Part shown: positions 1 to 64,000 of the stretch, in pieces | Layout of the letters: every line of letters starts with the position of its first letter | Numbering within the stretch: position 1 is the first letter of the stretch | DNA from: Oricola cellulosilytica | GTDB taxonomy: Bacteria; Pseudomonadota; Alphaproteobacteria; Rhizobiales; Rhizobiaceae | Direction of reading: 5' to 3' | DNA length: 64,000 nucleotides | Assembly (NCBI RefSeq): GCF_019966575.1 | Contig: NZ_JAINFK010000007.1 | Location: 62,001-126,000, forward strand | Translations under genes and position numbers: made by a program | The notes under the pieces: model-generated | The model's input: only the letters and a program-made list of their open reading frames with translations | What the model was told of the DNA's origin: nothing | The model's database searches: none

Positions 1-118
1 GCAGTTTGCCGGTCGCCTTGGTGAAGGGCACCTTGGCGGAATTGACGAGGTCATAGACCTTGCGTTCCTTGATGCGCAACAACTCGGCGAGTTCGCGCGT
101 GGTCAGAAAATCGGGCAT
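1..118 (-). CDS. Helix-turn-helix DNA-binding protein, 5' end only (truncated by window edge)
   Basis: Only the first 39 codons are inside the window, reading from the ATG at 118 towards position 1. The peptide begins MPDFLTTRELAELLRIKERK and continues VYDLVNSAKVPFTKATGKL. This is the pattern of the small excisionase/MerR-like helix-turn-helix (HTH_17): a 'TREVAELL' helix, a 'K.R.VY.L' recognition helix and a following 'P..K..GK' wing. In many proteobacteria this domain is fused to a periplasmic-binding-protein-like domain in molybdate-type regulators, but that part, if present, lies outside the window. It is divergent from the Lrp-type gene at 272. The fold is well supported and the function is not. 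Confidence 0.55.
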   Translation of the reverse strand, partial: MPDFLTTRELAELLRIKERKVYDLVNSAKVPFTKATGKL

Positions 119-271
119 TCATCCGTCCCGGTTGAATCTCGCCTGATGTTGCACAGCATGATCCGCGCGGCAATCCGGTCATGGGGATGCATCCTGCGGC
201 AAAGCTTGAACTCGGGCATATTTTCATTAGGACTGAGGGCGTTCACCCCTGCCAGCCATGAGGTCCCATCG

Positions 272-508
272 ATGAACTGCGTTTTCGTGCAACTGCGGTG
301 CATGCCGGGACAGACCTACAAGGTTGCGGAGAAGCTTTACGACCGCGAGATCGCATCGGAGCTTTACTCCACGAGTGGCGACTTCGATCTATTGATGAAG
401 CTCTACATTCCGGAAGAAGAGGATGTCGGCAAGTTCATCAACGACAACATCCTCGACATAGACGGAATTTCCCGGTCTCTTACGACGCTCACATTCAGGG
501 CATTCTGA
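272..508 (+). CDS. Stand-alone Lrp/AsnC ligand-binding (RAM) domain protein
   Basis: This 78-residue protein (MNCVFVQLRCMPGQTYKVAE...) corresponds to the C-terminal ligand-binding/oligomerisation domain of Lrp/AsnC regulators, without the N-terminal helix-turn-helix. Visible features are the opening beta strand 'VFVQLRCMPG', the central 'YSTSGDFDLLMKLYI' strand pair and the closing 'ISRSLTTLTF' strand. I chose the ATG at 272 because it starts exactly at the domain; the reading frame is open further upstream but shows no family similarity. The stop is two bases before the start of the hydrolase gene at 511, so the two are almost certainly co-transcribed. Lone RAM proteins are known in bacteria and archaea as small-molecule sensors or partners of full-length Lrp proteins. 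A role in sensing a tryptophan metabolite is inference from the neighbour. Confidence 0.75.
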   Translation: MNCVFVQLRCMPGQTYKVAEKLYDREIASELYSTSGDFDLLMKLYIPEEEDVGKFINDNILDIDGISRSLTTLTFRAF

Positions 509-510
509 CG

Positions 511-1329
511 ATGCCGCTCTTCCGTGTGGAGGACTGGGACGACGCCTATGCCAATGGCGCCAACATCCCGGGCGGAGACCGCTGGCCGGATGCATGGGTG
601 CAGCCTGCCGCCGATTTTCGTGATCGTCTGGCCGACAAGATCCTTGATCTTCGCTACGGCGAGAACTCGCGGGAGGTCATGGACCTGTTCCGTCCCGCAG
701 GCACCTCCAGAGGCCTGATGGTCTTTGTGCATGGCGGATTCTGGCTCCGGCTGGACAAATCCTACTGGTCGCACCTGGCGGGCGGAGCGGTGGCCCGCGG
801 CTGGACGGTTGCCATGCCGTCCTATCCGCTTTGTCCGGAAGTTCGCGTGCGCGACATAGCGCGTTCGATCGCCCGGGCGGTTGAAGCAGCTGCGTCAGAG
901 GTTGACGGGCCGATCCGTCTTTCGGGTCATTCCGCCGGCGGTCACCTGGTGACGCGGCTCGTCAGCGAGGGGACGGCCCTGGAGGCCTCCGTTCTCGGCC
1001 GTGTCGAGAGGATTGTTTCGATCTCCGGCGTGCACGATCTCCGGCCGCTGCTGCGCACGGCGATGAACGAGACAATCGGCCTCGACGCGGAGGAAGCCGC
1101 CGCGGAGAGCCCCGCGCTGCTGAAACCGGTTCGCGACATTTCGGTGATCTGCTGGGTTGGTGCAAACGAACGCTCCGAATTCGTCCGCCAGAATTCGCTG
1201 CTCGCCAATGTCTGGCGCGGCCTCGGCCTGGCCACCGAAGCGGTGGAGGAGCCGGACCGGCACCATTTCGACGTCATCGACGGGCTGGCCGAGCCGGACT
1301 CTCCGATTGCGAGCACACTACTGGATTAA
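511..1329 (+). CDS. Alpha/beta hydrolase, probable kynurenine formamidase (arylformamidase, AFMID type)
   Basis: A 272-residue alpha/beta hydrolase. Residues 74-78 are the oxyanion-hole motif HGGFW and residues 139-144 are the nucleophile elbow GHSAGG, with Ser141 as nucleophile. A late 'DRHHF' supplies the likely catalytic histidine. HGG(F/Y)W followed by GHSAGG is the signature of the esterase-like N-formylkynurenine formamidases, which convert N-formylkynurenine to kynurenine plus formate. They are unrelated to the metal-dependent KynB. Tryptophan 2,3-dioxygenase, which makes the substrate, is encoded in this window at 47554, supporting the call. The gene follows a RAM-domain gene by two bases and overlaps the convergent mscS gene by four bases. 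A general carboxylesterase of the same fold is the alternative. The start is ATG 511, just after the upstream stop; upstream in-frame codons have no homology. Confidence 0.65.
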   Translation: MPLFRVEDWDDAYANGANIPGGDRWPDAWVQPAADFRDRLADKILDLRYGENSREVMDLFRPAGTSRGLMVFVHGGFWLRLDKSYWSHLAGGAVARGWTVAMPSYPLCPEVRVRDIARSIARAVEAAASEVDGPIRLSGHSAGGHLVTRLVSEGTALEASVLGRVERIVSISGVHDLRPLLRTAMNETIGLDAEEAAAESPALLKPVRDISVICWVGANERSEFVRQNSLLANVWRGLGLATEAVEEPDRHHFDVIDGLAEPDSPIASTLLD

Positions 1330-3023
1330 CTCTCGGAAGCTATCTGCGGCGCTTTGCCGTTCGCGCCCTGAAGCCGCAGACTAGGCCACCATTCTGGCTT
1401 GTTTTCGCGAATCCAGTCGCCCATCTTCTCGCTCAGCCTCACATGCATCAGCCATGCGTCCGTCGGATTGGACGCGGTTGCGTAAAAGCTGATCTTCTGG
1501 GTCGTCTGCGAATACTCTTCGACCGTGACCCTGAGCATTTCGTCGGGCATTACGTCCTCGTCCTCCTTTGTCAGATTTTCGAAGACCTCACGAAGGATTT
1601 GAGGTTCGGCCGAAAGATCGAGTTCGAGCGTGAATGTCCGGGTCGATTTGGCGTCGATCATCGTCCAGTTCTCGAAGGGCTGGGAGATGAAGTGCTTAAC
1701 CGGCACGATAAGCCGCCGTTGGTCCCAGCAACGCAGCGTGATGTAGGTGTAGTAGATCGACTCCACATATGCCCAGCGGCCTTCATACTGAACCGCGTCC
1801 CCGATCCGGATCGGCTTGGCGATGGCGATCTGGAGGCTGGCGAGGATGTTTCCCAACACGGTCTGACCTGCGATCCCCAGCACAACCGTAGCGACACCGG
1901 CGGATGCAAGAAGCGAAAGGCCAATGTTATCGAACAGGTTCAGGTTGATGAGGATAAGCAGGATGCTGATGACGACCGCGGTCAGCAGGACATAACGGCG
2001 CAATGCATAGATGTTCGTATAGAGATGGCGCCGCTCCGAGTCCTCCTCGGCATCGATTTCCCCAACGTACCGCTCGGTGACTACCTCCAGTGTCGCGTCA
2101 ATGGCGTTGAGCACGGCGAACGTGATGCTGAAGATTATTGTTGCTAGGAGCAGAGGAGACAGAACCGTCGAGATCAGGCTCGAAAAGGTGAAGAGCGTCT
2201 GGGAGGCGTACTGAAGCACGATCGCCGAGATCGCCAGGGCGAGCGGGGCCCGCGTCCGGTCCGCCGCCCGGTTGATCCACGGAATTGAAACCCTTGTGCC
2301 GATGGCCCCCACCGCGCGGCTCACGACAAAATAGATGCCTGCGCCGACGAGGAGAACGAGCGGAAGCGCGAAGATCTCCCAGAGACGCAGCCCGTCCGCA
2401 ATCTCGCCCGTCAGGCCGGGCGGGATGTTGCGCTCGATCCATCCAGGGCCAAACCGTCGGTGCAGCCGCGGTATCTCCTTGACCGTCTGGTCCGCGAATA
2501 CCCAGACCGGGTCGCCATCATTGGGCTTGACCCGGTTGAGCCGGATGACAACAGGTCTTTGTTCCGTTCGCAACTCCGCCAAGGAGATGCTCCGGCGCGA
2601 CTTGCCGGCGAAGGGATGACTTTCCGGCAGGTCGTCATCGATCGCGTCGGGCCGGTCCGGAAGGTCTCCCCAGTCAATGACGACGCGGCGTTGTATAACC
2701 TCTGCCAGCATTCGCGCGAGACGTGCACCACGCTCCGCCTGAAGCTGTACGTCGACCCCGCTGAGATTCAGCGTATGCGCCGCGTCGCGGTATCGTCCCG
2801 AAGTTGTCAACCTAAGAAAACTGTCGACGGTGTCCCTCGGTGTCTGCAGAGCAACCGCGTCGGGGCGGTCGCCCAATCCCGGATTGAGTGCTTCGATTTC
2901 GAAAGCGAGGACCGGATCGCCTTCCGGCTGTGCGGTTGTGACGGCAGTCAGGACCAAGGAAAGCGTCAGTGCGACGCCAAACAAGAGAACTGTTCCTCGA
3001 AGCGAAAGCGCGAAAGTCACCAC
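1326..3023 (-). CDS. Mechanosensitive ion channel, MscS family
   Basis: A 565-residue inner-membrane channel. The N-terminus has a signal/TM segment (LLFGVALTLSLVLTAVTTA) and a roughly 180-residue periplasmic domain, followed by several TM helices. The MscS pore/beta module comes next: the glycine/alanine-rich pore helix ('GLSLLASAGVATVVLGIAGQ') and then 'PIRIGDAVQYEGRWAYVESI' and 'RLIVPVKHFISQPFENWT', which form the MscS beta domain. Such channels open under membrane tension to release solutes in hypo-osmotic shock. The protein is larger than E. coli MscS (286 aa) because of the N-terminal extension. The chosen start is GTG at 3023; an out-of-frame ATG overlaps it. The gene stands alone and converges on the kynurenine-formamidase-like gene with a 4-bp overlap. 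Confidence 0.9.
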   Translation of the reverse strand: MVTFALSLRGTVLLFGVALTLSLVLTAVTTAQPEGDPVLAFEIEALNPGLGDRPDAVALQTPRDTVDSFLRLTTSGRYRDAAHTLNLSGVDVQLQAERGARLARMLAEVIQRRVVIDWGDLPDRPDAIDDDLPESHPFAGKSRRSISLAELRTEQRPVVIRLNRVKPNDGDPVWVFADQTVKEIPRLHRRFGPGWIERNIPPGLTGEIADGLRLWEIFALPLVLLVGAGIYFVVSRAVGAIGTRVSIPWINRAADRTRAPLALAISAIVLQYASQTLFTFSSLISTVLSPLLLATIIFSITFAVLNAIDATLEVVTERYVGEIDAEEDSERRHLYTNIYALRRYVLLTAVVISILLILINLNLFDNIGLSLLASAGVATVVLGIAGQTVLGNILASLQIAIAKPIRIGDAVQYEGRWAYVESIYYTYITLRCWDQRRLIVPVKHFISQPFENWTMIDAKSTRTFTLELDLSAEPQILREVFENLTKEDEDVMPDEMLRVTVEEYSQTTQKISFYATASNPTDAWLMHVRLSEKMGDWIRENKPEWWPSLRLQGANGKAPQIASES

Positions 3024-3101
3024 ATAGCTCTCCTGCAGGGACGGACGATCGCGCGGAGTTCCGAGGCTGACGCGCGACCGTTTTCAACGCAGATAGCCTA
3101 C

Positions 3102-3431
3102 CTAGGCGTATCTGAAAACGAAAACGGTCCAGATTGCGCAGAACGCCAGCGGCCACCAGAGCGGCGTCCCGAAAAAGAACAACCATGCGATGAAGATGAA
3201 CGCGCTTCCGAGAAGGGAAATGAACAGGCGGTCGCCGCGCGTGGTGTCGATTGCAAATATCCCGCGGCGCGGGGCTCCGCCTGGCGCGTAGAACTCCCAG
3301 ACACCCATCGCGGCAATGCTAAGAAAGATGAACAGGAAGAAGGCGATTGTCGCACGTGTCCAGGCCATCCAGGAGCCAAGCGGCTCCGTCCACCATTGAA
3401 CGCTGAAAAGAACGGCGTCTTCCACAGTCAT
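3102..3431 (-). CDS. glpU: DUF2160 small membrane protein of the glycerol ABC transporter
   Basis: A 109-residue protein (MTVEDAVLFSVQWWTEPLGSW) with about three hydrophobic helices ('TIAFFLFIFLSIAAMGVW', 'LFISLLGSAFIFIAWLFFF', 'WWPLAFCAIWTVFVF'). It matches the DUF2160 family, which occurs at the end of rhizobial-type glycerol ABC transporter operons, where it is named GlpU. Its biochemical role is unknown; an accessory membrane subunit is a reasonable guess. The ATG at 3431 overlaps the glpQ stop (ATGA), which fixes the start. It is the last gene of the glpVSTPQU operon. Confidence 0.8.
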   Translation of the reverse strand: MTVEDAVLFSVQWWTEPLGSWMAWTRATIAFFLFIFLSIAAMGVWEFYAPGGAPRRGIFAIDTTRGDRLFISLLGSAFIFIAWLFFFGTPLWWPLAFCAIWTVFVFRYA

Positions 3432-4228
3432 ACCCTCCCCAGGGCGAAGCCCTTGGCGATGTAGTTTCGCACGAAGTAAATAACAATCGCACCGGGTATG
3501 ATCGTCAGGGTTCCGGCCGCTGCGAGCAGACCCAGTTCGTATCCGGAAGACGATGCGGTCTTGGTCATAGTCGCCGCGATGGGTTTCGCCGCCACAGCGG
3601 TGAGTGTTTTCGCGAGGAGCAATTCGACCCACGAGAACATGAAGCAGAAGAAGGCTGCGACGCCGATGCCCGCCGCGATGGTGGGGATAAAGATTTTCAC
3701 GAAGAAAGCCGGGAACGAATACCCGTCCACATAGGCCGTCTCGTCCAGTTGCTTCGGAACACCGGACATGAAGCCTTCGAGGATCCAGACCGCCAATGGA
3801 ATATTGAACAGGGTGTGTGCAAGCGCGACCGCGAGATGGGTGTCGAAGATGCCAATTGCCGAGTAGAGCTGGAAGAAGGGCAGGGCGAACACTGCGGCAG
3901 GCGCCATGCGGTTGGTAAGCAGCCAGAAGAACAGGTGCTTGTCGCCGAGAAACCGGTAACGCGAGAAGGCATAGGCGGCGGGCAAGGCGACCGCGACCGA
4001 CAGAACGGTATTGATCGTCACGTAAATGATCGAATTGACGTAGCCCATGTACCAGGTCGGATCAGTGAAGATCGTCCGGTAATTATCGAGCGTCACGCTC
4101 TGCGGCCAAAGAGTGAACGAGCCCAGGATTTCGTTTGTCGTCTTGAACGACATGCTGACCAGCCAGTAGATCGGCAGCATCAGGAAGATGATGTAAATGG
4201 TAGGGATAACCCACGAGAAGCGCTTCAT
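3428..4228 (-). CDS. glpQ: Glycerol ABC transporter permease GlpQ
   Basis: A 266-residue MalG-type permease with an N-terminal TM helix (WVIPTIYIIFLMLPIYWLVS) and about five more. The EAA loop that docks on the ATPase is near residue 170 ('LDETAYVDGYSFPAFFVKIFIP'; the usual EAA-G core reads ETAYVDGYS). It forms the inner-membrane channel with GlpP. The start at ATG 4228 shares one base with the glpP stop (TGATG), showing translational coupling; longer upstream reading has no permease features. The substrate assignment rests on the operon: a long solute-binding protein, two non-identical ATPases, a DUF2160 protein and a DeoR regulator form the rhizobial glycerol system. No glpK or glpD is present in the window. 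Confidence 0.85.
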   Translation of the reverse strand: MKRFSWVIPTIYIIFLMLPIYWLVSMSFKTTNEILGSFTLWPQSVTLDNYRTIFTDPTWYMGYVNSIIYVTINTVLSVAVALPAAYAFSRYRFLGDKHLFFWLLTNRMAPAAVFALPFFQLYSAIGIFDTHLAVALAHTLFNIPLAVWILEGFMSGVPKQLDETAYVDGYSFPAFFVKIFIPTIAAGIGVAAFFCFMFSWVELLLAKTLTAVAAKPIAATMTKTASSSGYELGLLAAAGTLTIIPGAIVIYFVRNYIAKGFALGRV

Positions 4229-5091
4229 CACTGGTCCTCGTTTCGCGTCATGACGGTGTAGAAAATCCAGCTCATCAGCAAGATCACCAGGAAGTAGACG
4301 AGAGACATTGCTGCAGCCGGACCGAGATCGAACTGGCCGAGCGCGATCTTCACCAGGTCGATCGAAAGCAGCGTCGTCGAATTGCCCGGGCCTCCTCCTG
4401 TTAGCACCGACGGTTCGGTATAGATGTTGAAAGAGTCCATGAAGCGCAGGAGGATCGCGATCGTGAGCACGCGCTTCATTTTCGGCAACTGGATGTAGCG
4501 GAAAATCGACCAACTGCTGGCCCCGTCAATCTTGGCGGCCTGATAGTAGGCGTCGGGGATGGAGACCAGGCCTGCATAGGCAAGCAGCACGACGAGCGAC
4601 GTCCAGTGCCACACATCCATCAATATCAGCGTGAACCAGGCATCGCCCGGCTGACGCGTATAATTGTAGTCGAACCCCATGACGTTCAGTGTCTTGCCGA
4701 GCAGCCCGATTTCCGGGAGGCCGAAGATGTTCCACATCGCGCCGACGACGTTCCAGGGGATCAGCAGCGGCATCGCCATCAGAACAAGACAAACCGAAAC
4801 CCAGGGTCCCTTGCGCGGCATGGCCAACGCAATGATCACACCGAGTGGAACCTCGATTGCCAGAATGGTGAAGGTGAAGGTGAGCTGTCGACCCAGTGAA
4901 GCGTGAAACCGGCTCGATGTGAGAACTTCTTCGAACCAGGCGATGCCCGCCCAGAAGAAGATGTTGTCGCCGAAGGTCTCCTGAACCGAATAGTTCACCA
5001 CGGTCATCAGCGGGACGATTGCATTGAAGGCAACCAGCACCAGGACCGGAAGGACGAAGAACCAGGCCTTTTGGTTGACAGTCTTGTTCAT
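4228..5091 (-). CDS. glpP: Glycerol ABC transporter permease GlpP
   Basis: A 287-residue MalF-type inner-membrane permease starting MNKTVNQKAWFFVLPVLVLV. It has about six TM helices and a typical EAA loop ('IPDAYYQAAKIDGASSWSIFRYIQLP', near residues 190-215). It partners GlpQ to form the translocation path for glycerol. The ATG at 5091 overlaps the glpT stop (ATGA) and its own stop overlaps the glpQ start, so the operon is tightly coupled. The binding-protein-dependent sugar/polyol permease family is certain; the glycerol substrate is inferred from operon composition. Confidence 0.85.
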   Translation of the reverse strand: MNKTVNQKAWFFVLPVLVLVAFNAIVPLMTVVNYSVQETFGDNIFFWAGIAWFEEVLTSSRFHASLGRQLTFTFTILAIEVPLGVIIALAMPRKGPWVSVCLVLMAMPLLIPWNVVGAMWNIFGLPEIGLLGKTLNVMGFDYNYTRQPGDAWFTLILMDVWHWTSLVVLLAYAGLVSIPDAYYQAAKIDGASSWSIFRYIQLPKMKRVLTIAILLRFMDSFNIYTEPSVLTGGGPGNSTTLLSIDLVKIALGQFDLGPAAAMSLVYFLVILLMSWIFYTVMTRNEDQ

Positions 5092-6164
5092 GACGCCGCA
5101 TTCCTCCCGCACAACCAGCCATCGCGGTACAATCGGGTGCTTGAGGGATCGAACGCGATCCTGGCGTTCTCCGCCGGAATTTCCGTTCCTTCGCGCACAA
5201 GCATCTTCAGTCTCGAGGCGCCACACTCAATGTCGGCAACGCTGAAGCGGCCGGCGTCGCTCACGCGTGTGACGCGGGCGTCTAGACCGTCGGGAGCGAA
5301 AGTGACGTATTCCGGTCGGACACCAAGTTCGGCTTGGCCTGGCGACACGCCCGCTGCATTTACAGCTTCGATTCTGCGGCCGGCAAAAATCGCCTCGCCG
5401 TTTTCGACAGTACAAGGCAGGACATTCATGCCAGGCGAGCCGATGAAGTGCCCGACAAACGTATGCTGCGGTACTTCGAAAAGTTCCTCCGGCGTCCCGA
5501 TCTGCACGACTTCGCCGACATTCATTACGACCACCTTGTCGGCAAAGGTCAGCGCCTCGGTCTGATCGTGGGTGACGTAGATCATCGTGTTGCTGACACG
5601 GTGATGCAATTCTTTAAGCTTCGAGCGGAGCTGGAACTTCAGGTGCGGATCGATGACCGTGAGCGGCTCGTCGAACAGGATCGCGTTGACGTCCTCACGT
5701 ACCAAGCCGCGTCCGAGCGAGATTTTCTGTTTTCCGTCGGCCGTGAGCCCCGAGGCCCTCTTGGACAGGGTCGCGGAAAGATCCGTCATCTCGGCGACTT
5801 CCTCGACCCGTTTGCGTACGATGTCCTCAGCCACTCCGCGATTGCGGAGCGGGAAAGCCAGATTATCGTAGACAGTCATCGTGTCGTAAACGACCGGGAA
5901 CTGGAACACCTGCGCGATGTGCCTCTGTTCAGGAGGGAGCGCAGTTACTTCCACATCATCGAATAAAACAGCACCGTGCGATGGTGTGAGCAGGCCAGAA
6001 ATAATGTTTAAAAGTGTGGTCTTCCCGCATCCCGAGGGTCCGAGAAGGGCATAGGCTCCCCCATCGTCCCACTCCAGGTTGAGCTCCTTCAGTGCCCAAT
6101 CCGCATCAGATGAGGGATTGGGCATGTAGCTGTGGGCGAGACCGGAAAGATTGATTTTGGCCAT
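5088..6164 (-). CDS. glpT: Glycerol ABC transporter ATP-binding protein GlpT (degenerate signature motif)
   Basis: A 358-residue MalK-type ATPase. It has a canonical Walker A (GPSGCGKTT, about residues 43-51), Walker B ('AILFDEPL'), a switch histidine in 'YVTHDQTEAL' and a C-terminal regulatory OB-type region. The ABC signature, normally LSGGQ, reads 'SGLTADGKQKISLGR', so the Ser-Gly-Gly core is lost. The partner GlpS shows the reverse pattern, with a normal signature and an altered switch region. The pair therefore probably forms a heterodimer with one canonical and one degenerate ATP site. Start ATG 6164 lies one base after the glpS stop and the gene overlaps glpP by 4 bp. The substrate is inferred from the operon. 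Confidence 0.87.
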   Translation of the reverse strand: MAKINLSGLAHSYMPNPSSDADWALKELNLEWDDGGAYALLGPSGCGKTTLLNIISGLLTPSHGAVLFDDVEVTALPPEQRHIAQVFQFPVVYDTMTVYDNLAFPLRNRGVAEDIVRKRVEEVAEMTDLSATLSKRASGLTADGKQKISLGRGLVREDVNAILFDEPLTVIDPHLKFQLRSKLKELHHRVSNTMIYVTHDQTEALTFADKVVVMNVGEVVQIGTPEELFEVPQHTFVGHFIGSPGMNVLPCTVENGEAIFAGRRIEAVNAAGVSPGQAELGVRPEYVTFAPDGLDARVTRVSDAGRFSVADIECGASRLKMLVREGTEIPAENARIAFDPSSTRLYRDGWLCGRNAAS

Positions 6165-6165
6165 G

Positions 6166-7245
6166 TCAGTGCTCTGTGTGCCCGCCGCCCGCGGCGACGA
6201 GTTTTCCGTTGGTGTCGAAATAGAAGCACCGCGAGACATCGGCGTAGAGGACGGCACGCTCTCCAGCGTCAAACGGGTGCACACCGTGCGAGAGCGAAAC
6301 CCAGGAATCGCCGTAAGCATCGAAATGGATCATGCTTTCCGAACCACTGAGTTCAGCCACCTTTACAGTGCCCTCGATGGCGACCGCCTCAGGGTCTCTC
6401 GTAATCGGCGAAATGTGATGAGGCCGGATGCCGATTGTGTAGGCTCCATCGGGAAGTCCGGCGGGCGCCGTCCAAGTGACGTTCTCATTCATCAGAATGC
6501 GCCCCTCGGTTTTGCGGACGTTCGCGGTGTTGATCGGCGGTTCGGAGAAGACCATAGCGCTGGTGAGGTCGCGGGGATGGCGGTAAATCTTTCCGGTCGC
6601 GCCAAAATCGGTGACGCGTCCTTCGTACAAAGCTGCGGTCTTGCCGCCGAAAAGCAGTGCCTCGGATGGTTCTGTCGTGGCGTATACGACCACGCAATTG
6701 CGCTGGCCGAAGATGCGGGGAAGTTCGTCGCGCAACTCCTCCCGTAGTTTGAAGTCGAGATTCGCCAACGGTTCGTCGAGCAGGATCAGGTCTGAGTCCT
6801 TGACCATCGCACGAGCCATTGCAGTGCGCTGCTGTTGGCCACCGGAAAGTTCGGAGGGGCGGCGATCGAGCATTGCGGAGATTTTCATGAGTTCGGCCAT
6901 CGCGCCGACACGTTTTTTTATCTCGTCCTCCGAATGGCGCGCCACGCGTAAAGGGGATGCGATGTTATCGAAGACGGTCATGTTCGGATAGTTGATGAAC
7001 TGCTGATAAACCATTGACACGTTGCGCTTTTGTACCGGTCTTCCGGTCACATTCACGTCGTCGAACCAGATTTCGCCGGTGGTCGGTTTCTCAAGTCCGG
7101 CCATGAGCTGCATGAGGGTGGTCTTGCCAGCGAGGGTGGTGCCGAGGAGGGTATTGAAGCTACCGCGTTCCAATACAAGATCGGTGGGATAAACATGCGT
7201 TTCCCCGGCAACTCGTTTCCCAACCTGTTTCAACTCAAGCGCCAT
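6166..7245 (-). CDS. glpS: Glycerol ABC transporter ATP-binding protein GlpS (altered switch histidine)
   Basis: A 359-residue MalK-like ATPase starting MALELKQVGKRV. Walker A is atypical (GTTLAGKTT: the small residues are replaced but the catalytic Lys-Thr is kept). The signature is canonical (LSGGQQQRTAMARAM) and Walker B is intact ('LILLDEPLANLD'). The position of the switch histidine carries threonine ('VVYATTEPSEALLF' instead of '..THD..EA'). Paired with GlpT, its signature should complete the functional ATP site. The ATG at 7245 was chosen because the conserved N-terminal strand starts there. An intergenic hairpin (7301-7324) separates it from glpV. Confidence 0.87.
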   Translation of the reverse strand: MALELKQVGKRVAGETHVYPTDLVLERGSFNTLLGTTLAGKTTLMQLMAGLEKPTTGEIWFDDVNVTGRPVQKRNVSMVYQQFINYPNMTVFDNIASPLRVARHSEDEIKKRVGAMAELMKISAMLDRRPSELSGGQQQRTAMARAMVKDSDLILLDEPLANLDFKLREELRDELPRIFGQRNCVVVYATTEPSEALLFGGKTAALYEGRVTDFGATGKIYRHPRDLTSAMVFSEPPINTANVRKTEGRILMNENVTWTAPAGLPDGAYTIGIRPHHISPITRDPEAVAIEGTVKVAELSGSESMIHFDAYGDSWVSLSHGVHPFDAGERAVLYADVSRCFYFDTNGKLVAAGGGHTEH

Positions 7246-7300
7246 CAATGCCCCCAACCGGCCGGTCGTCCAACTATAACAGATGTTTTGGATCGCGTTC

Positions 7301-7324
7301 GCCCGGCGCAAGGCTGCGCCGGGC
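7301..7324 (-). promoter_or_regulatory. Stable intercistronic hairpin between glpV and glpS
   Basis: A perfect 10-bp GC-rich inverted repeat (7301-7310 and 7315-7324) with a 4-nt loop lies 25 bases after the glpV stop and 55 bases before the glpS start. No T-run follows it in the direction of transcription, so it is not a standard intrinsic terminator. Its position, directly after the solute-binding-protein gene, is where RNA-stabilising or partially terminating hairpins let binding proteins be made in excess over membrane subunits, as in malE-malF. That role is inference. Confidence 0.6.
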
Positions 7325-7349
7325 ATGATTTATAGCGTACTGGCTGCGA

Positions 7350-9086
7350 TTACTGGTTCCAGCGCGCAACGAGGTCGTCGTAGTTGACGGTCTCGCCTTG
7401 GGGTTTTTCGTTGTCGAGCTTGGCCTTCGGGCCGTCCGGTTTGCCAAGCCATTCGGAGGGGTCCTTCGGTTCGTTCAGCCGAGGGCCACAGCCGCCATAG
7501 ACATTGCCGGCCTCATCCGCGCGCTGCATGCGCGCCATAGTGATATCCATCTCTTCAGCGAGACGGTCCATGGCTTCCTGAGGCGTGAAGGCCCCCGAAT
7601 TCACGTCGCCGATCTGCTGCCACCAGATCTGGGCGAGCTTCGGATAGTCGGGGACGTTGATCCCTGTCGGCGACCAGCGCACTCGGTCCGGCGAGCGATA
7701 GAACTCGACCAGGCCGCCGAGCTTCGGCGCGCGCTCCGTGAAGCTTTCGTGGCGAACAGTGGAATCCCGGATGAAGGTCAGCCCGACATGGGACTTCTTC
7801 GTATCGACGGTTTTCGACGTGACGAACTGAGCGTAGAGCCAAGCCGCCTTTGCCCGATCGACAGGGGTCGATTTCAGAATTGTCCAAGATCCGACGTCCT
7901 GATAGCCGACCTTCTGGCCTTCCTCCCAATAGGGACCATGCGGGGAGGGTGCCATCCGCCACAGGGGATTGCCTTCATCGTCAACGGTATTGTTGCCAGC
8001 GGACTTCGGGGCCACCATGTCGGCGGTAAAGGCCGTGTACCAAAAGATCTGCTGAGCGACGTTGCCTTGGCTCAAGGCGGGCAAAGACTGGTAGAAGTCA
8101 TAGTCCGCGGCTCCGGGAGGCGCATAGTTGCGCAGCCATTCGTCCCATTTGCGTATGGCGTATACCGATGCGGGGCCGTTGGTTTCGCCACCACGAGAAA
8201 CGCTTGCGCCGGCGGGGTTGCACGACCCCTCTTCCATGCGGATTCCCCACTCGTCGATCGGGATGCCGTTCGGCTCGCCCTGGGAGCCGGTACCAGCCAT
8301 CGAAAGCCATGCGTCGGTCATCCGCCAGCCGAGGTCCGGAGCACGCTTGCCGTAGTCCATATGACCATAGATGCGCGTACCGTCGATCTCCTTCACGTCG
8401 TTGGAGAAGAATTCGGCGATATCTTCGTAGGCCGACCAGTTGACCGGAACGCCGAGCTCGTAGCCGTACTTCTCCTTGAATGCGGACTTCAGATCTTCGC
8501 GGTCAAACCAGTCCTTGCGAAACCAGTAGAGGTTCGCAAACTGCTGGTCGGGCAGTTGATAGAGATCGCCGTCAGGTCCGGTGGTGAACTGTGTGCCCAT
8601 GAAGTCTTCAAGATCAAGGGTCGGCGAAGTCACGTCGGATCCTTCGCCTGCCATCCAGTCGGTCAGATTGTAGGCAAGCTGGAGACGCGAGTGGGTCCCG
8701 ATGAGGTCGGAGTCGTTGACATAAGCGTCGTAAAGGTTGCGACCGGTCTGCATCTGGGTCTGAACAGCCTGAACAACTTCCCCTTCGCCGAGAATCTGGT
8801 GATTCACCTTGATGCCGGTGATTTCCTCGAACGCTTTCGTCAGCGTCTTGGACTCATAATCATGCGTCGGAATCCCTTCGGAAAGAACGTTGATCTCCAT
8901 ACCCTGGAACGGCTGAGCAGCGTTGATGAACCACTCCATCTCCGCCTTCTGCTCATCCATTGAAAGCACGGAGGGTTGGAACTCCTCGTTGATCCACTTT
9001 TCCGCCTCTTCCATTCCGGCGAAAGCCGGGAATGCAGCGGCGTTCAAGGCAACGGCGGCGGCCGATGCCATCAAAATCTTCTTCAT
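7350..9086 (-). CDS. glpV: Glycerol ABC transporter solute-binding protein GlpV
   Basis: A 578-residue periplasmic solute-binding protein, longer than typical sugar-binding proteins (about 430 aa) as expected for this glycerol family. It has a signal peptide (MKKILMASAAAVALNAAAFPAFA, cleavage after AFA). The mature part shows family-1 SBP features such as 'YDAYVNDSDLIGTHSRLQLAYNLT', 'PVNWSAYEDIAEFF' and 'DVGSWTILKSTPVDRAKAAWLYAQFV'. It binds glycerol in the periplasm for delivery to GlpPQ/GlpST. Start ATG 9086 has a strong GGAGG site 5-9 bases upstream. It is the first gene of the operon, facing glpR across a region of repeated TTTCG-type elements. The glycerol substrate is inferred from the whole operon. 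Confidence 0.87.
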   Translation of the reverse strand: MKKILMASAAAVALNAAAFPAFAGMEEAEKWINEEFQPSVLSMDEQKAEMEWFINAAQPFQGMEINVLSEGIPTHDYESKTLTKAFEEITGIKVNHQILGEGEVVQAVQTQMQTGRNLYDAYVNDSDLIGTHSRLQLAYNLTDWMAGEGSDVTSPTLDLEDFMGTQFTTGPDGDLYQLPDQQFANLYWFRKDWFDREDLKSAFKEKYGYELGVPVNWSAYEDIAEFFSNDVKEIDGTRIYGHMDYGKRAPDLGWRMTDAWLSMAGTGSQGEPNGIPIDEWGIRMEEGSCNPAGASVSRGGETNGPASVYAIRKWDEWLRNYAPPGAADYDFYQSLPALSQGNVAQQIFWYTAFTADMVAPKSAGNNTVDDEGNPLWRMAPSPHGPYWEEGQKVGYQDVGSWTILKSTPVDRAKAAWLYAQFVTSKTVDTKKSHVGLTFIRDSTVRHESFTERAPKLGGLVEFYRSPDRVRWSPTGINVPDYPKLAQIWWQQIGDVNSGAFTPQEAMDRLAEEMDITMARMQRADEAGNVYGGCGPRLNEPKDPSEWLGKPDGPKAKLDNEKPQGETVNYDDLVARWNQ

Positions 9087-9154
9087 GATGTTTCCTCCAC
9101 TGGATGCTCCGCCATATCGCCGATACGGCTCAATCGAGCGGCCTTTAGAGAATT

Positions 9155-9212
9155 ACGAAAAAAAGCGAAAGTCAATAGGTACGTTATTGAAAAAAGCGAA
9201 AATAAGCGCAAA
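9155..9212. promoter_or_regulatory. Phased CGAAA/TTTCG repeats in the glpV-glpR divergent promoter (probable GlpR operators)
   Basis: The divergent intergenic region carries the element CGAAA at 9156-9160, 9166-9170 and 9197-9201, a TGAAA variant at 9188-9192, and CGCAAA at 9207-9212. Neighbouring copies lie about 10 bases apart. Two longer near-identical copies (A-tract plus GCGAAA) sit at 9157-9170 and 9189-9201, 31 bases apart, that is three helical turns. Short TTTCG half-sites repeated on one face of the helix are the usual binding pattern of DeoR-family repressors. The gene next door (9242) encodes such a protein, so auto-regulation and repression of glpV is the likely function. Confidence 0.6.
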
Positions 9213-9241
9213 TATGGATGCCATTTCCGGGAGGATGGACG

Positions 9242-10033
9242 ATGCAAACCCTACCACCGAGGCAAATGGATATTCTCGACATTGCGCGCCGCGAGGGGCG
9301 CGTGGATGTCGAGTCGCTCGCAACAAGTTTCGGGGTCACGCCTCAGACGATTCGCAAGGATCTGAACGACCTCTGTGACATGGAGAAACTGAGCCGGGTG
9401 CATGGCGGAGCCGTGTTCCCGTCGAGTACAGTCAATCTCGCCTATCAGGCGCGCCGGGAGATCGCTGCGTCAGAGAAGGCGCGGATAGCCGAGGCCGTGG
9501 CGGAACTCATTCCGGACAATGCATCGCTTATCCTGAATATCGGCACCACCATCGAGCAGGTCGCCTATGCGCTGAAGCGGCACCGGGGCCTGATGGTCAT
9601 AACCAACAATTTGAACGTAGCGATGATCCTGGCTGAAGCCGACGGCATCGAGGTGGTGATCTCAGGCGGAATGGTGCGCAAAACCGACGGCGGAATCGTC
9701 GGCGCCGCAGCCGTCGACCTTATCCGTCAATTCAAAGTCGACTATGCGATCATCGGAGCATCGGCAATCGACGAGGACGGCGCGCTTCTCGATTTCGATT
9801 ATCGCGAGGTTCGCGTCGCGCAGGCGATTCTCGGTCAGGCGCGCCGGTCCATCCTCGTCGCGGATCATACGAAGTTCGAGCGTCGGGCGCCTGTCCAAAT
9901 CGGCAAGCTGAGCGATCTCGACGTTTTCGTCACGGACGAGCAACCAATGCCGGAGATCGTCGAAATATGCCGTAATGCCGATGTCGAATTGATTACGACT
10001 GGCGGAGAGGAGGTCGAAGCCGCAGCGGGTTAG
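9242..10033 (+). CDS. glpR: DeoR-family transcriptional regulator of glycerol uptake (GlpR)
   Basis: A 263-residue DeoR repressor. Its N-terminal winged helix reads 'DVESLATSFGVTPQTIRKDLNDL', with the usual '..R.HGGA' end ('LSRVHGGAVF'). It is followed by a DeoRC sugar-phosphate sensor domain ('NIGTTIEQVAYAL', 'ISGGMVRKTDGGIVGAAAVD', 'IIGASAIDEDG', 'LVADHTKFERRAP'). Members near glycerol genes are GlpR, usually relieved by glycerol-3-phosphate. The ATG at 9242 was preferred over 9218 because a GGGAGG site lies about 8 bases upstream and the HTH spacing then fits. The gene is divergent from glpV and overlaps the convergent paaZ by 4 bp. Confidence 0.85.
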   Translation: MQTLPPRQMDILDIARREGRVDVESLATSFGVTPQTIRKDLNDLCDMEKLSRVHGGAVFPSSTVNLAYQARREIAASEKARIAEAVAELIPDNASLILNIGTTIEQVAYALKRHRGLMVITNNLNVAMILAEADGIEVVISGGMVRKTDGGIVGAAAVDLIRQFKVDYAIIGASAIDEDGALLDFDYREVRVAQAILGQARRSILVADHTKFERRAPVQIGKLSDLDVFVTDEQPMPEIVEICRNADVELITTGGEEVEAAAG

Positions 10034-12111
10034 ACCGGCCGCTCCTTTGCAACCAGCGTGAGCACGTCATAGCTCGCGACCAGATCGTTGTCCTGATTGG
10101 TTATGACGCAGTCCCAACGTACTTCGCCATATTCCTCGGTTTCGCGCGGGCTGATTTCCTTGCACGTCAGGATTACCTGCATACTGTCGCCGGGGTAGAC
10201 GGGGGTCATGAAACGCAGATTGTCCACTCCGTAATTTGCCAGGACCGGTCCTGACGCGGGGTCGACAAAGAGCCCGGCCGCAAACGACACTATCAGATAG
10301 CCATGGGCAACACGGCCATCAAAGAACGGATTGGCCTTTGCGGCCTGTTCGTCCATGTGGGCGTAAAAGGTGTCGCCGGTAAAGTCGGCGAAGTGCTCGA
10401 TGTCTTCGAGCGTGACTTTCCGCGCGCCTGTGACCAGTTGATCGCCGATCTTGAGTTCGGCAAGCGATTTGCGGAAGGGATGAATCTCCTCCGAATTGCC
10501 CTGCGCCCCATCGATCCACCGCCCGGCAATTTCGGCCAACATATCGGGCGAGCCCTGCATGGCGGTCCTTTGCATGTAGTGTTTGACGCTGCGGATTCCC
10601 CCGAGTTCCTCGCCGCCGCCGGCGCGGCCCGGCCCGCCATGCACCAGAACGGGGAGGGGCGAGCCGTGACCGGTCGAGGTCTTCGCGTTGGCGCGATTGG
10701 CGATCAAGATGCGGCCGTGCCAGGGAGCGAGTGAACCGACGATCTTGCGGGCGACGCCGGGATCGTTGGTAAAGAGGGACGAAACCAGACTGCCACGGCC
10801 GCGCACCGCGAGAGCCGCGGCCTCTTCCGGCTCATCATAGGGCATGACAGTCGCGACAGGACCGAACGCCTCCACATCATGGACCAATGACCACTCCATT
10901 GGCTTGTCGCAAAAAAGAAGAGTCGGTTCGACGAATGCTCCGGCATCCCAATCGATGTTTGCGGACTGGGCCACGTTCCGCCCACCCGAAACCACTTCCG
11001 CCTCTTGAGACAAAAGTGCGACCCTGGAGCGGATTTCCTTCCGCTGCTCGAGACTCGCAAGCGGGCCGAGGCGGGTCTCCTCATCAGAGGGGAGCCCGAT
11101 CTTCGCTCTGGCGAGCCTGTCTTTCAGTGCTTTGACGAGTGCCTCAGAGCGTTCACGAGGAACGATGACCCGGCGTATTGCCGTACACTTCTGCCCTGCC
11201 TTGACGGTCATTTCGCGTACAATCTCGCGTACGCACAGTTCAAACTCCTCGCTTCCCGGGTCACTATCCGGCCCCAGAATGGCGCAATTCAGGCTGTCGG
11301 CCTCCATGGTGAAGCGGACAGAGTTTTCGATTACCGCAGGATGCGTTTTTAGTTTTCGTCCGGTCGAAGCCGAACCGGTGAATGTGACCACATCCTGTGG
11401 CGTCAGATGGTCGAGCAGGTCGCCGACCGAGCCGCAAACCAGTTGCAGTGTGCCATTGGGCAATATTCCGGAGTCGATCATTCGCCTGACCATCAACTCG
11501 GTCAAATAAGCGGTCTGACTGGCGGGCTTGACGATGGCCGGCATGCCGGCAAGCCATGTCGGCGCAAGTTTTTCGAGCATGCCCCAGCAAGGGAAGTTGA
11601 AGGCGTTGATGTGAACGGCAACGCCTTCAAGCGGGTTCATCACATGGACCCCGCTGAATGAATTATCTTTGGAAAGAGGTTCGACGGGGCCATCGACGAG
11701 CATGTGCGTGTTCGGGAGTTCACGGCGGCCTTTCGAGCCGTATGACAGCATCGTTCCTATCCCGCCCTCAATGTCGATCCACCCATCCTGTCGCGTCGCT
11801 CCGGTGGCGTAGGAAAGAGCATAGAACTCATTCTTCCGCTCCATAAGCCATAGACCCATCTGCTTGAGCATGAGGGCGCGCTGGTGGAAGGTCATGGCTC
11901 GCAGTGCGGGTCCTCCTACAGCGCGCCCGAAGTCCAACGCTCCGGCCATGTCGAATCCGGTGGCGTCGATCATGGCAACGGGAGCGCCCGTCGCGGCATC
12001 GCGCAAAAGCCGGGCTTCGCCGCTTCCTTTCAGCCACTCGCCGCCGAGATAGCTCTCGAGCGGGCGCGGGGTCACCTGTTCGCCGGAGCGCTGGTGCGTT
12101 TGAACGTTCAT
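10030..12111 (-). CDS. paaZ: Phenylacetate degradation bifunctional enzyme PaaZ
   Basis: A 693-residue fusion. The N-terminal aldehyde dehydrogenase has 'FTGSASTGRKLK', catalytic Glu270 (FTMEADSLNC) and Cys309 ('AGQKCTAIRR'). The C-terminal R-specific hydratase hot-dog domain has 'FTGDTFYAHMDE' and 'RVAHGYLIVSFAAGLF'. In the Paa pathway the hydratase opens the oxepin-CoA ring by hydrolysis and the dehydrogenase oxidises the resulting semialdehyde to 3-oxo-5,6-dehydrosuberyl-CoA. Length and domain order match E. coli PaaZ (681 aa). It is last in the minus-strand paaABCDE-Z run, 16 bases after paaE. Cytoplasmic. Confidence 0.95.
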   Translation of the reverse strand: MNVQTHQRSGEQVTPRPLESYLGGEWLKGSGEARLLRDAATGAPVAMIDATGFDMAGALDFGRAVGGPALRAMTFHQRALMLKQMGLWLMERKNEFYALSYATGATRQDGWIDIEGGIGTMLSYGSKGRRELPNTHMLVDGPVEPLSKDNSFSGVHVMNPLEGVAVHINAFNFPCWGMLEKLAPTWLAGMPAIVKPASQTAYLTELMVRRMIDSGILPNGTLQLVCGSVGDLLDHLTPQDVVTFTGSASTGRKLKTHPAVIENSVRFTMEADSLNCAILGPDSDPGSEEFELCVREIVREMTVKAGQKCTAIRRVIVPRERSEALVKALKDRLARAKIGLPSDEETRLGPLASLEQRKEIRSRVALLSQEAEVVSGGRNVAQSANIDWDAGAFVEPTLLFCDKPMEWSLVHDVEAFGPVATVMPYDEPEEAAALAVRGRGSLVSSLFTNDPGVARKIVGSLAPWHGRILIANRANAKTSTGHGSPLPVLVHGGPGRAGGGEELGGIRSVKHYMQRTAMQGSPDMLAEIAGRWIDGAQGNSEEIHPFRKSLAELKIGDQLVTGARKVTLEDIEHFADFTGDTFYAHMDEQAAKANPFFDGRVAHGYLIVSFAAGLFVDPASGPVLANYGVDNLRFMTPVYPGDSMQVILTCKEISPRETEEYGEVRWDCVITNQDNDLVASYDVLTLVAKERPV

Positions 12112-12127
12112 CTAGGCGCTCTACAAC

Positions 12128-13201
12128 TCAGTGGTGATCGTAATCGACGACGATTCGATCCGTGATCGGATGGCTCTGGCAGGTCAGCACATATCCCGCT
12201 CGAACCTCGTAGTCTTCCAGAGCGTGGTTAGCATCCATTTCGACTTCCCCTTCTGTGACTCTTGCCCGGCAGGTGCAGCAAACGCCCGCACGGCAGGAGT
12301 AGGGCGCATCGAAGCCGGCGGCGCTTGCCGCTTCAAGCACGGTCTGGCCCGCGACCACGTCGATCTCGCGTGTCGTGCCGTCCAGCGTGACGACAGCCTT
12401 CGTCGTAACGCCCGCATGGATGGGATCGATAGGGGCGCGTTTCGCGGCGCGACCGGACTGGGTGGCGTTGAACAACTCAAACTTGATGCTGTCCGCCGGC
12501 ATGCCGTGCGCCTTCAGCGAAGCAGACACCGTTTTCATCATATCTTCCGGCCCGCAAATGAATGCCATGTCGGCTGTCGAAACGTCGATCCAGCTCTTAA
12601 ACAGCATTTCGCATTTTCCCGCATCGATACGCCCGGTGAAAAGGTCGATCTCCTGGGCATCGTTCTTGAGAATGTGAATGATGTTGAACCGACCAAGATA
12701 CGTATTCTTGAGGTCCTGCAATTCCTCCCGGAACATGATGGAATGGATCGAGCGATTGCCGTAGACGAGCGTAAACCGGGAAAGCGGCTCGCGGGCCAGA
12801 ACCGTCTTGAGGATGCTGAGGACCGGAGTGATCCCGCTGCCGATGGCAAATCCGAGATAATGTTTCTCGCGGGCAGGCTCGATTGGCGCAAAAAAGCGGC
12901 CCATTGGCGGCATCGCTTCTACTACGTCGCCGGGCTTGAGGTCCTCGTTTGCCCAGGTTGAGAACGCACCGCCATCAACCTTCTTGATTCCAACACGGAG
13001 AATGCCCTCATCCTTCCCCGCGCAGATCGAATAGGATCGACGTAATTCCTCGCCGTCGAACTGCTTTCGCAAAGTCAGATACTGGCCTTGGGTGAAATCG
13101 AATGCGTTCGCAGCATCCTCTGTCGGAGCAAGCGTTACAGCTACCGCGTCGCGGGTTTCATGCTTCACGTCGGTTACGCGGAGTTCGTAGAACTTCGCCA
13201 T
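12128..13201 (-). CDS. paaE: Phenylacetyl-CoA epoxidase reductase subunit PaaE
   Basis: A 357-residue ferredoxin-NADP reductase-like protein. It has an FAD-binding domain ('GQYLTLRKQFDGEELRRSYSI', RxYS motif), an NAD(P) domain ('GFAIGSGITPVLSILK', ending 'FICGPEDMM') and a C-terminal plant-type 2Fe-2S domain with the C-x4-C-x2-C cluster in 'SCRAGVCCTC' plus a later cysteine ('LTCQSHP'). It passes electrons from NADPH to the diiron centre of PaaA. It is separated from paaD by 15 bases containing a GAGG ribosome site. Confidence 0.95.
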   Translation of the reverse strand: MAKFYELRVTDVKHETRDAVAVTLAPTEDAANAFDFTQGQYLTLRKQFDGEELRRSYSICAGKDEGILRVGIKKVDGGAFSTWANEDLKPGDVVEAMPPMGRFFAPIEPAREKHYLGFAIGSGITPVLSILKTVLAREPLSRFTLVYGNRSIHSIMFREELQDLKNTYLGRFNIIHILKNDAQEIDLFTGRIDAGKCEMLFKSWIDVSTADMAFICGPEDMMKTVSASLKAHGMPADSIKFELFNATQSGRAAKRAPIDPIHAGVTTKAVVTLDGTTREIDVVAGQTVLEAASAAGFDAPYSCRAGVCCTCRARVTEGEVEMDANHALEDYEVRAGYVLTCQSHPITDRIVVDYDHH

Positions 13202-13216
13202 CTCATACCTCGGATC

Positions 13217-13729
13217 TCAGATGCATTTGAAATAGTCGAACGGTTCGAGACACTCTGTGCAGCGATAGCTCGCCTTGCACGGCGTCGAACCGAACTGGCT
13301 GATCCGCTCGGTGGTCTTCGAACCGCAACGCGGACATTCGACAACGCGGCCCAGCAATGCGCCATAGCTTCCGTGTTCGCCGTCTTTTGGCGGTGGTGCG
13401 ATGCCGAATTTCTGCAGATTTCGCCGCCCTTTCTCGGAGATCCAGTCGGTCGTCCAGGCTGGCGACAACTGTCGTTCGAGGACCAGCTTGTCGATGCCAT
13501 TGGCGCGCAAATGCTGTTGGATATCGAGATTGATGACAGCAGTTGCCGGACACCCGGAGTAGGTCGGCGTCACTTTCAGGTGCAACGTGTCGCCTTTCCA
13601 GAGCGCATCGCGAATGACGCCAAGGTCGACCAGTGAAATGACCGGAATTTCGGGATCCGGAATTTGGTCGAGCCAGGCCCAGATCTGATCCAGCGTCGGC
13701 CGTTCCATAACAGCGGTCATGACGATCAC
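13217..13729 (-). CDS. paaD: Phenylacetyl-CoA epoxidase assembly protein PaaD
   Basis: A 170-residue protein with an N-terminal MIP18/DUF59 domain ('IPDPEIPVISLVDLGVIRD' and 'TPTYSGCPATAVIN'). A C-terminal cysteine-rich zinc-ribbon-like tail follows ('CPRCGSKTTE', 'YRCTECLEPF'). PaaD is needed for maturation of the PaaABCE epoxidase, probably in metal-centre assembly. The annotated start is GTG 13729, overlapping the paaC stop (GTGA). ATG 13720 is an equally possible start three codons in, since neither has a strong ribosome site. Confidence 0.92.
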   Translation of the reverse strand: MIVMTAVMERPTLDQIWAWLDQIPDPEIPVISLVDLGVIRDALWKGDTLHLKVTPTYSGCPATAVINLDIQQHLRANGIDKLVLERQLSPAWTTDWISEKGRRNLQKFGIAPPPKDGEHGSYGALLGRVVECPRCGSKTTERISQFGSTPCKASYRCTECLEPFDYFKCI

Positions 13730-14481
13730 CAGGTTGCGCCGGGGTGCGCCCGGTGTGTGACCTGCATTTCAGCAAGCAAGAATCCGAGATGTTCCGTGTG
13801 GACACCCGCCTTGCCGCCCTTGTGCGCATACTCCCGCTCGGGCCTCACCAGCGTTGCGGCCGAGAGCACGCCGTCGACGTGTGTCTTCCATTCCCCCTCC
13901 AGCGACGAGGGTAGGGGGATAATCCCCCGGTCCGACAACTCGCGATCAGTCTCGTCGTCGGTGAAAAGTTCGCCGGTGTAGGGCCAGAGAATATCGACGG
14001 CGTGCTGCATTCGCCGATGGCTCTCCTCGGTCCCGTCACCGAGACGGACGACAAGGTCGGTGGAACGTTCGACGTGGTAGGCGACCTCCTTGGAGGCCTT
14101 CTCCGCGATCTCCGAAACGCGCTGGTCGGACGACTCTTGCAGCGAGATCAACATCAGCCGATGCCAGGCATCAAACAGGAATTGCCGCGTGATCGTTACC
14201 GCGAAATCCTCATTCGGTCGTTCGACTAGCAGATAATTGCGAAACTCGTGCGCCTCACGCAGGAACGCCAGATCGTCTTCGGTTCTGCCTTTCCCTTCGA
14301 CTTCGCCAGCGCGCGACAGCCACATCCGTGTGTGCCCGATTAGATCGAGCGCGGTATTGGCAAGAGCGATATCCTCTTCCAGCGCGGGGGCATGGCCACA
14401 CCATTCGGAGACGCGGTGTCCCAGCACGAGCGTGGTGTCCCCTATGCGGGTGAGAAACTCGAAGAGTGCTTTGTCAGCCAT
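13726..14481 (-). CDS. paaC: Phenylacetyl-CoA epoxidase structural subunit PaaC
   Basis: A 251-residue helical ferritin-like protein (MADKALFEFLTRIGD...) with the PaaC hallmark 'DIALANTALDLIGHTRMWL' and 'ERPNEDFAVTITRQFLFDAW'. PaaC pairs with PaaA to form the epoxidase core but does not hold the catalytic diiron site itself. The ATG at 14481 shares one base with the paaB stop (TGATG); a GTG one codon upstream is less likely. Its stop overlaps the paaD start. Confidence 0.94.
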   Translation of the reverse strand: MADKALFEFLTRIGDTTLVLGHRVSEWCGHAPALEEDIALANTALDLIGHTRMWLSRAGEVEGKGRTEDDLAFLREAHEFRNYLLVERPNEDFAVTITRQFLFDAWHRLMLISLQESSDQRVSEIAEKASKEVAYHVERSTDLVVRLGDGTEESHRRMQHAVDILWPYTGELFTDDETDRELSDRGIIPLPSSLEGEWKTHVDGVLSAATLVRPEREYAHKGGKAGVHTEHLGFLLAEMQVTHRAHPGATW

Positions 14482-14771
14482 CACATATGTCCGGCTTCAT
14501 CGGGAATGTCAAAAAAGGAGGGATGCCGATAAATCTTCGAGTCGGCGGGGTCGAACAGCGGACCCTTTTCGGAGGGCGAACTGGCCGTGATCTCAGATGA
14601 CCGCACCACCCAGATCGAGACGCCTTCCTTGCGTCGCGTGTAGACGTCCCGCGCATTGCGTATCGCCATTTCCGCGTCCGGCGCATGCAAGCTTCCGACG
14701 TGGCGGTGGTTCAGCCCGTGCTGACCGCGAATGAAAACTTCCCAGAGAGGCCACTCGCTGCTCATTGACAT
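14481..14771 (-). CDS. paaB: Phenylacetyl-CoA epoxidase subunit PaaB
   Basis: A 96-residue subunit with the conserved opening 'WPLWEVFIRGQHGLNHRHVG' and the 'SLHAPDAEMAIRNARDVYTRR' block. PaaB bridges the PaaAC heterodimers in the complex. The window places it between paaA and paaC, five bases after paaA and overlapping paaC by one base. Starts at 14771 and 14765 are both possible (MSMSSEW). Confidence 0.95.
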   Translation of the reverse strand: MSMSSEWPLWEVFIRGQHGLNHRHVGSLHAPDAEMAIRNARDVYTRRKEGVSIWVVRSSEITASSPSEKGPLFDPADSKIYRHPSFFDIPDEAGHM

Positions 14772-14776
14772 CTACC

Positions 14777-15775
14777 TTACTCTGCTGCGGCGAGCGTCGT
14801 GCGCCTCGCGTGTTTTCTGGCATGCGCCATCAACCCTTCGCGGACCCAAGCGCCGTCGTCCCAAGCCTTCACGCGCGCGCCGAGACGCTCTTCATTGCAG
14901 GGTCCATTGCCGCTGATGACCTGGAAGAACTCATCCCAGTCCGGCTCGCCAAAGTCGTAGCTGCCACGTTCTTGGTTCCACTTCAGGTCGGGATCGGGAA
15001 CCTTAAGGTCGAGAAAATCGGCCTGTGGAACCGTCTGATCGACGAATTTCTGGCGCAACTCGTCATTGGTGTCCTGCTTGATCTTCCACGCCATGGACTG
15101 CGCGGAATGCACGCTGTCGCCATCTGCCGGCCCGAACATCATCAGTGACGGCCACCACCATCGTTCGAGCGCATCCTGGGCCATTTTCTGTTGCGCCTCG
15201 GTGCCTTTGCAAAGCTTCATCATGATGTCGAAGCCTTGACGCTGGTGAAAGCTTTCTTCCTTGCATATGCGGATCATTGCGCGCGAGTAGGGCCCGAAGC
15301 TGCAACGCTGCAGCGGCACCTGGTTCATGATCGCGGCACCATCCACAAGCCATCCGATCGCGCCGATGTCGGCCCAGCTGAGGGTCGGATAATTGAAGAT
15401 CGAGGAGTATTTCGCGCGACCCGAGTGAAGCTGCTCGAACATCTCGTCGCGCGAAATACCAAGCGTTTCGGCGGCACAATAGAGATAGAGCCCATGACCA
15501 GCCTCGTCCTGAACCTTGGCGAGCAGGATCGCCTTGCGCTCGAGGGTGGGCGCACGCGTGATCCAATTGCCCTCGGGCAACTGGCCAACAATCTCCGAGT
15601 GGGCGTGCTGGCTTATCTGGCGGATAAGCGTCTTGCGATAGCCTTCCGGCATCCATTCCTTCGGCTCGATCTTCTCGCCTCGATCGATGCGCCCCTGGAA
15701 CGCCCGTTCTTGAGGGTCCATTTCGCCAAGAGACTTCAGGCGCTTTTCGTCAGTCTTCACAAGCTGTGCATACAT
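14777..15775 (-). CDS. paaA: Phenylacetyl-CoA epoxidase catalytic subunit PaaA
   Basis: A 332-residue diiron oxygenase subunit. Two E-x-x-H iron-binding motifs are visible: Glu91-His94 in '[11 protein letters not shown]' and Glu174-His177 in '[11 protein letters not shown]'. PaaA epoxidises the ring of phenylacetyl-CoA to the 1,2-epoxide, the committed aerobic step. I placed the start at ATG 15775 ([12 protein letters not shown]); the longer frame upstream is not PaaA-like. It is the first gene of paaABCDEZ. The promoter and a candidate operator lie 100-160 bases upstream, and paaX is the next gene upstream on the same strand. No phenylacetate-CoA ligase (paaK) or paaFGH is found in the window. 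Confidence 0.96.
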
Positions 15776-15880
15776 CGGGCAGCGCTCTCGGTTGAGGTTC
15801 GTGTAACGATAATCGCAGCACCGCTGGCCGGCCCTGGTCAAACGACCAAACCAGCTTAGACGCACAAATGGCGTTCAACT

Positions 15881-15934
15881 AGGCTAACAATTAAAGCATC
15901 ACACGTCAATCAAAAATATGGAAACTCTGTGATG
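15881..15934 (-). promoter_or_regulatory. Candidate paaA promoter with overlapping inverted-repeat operator
   Basis: On the minus strand a -35-like TTGACG (15909-15904) and a -10-like TAGCCT (15886-15881) are separated by exactly 17 bases, pointing at paaA. A 7-base inverted repeat, CATCACA at 15897-15903 and TGTGATG at 15928-15934, has arms 31 bases apart (three helical turns). One arm abuts the -35 within the spacer. This fits repression by the adjacent PaaX, released by phenylacetyl-CoA. The -10 is a weak match, so the promoter is tentative. Confidence 0.45.
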
Positions 15935-15954
15935 TTTGGTTGTCTGGAGAGATT

Positions 15955-16800
15955 TCAGATACCGCCGATCCGCTGTTCTACGATCACGCGGTCAACGGTC
16001 AGCAACCCTTCCGGCCCACGCAGTTGTGCATCCAGAAACGGCTCAACCGCCCGGGACAGCGCAGCATAGAGAATGGTGAATTTTTCCCGGGCCTTTGTTC
16101 CGATCCATTCGCCGTCCAGTGCTTCGGCAGGAAGCGCAGGATCTTTCAGCGCAGCCTTCCGGAATGCGTGGACAAGCAAAAGGCGAAGGGCGACGGCGTC
16201 CCATTCGGAAGCTTCCGGGCAGGTGAGTGCGCCGAAGAGGTTTATAAAGGTGGCGTATTCTGCCTCGAGCTGTTTGAGCGGCCAGTGCGCTTTGCCGAAC
16301 TCGCGCAGAGCGCCGGCATGGCCGGAGTGCTCCAATTCGGCGCGGAAAACAAGCTTTGCCGAAAGCGCGGCCCCCAAGGTCGACCGCGCACGGGCGGCCG
16401 CGGTCTCCGATGCGATGAATGTGCCCGAGCCGAGATGTGCAAAACCGTAGCCACTCAACATCTCCGCATCTCCTTCAGCGGCGATGACCCAGTCAGCGGC
16501 GGCGCCTTCTTCGAGGCCGTAGATACGCCTTGCCGCATCATCGAATTCGCGCCGGGCGGCTTGCGTCAATCCATAGTAGCTCCGCCGGCCGTGACGTTCG
16601 CCCTCCAGCCTTCCGGACGCGACAAGCCTTGAGACAGCGGTACGAACAAGCGTCTCGCTGATGCCAACCCGCTCACAGATCTCGATGATGTTTCCGGTCC
16701 AAAGCGGCCCCTCGCGGGGTACCACCGCGTCGCCATACAGCGTGACGATAAACGAGCCCGCGTTCAGATTCATCCTCGATGCAATATCCAGCGGTCGCAT
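15955..16800 (-). CDS. paaX: PaaX-family transcriptional repressor of phenylacetate genes
   Basis: A 281-residue PaaX-type regulator. Its N-terminal winged helix is seen in 'SFIVTLYGDAVVPREGPLW', 'LVRTAVSRLVASGRLEGERHGRRSYYGLT', followed by the PaaX C-terminal domain ('LLVHAFRKAALKDPALPAEALDGEWIG'). PaaX binds operators at paa promoters and is displaced by phenylacetyl-CoA. It lies 179 bases upstream of paaA on the same strand and divergent from ppsA. Family and context agree strongly. Confidence 0.9.
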   Translation of the reverse strand: MRPLDIASRMNLNAGSFIVTLYGDAVVPREGPLWTGNIIEICERVGISETLVRTAVSRLVASGRLEGERHGRRSYYGLTQAARREFDDAARRIYGLEEGAAADWVIAAEGDAEMLSGYGFAHLGSGTFIASETAAARARSTLGAALSAKLVFRAELEHSGHAGALREFGKAHWPLKQLEAEYATFINLFGALTCPEASEWDAVALRLLLVHAFRKAALKDPALPAEALDGEWIGTKAREKFTILYAALSRAVEPFLDAQLRGPEGLLTVDRVIVEQRIGGI

Positions 16801-16882
16801 TTCGTTTTTTGGTTCTCGCGGCGCATTTTCGGCGCGCGATATTTACGAGATGTCGCGGCTCCCCGCAAACGGGTCTCTTCGC

Positions 16883-16896
16883 TTGATGTCGGTCAA
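16883..16896. promoter_or_regulatory. FNR/FixK-type anaerobox upstream of ppsA
   Basis: The sequence TTGATGTCGGTCAA matches the FnrN/FixK half-sites TTGAT-N4-GTCAA. It is centred about 110 bases before the ppsA start in the paaX-ppsA divergent region. Two more such boxes sit in the other promoter regions of the same island. Confidence 0.65.
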
Positions 16897-16999
16897 CGCG
16901 CCGATACGTCACCGATGTTTCACTCCCGCATCAAAGCCGGATGCTGGAGAGAACACTCCTCGATCTCCGGTTGGGACGCTTTCAACGGGAACAACCATC

Positions 17000-19390
17000 A
17001 TGCCGCAGTCAGCAAATGTCATCTGGTTGGACGAGGCCGGCCGCACCGATGTGCCAAGGGTGGGTGGAAAGAACGCCTCCCTCGGCGAGATGATCAATAC
17101 GCTCGGTGCCAAGGGCATCAGCGTTCCCATGGGCTTTGCCACGACGTCGGCTGCCTATTGGTGGTTTCTGCAGGCGAACGATCTGGAAAGCGCGATCCGT
17201 GTCGCAATTGGCCACTATGTCGACGGCAACGTGTCGCTTGCCGAGACGGGCAGGGCCGTGCGTTCGCTCGTTCTGAAAGCGAGTTGGCCGGATGAACTGG
17301 CGATGGAGATTGCATCCTTCTATCGGACACTCTGCGAGAATTCCGGCAAAGAAGATGTCGCCGTCCGCTCGAGTGCGACCGCGGAGGACCTGCCGGACGC
17401 AAGTTTCGCAGGCCAGCAGGAGACCTATCTCAATGTGAGGGGGGAACGTGAACTGCTCGCAGCCTGCAAGCGGTGCTTTGCCTCGCTTTTCACCGATCGC
17501 GCCATCAGCTACCGGCAGGTTAAAGGCTTCGATCACATGAAGGTTGCGCTTTCGATAGGCGTGCAACCGATGGTGCGGGCGGACAGAGGCGGGTCCGGCG
17601 TGATGTTCTCTATCGATACAGAGACCGGTTTCAACAAGGTCGCTGTGATCAACGCCGCATGGGGGCTGGGCGAGAACGTCGTGCAGGGCGCGGTCGATCC
17701 AGACGAGTATGTTGTATTCAAGCCTCTGTTGAGCGACGTGGCTCTCTCGCCGATCATCGAAAAGAGGCTTGGCGGCAAGGAGATCAAGATGATCTACCAG
17801 GAGGGCGAGGCGAAGACCCGCAACGTACCCACCTCGAAGATCGAGCGTTCGTCCTTCGTCCTCGACGATGAAGATATTCTGACGCTCGGGCGCTGGGCCG
17901 TGGTCATTGAAGAGCACTACGGTTGTCCAATGGACATCGAATGGGCGAAGGACGGAGACACCGGTGGTCTTTTCGTGGTTCAGGCCCGACCCGAAACGGT
18001 TCAGGTGGGACGAGATCTCTCCGTTCTGAAGTCCTACGAGATCAGGTCACGGGGGGCCGTCCTGGCAAAAGGCCTGAGCATTGGCGATTCTGTGATCACC
18101 GGTCGGGTCTGCCTCATTGAAAGCCCCGAACAGATCGAGGATTTCGTCGATGGCAGCATTCTTGTGACCGGAACGACTGATCCCGATTGGGTGCCCATCA
18201 TGAAGCGTGCAATCGGTATCATCACCGATCATGGCGGTCGTACCTCACATGCGGCGATCGTCAGTCGTGAGCTCGGGCTTCCGGCGATCGTAGGATCTCA
18301 CGACGCGACACAGCGTTTGCATAGCGAGCAGGAGATCACGTTGTCCTGCGCGGAGGGTGACGAAGGTTTTATCTATGAAGGTGCTGCGGAATATGATGTC
18401 AAAGAGGTTTCGTTGCGGAATCTGCCCGAGACTGAGACCCAGATCCTTCTCAATCTCGCCAATCCGTCTGCAGCCTTCCGCTGGTGGCAGATCCCGGCGG
18501 ACGGAGTCGGTCTGGCACGGATGGAGTTCGTCATCAGCAACCACATCAAGGTTCATCCGATGGCGCTCGTCGAGTTCGATCGCGTCCAAGATGATGACAC
18601 TCGCCGGAAAATCGAGAGCTTGACGAGTGGCTATGGCGACAAGACCGAGTATTTTGTCGACAAGCTTTCACGCGGCCTCGCCCGCCTCGCGGCGGTAGTG
18701 CATCCAAAGCCGGTGATCGTGCGCATGAGCGATTTCAAAACGAACGAATATGCCGGGCTGCTCGGCGGAGAGACGTTCGAGCCAGAGGAGGAGAATCCGA
18801 TGATCGGATTCCGTGGCGCTTCGCGCTACTACTCGCCCTCTTACCGCGCCGGATTCGCGCTCGAGTGCCGTGCCATTGAAAGGCTTCGTAACACGTTGGG
18901 ATTTGACAACGTGGTCGTCATGATCCCGTTCTGCCGATCGGTCGCCGAAGCAGATCGAGTCCTTTCTGTCATGGCTGAGAATGGTTTGGAGCGTGGCGTC
19001 GACGATTTGAGGGTTTACGTGATGTGCGAAATCCCCTCGAACGTCATACTCGCCAAGGACTTTGCTTCACGGTTCGATGGTTTTTCGATCGGTTCGAACG
19101 ACCTGACGCAACTTACGCTCGGCATTGACCGGGACTCCGATCTTTTATCGGATTTGTTCGACGAACAGGATGAAGCGGTAAAGTGGATGATTTCCAATGT
19201 GATCCAGGAGGCGCATTTGGCTGGCGCCAAAGTCGGTCTGTGCGGTCAGGCGCCAAGCGACCATCCAGAGTTCGCCGGCTTTCTGGTCGACCAGGGGATC
19301 GACACGATTTCTGTGACTCCGGACAGCTTTCTGGCAGTCAAGCGAGAGGTCGCGGCTGCCGAGAGAGCACATTCGGAAAGCGCCGCATAG
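17000..19390 (+). CDS. ppsA: Phosphoenolpyruvate synthase (pyruvate, water dikinase)
   Basis: A 796-residue enzyme with the three PpsA domains. The N-terminal ATP-grasp domain shows 'GGKNASLGEMINTL' and 'VRSSATAEDLPDASFAGQQETYLNV'. The central phosphohistidine swivel domain shows 'GGRTSHAAIVSRELGLPAIVG' with His417. The C-terminal PEP/pyruvate TIM barrel ends 'GLCGQAPSDHPEFAGFLVDQG'. It converts pyruvate + ATP + water to PEP + AMP + phosphate. I chose ATG 17000 because homology starts there (MPQSANVIWLDEAG); 113 upstream in-frame codons run through the promoter. pfkB follows 126 bases later, and a FNR-like box precedes the gene. In low-oxygen settings the reverse, ATP-forming direction is a possibility, but that is speculation. 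Confidence 0.94.
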   Translation: MPQSANVIWLDEAGRTDVPRVGGKNASLGEMINTLGAKGISVPMGFATTSAAYWWFLQANDLESAIRVAIGHYVDGNVSLAETGRAVRSLVLKASWPDELAMEIASFYRTLCENSGKEDVAVRSSATAEDLPDASFAGQQETYLNVRGERELLAACKRCFASLFTDRAISYRQVKGFDHMKVALSIGVQPMVRADRGGSGVMFSIDTETGFNKVAVINAAWGLGENVVQGAVDPDEYVVFKPLLSDVALSPIIEKRLGGKEIKMIYQEGEAKTRNVPTSKIERSSFVLDDEDILTLGRWAVVIEEHYGCPMDIEWAKDGDTGGLFVVQARPETVQVGRDLSVLKSYEIRSRGAVLAKGLSIGDSVITGRVCLIESPEQIEDFVDGSILVTGTTDPDWVPIMKRAIGIITDHGGRTSHAAIVSRELGLPAIVGSHDATQRLHSEQEITLSCAEGDEGFIYEGAAEYDVKEVSLRNLPETETQILLNLANPSAAFRWWQIPADGVGLARMEFVISNHIKVHPMALVEFDRVQDDDTRRKIESLTSGYGDKTEYFVDKLSRGLARLAAVVHPKPVIVRMSDFKTNEYAGLLGGETFEPEEENPMIGFRGASRYYSPSYRAGFALECRAIERLRNTLGFDNVVVMIPFCRSVAEADRVLSVMAENGLERGVDDLRVYVMCEIPSNVILAKDFASRFDGFSIGSNDLTQLTLGIDRDSDLLSDLFDEQDEAVKWMISNVIQEAHLAGAKVGLCGQAPSDHPEFAGFLVDQGIDTISVTPDSFLAVKREVAAAERAHSESAA

Positions 19391-19516
19391 AAGCAGCTAG
19401 CGGTATCGGGCGCTTCCCGGCTTGTCCGCAGGAGCGGAGCCCAAGTACATTAGCTCGCTTCAGTCCCATTCAGGTGCGGCCGATCGGGCCGGTCGGCCAA
19501 GAGGAAGTTCCAAAGA

Positions 19517-20452
19517 ATGAGCAACGTTCTTGCGATAGCACTCAATCCGGCAATCGATGTTGCTTGCGACGCGCACAATGTAAGGCCCACCTTCAAGACG
19601 AGGACATGGAACCAGAGACATTTCGCGGGGGGCGGGGGCACGAACGTTGCGCGTGTCATCTCTGAACTGGGAGGCGCTCCCGAACTGCTTTACCTTTCCG
19701 GTGGAGAGACCGGATCCTTGTTCGAACACTGTCTCTCGCGGCATTCCATACGTTCGCACCGCTTCGAAATCGAAGGTTCGACCCGCATTGCGTTGATGGT
19801 GCATGAGGAAAATACGGGGTTCGAGTACCGCTTCGTGCCTGATGGGCCGCGGGTTGAAGGGGCTGAAATTGAGCCCGTCCATGCATTTGTTGAAAACCAC
19901 CATGCCGATTATGTGGTCGCGAGCGGGAGCCTCCCCAGGGGCGCGCCGGCCGATACTTATTGCCGAATGGCGGATTCGGTTCATCGCCGGGGTGGCCGAC
20001 TGGTACTCGACACCTCGGGAGATGCCCTCAAGATCACGTTGGACCAATCCCACGTGTTTCTGCTGAAACCGAGCATGAGGGAACTCGAAAGGCTCGTCGG
20101 CGAGGAACTTGACCAAGCGGGTGCGGGTGACGCGGCAGCTTCTCTCATCAAACGCGGCGCAGCAGAAAACGTGGTAGTTTCCATGGGGCAGCAGGGTGCG
20201 ATTTTCGTTAACTCGGATGGTGTGGTTCGCGTCCCATCGATCCGCGTTCGGGAAAAATCGGCGGTAGGCGCCGGTGACAGCTTCGTGGGTGCAATGGTGT
20301 GGTCGCTGATGGAGGGCCGTTCAGTCCTTGATGCGTTTCGGTTTGGCGTGGCGGCCGGATCGGCGGCGGTCATGACGCCAGGAACGGAATTGTGCAGGCG
20401 CGCCGATGTTTTACGTCTTTTTCAGGAGAATTTCGGAAAGCAGTCTCTGTGA
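19517..20452 (+). CDS. pfkB: 6-phosphofructokinase, PfkB (ribokinase) family
   Basis: A 311-residue PfkB-family sugar-phosphate kinase. The N-terminal substrate motif 'GGGGTNVARVISELGG' and the C-terminal catalytic 'AVGAGDSFVGAM' (Asp254 as base) are both present. The stretch 'FRFGVAAGSAAVMTPGTELC' closely follows E. coli Pfk-2. It phosphorylates fructose-6-phosphate to fructose-1,6-bisphosphate; 1-phosphofructokinase or tagatose-6-phosphate kinase are the family alternatives. It is probably co-transcribed with ppsA. A GC-rich imperfect hairpin (19478-19498) sits just before its ribosome site. It converges on glk with a 4-base gap. Confidence 0.85.
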   Translation: MSNVLAIALNPAIDVACDAHNVRPTFKTRTWNQRHFAGGGGTNVARVISELGGAPELLYLSGGETGSLFEHCLSRHSIRSHRFEIEGSTRIALMVHEENTGFEYRFVPDGPRVEGAEIEPVHAFVENHHADYVVASGSLPRGAPADTYCRMADSVHRRGGRLVLDTSGDALKITLDQSHVFLLKPSMRELERLVGEELDQAGAGDAAASLIKRGAAENVVVSMGQQGAIFVNSDGVVRVPSIRVREKSAVGAGDSFVGAMVWSLMEGRSVLDAFRFGVAAGSAAVMTPGTELCRRADVLRLFQENFGKQSL

Positions 20453-20456
20453 CATT

Positions 20457-21437
20457 TCAAACAGACAGGGAATGCATGGGAAATCGGTCCGAGAGGGCAA
20501 GCGCGACGCCCCGGAGGCCTACGTCGTAACTGAGGATTGCATGAACGGGAAGATCCGTCAGGTAGTTTGATCTGCCTCCGCTACCGTGCAAGCGCTTTAG
20601 AAATCCCGGTTTCGCAAGGGCCGGCAGTATTTTGGGTACGATGCCTCCGGCCAGGTAGATGCCGCCGCTGGCGCCCACGGTGAGTGCCACGTCGCCGGCG
20701 TAGCGCGCGAAAATGGATATGAAGCAATCGAGGGTCTCGACCGCACTTTCGTCCTCTTCTTCCGCCGCCTTGATAATTTCGATTGCAGGTATCGCCTCAC
20801 CACCGCGTCCTGTCAGACGGTTGCGAACACGGTAGATGGTTTCCAGTCCGCGCCCCGAAAGGACCTCGTGGAGGGGCGCATCGTCGTAGGCAGCCGCGAC
20901 CTCGTCCCTGATCGCGAGTTCCCATTCGTCCGTCGCGCCGAATGATGCATCTCCCAGAAAGCCGGGAATTGATTTCCAGCCGCGACCGGCGGGTGAAAGC
21001 GTCGCGCAACCAAATCCGCTGCCGGGTCCGAGGACAAGTCTTACGCCACGCTCATCGCGATCCCCACCGGCGATCTCATGCAGGTCATGTTTCTTGAGAT
21101 AGGGCAGGGCAAGCGCAAGTGCTTCGAAGTCGTTCAAAAAATGGATGTGAGGAGTGCCACAGACGTCGGCAATATCAGAGCGCGCAAAGGTCCAGGGCGC
21201 GCGTGACAGGCGAATAGTTTCGCCGGACACACTGCCCGCGATTGCGAAACCTGCAGTGGGGGGACGGGTCGGAACTGAAGCAAGATAGTGACGGACGGCA
21301 TCTTGCAACGAGTCGAACATCTTCGTTTCGAAAACCGCAAAATGCTCGACCGAAAGTTCGTCGATATCACTGATCGCAAAACGGGCGTGCGTTCCGCCTA
21401 TATCGCCGATTAGAGCCTTGCGCTTCGCGGTCTGCAT
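20457..21437 (-). CDS. glk: Glucokinase
   Basis: A 326-residue ROK-unrelated Glk-family hexokinase starting MQTAKRKALIGDIGGTHARF. It has the phosphate-binding motif 'GDIGGTHARFAISD', the catalytic 'LNDFEALALALPYL', the glycine-rich 'VLGPGSGFG' and the C-terminal 'VGASGGIYLAGGIVPKILP'. It makes glucose-6-phosphate from glucose and ATP. Start ATG 21437 has GGAGG 5-9 bases upstream; the 192 extra in-frame codons upstream cross the promoter and the neighbouring gene. It is divergent from the phosphoribosyltransferase gene, with a perfect FNR-type box between them. Confidence 0.92.
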   Translation of the reverse strand: MQTAKRKALIGDIGGTHARFAISDIDELSVEHFAVFETKMFDSLQDAVRHYLASVPTRPPTAGFAIAGSVSGETIRLSRAPWTFARSDIADVCGTPHIHFLNDFEALALALPYLKKHDLHEIAGGDRDERGVRLVLGPGSGFGCATLSPAGRGWKSIPGFLGDASFGATDEWELAIRDEVAAAYDDAPLHEVLSGRGLETIYRVRNRLTGRGGEAIPAIEIIKAAEEEDESAVETLDCFISIFARYAGDVALTVGASGGIYLAGGIVPKILPALAKPGFLKRLHGSGGRSNYLTDLPVHAILSYDVGLRGVALALSDRFPMHSLSV

Positions 21438-21495
21438 TTGATCCTCCACAATGCTGCTTTCTGTCGAATACAAACACGGCTGCAGGCTCGTCGGG

Positions 21496-21509
21496 TTGAT
21501 CGCAATCAA
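21496..21509. promoter_or_regulatory. Perfect FNR/FixK anaerobox between glk and the phosphoribosyltransferase gene
   Basis: TTGATCGCAATCAA is an exact TTGAT-N4-ATCAA palindrome centred in the 120-base divergent spacer. It lies about 55 bases from the phosphoribosyltransferase start and about 65 from the glk start. It is placed to serve both promoters. Confidence 0.75.
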
Positions 21510-21557
21510 TGTTGGGCGTCCAATGCTCGTGCACTGAGTGCATTTTGGGGAGGGCGG

Positions 21558-22232
21558 ATGATGATCTTCGAGGACCGCGCCGACGCGGGACGGCAATTGG
21601 CCGAGAAACTCGCGAAGCTGGAATTGCAAGATCCGGTCATTGTCGCTCTGCCACGAGGGGGCGTGCCTGTAGCTGCCGTGATAGCTCGTGCGTTGCATGC
21701 GGATCTGGACGTAATGATGGTGCGTAAAGTCGGCGCTCCAGGCCAACCCGAATTGGCGGTTGGCGCGATTTCCCGGCGCAAACGCACACACATCTCCGTC
21801 AACGATGACATTGTGGAGGAACTGGGCCTCTCCCACGAAGATGTAGCCAGACTGGCGAGTCGCCAAGAATCGTTGCTGGATCGACGCCAGAAGCTCTATT
21901 TCGGTGATCGGGAGCCAACGGCCTTCGCGAACCGAAACGTCGTGATTGTTGACGATGGGGTCGCCACCGGCGCTACCCTGAGTGCGGCCTTGGAGATGAC
22001 ACGATGGGAACACCCGACGCGAGTTGTCGTTGCTGTGCCAGTGGGGCCGGCTGATACGATCCGCCGTTTGAATAAGGAGGCCGATCAGGTCGTGTGCCTT
22101 GCAGAACCCGAACCGTTTCTCTCCGTCGGCACATATTATCGTGATTTCTCCCAGGTGGGAGACGAAGAGGTTCTTGCTGCCTTAAGTGCATTTTCGAACA
22201 ATTCAAAAGGCGATCATGCGAGAGGTGGCTGA
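21558..22232 (+). CDS. Phosphoribosyltransferase-fold protein of unknown substrate
   Basis: A 224-residue protein of the type I phosphoribosyltransferase family. The PRPP loop is 'VVIVDDGVATGATLSAAL' (about residues 119-136), preceded by 'VALPRGGVPVAAVIARAL', the pyrophosphate loop region. Proteins of this type (predicted phosphoribosyltransferases beside stress genes) are common in proteobacterial hypoxia and stress clusters; their substrate is not known to me. I placed the start at ATG 21558, which is followed by a second ATG, with a GGGAGG site 4-9 bases upstream. It is followed 24 bases later by a CaCA exchanger and is probably co-transcribed with it under the anaerobox at 21496. Confidence 0.8.
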   Translation: MMIFEDRADAGRQLAEKLAKLELQDPVIVALPRGGVPVAAVIARALHADLDVMMVRKVGAPGQPELAVGAISRRKRTHISVNDDIVEELGLSHEDVARLASRQESLLDRRQKLYFGDREPTAFANRNVVIVDDGVATGATLSAALEMTRWEHPTRVVVAVPVGPADTIRRLNKEADQVVCLAEPEPFLSVGTYYRDFSQVGDEEVLAALSAFSNNSKGDHARGG

Positions 22233-22256
22233 TAGGCGCGCGAGGGACCGGGTGAA

Positions 22257-23300
22257 ATGCTGCCTGACATGGGTCTGTTTTCGACTGCTGTGATTTTCGC
22301 TACGGCCGGCGCCTTGGTCTGGCTCAGTGGCAGTCGCTTGGTGGTCTACGCCGACGAGATTGCGGACCGCTTGCGGATTGGCCGCGCCATGATGGGCTTC
22401 ATATTTCTTGCGGCTGCGACTTCACTACCCGAGATTGTTACGACGGGGATCGCATCAGCGTCGGGTTCTTCATCTCTTGCTCTCGGCAACCTCTTCGGCG
22501 GAATCACGCTGCAGTTCGTAATTCTGGCGATCGCTGACGGGTTTGTCCGACGCGGGCCGATTACCTCATGTCCCCGAAAAACGACCGCCGTACTCGAAGG
22601 AACCATCTTAGCCTTATTACTGGCGCTGCTGCTTTCAGTTCTAGCGCTTGGCGAACGCGAGTACGCGTGGAACATGGGAGCGGGCGCCTTTCTGCTGGGG
22701 TTGTTGTATGTCGCAGCCGTGGCTGTCTTGCGCCGGCATGATGAAGATGATCCATGGACCCCTGTCCAGGTTCCCGAGCCCGGGGACACGGAAAGCGAGA
22801 GCATTTTCGTGAGCAGTTTTCCCGATCTTTCTACAGCAACGCTAAATCTTCGATTTCTCCTGTTCGGGGCCGCGATATTGGGGGCAGGGGCGGTGACTAT
22901 CGCTACGGCCGAACGGTTGGCAAGCCAGACAGGGCTGGGCACCGGTTTAGTCGGCGTGACCCTGCTGGCCGGGGTGACGTCGCTCCCGGAACTAAGCACT
23001 ACGATCGCCGCAGTGCGGCTCGGTGCATACACCCTCGCAATCTCCAACATTTTTGGAAGCAATCTGCTGATGCTGGCGCTGGTCTGGCCAGCTGATATTC
23101 TCTTCACCGGCGGTCCGATCCTCAATGAATTTGAACTGGTTCATGAACTCGCCCTGATTTCGGGGCTGCTAGTCACGCTGGTGTATGTCGCGGGCGTGGT
23201 CTTGCGCAGCAGACGCCAAGTGCTGGGCTTTGGATATGACTCGCTCTGCGTCCTAGGAATTTTCGGCGTGACGCTCGCACTATACACGGCGCGAAGTTGA
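22257..23300 (+). CDS. Calcium/cation antiporter, CaCA family
   Basis: A 347-residue membrane protein of 10-11 TM helices with the two inverted alpha repeats of the calcium:cation antiporter family. Alpha-1 is 'AAATSLPEIVTTGIASASG...LALGNLFGG' (about residues 52-82). Alpha-2 is 'LAGVTSLPELSTTIAAVRLG...AISNIFGSN'. The acidic residues of both 'SLPE' motifs that bind the ion are intact. A hydrophilic loop near residues 160-185 separates the halves. It probably exchanges Ca2+ for H+ or Na+ across the inner membrane. It follows the phosphoribosyltransferase gene and converges on the P-type ATPase gene. Confidence 0.85.
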   Translation: MLPDMGLFSTAVIFATAGALVWLSGSRLVVYADEIADRLRIGRAMMGFIFLAAATSLPEIVTTGIASASGSSSLALGNLFGGITLQFVILAIADGFVRRGPITSCPRKTTAVLEGTILALLLALLLSVLALGEREYAWNMGAGAFLLGLLYVAAVAVLRRHDEDDPWTPVQVPEPGDTESESIFVSSFPDLSTATLNLRFLLFGAAILGAGAVTIATAERLASQTGLGTGLVGVTLLAGVTSLPELSTTIAAVRLGAYTLAISNIFGSNLLMLALVWPADILFTGGPILNEFELVHELALISGLLVTLVYVAGVVLRSRRQVLGFGYDSLCVLGIFGVTLALYTARS

Positions 23301-23308
23301 GTTTCTGG

Positions 23309-26065
23309 CTACGCCTTTCCGACCGTGCGATATCGGCGAAACCGGATAATTGCGATGCTCACCTCGCGGAAAACAACAGGCACAAAGCTCAGGATCACTG
23401 CCGTCAACCAGACCTCGGATGGCAGCGAAACGAGTTGCAACGCAGCGGCGATTGCCGGTTGCAGATTGGCCACCAAAAGGATCCCGATACAAAGCGCTAT
23501 TGCCAGCCACACGTAGGTGTTTCGCGTGACCATGCTGGTCAAAAAGCGCTCACGCCAGTTGCGCATGTTGAAAACGTGCCAGAGTTGGGCCAAGGCGAGC
23601 GTGTGGAAGCACATCGTCGTGACGGCGCTGCCTTGCAGATCGAAGACCGTCAGGGCGAGGCCGAGCGCGGTTAGCGTAACCGCAGCGATACTTGCGCCAT
23701 GCGTGACGATCGCAATCCATTGAGGCCGGGCCAGAATGGGCTCGATCGGGGGCCGCGGCGGGCGTGATAGGACGTCGCGATCAGCCTCCACCGTCCCCAG
23801 AGCGAATGCCGGGAACACGTCTGTCACGAGATTAAGAAAAAGGATCTGCAGTGGCAGCAAGGGAAGGGGAAGCCCGCTGAAAACCGCAAGTCCGACGACA
23901 AGGATCTCGCTTAAGTTGCATGAAAGTAAATAGGTCGTGAAGCGGCGAATGTTCGTGTAGATGAGACGCCCTTCGCGCACGGCGTGGATGATTGTCGAAA
24001 ATGCATCGTCGCGCAGGATGAGATCGGCCGCTTCGCGCGCCACTTGCGTCCCGCGAAGTCCCATTGCGATCCCGATATCAGCCTTTCTCAACGCCGGCGC
24101 GTCGTTCACGCCATCTCCTGTCATAGCGACCACTTCGCCCGCTTGCTGGTGCAACTCGATTAGATCCAGCTTCTGTTCCGGATCGACACGTGCGAATATG
24201 CGTTTCTCGCGTAGCGAAGCCTTGTCTTTCTCGGGCAGGGAGGAAATCGCGCCGAGTTCGCGTCCCTCGACGGTTAGGTCAGAAGGCGACGATAGGCCTA
24301 CGGCCTCGGAGATATGTTGAGCTGTCGCGGCATGATCTCCAGTGACCATGATCACCGTAATGCCAGCGCGCCGGGCATCGGCTACTGCGGCACGAATGTC
24401 CGCACGGGGCGGATCCTGGAATCCGATGACACCGTACAGGGTGAGATCCTCGTAGGCGGCGGCATTAGATTGATCGACGGTCTTTCCAGCAACTGCGAGC
24501 AGGCGTAGACCTTGGCGTGCAAGCGCATCGCAGGCAGTGATCCAATGTTCGCGGAGCTCCTTGTCGAAATGCCGGACGCAAGAGCCTTGTTGAACGCTGC
24601 TTATCCGCTCCAGAACTGCTTCCGGTGCGCCCTTGACGGCAACAAGATACTTTCCGTTTTGCACATGAACGGTCGCCATCATACGCATCGTCGTGTCGAA
24701 TGCGTGTTCTGTAATTTCCGGCATTTTCTCGAGCAGCAGAACACGCTCCATCCCTGCCGCTTTACCAAGTTCGAGGAGCGCGACTTCCATCGGGTCGCCG
24801 ATCGACGCAGTGTGTTCATCGCCAAGCGATGCGTTGTTGCAGAGGACGGCGGTCCGGATAAGCGCGTGCGTATCTTCACTTGCTTCTGGATGAAATAAGC
24901 GTCCGTCGAGGAGGAACTGGCGGTTGTGCCGGGAGAATTTGATTTCTCCCGACGATGTCACGAACCGGTCTACGTGCATGCGGTTCTCGGTGATCGTCCC
25001 GGTCTTGTCGGTGAGGATGACGGTGGTGGCACCGAGCGTCTCCACGGACGAAAGTTGTTCGATCAGCGCATTGTATTTGGCCATGCGAAGCATGCCACGG
25101 GCGAGGGCGAGTGTTGCGACGACCGGAAGGCCCTCTGGAATGGCCGCGACAGCAAGCGCTACGGCTGATTTCAGCATCAGCGCCACGTCCTGGCCGGAAG
25201 CGACTCCCCCTGCACCGACCAGGGCCGTCACACTCAGAGTGAGCCAGATCAGATGGCGGCTAAGGAGAGCGAGTTGGCGTTCGAGCGGCGACCGTTCCGG
25301 TTCAGCCTCATCGACGAGACGCGTGATGCGGCCAAGCTCCGAATTCATGCCCGTGCCCGTGACCATCGCCTCGCCGGTGCCGCGAGTGATGGCGCATCCT
25401 TTGAACAGCATAGATGTCCTATCGGCGAGGCTGGCGTCGCGCTCGACGGGATCTATCCCCTTTCCGACCGGCAACGACTCTCCGGTCAGCGCCGATTCGT
25501 CGGCAGCGAGATTTGCCGAACTGATGATGCGCATGTCGGCGGCAACGAGGTCTCCCGCATCCAGAACGGCGATGTCTCCGGGCACCAGTTCTTCCGCGGG
25601 GAGGGCAACGACGTTGCCGTTGCGTTTCACGAGTGCGGACCGGGTGGACAGCCCACGGAGCGCCTCCATTGAACGGACCGCACGCAATTCTGTCGTGAAG
25701 CCGATTACGCCATTTAGAAGAAGGACTGCCCCGATCGCCACGAACTCGACTCTCTCTCCGAGAAGCAGGGCCAGGGCAGCCGCGGCAACCAGAAGAAAGA
25801 CAATGGGGCTGTTGAACTGACCGAGCAGAATCCAGATGAGACTGGCGCGGCGCCGGTGGCGGAGAAGGTTCGGGCCATGTTTTTGCAGGCGTTCTGCCGC
25901 ATCCCCATCGGTCAGGCCCTTGGCGGCGTCGACACCATAGGCCGCCAGAACCTCCTTGGTTGAAGCGCTGTGAGGGGCATCCAGCACCATCTCAGGGGAT
26001 ACATCCCACGCAGTGAAAACACTGTGGTGGGCCGGATTACTTTCACCGGTCTTCGTGTCGGTCAT
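23309..26065 (-). CDS. Cation-transporting P-type ATPase (type II, probably Ca2+)
   Basis: A 918-residue pump with an N-terminal cation-ATPase domain, the actuator motif 'TGES', the phosphorylation motif 'DKTGTIT' (near residue 353; Ile replaces the usual Leu) and the hinge 'MTGDGVNDAPAL' (near residue 650). By eye, M4 'AAIPEGLP', M5 'CNLSEILVV' and M6 'NLVTD' keep the Glu, Asn/Glu and Asn/Thr/Asp ligands of SERCA-type Ca2+ pumps. The M8 glutamate of SERCA seems replaced by Gln ('ALAQLWHVFN'), which would suggest a single ion site. The gene lies 59 bases after the universal-stress-protein gene and is probably in its operon. Confidence 0.85.
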   Translation of the reverse strand: MTDTKTGESNPAHHSVFTAWDVSPEMVLDAPHSASTKEVLAAYGVDAAKGLTDGDAAERLQKHGPNLLRHRRRASLIWILLGQFNSPIVFLLVAAAALALLLGERVEFVAIGAVLLLNGVIGFTTELRAVRSMEALRGLSTRSALVKRNGNVVALPAEELVPGDIAVLDAGDLVAADMRIISSANLAADESALTGESLPVGKGIDPVERDASLADRTSMLFKGCAITRGTGEAMVTGTGMNSELGRITRLVDEAEPERSPLERQLALLSRHLIWLTLSVTALVGAGGVASGQDVALMLKSAVALAVAAIPEGLPVVATLALARGMLRMAKYNALIEQLSSVETLGATTVILTDKTGTITENRMHVDRFVTSSGEIKFSRHNRQFLLDGRLFHPEASEDTHALIRTAVLCNNASLGDEHTASIGDPMEVALLELGKAAGMERVLLLEKMPEITEHAFDTTMRMMATVHVQNGKYLVAVKGAPEAVLERISSVQQGSCVRHFDKELREHWITACDALARQGLRLLAVAGKTVDQSNAAAYEDLTLYGVIGFQDPPRADIRAAVADARRAGITVIMVTGDHAATAQHISEAVGLSSPSDLTVEGRELGAISSLPEKDKASLREKRIFARVDPEQKLDLIELHQQAGEVVAMTGDGVNDAPALRKADIGIAMGLRGTQVAREAADLILRDDAFSTIIHAVREGRLIYTNIRRFTTYLLSCNLSEILVVGLAVFSGLPLPLLPLQILFLNLVTDVFPAFALGTVEADRDVLSRPPRPPIEPILARPQWIAIVTHGASIAAVTLTALGLALTVFDLQGSAVTTMCFHTLALAQLWHVFNMRNWRERFLTSMVTRNTYVWLAIALCIGILLVANLQPAIAAALQLVSLPSEVWLTAVILSFVPVVFREVSIAIIRFRRYRTVGKA

Positions 26066-26124
26066 CTTTGCCCAATGGTATCTCGTCGGCTCGTCGTTAG
26101 AGCGTCCAGGTATGTGCTCTTCTA

Positions 26125-26961
26125 TCAGTGGGCCATAATGATCGGGAATCTGTCGTTGGCCACGAGATCGCGGGTTATGCCCCCAAATAGGAACTCACGC
26201 AGGCGGGAGTGGCCATATGCGCCGGCCACAATCAATTCGGCAGAGATATCGTTCGCGTGTCTTAGCAATACTTCCGAAACCGCCGTGCCTGCGGATGGAA
26301 GCCTGTCGACCCTCACATCTATACCGTATCGCGCCAGATATGATGCGATGTCGTTTCCCGGTTCCTCCCCCTGATCGAACTCTCCAGCCACCGGGTCGAC
26401 CATGGTTACGTGGACGCGGTTCGTACGGGTGAGCGTGTCAAGCGAGAGGTGGACTGCACGTGCCGCCTCCTTGGTGGCATTCCAGGCGATCATTACCGTC
26501 GATGGTGAGAGCGTGACTTTTGCTTCAGCGGGCATGAGCAGGAACGGTCGCGCGCTGTGGTAGATGAAGCCTTCCAGGGCTTTTCCCGCCAAGCGTTGAT
26601 CGAGGCCACTTGCAGGCATCGCCAGCCCGAGATCCGAATAGCGCGCCCGGTCACCAACAACCGTGGCAATTTGCCCTTCGTCGCAATAATAGGAACACAC
26701 ATCACCAGAAACGGAGGATTTAGCGAGCATCGCCTCTACCCGCTCACCTTGCTCTGTGGTGGCCTTCTTTCCGGCTTCCCGCTCTTCGGCCCAAGTGTCG
26801 GCCGGTATGGCACCATAAGCGGTGGTACTCGCCGCAATCGCGATTCCTATAACCGCGACCGACAAATGGCAGTTGTTGGCACTGGCAAGTTCGATGGGCC
26901 GGGTGAGTCTTTGTAACGGCTGATCTGCGCCGATGACTGTAAGCAGCGTCTTGGGGGTCAT
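26125..26961 (-). CDS. Universal stress protein, two-domain UspA family
   Basis: A 278-residue tandem Usp protein. The C-terminal domain has the ATP-binding G-x2-G-x9-G-(S/T)-like motif in 'GAYGHSRLREFLFGGITRDL' followed by 'RFPIIMAH'. The N-terminal domain has lost this motif. Start ATG 26961 (MTPKTLLTVIG) has AAGGAG about 9 bases upstream. A TTGACCCCGATCAA box lies 72 bases upstream, an ideal place for FNR-type activation. Usp proteins help cells survive growth arrest and oxygen limitation. The P-type ATPase gene follows. Confidence 0.88.
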   Translation of the reverse strand: MTPKTLLTVIGADQPLQRLTRPIELASANNCHLSVAVIGIAIAASTTAYGAIPADTWAEEREAGKKATTEQGERVEAMLAKSSVSGDVCSYYCDEGQIATVVGDRARYSDLGLAMPASGLDQRLAGKALEGFIYHSARPFLLMPAEAKVTLSPSTVMIAWNATKEAARAVHLSLDTLTRTNRVHVTMVDPVAGEFDQGEEPGNDIASYLARYGIDVRVDRLPSAGTAVSEVLLRHANDISAELIVAGAYGHSRLREFLFGGITRDLVANDRFPIIMAH

Positions 26962-27032
26962 AATGATGCTCCTTGGCCGAACCACTGTCTTCACGCGGGA
27001 AGCATCATTGTACGCCGAATTGCGGAAGCGCG

Positions 27033-27046
27033 TTGACCCCGATCAA
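27033..27046. promoter_or_regulatory. FNR/FixK anaerobox upstream of the universal stress protein gene
   Basis: TTGACCCCGATCAA (reverse complement TTGATCGGGGTCAA) matches the rhizobial FnrN/FixK anaerobox TTGAT-N4-GTCAA. Its centre is about 79 bases before the start codon at 26961. That leaves room for activation at -41.5 and a short leader. Confidence 0.72.
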
Positions 27047-27081
27047 CAGGACATCGGCAGCCGCATCAGGCTTGCGCGCAG

Positions 27082-30000
27082 CTATGTTCGTAGGTTTTCG
27101 AATGCGACCAAGGCATTCTTCATTCTCTCCCGAACCTTGGCGGCCGCTTCGTCCTTTACCGGGCCGTATCCGCGGATTTCCATTATCATCGCGGCGATCG
27201 CGGCCGCATCAGCGTTATTTTCAGGTGTAAGTTCCTGGACCAGTCGGTCAATCGTCGCCTCGAATTCGACGATCAATTGGCGCTCCATGCGGCGTTCGGC
27301 GGTATAGCCGAACGGATCAAAGAGCGTGCCGCGAAGGCCCTTCATTCCGGCCAGCACTTTCATTGGGGTGCGGACCCATCCCCCGAACTCTCTCTTGCGC
27401 GGCCGCCCGCGAGCCTCCGTTCCTCCGGGCAGAAACGGTGGTGCAAGATGATGACGCACGGAGAATTCACCCTCGAACCGCTTGCCAAGGCTTTCGATGA
27501 ATCCGGTTTGCGTATGAAGCCGGGCGACCTCATATTCATCCTTGTAGGACATCAGCTTAAACAGGCTGCGGGCCACCGCGTCGGTGAGTGCGCCGCCCTT
27601 GCCGATTTCGGCCAGTTCACGCGTCCGCACCTTTTCGACGACGGCGCGGTACTTTTTCGCCCAAGCGGTATTCTGGTATTCGGCAAGGAATTCTTCGCGT
27701 CGCGCGATCACATCGTCCAGACTCGCATCCGATTTCAGCTCCGGCTCCATCAGACCGGCAAGCGCGGCAGGATCGTGGGCGGCGATACGGCCCCAGGCGA
27801 AAGCGGCCTTGTTCTTTTCCACGGCAACGTCGTTCAGCTCAATGGCACGGAGGATTGCATCCGCCCCGACCGGGACAAGACCCTGCTGCCACGCCGCGCC
27901 TAGCATCAAGATGTTCGCGAAGACGGCATCACCAAGAACTGTTTCGGCGGCGCCGTTCGCGTCGAGCGATGTCACGTTCTCCGCGCCGACGACATCAGTA
28001 ATCCTGCCAATCCGGACGCCCGATTTGAGATCGGCATCACGGTTACGGGTGAAATCCCCCGTCGGCATCTGGGCGGAATTGACGACCACGCGTGTCTTGC
28101 CAGCAACGTAGGTTGCTGATGCCTTCGGCGACGAACTGACGACCAGATCGCACCCAATCACCGCATCCGCCGAACCGTTCTCGATCCTGACCTGATTAAT
28201 TGCCGCCTCGCTTGCACCGATCCTCAAGTAGCTCAGGACTGGCCCGAATTTCTGCGCGAAACCCATGAAGTCCAAGACTGATGATCCCTTGCCCTCGAGG
28301 TGTGCGGCCATCGCGATGATCTGACCGACGGTAACCACCCCCGTACCTCCGACGCCTGTTACCAACAGATCGTACGGCTCATCGAGGGCGGGAAGCCCGG
28401 GAAAAGGCAGCCCGGCGCTTAACCGGAGGAACAGCGCCGTCGCGTCGGCGGAAGGCGTCTTCTTTAGTGCTGCGCCTTCAACAGTCACGAAGGATGGGCA
28501 GAAGCCGTTCAGGCAGGAGAAATCCTTGTTGCAGGAATTCAGATTGATCTGGCGTTTGCGACCGAATGGAGTTTCCTTCGGCTCGACCGACAGGCAATTG
28601 GACTCGACAGAGCAATCGCCGCACCCCTCGCAAACGAGTTCGTTAATGACGGCGAAACGTTTCGGGTCGTTCAGCTTGCCGCGTTTGCGCAACCGGCGCT
28701 TTTCAGTGGCGCAAGTCTGCTGGTAGATGAGGACAGTGACGCCGGAGATATTGCGCAACTCCCGCTGGATGGCGTCCAGTTTGTTGCGATGATCGATCGA
28801 GACGTTCGGCGGGAAATCGGCCCGCTTAAAGCTTTCGGGGTGATCCGAGACGACCGCGATACGCGAGACGCCTTCGGCGCGGACTTCCTGGGCGATTGCT
28901 TCTACCGACAAGGGGCCGTCGACGGCTTGTCCGCCGGTCATAGCCACCGCGTCGTTGAAAAGGATCTTGTAGGTGATGTTGGTATTCGCCGCGATTGCCT
29001 GCCGGATCGCCATCAAACCCGAGTGATGATACGTGCCTTCGCCGAGATTCTGGAAGATGTGCTTGCCTCCATTGAACATCGAGCGGGCGCTCCAGTTCAC
29101 TCCTTCGCCGCCCATCTGGATGAGCGACGAGGTTTCCCGGTCCATCCAACTCGCCATGAAATGGCATCCGATGCCGGCGAGCGCCTTGCTGCCTTCCGGA
29201 ACCTTCGTAGATGTAGAATGGGGACAGCCCGAGCAGAAATAGGGTGTGCGCGTCGCTCCCGCGACGGTGATCGGTTCTGAGGGCCGGGCGATGTGCTCGG
29301 CACGCGCCTGAAGATCAAGGCCAGGGAACACCGCGTCGAGACGCGTGGCTACAATTCCGGCAAGCTGGATGGGGGAGAGTTCGCCGGTCCACGGGATCAG
29401 GCGATGGCCATTTTCGTCACGCTTCCCGACCATGCGTTCGGGCTTGCGGCCCGGATTGTCGTAGAAATACTCCTTGAGCTGGCTTTCGATGATGCCGCGC
29501 TTCTCCTCGACGACGAGCAGTTCGCGCTTGTTCTCGGCAAACATCAGCGCTGCGCGATGCTCCAGCGGCCAGACCATGCCGACCTTGTAAACGTCGACGC
29601 CGATCTCGCGTGCCCGGCCTTCATCTAAGCCGAGAAGCCTCAGTGCTTCCATCAAATCGAGATGGCCCTTGCCGGTGGTAACGATACCGTATGAGGCTCG
29701 TTGATTGTTGAAGACAGCGCGGTCGATCGGGTTCGCGTGGGCGAAGGCGAGGGTTGCCTCTTTCTTCGCCTCCATGCGGTCCTCGATCTGCGGACCGGGA
29801 AGGTCTGGCCACCGGTAATGGAGGCCCGACACGGGCGGGGTGTAATCCGGAACCTCGAAATGCCTGAAAGGTTTGAGTTCAAAACTCATCGCCGATTCCA
29901 CGGTTTCCGAGATCGCCTTGAAGCCGACCCACATGCCGGAGAAGCGTGAGAGTGCGTAGCCATACTCTCCAAAAGTCAGTAGTTCTTCGACATTTGCCGG

Positions 30001-30537
30001 ATTGAGCGTCGGCATGAAGAACGTCATGAAGGCGACGTCGGACTGGTGCGGCATCGAGGACGAGACACATCCGTGGTCGTCGCCGGCAACAACGAGGACG
30101 CCTCCTGTGGGCGAGGAGCCGTAGGCGTTGCCATGCTTGAGCGCATCGCCGGCGCGGTCAACGCCAGGTCCCTTGCCGTACCACATGCCGAAAACACCCT
30201 GGACCGTCCGGTCGGGATCGGTTTCGACCTGTTGGCTGCCCAGCATGGCGGTTGCCGCGAGATCCTCGTTGATCGCCGGGAGGAACCGGATTTCGTGTTC
30301 TTCGATGAGAGAGCTGACGCGGAAGAATTCCTGGTCGACCCCGCCGAGAGGCGATCCGCGGTAACCCGATACGAACCCTGCTGTATCGAGGCCCGCCGCG
30401 CGATCCCGCCGCCGCTGGTCGAGAACGATACGCACCAGCGCCTGGGTCCCCGTCAGAAAAACGCGGCCCGAACTGCGCGCGTATCGATCCGACAGTTCGT
30501 AACCGTCAAGGCTGGCGATATTCTGATGAAGTCCCAT
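27082..30537 (-). CDS. Indolepyruvate ferredoxin oxidoreductase, fused alpha and beta chains
   Basis: An 1151-residue fusion. The thiamine-diphosphate-binding core lies near residues 460-540 ('GIGCHFMASWMD', 'GEGTYHHSGLMAIRQ', 'NDAVAMTGGQ'). Ferredoxin-like iron-sulphur cysteines lie near residue 632 ('CEGCGDCSVESNC'). The gamma/beta-chain domain begins near residue 728 ('VTGVGGTGVVTVGQIIAMAA'), with a long C-terminal domain. The enzyme oxidatively decarboxylates aryl-pyruvates from Trp, Phe and Tyr to aryl-acetyl-CoA, reducing ferredoxin. Phenylpyruvate would yield phenylacetyl-CoA, the Paa substrate made elsewhere in this window without paaK. Start ATG 30537 has GGAGGAG upstream; an earlier in-frame ATG lacks one. 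Confidence 0.9.
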   Translation of the reverse strand: MGLHQNIASLDGYELSDRYARSSGRVFLTGTQALVRIVLDQRRRDRAAGLDTAGFVSGYRGSPLGGVDQEFFRVSSLIEEHEIRFLPAINEDLAATAMLGSQQVETDPDRTVQGVFGMWYGKGPGVDRAGDALKHGNAYGSSPTGGVLVVAGDDHGCVSSSMPHQSDVAFMTFFMPTLNPANVEELLTFGEYGYALSRFSGMWVGFKAISETVESAMSFELKPFRHFEVPDYTPPVSGLHYRWPDLPGPQIEDRMEAKKEATLAFAHANPIDRAVFNNQRASYGIVTTGKGHLDLMEALRLLGLDEGRAREIGVDVYKVGMVWPLEHRAALMFAENKRELLVVEEKRGIIESQLKEYFYDNPGRKPERMVGKRDENGHRLIPWTGELSPIQLAGIVATRLDAVFPGLDLQARAEHIARPSEPITVAGATRTPYFCSGCPHSTSTKVPEGSKALAGIGCHFMASWMDRETSSLIQMGGEGVNWSARSMFNGGKHIFQNLGEGTYHHSGLMAIRQAIAANTNITYKILFNDAVAMTGGQAVDGPLSVEAIAQEVRAEGVSRIAVVSDHPESFKRADFPPNVSIDHRNKLDAIQRELRNISGVTVLIYQQTCATEKRRLRKRGKLNDPKRFAVINELVCEGCGDCSVESNCLSVEPKETPFGRKRQINLNSCNKDFSCLNGFCPSFVTVEGAALKKTPSADATALFLRLSAGLPFPGLPALDEPYDLLVTGVGGTGVVTVGQIIAMAAHLEGKGSSVLDFMGFAQKFGPVLSYLRIGASEAAINQVRIENGSADAVIGCDLVVSSSPKASATYVAGKTRVVVNSAQMPTGDFTRNRDADLKSGVRIGRITDVVGAENVTSLDANGAAETVLGDAVFANILMLGAAWQQGLVPVGADAILRAIELNDVAVEKNKAAFAWGRIAAHDPAALAGLMEPELKSDASLDDVIARREEFLAEYQNTAWAKKYRAVVEKVRTRELAEIGKGGALTDAVARSLFKLMSYKDEYEVARLHTQTGFIESLGKRFEGEFSVRHHLAPPFLPGGTEARGRPRKREFGGWVRTPMKVLAGMKGLRGTLFDPFGYTAERRMERQLIVEFEATIDRLVQELTPENNADAAAIAAMIMEIRGYGPVKDEAAAKVRERMKNALVAFENLRT

Positions 30538-30674
30538 TCCGTGGCTCCTCCATTCAGCAAGCATAGCCTGTAACGACCGGAATTTATTGCCATACATTCT
30601 TATCCATGGCGATCTTTTGGGAGGTTGTTCCGAAATTCACGTTATAGTGGTACAGCTTCACGAAAATCTGTCGG

Positions 30675-31148
30675 ATGGTGGAATTGACGCAAATGATTAG
30701 CGATGCGGACAGATCGATCCTCAAGCAACTGCAGACCAATTGCAGGCTGACAAACCAGCAACTCGCCGCGGAGACGAACATGTCTGCGTCCGCTTGTTGG
30801 AGACGGGTTCAGTCGCTGGAGAATTTGGGGGTTATCGGAGCATATGTTGCGCGGATTGATCCGCGCAAAGCAGGACTCGATTTCATGGCGCTCGTGCATG
30901 TGTCCTTGTCACGCCACGAGGCGTCCGCGGTTCGAGCATTCGTTCGGTCTGTGCTCGATCAGCCGGAAGTGCTTCAGTGTTTCGCCACGACCGGCGAGTC
31001 GGATTACATTCTACGGGTCGTGACCAGGGACATGAGCGCGTATCACGAGTTCCTGAACCGCTTCCTGTTCCAGCAATCCGTCGTTGTGCAGGTGAATACG
31101 AGTGTGGTCATGCATGTCGAGAAAGACAGTTGCGCGCTTCCGCTGTGA
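30675..31148 (+). CDS. Lrp/AsnC-family transcriptional regulator
   Basis: A 157-residue complete Lrp-type regulator. The N-terminal HTH is 'DADRSILKQLQTNCRLTNQQLAAETNMSASACWRRVQSLE' and the RAM domain includes 'VLQCFATTGESDYILRVV'. It is divergent from the indolepyruvate oxidoreductase gene across 137 bases, the usual arrangement for Lrp proteins that sense an amino acid and activate its degradation gene. It probably responds to an aromatic amino acid, which is inference. ATG 30675 or 30693 could be the start. Confidence 0.87.
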   Translation: MVELTQMISDADRSILKQLQTNCRLTNQQLAAETNMSASACWRRVQSLENLGVIGAYVARIDPRKAGLDFMALVHVSLSRHEASAVRAFVRSVLDQPEVLQCFATTGESDYILRVVTRDMSAYHEFLNRFLFQQSVVVQVNTSVVMHVEKDSCALPL

Positions 31149-31305
31149 CTGGCTTAACATCCTCCTTCCTTTGCTATGGCGGTTGTGGCGGTTGCATTTC
31201 GACCGGGATTGGGGCAGGGCCGCGAAACCTGAGCTTGTGCCTACGCGTATAGCCGCCGATTGCGGATAACGGGTCGGGAACGACAATCAGAGAGGTAGCT
31301 CCAAA

Positions 31306-32508
31306 TTGCCAGAAGCATTCATCTGCGACTACATCCGAACACCTATCGGGCGGTTCGGCGGGGCGCTTTCTTCGGTGCGGACTGACGATCTGGGCGCCGT
31401 GCCTTTGAAGGCACTGCAACAACGCAACCAAAGCATGGATTGGGAAGCCGTCGAGGAAGTCTTTTACGGTTGCGCCAACCAGGCCGGCGAAGACAACCGC
31501 AATGTTGCCCGGATGAGCCTGCTTCTAGCGGGCCTGCCGGTAGCCGTGCCGGGGACTACGATCAATCGGCTCTGTGGCTCTGGTATGGACGCGGTCATCT
31601 GCGCCGCGCGGGCAATCCGGGCCGGCGAAATGGACCTTGCCATTAGCGGCGGCGTGGAGAGCATGAGCCGCGCGCCTTTCGTGATGCCGAAGGCAGACAC
31701 CGCGTTTTCCCGCAATGCGGAAATTTACGACACCACCATCGGCTGGCGCTTTGTGAATCCGGTGTTGAAGAAGCAATATGGCGTCGATTCTATGCCAGAG
31801 ACCGGCGAAAATGTTGCCGAGGACTTTACGGTCAGCCGCGCGGATCAGGATGCATTCGCCCTGCGTAGCCAGGAGAGGGCTGCGGCGGCCCAGTCCAGGG
31901 GACGGCTCGCAAGGGAGATTGTCCCCGTCGAGATTCCACAACGCAAGGGCGAGGCAATCTTCGTTGATCAAGATGAACACCCGCGTGCGACTAGCCTCGA
32001 CAAACTCGCCGGATTGCCCACACCCTTTCGCCGGGAGGGGACGGTTACGGCCGGCAATGCGTCCGGCGTGAACGACGGAGCGGCTGCGCTCATAATCGCG
32101 TCCGAGGCTGCCGCCAAGGCGCATGGACTGACGCCTATCGCGCGCATTCTTGGCGGCGCGACAGTAGGCGTCGAGCCTCGCATAATGGGGATCGGGCCGG
32201 CGCCGGCGACCTTGAAGTTATGCGATCGCCTTGGGCTGAAGCCGAAAGATTTTGGAGTAATCGAGTTAAACGAAGCGTTTGCCAGCCAAGGTATCGCCGT
32301 GCTGCGGGCGCTAGGAATTTCGGAGCAAGCAGAACACATCAATCGCAATGGCGGCGCCATCGCGCTTGGGCATCCCTTGGGTATGTCGGGGGCCCGAATC
32401 ACCGGGACGGCCGCGTTGGAGATGCATGAGAATGGCGCCGTTCGTGCGCTTGCGACAATGTGCGTAGGTGTCGGGCAGGGTATTGCGGTCGCACTGGAGC
32501 GGGTATGA
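31306..32508 (+). CDS. 3-oxoadipyl-CoA/acetyl-CoA-type thiolase
   Basis: A 400-residue thiolase with nucleophile Cys90 ('INRLCGSGMDAV'), the active-site His in 'GGAIALGHPLGMSGAR' and the second Cys in 'MCVGVGQG'. 'YGCANQAGEDNRNVARMSLLLAGLP' is typical of PcaF/PaaJ 3-oxoadipyl-CoA thiolases, which release acetyl-CoA and succinyl-CoA at the end of the Paa and beta-ketoadipate pathways. The start is TTG at 31306 with AGAGG about 9 bases upstream; no in-frame ATG fits. It is 157 bases after the Lrp gene and about 15 kb from the paa operon, so which pathway it serves is uncertain. Confidence 0.8.
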   Translation: MPEAFICDYIRTPIGRFGGALSSVRTDDLGAVPLKALQQRNQSMDWEAVEEVFYGCANQAGEDNRNVARMSLLLAGLPVAVPGTTINRLCGSGMDAVICAARAIRAGEMDLAISGGVESMSRAPFVMPKADTAFSRNAEIYDTTIGWRFVNPVLKKQYGVDSMPETGENVAEDFTVSRADQDAFALRSQERAAAAQSRGRLAREIVPVEIPQRKGEAIFVDQDEHPRATSLDKLAGLPTPFRREGTVTAGNASGVNDGAAALIIASEAAAKAHGLTPIARILGGATVGVEPRIMGIGPAPATLKLCDRLGLKPKDFGVIELNEAFASQGIAVLRALGISEQAEHINRNGGAIALGHPLGMSGARITGTAALEMHENGAVRALATMCVGVGQGIAVALERV

Positions 32509-32601
32509 AACCGTTCACCAAGGCGTGATCGGGCTCACCCATCATTTGAAGGCCATGGTCCGGGGCGAAGTGTAGATTGCGCCGCAAACACCGTGCTTCC
32601 G

Positions 32602-33564
32602 ATGGAGACTGTCTTGTCCGGCTACAAATATCCGATTCCTCGATCATCCGAGATAACACCCAGGGCGGCGATTCTCGATCGCCGTCGTTTCATCGCAGGC
32701 ATGTCGGGCTTGGCGCTTGCTGCCGCGGTCCCAACTCCCGGGAAAAGCGCCACCCGCGAGAAGCTGGATGCCATAGCGAGTCCGCTGTCGACAGACGAGG
32801 AACCCAATTCCTACGATGACGTCACGAGTTACAACAATTACTATGAGTTCGGGACAGGTAAATCCGATCCAGCGAAACACGCCCATGAGCTGACGACACG
32901 ACCTTGGGCGATCAAGGTCGGAGGACTGGTCAACAATCCGGGGGAAATCGGGATCGAGGACCTGCTGTCCGCGTACACGCTGGAAGACCGCATCTACCGG
33001 CTTCGCTGCGTGGAGGCGTGGTCGATGGTGATCCCGTGGGTAGGCATTCCTCTCGCCGACATTATCGACAAGTTTGATGTGCAGGGCAGCGCGAAATATT
33101 TGGCGTTCGAAACATTGGTGCGGCCCGAGGAAATGCGTGGGCAGCGCTCGACCTTTCCCATCCTGCCATGGCCCTATGCGGAGGGCCTGCGTCTCGACGA
33201 AGCCAGGCATCCGCTGTCCATTCTGGCGGTGGGACTTCACGGGGAGGTCATGCCGAACCAGAATGGGGCCCCGGTGCGTCTGGTCGTGCCATGGAAATAC
33301 GGCTTCAAGAGCATCAAGTCGATCGTCTCGATGCGGTTTACTGAGGAAGAGCCGACATCGACATGGAATGTTCAGAACCCGAGGGAATACGGCTTCTATT
33401 CCAACGTCAATCCAAATGTTGATCACCCCCGCTGGAGCCAGGCGACCGAGCGGCGGATCGGCGGGGGGCTGTTCGCTAAGCGGATAGAGACGCAGATGTT
33501 CAATGGATATGGCGAGCAGGTGGCCTCCCTCTACGACGGCATGGACCTGACGAAGTTCTACTGA
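32602..33564 (+). CDS. msrP: Protein-methionine-sulfoxide reductase catalytic subunit MsrP
   Basis: A 320-residue periplasmic molybdoenzyme (YedY family). A Tat signal is seen as 'DRRRFIAGMSGLALAAAV'. The molybdenum-ligand cysteine is Cys136 in 'LRCVEAWSMVIPW', and 'VPWKYGFKSIKSI' is typical. It repairs oxidised methionines in periplasmic proteins, taking electrons from MsrQ in the membrane. ATG 32602 was preferred over GTG 32593. The msrQ gene starts 4 bases after its stop. Confidence 0.93.
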   Translation: METVLSGYKYPIPRSSEITPRAAILDRRRFIAGMSGLALAAAVPTPGKSATREKLDAIASPLSTDEEPNSYDDVTSYNNYYEFGTGKSDPAKHAHELTTRPWAIKVGGLVNNPGEIGIEDLLSAYTLEDRIYRLRCVEAWSMVIPWVGIPLADIIDKFDVQGSAKYLAFETLVRPEEMRGQRSTFPILPWPYAEGLRLDEARHPLSILAVGLHGEVMPNQNGAPVRLVVPWKYGFKSIKSIVSMRFTEEEPTSTWNVQNPREYGFYSNVNPNVDHPRWSQATERRIGGGLFAKRIETQMFNGYGEQVASLYDGMDLTKFY

Positions 33565-33568
33565 CGCA

Positions 33569-34174
33569 ATGGCGCAATCCCGCTACTGGACGCTGATGCC
33601 GGAATGGCTCGTTTACCCGATTGCGCTGCTCCCCGCGGCACATCTTCTCTGGGGGGCCGTGAGTAATACGCTTGGCCCCGATCCGCTCAAGGTGTTGGAG
33701 AACGGACTTGGCGAGTGGGCGTTGCGGGTTTTGATCGCGGGGCTCGCGATCACGCCGATAATGCGGTTTTTGCGGATAAACCTGATCAAGTACCGCCGCG
33801 CGATCGGTCTCGTCGCGTTCATTTACGTGATCCTCCACCTGAGCGTCTATCTGGTGCTCGACAAGCAACTCGACTGGGCGGCGATCGGGGCCGATATCGT
33901 CAAGCGGCCTTACATCACAATCGGGATGGCGGCCTTCGTGATGCTCGTTCCGCTCGCGGCGACGTCGAACAAATGGTCGGTCCGCAAACTCGGCAGCGCA
34001 GCCTGGCGCAGACTGCACCGACTGGTCTACGTCATCGCGGTTTTCGGCGCGATCCATTATCTCCTGCTGGTCAAGGCGTGGCCGCCCGAGCCAATCATCT
34101 ATCTGCTGATCATTGTTGCGCTGCTGGCGGTCAGGCTGGTGCGGCCGCAACGAAGACTGCGAACCGCCTCGTAG
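33569..34174 (+). CDS. msrQ: Heme-binding membrane subunit MsrQ
   Basis: A 201-residue ferric-reductase-like membrane protein of about six helices with histidine heme ligands visible in 'VILHLSVYLV', 'LHRLVYVIAVFGAIHYLLL'. MsrQ passes electrons from the quinone pool or flavin reductase to MsrP. It is coupled to msrP by a 4-base gap and converges on the anti-sigma-like gene. Confidence 0.93.
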   Translation: MAQSRYWTLMPEWLVYPIALLPAAHLLWGAVSNTLGPDPLKVLENGLGEWALRVLIAGLAITPIMRFLRINLIKYRRAIGLVAFIYVILHLSVYLVLDKQLDWAAIGADIVKRPYITIGMAAFVMLVPLAATSNKWSVRKLGSAAWRRLHRLVYVIAVFGAIHYLLLVKAWPPEPIIYLLIIVALLAVRLVRPQRRLRTAS

Positions 34175-34182
34175 GGGCGCAC

Positions 34183-34917
34183 TCAGCGCAAGGCCTGAAG
34201 CGCCTCCTCCTCCTGTCGGGCCGTCAGAGGCGCCCCCGCGTGGGTGATGCGACGAAACTCGCCGAGGACGCTCAGCGAAGACGGTGACGCGTCGCCGTTC
34301 TCTTCCGCCGAGACGATCGCGAAACGCACTTCCCAGCGATTGTCCAGATTACAGGCCACGGCGACGACAGAGGATCCGGACGCCGCCACATAGGAAAATT
34401 CGCGGCACAAAGCTTCGTCCTGCCCACGATAGCTGGCTATCATTCGGAGGCGGTCGCCATTCGTCAGAAAGCGGTCGTCGCCGCTCGGAACCGTTTCCAG
34501 GGCATCGAGAATGACCGGATGTTCCAGGGCGGCCACCTGAAGCCTGGTGCCGCCGGGAGGAACGACCGCCGCCGCGAAATAGCCGGCCGTACCGAGGAAC
34601 AGTATGAGCAAGGCGACGAAGATAAGGCGCGGGGGAATGGCGTGAGCCTTGCCCCGAGGCGACGGCCAGCGGGAGCGGTTCGAGCGAAGAGGCGAGGTGG
34701 TGCGCTCAGCCGCGAAGGCGCGGACGCGCTCTTTCAGCGCTTCCGGCGACTCGGCGGGTTGCCTCGCGTCTGCGGACACAGGCGATTTTCCTATCTCGGC
34801 GAACGCGGCGACCCGTTGTCCGATGACGGGATCGATTTCCATCGCCCGCTCGACCAGATGCTCCGTTTCCGAATCGAGCGTCCCGTCCACGTACGCCTTC
34901 AGCGTTTCGTCACTCAA
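34183..34917 (-). CDS. Anti-sigma-factor-like single-span membrane protein
   Basis: A 244-residue protein with an N-terminal segment like the zinc-less anti-sigma domain ('MSDETLKAYVDGTLDSETEHLVERAM', 'DPVIGQRVAAFAE'). It has a positively charged linker, one TM helix (about residues 96-117, 'RLIFVALLILFLGTAGYFAAAVV') and a roughly 120-residue periplasmic domain. This is the plan of transmembrane anti-sigma factors. No sigma factor gene is adjacent, so the partner is unknown. It converges on msrQ, whose product works on oxidised periplasmic proteins; a link to envelope stress is only a guess. Confidence 0.6.
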   Translation of the reverse strand: MSDETLKAYVDGTLDSETEHLVERAMEIDPVIGQRVAAFAEIGKSPVSADARQPAESPEALKERVRAFAAERTTSPLRSNRSRWPSPRGKAHAIPPRLIFVALLILFLGTAGYFAAAVVPPGGTRLQVAALEHPVILDALETVPSGDDRFLTNGDRLRMIASYRGQDEALCREFSYVAASGSSVVAVACNLDNRWEVRFAIVSAEENGDASPSSLSVLGEFRRITHAGAPLTARQEEEALQALR

Positions 34918-35041
34918 CTTTCCGTAATGTATGGCGTGTCGTCCCGGTCATGCAAGGATAATACGCGTGATTGTATTTGGCTCCAGATATCGCCGACGTT
35001 ATGGAGACGGAGTCACACTCTAGAAAGAGAGGGAGGACGAC

Positions 35042-35896
35042 GTGCCGGATTTTCCGATTATCGACACGCATCTTCACATCTGGAACACGGATGCACTTGA
35101 CTACCCGTGGCTGGAGGAGGCGCCGAAGATCAACAGGTCGTTTCTGCTGGAAGACTTCGATGCGGCCACCGCCGGAGTGGATGTCGAAGCGATGGTCTTT
35201 CTGCAATGCGAGGCGCATCCGTCGCAGGCATACGATGAGGCCGCCTGGGTTGCCTCGGAAGCGAGACGCGATCCGCGTATTCGCGCAATGGTGCCATGGG
35301 CACCGGTCGAGAAGGGCAAGGCCGTTGCAAATGAACTCGAGGGTCTGGGCGAGTTCGACATTCTGCGCGGCGTCCGGCGAATCATCCAGTTCGAACCGGA
35401 TCTCGAATTTTGCCTTCGTCCTGATTTCATCGAGGGGGTTCACACAGTCGGCCAGTTCGGTTTGACCTTCGACATTTGCATCGACTACCGGCAGATGGCC
35501 AACGCGATCCTGTTCGCGCGGCAGTGTCCGGACGTCGCCATGGTGCTCGATCACATCGGAAAACCCAACATCAAAGACGGCGAGATCGAGCCCTGGGCGT
35601 CTCAAATGCATGAGTTGGCGAAGCTCCCCAACGTCTGGTGCAAACTCTCGGGTGTCGCGACGGAGGCGGATCACGAGAGCTGGACGCGTGAGGATCTGAA
35701 TCCCTTCATTTCAACGGCTGTGGAAGCTTTCGGGTTCGAACGTCTCATGTTCGGGGGGGACTGGCCGGTTTCGACGCAGGCGATCGCCTATCCCCAGTGG
35801 ATCGAGACGATCGAATGGGCGATCGCGGGTCTCTCGGATTCGGACGCGCGCAAACTGTTTCGCGATAATGCGAAGGGATTTTACCGGATCGACTGA
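35042..35896 (+). CDS. Amidohydrolase family 2 protein, probable sugar lactonase
   Basis: A 284-residue TIM-barrel hydrolase (MPDFPIIDTHLHIWNTD). The metal-binding 'DTHLHIW' is N-terminal, 'VLDHIGKP' lies in the middle and the C-terminal 'MFGGDWPVS' supplies the catalytic Asp. This combination is typical of L-fuconolactone/L-rhamnonolactone-type lactonases and 2-pyrone-4,6-dicarboxylate hydrolases. The neighbouring LacI, gluconokinase and TRAP genes favour a sugar-acid lactone substrate. The start is GTG 35042 with GGGAGG 4-9 bases upstream. Confidence 0.75.
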   Translation: MPDFPIIDTHLHIWNTDALDYPWLEEAPKINRSFLLEDFDAATAGVDVEAMVFLQCEAHPSQAYDEAAWVASEARRDPRIRAMVPWAPVEKGKAVANELEGLGEFDILRGVRRIIQFEPDLEFCLRPDFIEGVHTVGQFGLTFDICIDYRQMANAILFARQCPDVAMVLDHIGKPNIKDGEIEPWASQMHELAKLPNVWCKLSGVATEADHESWTREDLNPFISTAVEAFGFERLMFGGDWPVSTQAIAYPQWIETIEWAIAGLSDSDARKLFRDNAKGFYRID

Positions 35897-35919
35897 ACCC
35901 GGCAGCTCGGGAAACGGCT

Positions 35920-36984
35920 TCACGAGCCTAGGCGAGGGCCGCGACGCGCAGTGCTTCGGCGCGAAATAACGTCGAAGCCGAGATCAATTATCTTGCTGGC
36001 CTCCGCATCGGGGTTTTCGATTTGACGAACCAGCATTTCGATGCTGCGCCTTCCCATCTCATGGCGGTGGGTACGAACGCTCGTAACCGGCGGTTCGGCA
36101 ACGGCCATCATTTCGAGATCATTGAACCCGCAGATCATCAGCTCTTCGGGGATTGCCATGTGCCGACGCTGGGCCTCGAACAGGATGCCGAGCGCCAGGT
36201 CGTCATTGTTGCAAAGCACCGCGTCTATCTCGGGTTGTTGTGAAATGAGGTTAGCGAAGAGGCTCGCACCCAGCGTAACCGTCGACGGTTCCGGTGTCGT
36301 GATCAGGCGCTCGCGAGAGAACACACCGGCACGCTCACAGGTGTCCTTGAAACCCGCAAAGCGGCGCTGCGTTCGCGGGTCCATTCTCGCGCCGACGAAG
36401 GCAGGAAAGCGGCTGCCGGCGTCGATGAGATGGGTCGTGGCTGCAGCCGCCGCGTCATAGTGGGAAAAACCGATCATCATGTCGATCGGGTTCGGGCCGG
36501 TCTCCATGATCTGCACGATCGGACACGTCGCGGATTGCAGCATCGTTCGTGCGGTTTTCGACTGGTCGATGCCCGTGATGACGAGGCCGGCGGGCTTCTG
36601 GCTAAGGAATACCTTTAACAGGTCCTCCTCCATCAGCGGCGAATAACGGGTGTTGCCCAACTGCAGGTCGAATGTGGTTGGCTCGATTGCCTCATACATA
36701 CCGCGCATGACATCGGAGAAGACATTGTTGGTCACAGACGGGATCAAAACCCCGATGACGTTGGTTCGGCCCGACGCCAGAGCGCGCGCGGCGGGATCGG
36801 GGACGTAGCCCAAATCAGCGATGGCCTTCTTGATCTTTCGCTGAAGGGTCTTTGAGACTTTCTCCGGACTGCGGAGCGCGCGCGAAACGGTGATCGCGCT
36901 GACACCGACTTTCGCCGCCACATCAGCCAAGGTTACCTTCCGCACGCTGCCTCCCAAACGTTCTGGACTTCCGTTTTCACCCAT
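35920..36984 (-). CDS. LacI-family regulator (GntR-like, sugar-acid catabolism)
   Basis: A 354-residue LacI repressor. The N-terminal HTH 'VTLADVAAKVGVSAITVSRALRSPEKVS' with hinge 'NVIGVLIPSVTNNVFSDVM' is followed by a periplasmic-binding-like effector domain. ATG 36984 is preferred; the ATG at 37005 would overlap the operator. It is divergent from the gluconokinase gene, with two palindromic operators between them. It probably represses the gntK-TRAP genes and itself, relieved by gluconate or a related acid. Confidence 0.85.
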   Translation of the reverse strand: MGENGSPERLGGSVRKVTLADVAAKVGVSAITVSRALRSPEKVSKTLQRKIKKAIADLGYVPDPAARALASGRTNVIGVLIPSVTNNVFSDVMRGMYEAIEPTTFDLQLGNTRYSPLMEEDLLKVFLSQKPAGLVITGIDQSKTARTMLQSATCPIVQIMETGPNPIDMMIGFSHYDAAAAATTHLIDAGSRFPAFVGARMDPRTQRRFAGFKDTCERAGVFSRERLITTPEPSTVTLGASLFANLISQQPEIDAVLCNNDDLALGILFEAQRRHMAIPEELMICGFNDLEMMAVAEPPVTSVRTHRHEMGRRSIEMLVRQIENPDAEASKIIDLGFDVISRRSTARRGPRLGS

Positions 36985-37003
36985 ACAACAACGCCATTGA
37001 CAC

Positions 37004-37037
37004 ATGCTAGCGCTAACATTTATGACAGCGCTAACAT
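37004..37037. promoter_or_regulatory. Two tandem LacI-type operators
   Basis: Two 16-base near-palindromes, ATGCTAGCGCTAACAT at 37004-37019 and ATGACAGCGCTAACAT at 37022-37037, share the AGCGCT centre of LacI/GalR-family sites. They are 18 bases apart and lie between the LacI gene and gntK. A side-by-side pair in a divergent promoter fits repression of both transcripts. Confidence 0.72.
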
Positions 37038-37067
37038 TCCGCTGTTCTGCGGGGAGGGGGCAAAGCG

Positions 37068-37642
37068 ATGCTGCACGGGAGGGCGGTCTTGATAATGGGC
37101 GTTTGCGGGTCCGGAAAATCGACGGTGGCGATGGCCCTGGCCGATCGGGTTCGCGGGCAGTTCGTCGAGGCGGACGATTATCATCCCTCCTCCAACATCG
37201 ATCAAATGAAACGCGGTCGTCCGCTCAATGACGACATGCGGTGGGGCTGGCTGGACGCAGTCGGAGGCGCGGTGGCCTCGCGTGTGCGCCAGGTGGATCG
37301 CCAGTAATTTTCGCATGTTCTGCGCTGAAACATGCGTACCGGGAGCGGCTTCGTGCGCATCTCGGAACGATGGGAATTGTGTTTCTCCATGGTTCGGCCG
37401 AGGTGATCGAAGAACGTCTGGCGCTGCGTACCGATCATTTCGCTGCGGCAGATCTGCTGCCAAGCCAGTTGGGTGATCTGCAGCCGCCCACAGTCGAAGA
37501 AGGCGCGTTTTGCCAAATCGACATCACGCCGGACATGCAGACAGTCGTGTCCAAAGCCGAGGATTTCGTCCGGCAGCTTGTTGCTGGCGCCGGACGTTCA
37601 CGGGACGCAGATGCTCCCGTAACAATGCAGCGACAATCCTGA
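37068..37642 (+). pseudogene. gntK: Gluconokinase interrupted by a frameshift
   Basis: The first frame (37068 to the stop at 37305-37307) encodes the P-loop 'MGVCGSGKSTVAMALADRV' and 'ADDYHPSSNIDQMKRGRPLNDDMRWGWLDAVG'. The rest of the enzyme continues in another frame from about 37286 to 37642 ('GGSPVIFACSALKHAYRERL', 'LALRTDHF', 'LGDLQPP'). Joined, the parts give a complete GntK, which phosphorylates gluconate to 6-phosphogluconate. The frames meet around 37285-37291 and the shift is what a single missing base would cause. A clear ribosome site (GGGGAGGGGG) precedes the ATG. It could be a true inactivation or a sequencing error. Confidence 0.85.
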
Positions 37643-37674
37643 ACATGAGAGTCAATTCAAGGAGGAGTGACGAA

Positions 37675-38697
37675 ATGCTAATGTCGTTTACCAAGGTCGC
37701 GCTTGCGGCGATCGCCACAACGGCGATTACCGCATCCGCATTTGCCGCGGAATTCAATTTCAAGTTCCAGTCGAGCGACCCGGCGGGCAACCCCAACTTC
37801 GAACTGCAGCAGGGCTGGACCAAATCGCTTTCGGAGAAGACCGATGGCCGTGTCGAGATTGAATTGCTTCCCGTCGGAAGCATCGTCGAGCATCGCGAAA
37901 CACAGGATGCCATCGCCGCCGGAATTCTCGACGGTCACATCACGGATACCTCGTATTTCGCGGGCAAGGACGCCGCGTTCGGCCTAATTGCAAATCCGGT
38001 GGGTGCCTGGTCCGATCCGCAGCAGATGTTCGACTTCATGTCGGAAGGTGGCGGGAATGAGCTGATGAACGACCTTCTGGAGCCTTACGGCCTGCACTTT
38101 ATCGGCGCGACCACACCAGGTCTCGAGGCCTTCGTCTCCAAGGTGCCGCTCGATGGGGTGGACGACCTCAAAGGCCTGAAGATGCGCGCGCCAGAGGGGC
38201 TCGTGCAGCAGGTGTTCGCGGCAGCCGGGGCCGCGCCGGTCAATTTGCCGGGCTCGGAAGTCTTCACGTCGCTCGACAAGGGCGTGATCGATGCGGCCGA
38301 TTATACGGTCTTCTCGACCAACCAGGCTCAGGGGCTGAACGATATCGCGCCGCACCCGATCTATCCGGGCTTCCACTCCATGCCGTTGGTGGAGATCTCC
38401 ATGAACAAGGCGAAGTGGGACGAGTTGCCCGAGGATATCCAGAATGCCTTCACCGAGAGCGTGAAGGAATTCGCGCAGAGCCAGGTTTCAGCGCTTGCGG
38501 CGAGGGACAAGGAAGCCGTGGAAGCGGCCAAGGCCGGCGGCGAGATCACCGTGCATGACTGGTCGGATGAGGAGCGGGCAAAATTCCGCTCTATTGCAAC
38601 CGGCGAATGGGAAAAGGTGGCCGAGAAGTCGCCGAATGCCCAGAAGGTCTATGACGTGCTGACCACCTACCTGAAGGAAAACGGGCTGGTTCAATAA
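37675..38697 (+). CDS. TRAP transporter solute-binding protein (DctP family)
   Basis: A 340-residue periplasmic protein with a signal peptide (MLMSFTKVALAAIATTAITASAFA). It has DctP features: 'NPNFELQQGWTKSLSEKTDGRVEIELLPVG' and the substrate-binding arginine in 'LKGLKMRAPEG'. TRAP binding proteins capture organic or sugar acids for the DctQM permease. The ATG at 37675 follows a strong AAGGAGG. The location next to gluconokinase, LacI and a lactonase suggests a gluconate-like acid as substrate; this is inference. It is first of a dctPQM set. Confidence 0.9.
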   Translation: MLMSFTKVALAAIATTAITASAFAAEFNFKFQSSDPAGNPNFELQQGWTKSLSEKTDGRVEIELLPVGSIVEHRETQDAIAAGILDGHITDTSYFAGKDAAFGLIANPVGAWSDPQQMFDFMSEGGGNELMNDLLEPYGLHFIGATTPGLEAFVSKVPLDGVDDLKGLKMRAPEGLVQQVFAAAGAAPVNLPGSEVFTSLDKGVIDAADYTVFSTNQAQGLNDIAPHPIYPGFHSMPLVEISMNKAKWDELPEDIQNAFTESVKEFAQSQVSALAARDKEAVEAAKAGGEITVHDWSDEERAKFRSIATGEWEKVAEKSPNAQKVYDVLTTYLKENGLVQ

Positions 38698-38758
38698 CTT
38701 CGAAGCGACTTGAATCCGGATGCGGCGCTTCGGCGCCGCATCTCACATGGAGGGGGAC

Positions 38759-39334
38759 ATGGCAGCAGAACACCAGACGGAAACCGAGATGCGCGCGGAT
38801 CGCGGTCCCATCCCGGAGGCGGGGTTGCTCGGGAAGTTCGTCGACCGGCTCGGACTTATCTTCGCGGCGGGGATCGTTCTGGCCATGCTCATCCTCATCC
38901 AGGAAGTCGTGCTGCGCTATGTCTTCAACGCGCCAACGATCTGGGCGCACGAAACGACCGTCTTCCTGTGCGCGGTCGCCTTTGTGTTCGGCGGGCTCTA
39001 TTGCACGGCCCGGGACAGTCACATCCGAGTGGTTCTCATCTATGACAGCGTCGGACCAGCGGTGCGCCGCCGTCTGAATGTCGTCATCTCCATCGTGTGC
39101 GCGATAGCATCGGCGTTCTTTGCGTGGGCGACGTGGCTGTTGGTCGAACGGTCGATTTTCAGGCCGGACGGCACCGTCCATTTCGAGACATCGGGAAGCG
39201 CGTGGGATCCGGCCTATCCGGCCTATTTGAAACTGTTCCTTCTTGCCGTGCTCTCAGTGATGGCGGTGCAATTCATCGTTCTCGCTGTGAACTACGGCCG
39301 CGCAGCGCGAGGTCCCTCCGGGGATACCAACTGA
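38759..39334 (+). CDS. TRAP transporter small permease (DctQ family)
   Basis: A 191-residue protein with four TM helices and the DctQ signature region 'VLRYVFNAPTIWAHETTVFLCAVAFVFGGLYCTARDSHIRVVLI'. It bridges the binding protein and the large permease. ATG 38759 was chosen because GGAGGGGG lies immediately before it; an in-frame ATG at 38747 is less well placed. It overlaps dctM by one base. Confidence 0.9.
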   Translation: MAAEHQTETEMRADRGPIPEAGLLGKFVDRLGLIFAAGIVLAMLILIQEVVLRYVFNAPTIWAHETTVFLCAVAFVFGGLYCTARDSHIRVVLIYDSVGPAVRRRLNVVISIVCAIASAFFAWATWLLVERSIFRPDGTVHFETSGSAWDPAYPAYLKLFLLAVLSVMAVQFIVLAVNYGRAARGPSGDTN

Positions 39335-40659
39335 TGGAGGTGCTCGATTTCCTCTTCAATATGAAGAGCATGGGTATCGAAGCCGGCACGCTGCTCATGT
39401 TCGGCATGCTGCTCGCTCTGCTTCTCGTCGGCATTCCCCTGGCCTATGTGACGCTGCTCGTTGCGCTGATCTTTGCGGTCGGATGGTTCGGACCGATGGC
39501 CGTGCCGTTGATCACCAGCCGCGTCTATTCATTCGTATCGTCCTTCGTTTTCGTTTCGGTTCCGATGTTCGTGCTTATGGCGGCCATTCTCGACCGTTCC
39601 GGTATCGCACGCGATCTGTTCGACGCGATGCGGCTCGTCGGCGGACGATTGCGTGGCGGCATCGCCGTTCAAACGATCTTCGTTGCCGTCATTCTCGCGG
39701 CAATGAGCGGCATTATCGGTGGCGAGGTCGTGCTTCTCGGCCTGATCGCCCTGCCTCAAATGCTGCGGCTCGGCTATGATCGCAGTCTGGCGATCGGCGT
39801 CGTCTGCGCCGGCGGGGCGCTGGGAACGATGGTCCCGCCGTCGATCGTGCTGATCATCTACGGACTGACGGCGAATGTATCGATCGGCGACCTGTTCACA
39901 TCCGCCTTCTTTCCGGGCCTGATGCTGGCGAGCTTCTACGTCGCCTATGTTCTCATCCGCGCGTATCTGAATCCGGAAATGGCGCCCGTCCCCGAGCCGG
40001 ACGGTATTCCGCTTTCGCAGAAGCTGGGCAAGCTCAAGGGGCTGATCCTGCCGATTCTCGTCGTGATCATGGTGCTCGGATCGATCTACGGCGGCGTTGC
40101 GTCAGTGACCGAAGCCTCCGCGGTTGGCGTGGCCGGCGTGATCTTGTCGACGGTGGTCCGGGGAGAGTTTTCAGTCAAACTGCTGAAGGATGCGGCGCTT
40201 CAGACACTGTCGACCTGCGGCATGATCGTGTGGATCGGGATCGGCGCCAGCGCGCTCGTCGGCGTGTTCAACCTGATGGGCGGGATCAATTTCGTGTCCG
40301 ACCTGATCACCGGCATCTCCACGAACCCGACAATCGTGCTGTTGTTCATGATGCTGATCCTGTTCGTGCTCGGGATGTTTCTCGACTGGGTGGGCATCGC
40401 TCTGCTGACGATGCCGATCTTCGTGCCGATCGTCGTCAAGCTGGGCTACGATCCAGTGTGGTTCGGCGTGCTGTTCTGCATGAACATGCAGGTTTCGTTC
40501 CTGTCTCCACCGTTCGGACCGGCAGCATTCTACCTGAAGAGCGTGGCCCCGCCCGGCATCAGCCTGGCTGACATCTTCAAGGCACTGCTGCCGTTCATCT
40601 GCCTGCAGGTGCTGGCCGTGGCTCTGCTGATCGCGTTTCCGGGCATCACAGGCAGATAG
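39334..40659 (+). CDS. TRAP transporter large permease (DctM family)
   Basis: A 441-residue permease of about 12-13 TM helices. DctM features include '[22 protein letters not shown]', '[50 protein letters not shown]' and '[13 protein letters not shown]'. It transports an organic or sugar acid with Na+ or H+. The start at 39334 shares one base with the dctQ stop. It is the last gene of the gntK-TRAP unit and converges on gcdH. Confidence 0.92.
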
Positions 40660-40680
40660 CGCCCGCGCAATGCCGGCCCG

Positions 40681-41919
40681 TCAGGCGAAGGCCTGCAGAC
40701 CGGTCTGTCCGCGCCCGAGGATCAGGGCGTGCACATCGTGCGTGCCCTCGTAGGTGTTGACCGCCTCGAGGTTCATGACGTGGCGGATCACGCCGTATTC
40801 GTCGCTGACGCCGTTGCCGCCATGCATGTCGCGGGACGCGCGGGCGATATCCAGCGCCTTGCCGCAATTGTTGCGCTTCATGAGGCTGATCAGTTCGGCA
40901 GGCGCGGTATGATCGTCCATCATGCGGCCGAGCCGCACGCAGCCCTGAAGGCCGAGCGCGATTTCGGTCTGCATGTCGGCCAGTTTTTTCTGGATGAGCT
41001 GCGTTGCAGCAAGGGGCTTGCCGAACTGCTTGCGGTCCATCGTATAGCTGCGCGCAGCATGCCAGCACGCCTCGGCCGCACCCATCGCGCCCCACGAGAT
41101 GCCGTAACGGGCGCGGTTGAGACAACCGAAGGGCCCCGCAAGCCCCGCGACGTGGGGCAGGAGGTTGTCTTCAGGAACGAATACCTCGTCCATCTGGATC
41201 ATGCCGGTTGTCGAAGCGCGAAGGGAGAACTTGCCCTCGATCTTCGGGGCGGCCAGACCTTTCATGCCCTTTTCGAGAATGAACCCCTTGATCTTCCCGT
41301 CATGGGCCTCCGACTTCGCCCAGATCACGAAGACGTCGGCAATCGGGGAATTGGTGATCCAGTTCTTGGCGCCGGAGAGCAGGAAGCCGCCGTCGACACT
41401 CTTCGCCCGGGTGACCATCGATCCGGGATCGGACCCGTGGTCGGGTTCGGTTAGCCCGAAACAGCCGACCCACTCACCGCTCGCCAGTTTCGGAAGGTAT
41501 TTGAGGCGTTGCCGTTCGGTACCGTAGGCGAAGATCGGATGCATGACGAGCGAAGACTGCACGGACATGGCCGATCTGTAGCCGCTGTCGATCCGCTCGA
41601 CCTCCCGAGCGACGAGGCCGTAGGAGACGTAGTTAGCGCCGACGCCGCCATAGGCTTCCGGAATGGTCGAGCCAAGGAGCCCCTGTTCGCCCATCTCGGA
41701 CATGATTTCACGATGGAAGATTTCCTGGCGATTGGCCTCAATGACGCGCGGCGCCAGCTTGTCCTGACAATAGGCGTGCGCGGCATCGCGGATCATCCGC
41801 TCTTCCTCGCCGAGCTGTTCTTCGAGCAGGAACGGATCGTCCCAGATAAGGGGTGCCGGTTTCGCGCGGGCCTCTTCGGGGGTTGCGGGGCTTGTGCGAT
41901 CGACAGCGTTGTTCAACAT
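40681..41919 (-). CDS. gcdH: Glutaryl-CoA dehydrogenase
   Basis: A 412-residue acyl-CoA dehydrogenase with '[16 protein letters not shown]', '[16 protein letters not shown]' and the catalytic glutamate in '[16 protein letters not shown]'. The overall sequence and the ending '[11 protein letters not shown]' match GcdH, which oxidises and decarboxylates glutaryl-CoA to crotonyl-CoA using FAD. ATG 41919 has GGGAGG about 10 bases upstream. It faces the anthranilyl-CoA operon. Glutaryl-CoA would be a plausible late product of that pathway, which may explain the pairing (inference). Confidence 0.88.
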
Positions 41920-42032
41920 TGACACGGACCTCCCTCGGTGACGGCCCATCGATAGGGCGTCTTTGCGGAAGCTTCAACCACAAAAATTTTATGCTTGAAA
42001 TATAGCGGCGTTCTGCGTAGTTTTTCCGGCAG

Positions 42033-42065
42033 GCGCTTAAACGCACTTCGGTGCGCGCGCTTTTT
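42033..42065 (+). promoter_or_regulatory. Terminator-like hairpin in the leader of the anthranilyl-CoA operon
   Basis: A stem CGCAC/GTGCG (42042-42046 and 42051-42055) is closed by a TTCG tetraloop and can extend through GCGC/GCGC (42033-42036 and 42057-42060). Five Ts follow at 42061-42065, and the ribosome site GGGAGG comes next. Since the upstream gene is divergent, no transcript needs terminating here, so attenuation or control of ribosome access is possible. Confidence 0.4.
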
Positions 42066-42075
42066 GGGAGGAAAC

Positions 42076-44370
42076 ATGCGCATCGCGTGCCTGGGGGGCG
42101 GACCCGCCGGCCTTTATTTCGGGATATCCATGAAGCTGCGCCGGCCGGACGCCGAGATCGTCGTGATCGAGCGCAACAAGCCCGACGATACATTCGGCTG
42201 GGGGGTCGTCCTGTCCGACGAGACGCTCGACAATCTCGCCGTCAACGACCGGGCAAGCGCCGACGCCATTCGCGAGCATTTCGCGTACTGGGACGACATC
42301 GCGGTGCACTATCGCGGCGAGCGCATCGTCTCGACCGGACACGGATTTTGCGGCATCGGACGGATGCGGCTGCTGGCCCTGCTGCAAGCGCGGGCGCGCG
42401 AGCTCGGCGTGGAACTGCGTTTCGAGACCGAGGTTGAAAGCGCGGCCCGCTACGCCGACGAATTCGACCTGGTGGTCGCGTCAGACGGCCTGAATTCCAA
42501 GACGCGCACCGAATTCGCCGACGCGTTCAAGCCGGATATCGACGTCCGGGCCTGCAAGTTCGTCTGGCTCGGCACGCGTCAGAAGTTCGACGATGCGTTC
42601 ACCTTTATCTTCGAAGAGACCGACAAGGGCTGGGTCTGGGCGCATGCCTACCAGTTCGACGATGACACAGCGACGTTCATCGTGGAAACCGACGAGGCGA
42701 CGTGGAAGGCCTACGGTTTCGGCGAGATGTCGCAGGAGGAGTCGATTGCCGTCTGCGAGGAGATTTTCAAGGATCACCTCGGCGGGCACTCGCTGATGAC
42801 CAACGCCAGGCATATTCGCGGCTCGGCCTGGATCAACTTTCCGCGCGTGCTTTGCGAAAACTGGAGCCACAAGAATATCGTCCTGATGGGCGATGCCGCG
42901 GCTTCGGCGCATTTCTCGATCGGCTCGGGAACGAAACTGGCGCTCGAGAGCGCGATCGCGCTTGCCGAGTATGTTCACACCGAACCGTCGCTCGAAGCCG
43001 CATTCGCAAAATACGAGGACGAGCGGCGGCTCGAAGTTCTGCGGCTTCAGTCCGCCGCCCGAAATTCGCTCGAATGGTTCGAGGACATTCACCGGTATCT
43101 GAATCTCGATCCCGTGCAGTTCAATTACTCGCTGCTCACGCGCTCGCAACGCATCAGTCATGAAAACCTCCGCCTGCGCGACCCCGAATGGTTGGGCTCG
43201 GCCGAGAAGTGGTTCCAGGAAAGAGCCGGCGTCAGTACCAACGCACCCACACGCGCTCCGATGTTCGCACCGTTCAAACTGCGCGACATGGAGGTGAAGA
43301 ACCGCGTCGTGGTCTCGCCCATGGCGCAGTACAAGGCGGTCGACGGCTGCCCCACCGACTGGCACCTGATTCACTATGGAGAACGCGCCAAAGGCGGCGC
43401 GGGTCTCGTCTATACCGAGATGACTTGCGTATCGCGGGAAGGGCGGATCACGCCCGGCTGTACGGGCCTTTATTCCAGCGCTCACGAGGCAGCCTGGAAA
43501 CGCCTTACGGCCTTTGTGCACTCGGAAACGAGCGCAAAGATCTGCTGCCAGATCGGGCATTCCGGCCGCAAGGGCTCGACCCAGCTTGGCTGGGAGACAA
43601 TGGATGCGCCGCTCAAATACGGGAATTGGGCCACGATGTCGGCCTCGGCGATCGCCTGGTCGGACGACATCCCGGCACCGCGCGAAATGACGCGCGCAGA
43701 GATGGATGCGGTTCGAGACCAGTTCGTGGCCGCAGCGGAGATGGCCGAGCGGTGCGGCTTCGACATGATCGAACTGCATGCGGCCCATGGTTATCTGATT
43801 TCGTCGTTCATCTCGCCGCTGTCGAACCAGCGCAGTGACGAATACGGCGGAAGTCTCGATAACCGGATGCGTTACCCGCTCGAGGTGTTCTCCGCCATGC
43901 GTGCCGCCTGGCCTGCTGAAAAGCCGATGTCGGTGCGTATTTCCGCGTCCGATTGGGCCGGTGACGATGGCGTGACCCCGCCCGAGGCGGTCGAGATCGC
44001 CCGCCTGTTCGAAGAAGCGGGGGCCGATATCATCGATGTATCGGCAGGACAGACATCGGTTCGGGCGAAGCCTGTTTACGGGCGGATGTTTCAAACACCG
44101 TTTTCCGACCGCATTCGCAATGAGGCAGGCATCAGGACGATGGCGGTGGGTAACATCTACGAGCCCGATCACGTCAATTCCATACTGATGGCAGGCCGGG
44201 CCGACCTGGTATGTCTCGCGCGGCCGCATCTCGCCGACCCGTACTGGACGCTCCGCGCCGGCGCGGCGATCGGCGACCGTCACGAGGAGTGGCCGCTGCC
44301 GTATTTGCCAGGCCGCGATCAGGCCTGGCGGCTCGCCGATCGCGAGGCGGAAACGGCGGGGCGGATCTGA
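42076..44370 (+). CDS. 2-Aminobenzoyl-CoA monooxygenase/reductase-type fusion (salicylyl-CoA 5-hydroxylase family)
   Basis: A 764-residue fusion. Residues 1 to about 385 form an FAD aromatic monooxygenase ('[14 protein letters not shown]', '[15 protein letters not shown]'). From about residue 393 there is an old-yellow-enzyme domain ('[22 protein letters not shown]', '[10 protein letters not shown]', '[13 protein letters not shown]' near 567). This architecture is that of Azoarcus evansii 2-aminobenzoyl-CoA monooxygenase/reductase, which hydroxylates and partly reduces the ring of anthranilyl-CoA, and of salicylyl-CoA 5-hydroxylase. An aryl-CoA ligase and tryptophan dioxygenase in the operon, and the absence of gentisate dioxygenase, favour anthranilate. 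ATG 42076 has GGGAGG 4 bases upstream. It is first of the operon and coupled by TGATG. Confidence 0.8.
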
Positions 44371-45125
44371 TGCAACTTCAGGACAAGCACGCAATCGTGA
44401 CGGGTGGCGGAAGCGGCGTCGGCGCGGCAATCGCCACATTGTTCGCCGAGGCGGGCGCGCGGGTCACCGTAATGGGCCGCCGTGAGGAACCCTTGCGCGC
44501 GCTGGCTGCGCAGGAGCGTATATCATGGCAGGTCTGTGATGTGACCGATAGCGAGGCTGTTGTGTCGGCCTTTGATGCGGCGCGCGCGCAGAACGGTACG
44601 CTCGACATCGTTATCGCCAATGCCGGCGAGGCCGTCAGTAAGCCATTTGTGAAAATGGTCTCATCCGATCTGGATGCGGCTCTTTCCGTGAACCTTGTCG
44701 GGACGTTCAACTGCTTCAAGGCCGCGCTAGCTGACATGAGCACAGCAGGGTGGGGCCGGTTGATAGCGATTGCGTCGATCGCTGGCCTGAAGGGCTACCC
44801 ATATGTTTCCGGATACTGCGCCGCGAAACACGGTGTCGTCGGGCTGACTCGGGGACTTGCGGTCGAACTCGGCAAATCGGGAATTACGGTGAATGCGATC
44901 TGTCCCGGTTTCATCGAAACGCCCATGCTGGAGCGGTCAATAGCCAATATCGTGTCGAAGACCGGCAAGAGTCAGGAAGAAGCTTCCAATTTGCTCAAAT
45001 CGGGAAATCCGCAAGGGCGATTCATTCAACCGGTGGAGGTAGCGGAAGCCGCGCTCTGGCTGTGCTCCGAAGGTGCGCGCTCGGTCAATGGCCACGCGCT
45101 CTCCGTCTCGGGGGGAGAAATATGA
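44370..45125 (+). CDS. Short-chain dehydrogenase/reductase
   Basis: A 251-residue classical SDR. The NAD(P) motif 'TGGGSGVG' lies near residues 11-18. The 'NAG' motif is present, with catalytic Ser in 'IASIAGLKG' and 'YCAAK' (Tyr-x3-Lys), followed by 'NAICPGFIETPML'. Located directly after the monooxygenase/reductase, it probably oxidises or reduces a hydroxy/oxo intermediate of the CoA pathway, a 3-hydroxyacyl-CoA dehydrogenase role (inference). Its start and stop overlap both neighbours. Confidence 0.85.
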   Translation: MQLQDKHAIVTGGGSGVGAAIATLFAEAGARVTVMGRREEPLRALAAQERISWQVCDVTDSEAVVSAFDAARAQNGTLDIVIANAGEAVSKPFVKMVSSDLDAALSVNLVGTFNCFKAALADMSTAGWGRLIAIASIAGLKGYPYVSGYCAAKHGVVGLTRGLAVELGKSGITVNAICPGFIETPMLERSIANIVSKTGKSQEEASNLLKSGNPQGRFIQPVEVAEAALWLCSEGARSVNGHALSVSGGEI

Positions 45126-45604
45126 CGCGAGAAGCGACCATGGCCGCGGACGAGGCACCGTCAAAAGCGCGATTGCGGCTTTGGCTGCGGCTGCTCAAGG
45201 TGACGCGCAAAGTTGAAGGTCGGCTGAGGGAGCGTCTGCGCACCGAGTTCGCGACGACGCTGCCGAGGTTCGACGTGATGTCCGCGCTCAATCGCCATGA
45301 CCAGGGCCTGAAGATGAGCGAGCTGTCCGGTGTCCTGAAGGTATCGAATGGCAACGTGACCGGCATCGTCGACCGACTCGTGGAGGAGGGGCTCGTGATC
45401 CGGGGGGCGGTTGAAGGAGACCGGCGCGCGAATCTTGTGCGGCTGACCCGGAAGGGGCACGAACATTTCGCGGTGCAGGCACGCGAGCACGAAGCCTGGA
45501 TCGACGAGATGCTTGCGGACATGCCCGCGAATGAGAGCGAAAATCTCGCCCATCGTCTCGACGCGCTCGTTCAGGCCCTCGAAGAGCCGGAGAGCAAGAA
45601 ATGA
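45122..45604 (+). CDS. MarR-family transcriptional regulator
   Basis: A 160-residue MarR protein with a winged helix ('[30 protein letters not shown]' and wing '[14 protein letters not shown]'). It is embedded in the operon with ATGA overlaps on both sides. MarR regulators of aromatic CoA pathways commonly sense the aryl-CoA thioester, so it probably represses this operon until anthranilyl-CoA forms. The ligand is inferred. Confidence 0.85.
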
Positions 45605-46398
45605 AAAGCCCGAAACACTTCCTGCTAGAGATCGATGAGGGGGTCGCAACAGTCCGGCTGGATCGTCCGGAGCGGAAGAATCCGCTCACGTTCGAGAGCT
45701 ATGACGAACTTGGCCGCTGGTTTCGTGGTCTTGCCCACGAGGATCACATCAACGCGGTGGTGTTCGCCTCGAATGGCGGCAACTTCTCTTCAGGTGGCGA
45801 TGTGCACGACATCATCGGTCCGCTGACCGCTATGTCGATGAAGGACCTGCTGCGGTTCACGCGCATGACGGGCGAACTCGTCAAGGCGATGATAAATTGC
45901 GGCAAGCCGATTATTGCCGCTGTCGACGGCGTTTGCGTCGGTGCCGGAGCGATTATCGCCATGGCTTCCGATCTGCGGATCGCGACACCGGAGGCGAAGA
46001 CCGCCTTTCTGTTCACCCGGGTCGGGCTGGCGGGCTGCGATATGGGCGCATGTGCGATCCTGCCCCGGATCATAGGACAGGGCCGCGCAGCGGAACTGCT
46101 CTATACCGGCCGCGCGATGAATGCGCAGGAAGGCGAGACGTGGGGGTTCTTCAACCGCCTCGTCCCACAGGAGGAGTTGCGGGCGAACGCCATGGAACTC
46201 GCCAAGCGCATCGCCGCCGGTCCCAATTTCGCGCACATGATGACGAAGACCATGCTGGCGCAGGAGTGGTCGATGTCCATCGAACAGGCGATCGAGGCGG
46301 AGGCTCAGGCGCAAGCGATCTGCATGAAGACAGGCGATTTCCTCCGGGCCTACGAGGCCTTCGTCGCCAAAGAAAAACCCGTGTTCGGGGGCAATTGA
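45601..46398 (+). CDS. Enoyl-CoA hydratase/isomerase family protein
   Basis: A 265-residue crotonase-fold protein. Oxyanion-hole segments are visible in '[17 protein letters not shown]' and '[23 protein letters not shown]'; '[21 protein letters not shown]' supplies the active-site region. It probably hydrates or hydrolytically opens a ring/enoyl-CoA intermediate of the pathway. Overlapping start and stop codons tie it to marR and the acyl-CoA dehydrogenase gene. Confidence 0.85.
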
Positions 46399-47561
46399 TG
46401 GCCGACAGGAGCTTTCATGGCTGGCCGTTCTTCGAGCGCCGGCATCGCGAACTGGTCGCGGACGTGGACGCGTGGGCGTCCGCTAACCTGTCGGCGATCG
46501 ACCATGCCGACACCGATACGGCATGCCGGGCACTTGTCGGAATGCTGGGGAAGGGGGGATGGCTAAAATACAGCGCGGTTGCGCCCGATGATGAAAGCGC
46601 AACGCTCGACGTACGGTCGCTTTGCCTGATCCGCGAAACACTGGCGCGGCATGACGGCCTTGCCGATTTTGCGTTTGCCATGCAGGGGCTCGGCACCGGC
46701 GCGCTCTCGCTTTTCGGAACACCGGCCCAGAAATCGGAGTGGTTGACGAAGACGCGGGCTGGCGAGGCGATCTCCGCCTTCGCACTGACCGAGCCGCAAT
46801 CCGGTTCGGATGTCGCCAATTCGACCATGAGCGCGACGCAGGAAGGCGATACCCTCATCCTCAATGGTGAGAAGACCTGGATTTCGAACGGCGGAATCGC
46901 CGATGTCTATACGGTATTCGCTCGAACAGGCGAAGGACCGGGCGCGAGGGGTCTCTCGGCGTTTGTCGTGCCCGCGGGAATTCCCGGATTCGAGATTGCC
47001 GAGAGGCTCGAAACCATCGCGCCGCATCCGCTGGCGCGCCTGCGGTTCTCCGATTGCCGTATTCCCAAATCGGCGCTGATCGGGGAGCGCGGACAGGGCT
47101 TCAAGATCGCCATGGCGGTGCTCGACGTTTTCCGTTCGACGGTTGCCGCCGCGGCGCTCGGCTTTGCCCGCCGCGCGATGGACGTGTCGATCGCGCGGGT
47201 GTCGGAGCGCAAGGTGCAGGGCGCACCGCTAGCCGATTACCAGATGGTGCAGGGGCACATCGCGGACATGGCCGTTGACATCGATGCGGCCGCGCTGCTC
47301 GTTCATCGCGCCGCGTGGACGAAAGACAGCGGCGCCCCCCGTGTCACGCGCGAAGCGGCCATGGCAAAACTGTTCGCTACCGAGCAGGCCCAGAAGGTGA
47401 TCGACATGGCAGTGCAACTGCACGGCGGCGACGGCGTGCGCCACGGTCATGTCGTGGAACGCCTTTATCGGGAGATCCGCGCGCTGCGCATCTATGAAGG
47501 CGCCTCCGATGTGCAGAAGGTCGTGATCGCCCGTCAGGTGATGGGAGCGCATCATGTCTGA
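46398..47561 (+). CDS. Acyl-CoA dehydrogenase family protein
   Basis: A 387-residue FAD-dependent acyl-CoA dehydrogenase with '[15 protein letters not shown]', '[15 protein letters not shown]' and the catalytic base in '[17 protein letters not shown]'. The C-terminal half has '[18 protein letters not shown]'. It would oxidise a CoA-bound intermediate after ring cleavage. It starts by TGATG coupling after the hydratase and overlaps kynA by 8 bases. Confidence 0.87.
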
Positions 47562-48375
47562 CACCGACGGTGCACGGACCGACTTCCGGGAAACGATGTC
47601 GTACGGCGACTATCTGCACCTCGATGCCGTGCTCAACGCCCAGACGCCGCTCAGCGAAGCGCCCGATGAAATGCTGTTCATCGTGCAGCATCAGACCTCC
47701 GAATTGTGGATGCGGCTGATGATCCACGAACTCAACGGCGCACGCGAGGCGATCGCGGGCGATCACCTACCGGAAGCCTTCAAACTGCTGGCGCGCGTCA
47801 GCCGGATCATGGAGCAGTTGAACAGCGCGTGGGACGTGCTGCGGACCATGACGCCCTCGGATTACACGCGGTTTCGCGAAGCGCTCGGCATGTCGTCCGG
47901 CTTCCAGTCCTTTCAGTATCGGATGATCGAATTCATTCTCGGGAACCGCAACGTCGCGATGATAGAGCCGCATGCGCACAGGCCTTCGGATGTAGCGGCG
48001 CTCGAACGGGAACTGGACCGACCCAGCCTTTATGTGGAAGCGCTTCGCCTCGCTGCGAGGCGCGGAATGAAAGTCCCGCCGAAAGTCCTCGATGTGGCCA
48101 GCCGCGAGCCTCACCGGGCCGTGGAAGCGGTGACGCAGATGTGGGCCGAGGTTTATCGGGACACGGCCACGCACTGGACGCTCTACGAACTGGCCGAAAA
48201 ACTCGTCGACCTGGAAGATTACTTCCGTCGCTGGCGTTTCAATCACGTCACGACTGTCGAACGGGTGATCGGCTTCAAGAGAGGCACAGGGGGCACTGCC
48301 GGCGTGAGCTATCTTCGCAAGATGCTCGAAGTCGAGCTTTTCCCGGAGCTTTGGGCTGTCAGGACGGAGTTGTAA
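47554..48375 (+). CDS. kynA: Tryptophan 2,3-dioxygenase
   Basis: A 273-residue heme dioxygenase. The N-terminal '[19 protein letters not shown]' contains His46, the substrate-contacting histidine. The axial heme ligand is His231 in '[16 protein letters not shown]', with '[14 protein letters not shown]' following. It opens the indole ring of tryptophan to N-formylkynurenine. The gene overlaps the acyl-CoA dehydrogenase gene, placing tryptophan breakdown in the same mRNA as anthranilate-CoA catabolism. The formamidase-like gene is at 511; kynureninase is not in the window. Confidence 0.95.
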
Positions 48376-48379
48376 GAGG

Positions 48380-50002
48380 ATGGAAAAGCTCGGCCCGTCA
48401 GCGCATATCGACACCTTTTCAAGGGACAACCTCCCGCCTGTCGAACAGTGGCCCGATCTGCTGATCGACCGGTTTGAGTATCCGGAACGACTCAATGCCG
48501 GGGTCGAACTGACCGACCGCCTTGTCGAAAAGGGGTTCGGCGATCACACCGCGTTGATCGGCAATGGCCGGCGCCGAACCTACAAGGAACTCGCCGACTG
48601 GACCAACCGGCTGGCGCACGCCCTAGTGGACGATCTTGGCGTGAAGCCGGGCAACCGGATACTCATCAGGTCCGCGAACAATCCGGCCATGGTTGCCTGC
48701 TGGCTTGCAGCCACCAAGGCCGGCGCCGTGGTCGTGAACACGATGCCCATGTTGCGCGCCGGCGAACTTGCGAAGATCGTCGACAAGGCGGAAATCTCGC
48801 ACGCGCTTTGCGACACGCGACTGATGGACGAGATGACCTCCTGTGCGAAGGGCAGCGCCTTTCTGAAGACCGTGGCCGGTTTCGACGGGACGTCCAATCA
48901 TGACGCCGAGCTGGATCGGCTGGCGCTTGAAAAGCCGGTCAACTTCGAGGCAGTCGACACCGGCCGGGACGATGTCGCACTGCTGGGTTTCACATCCGGC
49001 ACGACCGGCTCGCCAAAGGCAACGATGCATTTCCACCGCGATCTGCTGATCATTGCCGATGGTTATGCGAAGGAAGTCCTCCGCGTGACGCCGGACGATG
49101 TCTTCGTCGGTTCGCCACCGCTGGCCTTTACCTTCGGGCTCGGTGGACTGGCGATCTTCCCCTTGCGGTTCGGCGCGGCCGCGACACTGCTTGAAAACGC
49201 ATCCCCACCCAACATGATCGAGATCATCGAGAAGTACAACGCGACCATCTGTTTCACCGCGCCCACTGCCTATCGGGCAATGCTGGCGGCGATGGATGCG
49301 GGGGCCAACCTGTCGTCGCTTCGCGCGGCCGTTTCGGCGGGCGAGACCTTGCCCGCACCTGTCTATGAGGAGTGGATGCGAAAAACCGGGAAGCCGATGC
49401 TGGACGGAATCGGCTCGACCGAGATGCTGCACATTTTCGTCTCCAACCGGTTCGACGATCACCGGCCTGCCTGCACCGGGAAGCCGGTGACCGGATACGA
49501 AGCCAAAATAATCGGCGAGGACGGGGGTGTACTGCCTCCGGGCGAGGTCGGGCGGCTGGCCGTGCGCGGCCCGACGGGCTGCCGCTATCTCTCGGACGAG
49601 CGGCAGAAAAACTATGTTCTCGATGGCTGGAACATCACCGGCGACGCTTTTTCGATGGACGCGGACGGATATTTCCATTTCGCGGCGCGCAACGACGACA
49701 TGATTATCTCGTCCGGCTACAACATCGCCGGTCCGGAGGTCGAGGCGGCGCTGCTGTCGCACGACGCCGTTGCCGAATGCGCCGTGATCGGCTTCCCTGA
49801 CGAGCAGCGCGGCGCGATCGTGCAGGCGCACATCGTTCTGAGGCACGGCAACAATGCGTCGGACGCGCTGGCGAAAGCGCTGCAGGAGCACGTGAAGAAC
49901 ACCATCGCGCCGTTCAAATATCCGCGCTCGGTCGTGTTCTGCGACGCGCTGCCGAAAACGCAGACCGGCAAGATCCAGCGGTTCCGGTTGAAGGATTCAT
50001 GA
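48380..50002 (+). CDS. Aryl-CoA ligase, probable 2-aminobenzoate (anthranilate)-CoA ligase
   Basis: A 540-residue AMP-forming ligase of the benzoate-CoA ligase family. The P-loop is 'LGFTSGTTGSPKATMHFHRD', then 'GIGSTEMLHIFVSNR', the hinge 'DDMIISSGYNIAGPEVEAALL' and the catalytic Lys in 'KTQTGKIQRFRLKD'. It activates an aromatic acid with CoA and ATP. The operon (kynA upstream, aminobenzoyl-CoA monooxygenase-type fusion first) indicates anthranilate. A GAGG directly after the kynA stop serves as its ribosome site. Confidence 0.83.
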   Translation: MEKLGPSAHIDTFSRDNLPPVEQWPDLLIDRFEYPERLNAGVELTDRLVEKGFGDHTALIGNGRRRTYKELADWTNRLAHALVDDLGVKPGNRILIRSANNPAMVACWLAATKAGAVVVNTMPMLRAGELAKIVDKAEISHALCDTRLMDEMTSCAKGSAFLKTVAGFDGTSNHDAELDRLALEKPVNFEAVDTGRDDVALLGFTSGTTGSPKATMHFHRDLLIIADGYAKEVLRVTPDDVFVGSPPLAFTFGLGGLAIFPLRFGAAATLLENASPPNMIEIIEKYNATICFTAPTAYRAMLAAMDAGANLSSLRAAVSAGETLPAPVYEEWMRKTGKPMLDGIGSTEMLHIFVSNRFDDHRPACTGKPVTGYEAKIIGEDGGVLPPGEVGRLAVRGPTGCRYLSDERQKNYVLDGWNITGDAFSMDADGYFHFAARNDDMIISSGYNIAGPEVEAALLSHDAVAECAVIGFPDEQRGAIVQAHIVLRHGNNASDALAKALQEHVKNTIAPFKYPRSVVFCDALPKTQTGKIQRFRLKDS

Positions 50003-50101
50003 TGCCGGGAGGAGTTTTCCGATATTGCAGTTCCGTTGTGGGCAAGTGGCGCCAACTCCGATACGTTCTAACTGATTGAGTCCAAACAGGGAGGTAACTC
50101 G

Positions 50102-51241
50102 ATGAATAAACTTGGAAAAATCGCACTGGCCGGGGTGGCCGCACTGTGGGCGGGAACCGCGCTCGCCGATGGCGTCAAGGTGGGAATGATTACCACACTG
50201 TCCGGTGGAGGAGCCGGTCTCGGGATTGACGTTCGGGATGGGTTCCTGCTCGCCGTCAAGCAGTCCGGAAACAGCGATATCGAGGTCGTGGTCGAGGACG
50301 ACCAGCGCAAGCCGGAGATCGCGGTTCAACTGGCCGACAAGATGATCCAGTCCGAGAAGGTCGACGTCCTCACGGGCATCATCTGGTCCAATCTGGCGAT
50401 GGCCGTGGTGCCCTCGGCAACGGCGCAGGGAAAATTCTACCTGTCGCCCAATGCCGGCCCGTCGCAGCTTGCCGGCGAGGGCTGTCACGAGAATTACTTC
50501 AACGTCGCGTGGCAGAACGACAATCTGCATGAAGGCGCCGGAGCGTACGCCAAGGACGCCGGCTTCAAGAACACGTTCATTCTCGCGCCGAACTATCCGG
50601 CTGGCACGGACGCGCTCGCCGGTTACAAGAGGTTCTACGAGGGCGAACTGGCCGGCGAGGTCTATACCAAGCTCGGGCAGACCGATTACGCGGCCGAGAT
50701 CGCGCAAATCCGTGCGTCGGGGGCAGACAGCGTGTTCTTCTTCCTGCCGGGCGGAATGGGGATTTCGTTCCTGAAGCAGTATTCCGACAGCGGTATCGAC
50801 CTGCCAGTGGTTGGGCCGGCATTCAGTTTCGACCAGGGTATTCTGCAGGCCGTCGGGGATGCGGCGCTCGGCATCAAGAACACCTCCCAGTGGTCGAAGG
50901 ATATCGACAATCCCGCCAACAACGCTTTCGTCGAAAGCTTTCAGGCCGAATATGGCCGCCTGCCGTCGCTCTACGCCAGCCAGGGATTCGATACCGCCAA
51001 TCTGCTGCTCAGCGCGATGGGCAAGGCCGATATCGATGATGCCGACGCTTTCCGCGCCGCATTGAAAGAGGCCGATTTCGACAGCGTCCGGGGCGATTTC
51101 GAATTCGGCCCGAACAATCATCCGATTCAGGACATCTACGTGCGCGAAGTCATTAAGGAAGGCGACGTGCTGACGAACAAGATCGTCGGCGTTGCGCTCG
51201 AGGATCGCGGCGACGCCTACGCCGAGAAGTGCAAGATGTGA
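50102..51241 (+). CDS. Branched-chain-amino-acid-type ABC transporter binding protein
   Basis: A 379-residue periplasmic protein with signal peptide MNKLGKIALAGVAALWAGTALA and the LivJ/K-type fold ('VKVGMITTLSGGGAGLGIDVRDGFLLAV', 'LSPNAGPSQLAGEGCHENYF'). In aromatic operons this family often binds aryl acids rather than leucine. Here anthranilate, kynurenine or tryptophan would make sense (inference). It has GGGAGG upstream, and a 99-base spacer from the ligase gene may hold a secondary promoter. Confidence 0.88.
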   Translation: MNKLGKIALAGVAALWAGTALADGVKVGMITTLSGGGAGLGIDVRDGFLLAVKQSGNSDIEVVVEDDQRKPEIAVQLADKMIQSEKVDVLTGIIWSNLAMAVVPSATAQGKFYLSPNAGPSQLAGEGCHENYFNVAWQNDNLHEGAGAYAKDAGFKNTFILAPNYPAGTDALAGYKRFYEGELAGEVYTKLGQTDYAAEIAQIRASGADSVFFFLPGGMGISFLKQYSDSGIDLPVVGPAFSFDQGILQAVGDAALGIKNTSQWSKDIDNPANNAFVESFQAEYGRLPSLYASQGFDTANLLLSAMGKADIDDADAFRAALKEADFDSVRGDFEFGPNNHPIQDIYVREVIKEGDVLTNKIVGVALEDRGDAYAEKCKM

Positions 51242-51293
51242 CCAGCGTTCGGTCCGGGCGGCTCAGCGGCCGCCCGGTCCACGGGCAAAATCA

Positions 51294-52211
51294 ATGACAA
51301 TCATTCTTTTGATAGAGCAGGTCCTTAACGGGCTTCAGTTCGGTGTGATGCTGTTTCTCATGGCCGCCGGATTGACGCTCGTGTTCGGTGTGATGGGATT
51401 GATCAATCTCGCCCATGGCTCTCTCTACATGGTCGGTGCGTTCGCCGCCGCTGCAGTGGCAGGCGCGACGGGCTCTTTTCTGCTCGCGATGGCGGCGGCC
51501 CTGGGCGCTGCGGCGATTGCCGGCGTCATCGTCGAGATGCTGGTCATTCGCCGGCTTTACGACCGGGACCATCTCGATCAGGTTCTGGCGACCTTTGCGC
51601 TGATCCTGATCTTCTCCGAAGGAACGCGGTGGATCTTCGGTTCCTTTCCGCTCTATCTGAACATTCCACCCTACCTGAGTGGACCGATCACGCTGCCAGG
51701 TGACATCCAGTACCCGTTGTACAGATTGGTGATTATCGGTGTCGGCTTGCTGGTCGCGGCCGGCCTCTTCCTGCTGATTTCCCGAACGCGGCTTGGAATC
51801 CGCATCCGGGCCGGCGAGAGCGACAGGGAGATGATCGCCGCGCTGGGTGTCAATATCTCCGTGCTTTACACGATCGTCTTCGCGCTCGGCGCGGCGCTGG
51901 CAGGGCTCGCAGGAGCGCTCGTAGGGGCGATCCAGTCGGTACAGGTCGGCATGGGTGAACCGGTGCTCATCCTCGCCTTTGTCGTCATCGTCATCGGCGG
52001 CATCGGCTCCATCACAGGTGCGCTCGTCGGCTCTCTACTGGTTGGTTTGACCGACACGCTGGGCCGCACGCTTTTGCCAGTTCTGTTCGGAACATTCATG
52101 GAGGCATCTGCGGCGACGACCGTCGGCGCGGCCATCGCATCGATGCTGATCTATATCCTCATGGCGGTTGTTCTCATCTTCCGTCCCACCGGACTTTATG
52201 GCGCGAGATGA
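51294..52211 (+). CDS. Liv-type ABC transporter permease (LivH family)
   Basis: A 305-residue membrane protein with 8 or so TM helices and the LivH signature 'GLTLVFGVMGLINLAHGSLYMVGAF', plus 'VILAFVVIVIGGIGSITGALVGSLLVG'. It forms the channel with the LivM protein and starts at ATG 51294. The stop overlaps the LivM-type start. Confidence 0.92.
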   Translation: MTIILLIEQVLNGLQFGVMLFLMAAGLTLVFGVMGLINLAHGSLYMVGAFAAAAVAGATGSFLLAMAAALGAAAIAGVIVEMLVIRRLYDRDHLDQVLATFALILIFSEGTRWIFGSFPLYLNIPPYLSGPITLPGDIQYPLYRLVIIGVGLLVAAGLFLLISRTRLGIRIRAGESDREMIAALGVNISVLYTIVFALGAALAGLAGALVGAIQSVQVGMGEPVLILAFVVIVIGGIGSITGALVGSLLVGLTDTLGRTLLPVLFGTFMEASAATTVGAAIASMLIYILMAVVLIFRPTGLYGAR

Positions 52212-53194
52212 TGAGGCGTGAACAAATCCTCAACGGCGCCGTACTTCTCGGGCTCATAGCCGTGCCGCTGTGGGCATGGTCAAGTGGCGAACCGTTCATC
52301 ATCACGCTGGCAACGAAGGTGGCCGTCCTGGGGCTGGCCGGCGTCGGTCTGAACATCGCGCTTGGCACAGGAGGACTCGTCAGCCTGGGACATGCCGCGT
52401 TTTTCGGGATCGGCGGTTATGCGATGGGCATACTTGCCAGCCACGCGCAGCAATATGTTCCGCTATTTGAGTGGCCGCTGCTGGTGGAAGGCACGAAGTC
52501 GATGCCGGTCATCTGGCTTGTTGCGATCGTCTTCTCAGGGCTTGCCGCGCTCCTGATCGGTGCGCTCAGCCTGCGTACGTCGGGTGTCTACTTTATCATG
52601 ATCACCCTGGCCTTTGCGCAGATGCTCTATTATTTCGCGATCAGTTGGCCCGCTTATGGCGGTGAGGACGGGATGGCGATTTACGTGCGCAACTCGTTTC
52701 CAGGTCTCAACACGCTCGACCCGATCCAGTTTTTCGCGATCACCTTCGTCATCTTGTGCATGACACTGTGGTTCAATGCCCGGTTGGTGCGCTCCCCCTT
52801 TGGCACCGCGCTTGCCGCAGCGCGCCAAAATGCGGAGCGCGTCGAAGCGGTTGGCATCGATCCCTACAAGCTGAGGCTCGCGGCCTTCGTGATTTCCGGC
52901 ATGATCACCGGACTTGCGGGTGCGCTGTTTGCGGACCTCAACCGTTTCGTCAGTCCAACCATGTTTGGTTGGCATTTGAGCGGTGAACTGATCGTTTTCG
53001 TAATTCTTGGCGGCACCGGGCGTTTGCTTGGTCCTGTCGTCGGCGCCGCGATCTTCATCACTCTGGAGCATGTGCTCGGGGGAATCAGCGAGTATTGGCA
53101 GATCTTCCTCGGCGTGTTGCTGCTGGGGGTGGTGCTGGTCGCGCGGGGCGGGGTCATTGCCGTTATTGCCGGAAAAGGGGTCGCCCATGACTGA
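52208..53194 (+). CDS. Liv-type ABC transporter permease (LivM family)
   Basis: A 328-residue permease with the LivM signature 'LNIALGTGGLVSLGHAAFFGIGGYAMG' and late 'VFVILGGTGRLLGPVVGAAIF'. It has about 9-10 TM helices. It overlaps the LivH-type gene by 4 bases and the LivG-type gene by 8. Confidence 0.92.
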   Translation: MMRREQILNGAVLLGLIAVPLWAWSSGEPFIITLATKVAVLGLAGVGLNIALGTGGLVSLGHAAFFGIGGYAMGILASHAQQYVPLFEWPLLVEGTKSMPVIWLVAIVFSGLAALLIGALSLRTSGVYFIMITLAFAQMLYYFAISWPAYGGEDGMAIYVRNSFPGLNTLDPIQFFAITFVILCMTLWFNARLVRSPFGTALAAARQNAERVEAVGIDPYKLRLAAFVISGMITGLAGALFADLNRFVSPTMFGWHLSGELIVFVILGGTGRLLGPVVGAAIFITLEHVLGGISEYWQIFLGVLLLGVVLVARGGVIAVIAGKGVAHD

Positions 53195-53942
53195 TGTGGT
53201 CCTCTCCTGTACGAAGATCAGCAAGGCGTTTGGCGCGCTTCAGGCGAGCAAGGACGTGTCGCTGGATCTTCAGGCGGGCGAGATCCATGCCCTGATCGGA
53301 CCAAACGGCGCCGGAAAATCGACGCTCATCCGCCAGATAAGCGGGGCGATGAAGCCGGATCGTGGGACAGTTCACTTTCTCGGCCACGATGTCACCAGGC
53401 TCTCGGCCATCGAGAGGGCCCGGCTGGGACTTGGCCGAAGCTTTCAAATATCATCGGTCATTCCCGACTTCACAGTGCTGCAAAATGTTGCGCTCGCTGT
53501 TCTCGGCGATGAGGGGAACTCGTTTCACTTCTTTCGTGATCTCCTGAAGGGCCGACCGACGGTCGAGCGGGCCGAAACCTGCATTGCTCGCGTCGGACTT
53601 GAGGATCGCCGGGCCGTCCGCGCTGCCGATCTCGCCCATGGCGAGCGGCGCCGACTGGAAATCGCCACGGCGCTGGCGCTCGAACCGAGGGCGTTTCTGC
53701 TGGACGAACCGATGGCCGGGATGGGCGCGGAAGGTGCGTCGGAAATGACCAGACTACTGGACACGTTGCGCCACGAGGCGCCGATACTTCTCATCGAGCA
53801 CGACATGGATGCGGTCTTCGCGCTGGCCAACCGGATTAGCGTCCTCGTCTACGGCGAAATTATCGCGACGGGCACGTCGGACGAGATTCGGAGCAACGCG
53901 GAGGTGCGCCGCGCCTATTTGGGCGAGGAGGAAACCGCATGA
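53187..53942 (+). CDS. Liv-type ABC transporter ATP-binding protein (LivG family)
   Basis: A 251-residue ATPase with Walker A 'GPNGAGKST', the LivG-typical 'GLGRSFQ', signature 'DLAHGERRRLEIATAL' and Walker B 'AFLLDEPMAGMG', then 'LIEHDMDAVFALANR'. It energises import by the LivHM permeases. ATG 53187 overlaps the LivM-type gene. Confidence 0.93.
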   Translation: MTDVVLSCTKISKAFGALQASKDVSLDLQAGEIHALIGPNGAGKSTLIRQISGAMKPDRGTVHFLGHDVTRLSAIERARLGLGRSFQISSVIPDFTVLQNVALAVLGDEGNSFHFFRDLLKGRPTVERAETCIARVGLEDRRAVRAADLAHGERRRLEIATALALEPRAFLLDEPMAGMGAEGASEMTRLLDTLRHEAPILLIEHDMDAVFALANRISVLVYGEIIATGTSDEIRSNAEVRRAYLGEEETA

Positions 53943-54628
53943 CGCTTCTTTCGCTGAGCGACGTGACCGCATCCTACGGTGCGGCCCAGGCACTCTTCGG
54001 AGTCAGCCTGACCGTGGACGAAGGGGATGTCGTCGCCCTCATGGGGCGCAACGGCATGGGCAAGACGACGACCATCCGCACAATCTGCCGGATGATGCCG
54101 GTCAAGTCGGGCGAGGTTCGTTTCCGTGGCCGGTCGATCAACCGTGTTCCTTCGCACCGCGTAGCGCGAATGGGAATCGGCCTTGTGCCGGAGGGACGGC
54201 GCTGCTTCGCGAACCTCACTGTGGAAGAGAACCTTGTTGCCGCCGCGCGCCCGGGAGACTGGAACTTTGCCTCGGTCTCCCAACTCTTTCCCCGGCTGGC
54301 AGAGCGTCATGACCAGATCGCGGCATCGCTGTCCGGTGGCGAACAGCAGATGCTGGCAATCGGCCGTGCGCTGATGACCAATCCTACGCTGCTTATCCTT
54401 GACGAGGCGACCGAGGGCCTCGCGCCGATCGTTCGCCAGGAAATCTGGAACGCCGTCCGAACCCTGAAGGCAACCAGCGCGCTCGCTATCCTGGTCGTAG
54501 ACAAGTCGATCAAAGAACTGGCGAGTGTTGCGGATCACGCGGTGATTATCGAGCGCGGCAAGGATGTCTGGACGGGACCCATATCCGGTATCTCGAAAGA
54601 TGTGACAGACCGGTTCCTCGGAGTTTAA
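53939..54628 (+). CDS. Liv-type ABC transporter ATP-binding protein (LivF family)
   Basis: A 229-residue ATPase with Walker A 'GRNGMGKTT', signature 'LSGGEQQMLAIGRALM' and Walker B 'LLILDEATEGLAP'. The usual LivF 'EH/DQ' switch region reads 'LVVDKSIKELASVAD', so the switch histidine seems replaced by Lys/Asp. It overlaps the LivG-type gene by ATGA. Confidence 0.92.
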   Translation: MTLLSLSDVTASYGAAQALFGVSLTVDEGDVVALMGRNGMGKTTTIRTICRMMPVKSGEVRFRGRSINRVPSHRVARMGIGLVPEGRRCFANLTVEENLVAAARPGDWNFASVSQLFPRLAERHDQIAASLSGGEQQMLAIGRALMTNPTLLILDEATEGLAPIVRQEIWNAVRTLKATSALAILVVDKSIKELASVADHAVIIERGKDVWTGPISGISKDVTDRFLGV

Positions 54629-54630
54629 CG

Positions 54631-55035
54631 ATGGCATTTACGGTCAGGCAGAAGGTGCTTTTCAGGCATTGCGATCCGGCGGGCATCGTCTTCTTTCCGC
54701 GTTATTTCGAGATGATCAACGACATTGCCGAGGCCTGGTTCAGTGAAAGTCTCAATGCACCCTGGCAGGAAATGCACCGGAACAACGGCGTTCCGACAGC
54801 TCAAATCGAGGTGGCTTTCAAGGCACCCAGCCGCCACGGCGACATGCTGGAGATCACGCTGACGCCGCAGAAGATCGGTGCAACCAGCGTTTCGCTGGAG
54901 TTCGTCGCGGCCGGCGCGGACGGCGTGCGGTTCATCGCCCGCTCAACGCTTGTCTACATCAACGCGCATGGGCGGCCGGAGCGCTGGCCCGATGAATTGC
55001 GCGAAAGAATTACCAGGGAAATCGGAGAAAGTTGA
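54631..55035 (+). CDS. Hot-dog acyl-CoA thioesterase (4-hydroxybenzoyl-CoA thioesterase-like)
   Basis: A 134-residue single hot-dog thioesterase with the catalytic Asp in 'FRHCDPAGIVFFPRYFEM', the 4HBT active-site signature. It hydrolyses an aryl- or acyl-CoA. In this operon it could release trapped CoA from side products such as dead-end anthranilyl-CoA derivatives. It is two bases after the LivF-type gene and overlaps ridA by one base. Confidence 0.83.
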   Translation: MAFTVRQKVLFRHCDPAGIVFFPRYFEMINDIAEAWFSESLNAPWQEMHRNNGVPTAQIEVAFKAPSRHGDMLEITLTPQKIGATSVSLEFVAAGADGVRFIARSTLVYINAHGRPERWPDELRERITREIGES

Positions 55036-55442
55036 TGCCGAACCGGATCATACATCCCGAGGGATGGCGTCCCGCGAAAGGCTACGCAAATGGCGTCCTT
55101 ACGGAAGATGGACGGCTGTTCATAGGTGGGCAGATCGGCTGGAATGCCAACCAGGTCTTCGAGAGCCACGACTTCATCGGCCAGATGGAGCAGACGCTTC
55201 GAAATATCGTGGCGGTTGTCGAGGCAGCGTCTGGCAAGATCGAGGACATTGTGCGGCTGACCTGGTATGTTACCGACAAGAGGGAATATGTCGCGCGTCA
55301 GAAAGAGGTCGGCGCGGCTTATCGCCGGGTTCTGGGCAAGCACTTTCCGGCGATGACCATGATCGTAGTTGCGGCGCTCGTCGAGGACGAGGCGCTGGTC
55401 GAAATCGAAGCGACAGCGGTCTTGCCGAAGCCCAAGATTTGA
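55035..55442 (+). CDS. RidA-family (YjgF/UK114) enamine/imine deaminase
   Basis: A 135-residue Rid protein (MPNRIIHPEGWRPAKGYANG) with 'LFIGGQIGWNA', 'MEQTLRNIVAVVEAA', 'IVRLTWYVTDK' and a late 'EIEATAVL'. RidA proteins hydrolyse reactive enamines/imines to ketones and ammonia. Its TGATG coupling at the end of the operon is notable: the known product of aminobenzoyl-CoA monooxygenase/reductase is an enamine-like 2-amino-5-oxo-cyclohexene-carboxyl-CoA. It may therefore be the deaminase of the pathway. The canonical RidA arginine in 'EIEA' context appears altered, so it may be an Rid subfamily member. Confidence 0.82.
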   Translation: MPNRIIHPEGWRPAKGYANGVLTEDGRLFIGGQIGWNANQVFESHDFIGQMEQTLRNIVAVVEAASGKIEDIVRLTWYVTDKREYVARQKEVGAAYRRVLGKHFPAMTMIVVAALVEDEALVEIEATAVLPKPKI

Positions 55443-55472
55443 GTTGGTGAGCGTTGCGGCTGGATGACAGCG

Positions 55473-55526
55473 TGACCCATCTCAAGCCATTCGCGGCTTG
55501 GGCGGCGCAAAGCGCTTCATGGGTCA
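55473..55526. terminator. Nested hairpin region between convergent ridA and iolJ-like gene
   Basis: An outer 8-bp stem TGACCCAT/ATGGGTCA (55473-55480 and 55519-55526) encloses CAAGCC/GGCTTG (55483-55488 and 55495-55500) and a GCGC-AAA-GCGC stem (55505-55515). Symmetric structure between two converging operons suggests a bidirectional terminator, although there is no T-run. Confidence 0.4.
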
Positions 55527-55564
55527 AACCGCCTCGTTAAACACATTGCGCCGGAGAGCGATGG

Positions 55565-56404
55565 TCAGGTCTGGGGCAGTGCACCGAACGCCCGGATGAC
55601 GGACCGTGCCGCGGCGAAGACCGGATCGTGGGTTTCATTCAGGATTGTCACGCGGTCAAAGCGGCTCGCATCGCGGTTGACGGCCTCGCGCAGCGCGGCG
55701 CCGAACGCCATGCGCAATTCCGTCCCGATGTTGAACTTGCAGATCTTCGTCGTTGTCGCTAGGCGCGTGCGCTGTTCGACCGGGATCCCCGATCCACCGT
55801 GGATCACAAGCGGGACATCGGTCACCGCTTCGATCGCGCGAATGCGCCCCTCGTCGAGCCCGCCCTGCTTGTCTTGCTGCAGATGCACGTTCCCGACGGA
55901 TATCGCCATCGCGTCCACGCCCGTTTCCCTGGCGAATACGGCCGCTTCACCCGGATGGGTGCCGTCGGAATTCTCGCCGCCTGCGTAACCGACAAAGCCG
56001 ATCTCGCCTTCGCAGGAGATGCCGGCCGCGTGCGCCATTTCGGCAATCTTCGCAGTCTCGTCGATGTTCTGACGCAGCGGCTTGCGCGATCCATCGTACA
56101 TCAGCGACGTGAAACCGCTGTCGAGCGCTTCGCGGCACTCCTCCAGCGTGTAGCCGTGATCGAGATGCGCGACGACCGGAACGGAAACGCTTTCGGCAAG
56201 GTGACGAAACATTTTTCCGAGAACGGGGAGGGGCGTATGCACCCTGCAGGACGGGCCGGCCTGGAGAATGACGGGAGCGTTTTCGGCCTCGGCCGCCAGG
56301 ACGAAGGCGCGCATGTCCTCCCAGCCGAGACAGACGAGCCCGCCCACCGCATATCCGCCCTTCAGCGCCGGTTGCAGCACGTCCGAAAGCGTCGCGAGAG
56401 TCAT
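55565..56404 (-). CDS. iolJ: Class II aldolase, probable 6-phospho-5-dehydro-2-deoxy-D-gluconate aldolase
   Basis: A 279-residue zinc aldolase. Metal-binding histidines are in 'VVAHLDHGYTLEECREAL', 'NVHLQQD' and 'VIHGGSGIP'; 'GEIGFVGYAGGENSDGTHP' is class II-specific. Sequence alone cannot separate fructose-bisphosphate from inositol-type aldolase. Overlap with iolB (ATGA) indicates the last inositol step, splitting DKGP to DHAP and malonate semialdehyde. ATG 56404 fits the family start; the longer upstream frame overlaps iolB. Confidence 0.82.
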   Translation of the reverse strand: MTLATLSDVLQPALKGGYAVGGLVCLGWEDMRAFVLAAEAENAPVILQAGPSCRVHTPLPVLGKMFRHLAESVSVPVVAHLDHGYTLEECREALDSGFTSLMYDGSRKPLRQNIDETAKIAEMAHAAGISCEGEIGFVGYAGGENSDGTHPGEAAVFARETGVDAMAISVGNVHLQQDKQGGLDEGRIRAIEAVTDVPLVIHGGSGIPVEQRTRLATTTKICKFNIGTELRMAFGAALREAVNRDASRFDRVTILNETHDPVFAAARSVIRAFGALPQT

Positions 56405-57243
56405 TTGAACTTGGCGACCATGTCTAGGATGCCCGGGATCGTGTGCAACTGATCTGCATGTGTCGGCTGGAAGTACTGTACCAACGAGCGCTGAGACAGC
56501 CCGCCGAGGATGGTGAAGTAGTACATCTCGTAACCGGGAAGAACGGCGCAGGGGTGATAACCCTTGTCGATGCAGATCGTCGAGCCGTCGACGATGTGAT
56601 AAGCGTCGCCCGGCTCGTTGTCCTGGCGCTGCAGCATCTGCAGGCCGGAACCGTAATTGGGTCGGAAACGGAAATTGTAGGTTTCGTCGTGGCGTGTTTC
56701 GTCGGGCAGGCGGTCCGTATCGTGCTTGTGCGACGGGAACCCCGACCACCCGCCTTGGCCAACCGTGTAGAGCTCGCTGACGAGAAGTCGACCCACCTTG
56801 CCGTGTTGCTTCTGGCCAAGAATGTGCTTGATCTTGCGATGCGTCTTGGTGTCGTCCGACCCGTACTGGACGAGATCCAACTCGTCCTTGCGGACCGCGA
56901 AGGCCTCCAGCACGCAGTCAAATTTCGCGCCCGCGATGAAGATTTCAGCCGTATCGGATCTGCAAACCATTTCGGCCTTCGCGCCGGTCGGAACGTAGAC
57001 GCCTTCCGGGTCGCCGTCCCAGACGTCGACGCCACGGCCTCCCAACGCTTCGGCCCGGAAGCGTTCGACGTTCACGTCGACCGTTCCCGTCGCCGGTACG
57101 ATACAGGTCTCGTAGCCCGGCACCGTGTACTCGAATGCCTCGTCCTTCTTCAGCTTGACGATATTGAAGTAGTTGAGCGGCACGCGATCATGATCGACGT
57201 CGACGATCGGAGTGTTGTTGTTTTCATAGGGTGGAATGTGCAT
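56401..57243 (-). CDS. iolB: 5-deoxy-glucuronate isomerase
   Basis: A 280-residue bicupin protein (MHIPPYENNNTPIVDVDHD) with metal-binding 'GFPSHKHDTD' and 'YHPCAVLPGYEMYYFTILGG'. It isomerises 5-deoxy-D-glucuronate to 5-dehydro-2-deoxy-gluconate in inositol breakdown. It overlaps iolC by 20 bases upstream and the aldolase gene by 4 downstream. Confidence 0.93.
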   Translation of the reverse strand: MHIPPYENNNTPIVDVDHDRVPLNYFNIVKLKKDEAFEYTVPGYETCIVPATGTVDVNVERFRAEALGGRGVDVWDGDPEGVYVPTGAKAEMVCRSDTAEIFIAGAKFDCVLEAFAVRKDELDLVQYGSDDTKTHRKIKHILGQKQHGKVGRLLVSELYTVGQGGWSGFPSHKHDTDRLPDETRHDETYNFRFRPNYGSGLQMLQRQDNEPGDAYHIVDGSTICIDKGYHPCAVLPGYEMYYFTILGGLSQRSLVQYFQPTHADQLHTIPGILDMVAKFK

Positions 57244-58246
57244 CGGGCTTCCTTTCACGTTCCCGCGGGCCCGCGTGATCCGCGAGAAAAGTGTCGAGTT
57301 CGGATCTGTCCGGCATCGCCGGGGCGCAGCCCGGTTTTCCGACGACAATCGCCGCGCAAGCTGAGCCGCGCAGGACCGATTCATGCAAAGCGAACCCGTC
57401 GGCAAGGGAAGCCATCAGCCCGGCCATGAAGCTGTCGCCCGCGCCGGTCGGCTTGAGCGCGGTAACGGGAAAAATTCCGGTGCGTGTCTCCTCGCCGCCG
57501 GCGAAGGTGATCGCGCCCTTGTCTCCCATCTTGTAGACGACGATGGTTGCCGCGGTTTCGGCAAGCTTTCGCGCATGGGCGAGGCCCTTGTCGATGCCGC
57601 CGGCCATGAAGCCGAATTCCTCGTCGTTGCCGACGATCACGTCACTCAATGCGCCGGCGCGCGACAGAACGTCGGCTGCCTCCTGCGGCGAGGGCCAGGA
57701 ATAGGGTCGGTAGTCCACATCAAAGATGATCGGCAGCCCGGCCTTTCTCGCGAGATCGAAGGCGTGAAAGGCGGCGTCGCGCGAGGGCTCGGCGGCAAAC
57801 ACCGTTCCCGCCGTGATCAGCGCGCCGTAGGCCGGGTAATCGACGGCCTCGACATCGGCGCGCGACATCTGAAAATCGGCCGCGCCGTTGCGATAAATGA
57901 CGCTTTGATGATCGTCGACGCGCGTTTCATAAACCGCCAGTGAATTGCGGAATTCCCCGCCGACGGAACGCACGGATTTGCGGTCAATGCCATAAGCGTC
58001 GAGCTGGTTCAGACAATAGCGGCCTATGGAATCGTCCGACACGCAGGTCACCAGCGCTGCCTTGCCGCCGAGCTTGACGATGCCGGCGGCGATGTTTGCG
58101 GACGAGCCGCCCATCGCGACGGTCATTTCGGCGGCGTCTTCGGTTCTCACACCGGCCGGTTGCGGCGACAGATCCATTCCGACGCGGCCGATGACGAGAA
58201 AGTCGTTCCGTGCGATACCGTCGATCACATGCGCAGATGCGGTCAT
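57224..58246 (-). CDS. iolC: 5-dehydro-2-deoxygluconokinase
   Basis: A 340-residue PfkB-family kinase with 'MGGSSANIAAGIVKLGG' and the catalytic 'KPTGAGDSFMAGLM'. It phosphorylates 5-dehydro-2-deoxygluconate. The inositol context (iolD upstream, iolB downstream with overlap) secures the assignment over other ribokinase-type enzymes. The C-terminus 'GPRERERKPDAHSTL' is read through the iolB start. Confidence 0.93.
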   Translation of the reverse strand: MTASAHVIDGIARNDFLVIGRVGMDLSPQPAGVRTEDAAEMTVAMGGSSANIAAGIVKLGGKAALVTCVSDDSIGRYCLNQLDAYGIDRKSVRSVGGEFRNSLAVYETRVDDHQSVIYRNGAADFQMSRADVEAVDYPAYGALITAGTVFAAEPSRDAAFHAFDLARKAGLPIIFDVDYRPYSWPSPQEAADVLSRAGALSDVIVGNDEEFGFMAGGIDKGLAHARKLAETAATIVVYKMGDKGAITFAGGEETRTGIFPVTALKPTGAGDSFMAGLMASLADGFALHESVLRGSACAAIVVGKPGCAPAMPDRSELDTFLADHAGPRERERKPDAHSTL

Positions 58247-58270
58247 GCCCGGCCCTCGGCGATCTTCATC

Positions 58271-60142
58271 CTACACTCCCCTGCGCTGGCGAGCGCGGGC
58301 GCTCTCAATGTCCTCGTGAGCGGCGGTCACGCTGGTACTCTCGGACACATGCGGCGTGCCGACTTCCCACCACGCGTGCCCTTCGGCGGTCCAGCCCTCA
58401 TACGGATCGACCTTCATCACGATAACGAAAGTCCGGTCGCTTGCCTTGGCGCGTTTGAAGGCGTCGCCCAGTTCGGACGGATTTGACACCGTCTCGGCAA
58501 TGGCGCCCATGGATGCCGCATGGGCCTCGAAGTCGACGGCGAAGGACGAGGGGACGGTCGGGCAGTCCTCGATCAGATTGTTGAAGCTCTCGTTTCCGGT
58601 GTTGTTCTGCAGCTTGTTGATCACCGCGAAGCCCCCATTGTCGAGCACGAGGACGATCAATTTTTTCTCTGTTAAAACAGATGAGTAGAGATCGGAGTTC
58701 ATCAACAGGTAAGAGCCGTCACCGACCAGCACGATCGTATCCCGCTCGGGCTCGCGCTCCGACTGCGCGATGCGCGCGCCCCAGCCGCCGGCGATTTCGT
58801 AGCCCATGCACGAGAAGCCGAACTCCACATCGACCGTGCCGATGTCGAGGGTCCGCCAATTTGCGGTGACCTCTGCCGGGAGGCCGCCCGCCGCCGTGAC
58901 AATACGATCACGCGGATCGCAGAGTTCGTTCACGACGCCGATCGCCTGTGCGTAGGAATTGGGGCGATTGCCCGGCGAGACGTTTCCCGCGACATACTCG
59001 TCCCATTTTTTCCGTTCGCCGCGGGCCGACGCGGTCCATTTTCCGGGCGCAACGTAACCGTCAAGCGCCTTGTTCAGTGACGCGAGGCCCAGTTTCGCGT
59101 CGCCGACCACCGTCGCGGACATATGCTTGGCGGCATCGTGCCGGGCGGCGTTCAGACCGATGATCCGGGCCGACTTGTCGAACGCCGTCCACGATCCCGT
59201 TGTGAAATCCTGCAGGCGGGTGCCGACGGCCAGAACGACATCCGCCTTTTCGGCAATCGAATTGGCGCTGTTCGATCCCGTGACGCCGATCGGGCCGATG
59301 TTGAGATCGTGGGTGGCGACCATGTTGGCGCGTCCGGCGATGGTCTCCACGACAGGGATCCCGCGGGCTTCAGCAAATGTCGTCAGTTCCTCCACCGCGC
59401 CGGAATACTGGACGCCGCCGCCGGCGATAATCATCGGCCGCTCGGCGGATTTCAGGATCGCAGCGGCTCGTGCGATTTCTTCCGTGTCGGGATGTTGACG
59501 GCGGATCCGGTGAACGCGCTCCTCGAAAAAAGCCAATGGGTAATCGAAGGTCCAGCCCTGCACGTCCTGCGGAAGGCCGATGAATGCCGGACCGCAATCG
59601 GCGGGATCAAGCATGGTGGCTATGGCCGAGGGAAGGGACTGGATGATCTGCGCCGGGTGCGTGATGCGGTCCCAAAAGCGGCTGACGGCCTTGAAGGCGT
59701 CGTTCAATCCAAGCGCCGGGTTGCCGTAATGCTCAAGTTGCTGAAGCACCGGGTCGGGCAGGCGGGTGATGAATGTGTCGCCGCACAACATCAGCATCGG
59801 CAGGCGATTGGCATGTGCGAGCGCTGCGGCCGTTAGCAGGTTGGCGGTTCCCGGGCCAGCGGATGCCGTGCAGAACATGAAGCGGCGGCGAAGGTGATAC
59901 TTGGCGTAAGCGGCGGCCGCGAACCCCATGCCCTGTTCGTTCTGTCCGCGGTAAAGCGGGAAAATGTCGCGGTGCGCATAAAGCGCCTCACCGAGACATG
60001 TTACATTGCCGTGCCCGAAAATGCCGAAGCCGCCGCCGCAAAGGCGAGTCTTTTCGCCGTCGATCTCGATGTACTGGGCAGCCAGATAGCGAACGATGGC
60101 TTGCGCAACGGTCAATCTGACGGTCTCGGGTTTCGATGTCAT
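58271..60142 (-). CDS. iolD: 3D-(3,5/4)-trihydroxycyclohexane-1,2-dione hydrolase
   Basis: A 623-residue thiamine-diphosphate enzyme: N-terminal PYR domain ('GFGIFGHGNVTCLGEAL', 'YRGQNEQGMGFAAAAYAK'), central domain and C-terminal TPP motif 'GDGSYLLMNSDLYSS...NN/NGGF'. It hydrolyses the inositol-derived ring diketone to 5-deoxy-glucuronate. ATG 60142 follows a clear GGAGG-like site. It is first in the operon iolDCBJ, facing the palindrome at 60218. Confidence 0.95.
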   Translation of the reverse strand: MTSKPETVRLTVAQAIVRYLAAQYIEIDGEKTRLCGGGFGIFGHGNVTCLGEALYAHRDIFPLYRGQNEQGMGFAAAAYAKYHLRRRFMFCTASAGPGTANLLTAAALAHANRLPMLMLCGDTFITRLPDPVLQQLEHYGNPALGLNDAFKAVSRFWDRITHPAQIIQSLPSAIATMLDPADCGPAFIGLPQDVQGWTFDYPLAFFEERVHRIRRQHPDTEEIARAAAILKSAERPMIIAGGGVQYSGAVEELTTFAEARGIPVVETIAGRANMVATHDLNIGPIGVTGSNSANSIAEKADVVLAVGTRLQDFTTGSWTAFDKSARIIGLNAARHDAAKHMSATVVGDAKLGLASLNKALDGYVAPGKWTASARGERKKWDEYVAGNVSPGNRPNSYAQAIGVVNELCDPRDRIVTAAGGLPAEVTANWRTLDIGTVDVEFGFSCMGYEIAGGWGARIAQSEREPERDTIVLVGDGSYLLMNSDLYSSVLTEKKLIVLVLDNGGFAVINKLQNNTGNESFNNLIEDCPTVPSSFAVDFEAHAASMGAIAETVSNPSELGDAFKRAKASDRTFVIVMKVDPYEGWTAEGHAWWEVGTPHVSESTSVTAAHEDIESARARQRRGV

Positions 60143-60217
60143 CGGAGGCGATCCATTGTCGTTGGGGCTCGGCGTAACAATACGGCTTGACCGTTATCCA
60201 ACAACAAGGATACAAAT

Positions 60218-60235
60218 TTTGCAACCGGTTGCAAA
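60218..60235. promoter_or_regulatory. Perfect 18-bp LacI-type palindrome in the iolD divergent promoter
   Basis: TTTGCAACCGGTTGCAAA is an exact palindrome with the central CG step typical of LacI-family operators. It sits 76 bases before iolD and 25 bases before the Gfo/Idh/MocA gene. The partial LacI gene at 63440 is the obvious candidate regulator. Confidence 0.72.
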
Positions 60236-60259
60236 GCGATATTCGGGAGGATTGGAAAT

Positions 60260-61363
60260 TTGTCCGAGATTGGTGTCGGCATTGTGGGCGGCGGGTATAT
60301 GGGAAAGGCGCATGCCGTCGCCATGTCGGCGGTGGGCGCCGTTTTCGGGACCGGTTTGAGGCCGCGTCTCGAGATGGTTTGCGCCAGCAGCGAGGCATCC
60401 GCGGCCCGTTACAGGGATGCGTTCGGGTTTGCGCGTTCGACCGGGGACTGGCGAACGCTGGTCGGCGACGACCGCGTCGAAGCCGTAGTGATCGCGTCGC
60501 CTCAGGAAACGCATCGTGCTATCGCGGAAGCCGCATTTGCACAGGGAAAACCGGTGTTCTGCGAGAAGCCGCTGGGCGCGTCGGTCGAGGACAGCCGCGC
60601 AATGGTCTCCAGCGCAGAGAAGGCTGGCTCGGCCAACATGGTCGGCTTCAACTACATCCGGACACCCGCCTCACAGCATGCCCGCAAGCTTGTTGCGGAT
60701 GGTGCAATCGGCGACGTGACCTGGTTTCGCGGCGAACATACCGAAGACTTTTACGCCGATCCGGACATGCCTGCCTCCTGGAGGACGCGAGACGCTGCCA
60801 ACGGGACGATGGGCGATCTGGCGCCGCACATGATCAATGCCGCCCTTGCCCTTCTCGGGCCGATCGAAGCGTTGGTAGCCGAGGTTGAGACGGTTCACGG
60901 GACGCGCGGCGGCGAGATGGTTACCAATGACGATCAGGGCCAATTCATGTGCCGGTTCGCCAATGGCGCGATGGGCCATCTGTTCTTCAGCCGCATCGCG
61001 ACCGGACGCAAGATGGGCTACGCCTACGAAATCAACGGTACGCAAGGAGCGATCAGGTTCGATCAGGAGGATCAGAACACCCTCTGGCTGTATCAGGCGA
61101 GCGACGCCGAGCCCGAGCGCGGTTTCCGCAAGATTCTCACCGGACCGGCCCACGCAGATTACGGCGCATTTTGCGAGGGGCCGGGCCACGGTACCGGATA
61201 TCAGGACCAGATCATCATCGAGGCGCGCGATTTTCTGAAGGCAATCGAAACCGGTGAGCCGGTCTGGCCGACCTTTCGGGATGGCCTTGCGGTGAATCAG
61301 GTGGTTGCCGCATCGCAAGAATCCAGCCGCTCAAAAAGCTGGGTTTCCGTCAATGATTTTTGA
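60260..61363 (+). CDS. Gfo/Idh/MocA-family oxidoreductase
   Basis: A 367-residue NAD(P)-dependent dehydrogenase (VGIVGGGYMGKAHA Rossmann motif; 'FCEKPLG'; 'GDLAPHMINAALALLG' active-site region with the catalytic His). It may oxidise inositol or an inositol isomer in the pathway. The start is TTG 60260, 9 bases after GGGAGG; no ATG fits the Rossmann start. It is 18 bases before iolE. Confidence 0.85.
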   Translation: MSEIGVGIVGGGYMGKAHAVAMSAVGAVFGTGLRPRLEMVCASSEASAARYRDAFGFARSTGDWRTLVGDDRVEAVVIASPQETHRAIAEAAFAQGKPVFCEKPLGASVEDSRAMVSSAEKAGSANMVGFNYIRTPASQHARKLVADGAIGDVTWFRGEHTEDFYADPDMPASWRTRDAANGTMGDLAPHMINAALALLGPIEALVAEVETVHGTRGGEMVTNDDQGQFMCRFANGAMGHLFFSRIATGRKMGYAYEINGTQGAIRFDQEDQNTLWLYQASDAEPERGFRKILTGPAHADYGAFCEGPGHGTGYQDQIIIEARDFLKAIETGEPVWPTFRDGLAVNQVVAASQESSRSKSWVSVNDF

Positions 61364-61381
61364 GTTTTCGCGAGGCACGAA

Positions 61382-62275
61382 GTGAGTATCCGAATTGGCA
61401 ATGCACCCTGCTCGTGGGGGGTCGAATTCGCTAACGATCCGCGTAATCCGTCCTGGCGCACCGTGCTGAGCGAATGCGCGGCGGCGGGCTACAAGGGCAT
61501 CGAACTGGGACCCGTCGGTTTCATGCCGGAGGATCCGGCGATCCTGGGCGAAGCGCTGGCGGACCACGATCTCGAATTGATCGGGGGTGTGGTCTTTCGG
61601 GCGTTTCATGATCCGGGAATGTGGGACGACGTCATGGATGGCGCGGTACGCACCTGCAAGGCACTGATTGCGCATGGAGCGCGTCACCTGGTGCTGATCG
61701 ACTCCATCTCGCCGCGCCGCGCGCCCACGGCGGGCCGGGCGAGCCAAGCCGAGCAGATGGATGCCGACGAGTGGGCGGCATTTCGCGACCGTATCGAAAC
61801 GGTCGCAAAGATGGGCGCCGAGGAATATGGTCTCACCGTCGGGATGCACGCGCATGCCGCCGGTTTCATCGACTTCGAGCCGGAACTCGAACGGCTGCTC
61901 GACGAGGTCGACGAGAAGGTTCTGAAGATCTGCTTCGATACCGGTCACCACGCCTATGCGGGGTTCGATCCCGTGGCGTTCATGAAGCGGCATATGAATC
62001 GAATTTCCTACATGCATTTCAAAGATATAGACCCGGCCGTCAAAGCTGACGTGATCGCAAGTCAGACGGGCTTCTACGAAGCTTGCGGCCAAGGCATCTT
62101 CTGCAATCTCGGACAGGGCGAAGTCGATTTTCCGGCCGTGCGGCAGGTGCTGGTCGAAGCCGGCTTCGAAGGCTGGTGCACTGTCGAACAGGATTGCGAT
62201 CCAACGCTGGACGTTGATCCGCTCGGGGATGCGCGGGCCAACCGCGAACATCTTGAAACAATCGGATTCAAGTAG
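61382..62275 (+). CDS. iolE: Sugar-phosphate isomerase/epimerase family, probable inosose dehydratase IolE
   Basis: A 297-residue TIM-barrel protein (MSIRIGNAPCSWGVEF). 'NAPCSWGV' is the hallmark of inosose dehydratase and relatives; metal ligands follow in 'GMHAHAAGFID', 'CFDTGHHAYAG' and 'YMHFKDIDP'. IolE dehydrates 2-keto-myo-inositol to the IolD substrate. The start is GTG 61382. It is flanked by two oxidoreductases likely to act on inositols. Confidence 0.88.
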   Translation: MSIRIGNAPCSWGVEFANDPRNPSWRTVLSECAAAGYKGIELGPVGFMPEDPAILGEALADHDLELIGGVVFRAFHDPGMWDDVMDGAVRTCKALIAHGARHLVLIDSISPRRAPTAGRASQAEQMDADEWAAFRDRIETVAKMGAEEYGLTVGMHAHAAGFIDFEPELERLLDEVDEKVLKICFDTGHHAYAGFDPVAFMKRHMNRISYMHFKDIDPAVKADVIASQTGFYEACGQGIFCNLGQGEVDFPAVRQVLVEAGFEGWCTVEQDCDPTLDVDPLGDARANREHLETIGFK

Positions 62276-62285
62276 GAACACTCCG

Positions 62286-63443
62286 ATGCCAAGACTAAAG
62301 TGGGGAATGATTGGTGGCGGCGAGGGCAGCCAGATTGGACCGGCCCACCGCCTCGGATCGGGCCTGGACGGCCTTTTCGAGTTCACGGCAGGCGCGCTTG
62401 ACCATAGGCCGGATGCTGGCCGTGAATATGGACGCCGGATCGGATTGCCGCCCGACCGCGCTTATGGCGATTGGCATGAAATGCTTGAGGGCGAGAGCAA
62501 GCGTGCGGACAAGGTCGACCTTGTGACGGTCGCCACACCCAATGCGACACATTTCGAGATCACCAAGGGGTTTCTGCAGGCGGGCTTTAACGTGCTGTGC
62601 GAGAAACCGATGACGATGACGGTGGAAGAGGGCGAGGAGATCGTGCGCCTGGCACAGGAAACCGGGAATATATGCGCGGTCAATTATGGCTACTCCGGAT
62701 ATTCGCTTGTACGTCACATGAGGGCGATGGTCGCGCGCGGTGATCTCGGCAAGATCCGCCTCGTCAAGGCTGAATTCGCCCATGGACACCACGCCGATGC
62801 AGCGGATGCCGACAATCCACGCGTGCGCTGGCGCTACGATCCGAAACAGGCCGGGGTCTCCGCGCAGTTTGCCGATTGCGGCATTCACGCTCTGCACATG
62901 GCAAGCTTTGTCACCGGTCAGGAGGTCGAATCGCTGTCTGCCGACTGCGTCTCGTGTATTTCCAGCCGTGAGTTGGAAGATGATGCCATGGTGAATTTCC
63001 GGATGTCCGATGGGGCCGTCGGGCGGTTGTGGACATCATCCATAGCTATCGGACGTCAGCACGGACTGACGCTGCAGGTGTTCGGCGAAAAGGGCGGGTT
63101 GCGCTGGACGCAGGAGCAGCCAAACCAACTCTATTTCATGCCGCTCAATGAACGTCTTCAGGTGATCGAGCGTGGCGAAGCGAACCTGTCACCCGAGGCC
63201 GACAGGGCGACGCGGGTGACCATCGGGCATGCGGAGGGCATGCCGCTTGCTTTCGCCAACATCTATACCGATCTGGCTGAGGCGATCCGGGCGCGCAAGG
63301 AGCGCCGTTCCGTGGATCCGGCTGCGAACCTCTATCCGAAGGCGGAAGACGGGTTGCGATCCATGGCAGCAGTTTTCGCTGTCGCTAAATCGGGGAAGGA
63401 AGAGGGCGTGTGGGTGGATGCGCGCCCCCCGATGTTTCGCTAA
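62286..63443 (+). CDS. Gfo/Idh/MocA-family oxidoreductase
   Basis: A 385-residue dehydrogenase (MIGGGEGSQIGPAHR Rossmann region; 'LCEKPMT'; 'FADCGIHALHMASFVTG' with catalytic His). This subgroup often acts on inositols or sugar derivatives. It is 10 bases after iolE, has its ATG at 62286, and ends overlapping the LacI gene by 4 bases. Confidence 0.86.
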   Translation: MPRLKWGMIGGGEGSQIGPAHRLGSGLDGLFEFTAGALDHRPDAGREYGRRIGLPPDRAYGDWHEMLEGESKRADKVDLVTVATPNATHFEITKGFLQAGFNVLCEKPMTMTVEEGEEIVRLAQETGNICAVNYGYSGYSLVRHMRAMVARGDLGKIRLVKAEFAHGHHADAADADNPRVRWRYDPKQAGVSAQFADCGIHALHMASFVTGQEVESLSADCVSCISSRELEDDAMVNFRMSDGAVGRLWTSSIAIGRQHGLTLQVFGEKGGLRWTQEQPNQLYFMPLNERLQVIERGEANLSPEADRATRVTIGHAEGMPLAFANIYTDLAEAIRARKERRSVDPAANLYPKAEDGLRSMAAVFAVAKSGKEEGVWVDARPPMFR

Positions 63444-64000
63444 TTCTCAAGCCGGGGGCGGAGCGTCCCCCTCTCTACGACACGGCACGGAAACAGCCGC
63501 GCTTCGGGGTATCGATCGTGGTCGGTCAGGGATGCGTGCATTAGTTCGATCGCCGACTTTATGATCTGGCGGATCGGCTGGTGGATGGTGGTCAGGTTGA
63601 TGTTCTGCCAGCCCGCCATTTCCATGTCGTTCAGGCCAATGACGCCAATGTCACCGGGAACCGAAAGGCCCGCGTCGGCAATGGCGCTGAGGGCGCCGAT
63701 TGACAGAACGTCGTCACCGCAAAAATATGCTTCGCCGGACGTTTCCTGGAGCAGACGCTCCATTTCTGCGCGGCCGGCTTCGAACGAGTATTCGCGAGCA
63801 TAACTGTAAGTCATTTCCATCCCGCCGATGCGGCGGACTTCTTTAGCGAATCCGTTCAAACGATCCTGGGTTGAAGTCGCCAGTTCAGGGCCGCCCATAA
63901 AGCCAACTTTCCGATACCCCCGGGCATGCAATTCGCGCGCAGCCATGCGGCCGCATTCGACATTGTCGATCCCCACAACGTGCACCTGGGGAGAGCTTGA
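63440..64000 (-). CDS. LacI-family regulator, C-terminal part (truncated by window edge)
   Basis: The last 186 codons of a LacI-type repressor's effector domain are present ('VGIDNVECGRMAARELHARGYRKVGFMGG', 'GDDVLSIGALSAIADAGLSVPGDIGVIGLNDMEMAGW', 'TTIHQP'). The frame is open to 64000; the DNA-binding domain lies outside. As the only regulator beside the inositol genes, it is the best candidate for the palindrome at 60218-60235. Rhizobial iol genes are more often governed by RpiR-type IolR. Confidence 0.85.
   Translation of the reverse strand, partial: SSSPQVHVVGIDNVECGRMAARELHARGYRKVGFMGGPELATSTQDRLNGFAKEVRRIGGMEMTYSYAREYSFEAGRAEMERLLQETSGEAYFCGDDVLSIGALSAIADAGLSVPGDIGVIGLNDMEMAGWQNINLTTIHQPIRQIIKSAIELMHASLTDHDRYPEARLFPCRVVERGTLRPRLEN

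Follow-up and report, generated by a model that had tools for sequence, protein, structure and literature searches.

The described systems closest to the locus analyzed here are the deaminases of the Rid family and the aerobic 2-aminobenzoate (abm) clusters of Azoarcus evansii. Rid proteins that deaminate conjugated enamines include RutC, the 3-aminoacrylate deaminase of the uracil Rut pathway of Escherichia coli, and AmnE, which acts on 2-aminomuconate (PMC8113886, PMC6742747). The Rid substrates tested in this literature are all free acids (PMC4433059, PMC5619798, PMC8113886, PMC9714295), and no CoA ester is reported there as a substrate of any Rid protein. The catalytic arginine, Arg105 in E. 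coli RidA, binds the substrate carboxylate (PMC4433059). Rid proteins that lack this residue showed no deaminase activity when tested (PMC4433059, PMC5619798, PMC8113886, PMC9714295), and the R104A substitution in RutC leads to the loss of 3-aminoacrylate deamination (PMC8113886, PMC9714295). The presence of the arginine has been used as a rule that predicts deaminase activity, and arginine-less Rid proteins had no known function (PMC4433059, PMC9714295); in these proteins, the position is occupied by tryptophan in Rid4 and Rid7 and is variable in Rid5 and Rid6. A reconstruction of catabolic pathways published in 2022 omitted tryptophan degradation via 2-aminobenzoyl-CoA for lack of knowledge (PMC9007349). 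The lower part of the aerobic anthranilate pathway that proceeds through this intermediate has been unresolved. The abm clusters of A. evansii encode a ligase, the fusion enzyme, beta-oxidation enzymes, a MarR family regulator and a binding protein. In their 2001 abstract, Schuehle et al. reportedly also mention a "putative translation inhibitor protein" encoded in the A. evansii cluster, presumably a Rid protein under the old name of the family, the role of which is said to have been left unassigned.

The window, that is, the entire 64,000-nucleotide stretch of the Oricola cellulosilytica genome analyzed here, contains a run of 14 genes (42076 to 55442), all on the plus strand, which is apparently an operon for anthranilate breakdown via 2-aminobenzoyl-CoA (Table 1). 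The gene complement listed above for A. evansii is present, with the addition of tryptophan 2,3-dioxygenase (TDO), a complete ABC importer and a thioesterase. The intergenic gaps range from -8 to +4 bp except for those of 99 and 52 bp that flank the gene of the substrate-binding protein. The run is closed by the Rid gene, which starts with ATG, ends with TGA and has GGAGAAAG just 5' of the start. The coordinates and the last position in the operon that the preliminary description had given for this gene are both confirmed, the latter because the adjacent gene on the 3' side lies on the minus strand; a promoter and terminator scan found no terminator-like site between the two genes. The start codon of the Rid gene and the stop codon of the thioesterase gene have one base in common (TGATG), which makes translational coupling of the two genes plausible. 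Nevertheless, this overlap, which had been offered as an argument for the role of Rid, is real but adds little alone since the gene 5' of Rid differs among genomes: in 115 loci, it encodes the thioesterase (36), the ligase (32), acyl-CoA dehydrogenase (22), an ABC ATPase (12) or TDO (4), and nearly always lies less than 150 bp away, whatever its identity. The limited occurrence of the thioesterase (Table 1) led to its rejection as a general essential partner. The minus-strand genes 3' of Rid (window 56401-60142) can be read as inositol catabolism genes (iolB, iolC, and iolD) and are unrelated to the operon.

Table 1. Genes of the apparent anthranilate operon in the window.
Feature	Coordinates	Strand	Basis and remarks
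2-aminobenzoyl-CoA monooxygenase/reductase-type fusion (FAD monooxygenase + old yellow enzyme)	42076..44370	+	NF006101 match
SDR dehydrogenase	44370..45125	+	Present in 101/109 fusion+Rid loci
MarR-family regulator	45122..45604	+	Operon position and similarity to annotated R. pomeroyi/Deinococcus MarR; 96/109 loci
Crotonase/enoyl-CoA hydratase family protein	45601..46398	+	NF006107; candidate ring-opening or hydrating enzyme
Acyl-CoA dehydrogenase	46398..47561	+	Profile match
Tryptophan 2,3-dioxygenase (TDO)	47554..48375	+	TIGR03036, above cut-off
Benzoate-CoA-ligase-type enzyme, presumed 2-aminobenzoate-CoA ligase	48380..50002	+	Profile match
ABC importer: substrate-binding protein, two permeases, two ATPases	50102..54628	+	ORFs; relatives annotated as branched-chain amino acid ABC transporter
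4HBT-type thioesterase	54631..55035	+	Stop overlaps Rid start by one base; recognized by similarity in 40/109 related loci
Rid-family protein, 135 aa; proposed beta-enaminoacyl-CoA deaminase	55035..55442	+	ORF and PF01042 match; Arg105 position = Met107, Glu120 position = Glu123

The operon combines the two-domain fusion with the ligase, crotonase, acyl-CoA dehydrogenase and TDO, the set that characterizes the 2-aminobenzoyl-CoA monooxygenase/reductase pathway. The fusion protein matches NF006101 over its whole length (1299 bits, residues 2-762), and the NCBI name of this family is bifunctional salicylyl-CoA 5-hydroxylase/oxidoreductase. Where the fusion is surrounded by TDO and kynureninase, this label seems misleading. 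The presence of TDO in the operon points to anthranilate as the substrate; kynureninase is encoded elsewhere in the window genome and, in 23 of 70 fusion-positive genomes, no more than 30 kb from the fusion, compared with about 1.3% expected. Gentisate dioxygenase was not found in the window genome and is encoded near the fusion in only two of the 70. This contrast disfavors the nitrogen-free substrate, salicylyl-CoA, that is implied by the NCBI name. In one locus (L141, genome G083), the gene order is SDR-MarR-crotonase-acyl-CoA dehydrogenase-ligase-TDO-kynureninase-Rid, with the fusion gene located elsewhere in the same genome. The fusion enzyme is the presumed source of the enamine.

The terminal gene product belongs to the Rid/YjgF/YER057c/UK114 superfamily, as indicated by the PF01042 match (E 1.5e-20; 73.8 bits, with a cut-off of 27.3) and by a confident AlphaFold2 model of a Rid monomer (pLDDT 95.9), for which the top structure matches are all Rid proteins (TM about 0.83). 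It resembles the archetypal RidA (2-iminobutanoate/2-iminopropanoate deaminase) in fold, length, Glu120 and the cleft residues Tyr17 and Gln49 of the E. coli protein, which correspond to Glu123, Tyr17 and Gln50, but Arg105 is replaced by Met107, and the TIGR00004 score is well below the cut-off (56.3 vs 106.25 bits). The substitution is not peculiar to the window: the Arg105 position is occupied by Met, and the Glu120 position by Glu, in 116/116 orthologues linked to the fusion and in all 80 named loci. In addition, Pro8, Trp11, Tyr17, Gln50, Thr76 and Tyr85 do not vary among the proteobacterial orthologues, and Trp36 and Trp77 are nearly invariant. The protein falls outside the other characterized deaminase groups as well. 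RutC is likewise an operon-encoded Rid protein, and its substrate, a beta-enamino acid, is the free-acid counterpart of the proposed enamine, but RutC has and needs Arg104 (PMC8113886), where the window protein has Met, and the substrate proposed for the latter is a cyclic CoA thioester; the RutC model (TIGR03610) gives a weak match in 36 of 38 linked Rids, with a window score of 39.1 bits against a cut-off of 169.1. The 2-aminomuconate deaminases of the AmnE/NbaF type are also Rid proteins that act on a conjugated enamine in aromatic-amine breakdown, but their substrate is a free diacid formed after ring opening and Arg117 is among their conserved cleft residues (PMC6742747); the similarity of the window protein to one of these (6izh) is distant (profile E 7e-6). 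The arginine is likewise absent in Rid4-Rid7, subfamilies that are defined by CDD models.

Among 16 paralogues, most of them from fusion-positive genomes, the Arg105 position is occupied by Ser, Ala or Arg, and by Met in two. One of the Met-type paralogues (L242:5665-6090) is located among genes for an acyl-CoA ligase, a luciferase-like monooxygenase and a thiolase, and the other (L241:5782-6204) among sugar-transport (ABC) genes; from these two neighborhoods, another function of Met-type Rids could not be clearly discerned. Because both paralogues have Met without the pathway neighborhood, this residue is not diagnostic, and the idea that Met107 is unique to the pathway was rejected.

Orthologues of the window Rid (threshold E<=1.1e-29) are present in 131 of 134 genomes that encode a full-length fusion (69/70 and 62/64 in two non-overlapping sets, the window genome included in the total) and in one of 153 fusion-negative genomes (0/73 in the second control set, picked as larger genomes, and 1/80). 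In the single exception, the contig ends inside the fusion gene (L145), that is, at an assembly break. The gap between the orthologues and other Rid proteins is sharp, given that the next-best proteins in the surveyed genomes have E values of 1e-23 or higher in a few families and of more than 1e-14 in the rest. Fisher's test yields p of about 1e-77, with the genomes treated as independent and phylogeny uncorrected. In the reverse direction, the fusion is encoded somewhere in the genome in 47 of 49 genomes picked by the Rid gene, mostly chosen for the absence of an intact fusion within 8 kb of it. The 131/134 vs 1/153 contrast together with this reverse test led us to reject a chance association. 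The same pattern is seen within the genus of the window, where both genes are present in four genomes (G000, G398, G401, and G402) and absent from two (G399 and G400). An ordinary RidA involved in general imine detoxification was rejected as well: the arginine is missing, and the fusion-negative genomes lack the orthologue, yet have other Rid proteins. Physical linkage is also strong, with 117 of 138 fusion genes located within 30 kb of a Rid orthologue (median distance 5.1 kb); in 101 of the linked loci, Rid is downstream of the fusion on the same strand, and most of the remaining cases are contig ends. The operon is also present in the marine strain Ruegeria pomeroyi DSS-3, where the Rid gene is SPO_RS21860.

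In one of the three fusion-positive genomes without the orthologue (L140, genome G349), a different arginine-less Rid, perhaps a replacement, is encoded about 14 kb from the fusion. In relatives of Leisingera and Phaeobacter (L171, L170, L166, L174, L181, L194, and L196), which are represented among the genomes of the reverse test that encode the fusion, the orthologue lies outside the operon. In L171, Rid adjoins apparent pyrimidine-catabolism genes, named from reading the sequences, and the fusion is elsewhere in the genome. The L174 contig is labelled as the actinomycete Nocardioides marinus, although its Rid is 70% identical to that of the window and the locus resembles those of Leisingera; this is probably a mislabelled or contaminated genome.

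The association extends beyond Proteobacteria, to Actinomycetota, Deinococcota and haloarchaea. In Deinococcus, Arthrobacter, Rhodococcus, Tsukamurella, Haladaptatus, Natronococcus and Natronosalvus, a Rid gene lies no more than 10 kb from a fusion homologue; of these seven loci, six have Met at the Arg105 position and one has Leu, and the Glu is kept. All linked Rids, proteobacterial and those from the other phyla, form one clade (support 97/89) that leaves out most same-genome paralogues and E. coli RidA. The Rid gene is thus a member of a distinct arginine-less branch dedicated to the pathway in bacteria and some archaea, and the co-occurrence, the physical linkage and the linkage in three further phyla support its status as a core partner of the fusion enzyme. 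On this count, the placement of the gene in the aminobenzoyl-CoA pathway by the preliminary description stands. On haloarchaeal plasmids (L235, L236, and L237), the fusion homologue and Rid are accompanied by an LLM-class flavin oxidoreductase, an acyl-CoA dehydrogenase and a MaoC-type hydratase, which suggests an archaeal version of the pathway.

The chemistry initially ascribed to this protein needs a different foundation. The premise that RidA proteins hydrolyze enamines is not transferable to the window protein, in which, as in every linked orthologue, the arginine needed by all tested Rid deaminases is Met, and the inactivity of arginine-less Rids and of RutC R104A implies that the family name fails to justify deaminase activity. 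The proposal that Rid releases the nitrogen therefore retains its support from pathway membership but loses its original enzymatic rationale. Because the arginine binds a carboxylate and the proposed CoA thioester has none, its loss could instead mark a dedicated beta-enaminoacyl-CoA deaminase; judging from the conserved residues, the combination of a lost arginine with a retained glutamate would fit a Rid adapted to a CoA ester. Metabolite data on anthranilate-grown Arthrobacter Rue61a are compatible with such a step: extracts contained a C7H8O4-CoA ester that was unseen on other substrates and was tentatively assigned as cyclohexanedione-carboxyl-CoA (PMC3534580). Hydrolysis of the enamine gives exactly this composition, which supports deamination before ring opening, but the finding is suggestive only because the extracts were quenched in formic acid (PMC3534580), where spontaneous hydrolysis could also yield the ester. 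Since the amino-CoA ester produced by the fusion enzyme is reported to be unstable only below pH 5 (PMC3534580), an enzyme is likely to be required for deamination at neutral pH, and Rid is a strong candidate for this ammonia-releasing step.

The best explanation, to which we assign a probability of roughly 0.6, is that a pathway-dedicated arginine-less Rid deaminates the enamine CoA ester to a beta-ketoacyl-CoA. With respect to the substrate, the reaction, its mechanism and the order of the steps, we infer the following scheme. The enamine would be protonated at carbon to give an iminium, which would be attacked by water placed by the invariant Glu123; Met would replace the carboxylate-holding Arg because the substrate bears a thioester at that point. 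A stable vinylogous enamine would thereby be turned into a beta-ketoacyl-CoA that a crotonase-type hydrolase could then open. The more general formulation, that this branch, common to bacteria and haloarchaea, comprises arginine-independent deaminases for a CoA-thioester beta-enamine that fill the nitrogen-release step of the pathway, and that the arginine is a marker of carboxylate substrates and not of deaminase activity as such, has in our estimate an even chance of being correct.

The amino group might instead be removed by the crotonase, through addition of water to the amino-bearing enoyl-CoA carbon, with Rid as an accessory. Most of the loci (98 of 109) encode the crotonase, the distances of which follow those of the fusion more tightly than the Rid distances do (distance correlation 0.79 vs 0.49 for Rid and 0.77 for acyl-CoA dehydrogenase; best of 200 permutations for Rid, 0.12), and related ring hydratases release fluoride by water addition (PMC5742626). 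We nevertheless consider this scenario unlikely: it leaves the near-absolute coupling of Rid with the fusion unexplained, as well as the retention of Rid even where it has moved out of the operon, and it is weakened by four loci (L033, L034, L037, and L042) in which the fusion, SDR and Rid are present but neither a related crotonase nor a related acyl-CoA dehydrogenase occurs in the 20 kb analyzed, distant copies being possible. Damage control by Rid, in which deamination is spontaneous or catalyzed by another enzyme and Rid accelerates it or clears a reactive side product, would have precedents in that the Rid reactions studied so far also run uncatalyzed, as for RutC, and growth on uridine does not require rutC (PMC8113886, PMC9714295). 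This seems less probable still, given that the product of the fusion enzyme is a resonance-stabilized enamine, for which the reported stability range implies a slow uncatalyzed rate (PMC3534580), and that such tight co-occurrence (about 98%) would be unusual for a protective protein that is dispensable.

The least probable of these alternatives is that Rid is not a deaminase at all and performs other chemistry or binding on the CoA ester, such as tautomerization, C-C ring hydrolysis, ligand sensing or holding of a reactive product. The arginine-less Rid4-7 proteins have no known activity (PMC4433059), and chorismatases, according to work cited in the same paper, also have Rid folds. However, the linked Rids retain Glu120, Tyr17 and Gln49 (E. 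coli numbering), the pathway has a deamination step to fill, and the operon has no other obvious amine-releasing enzyme. Deamination by the pathway-dedicated Rid thus remains the preferred reading.

What is new is not the occurrence of the gene in the cluster but the existence of an arginine-less Rid branch that is dedicated to the pathway and has a near-obligate partner. Such a branch, with one obvious candidate substrate, makes the arginine rule testable by a single enzyme assay. If the deamination step were fixed in this way, it would help to fill in a common route by which tryptophan enters central metabolism, and many genes now annotated as "RidA family protein" could be renamed correctly.

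Outside the operon, a divergent gene that adjoins the fusion (window 40681-41949, minus strand) reads as glutaryl-CoA dehydrogenase, a gene found beside the fusion in 9 of 109 related loci; this neighbor would be consistent with a C7 route that leads to glutaryl-CoA. Further 5' of the cluster are genes for a thiolase (window 31306-32508) and a fused indolepyruvate ferredoxin oxidoreductase-like protein (window 27082-30597), and oxidoreductase genes similar to the latter flank the Tsukamurella cluster (L238).
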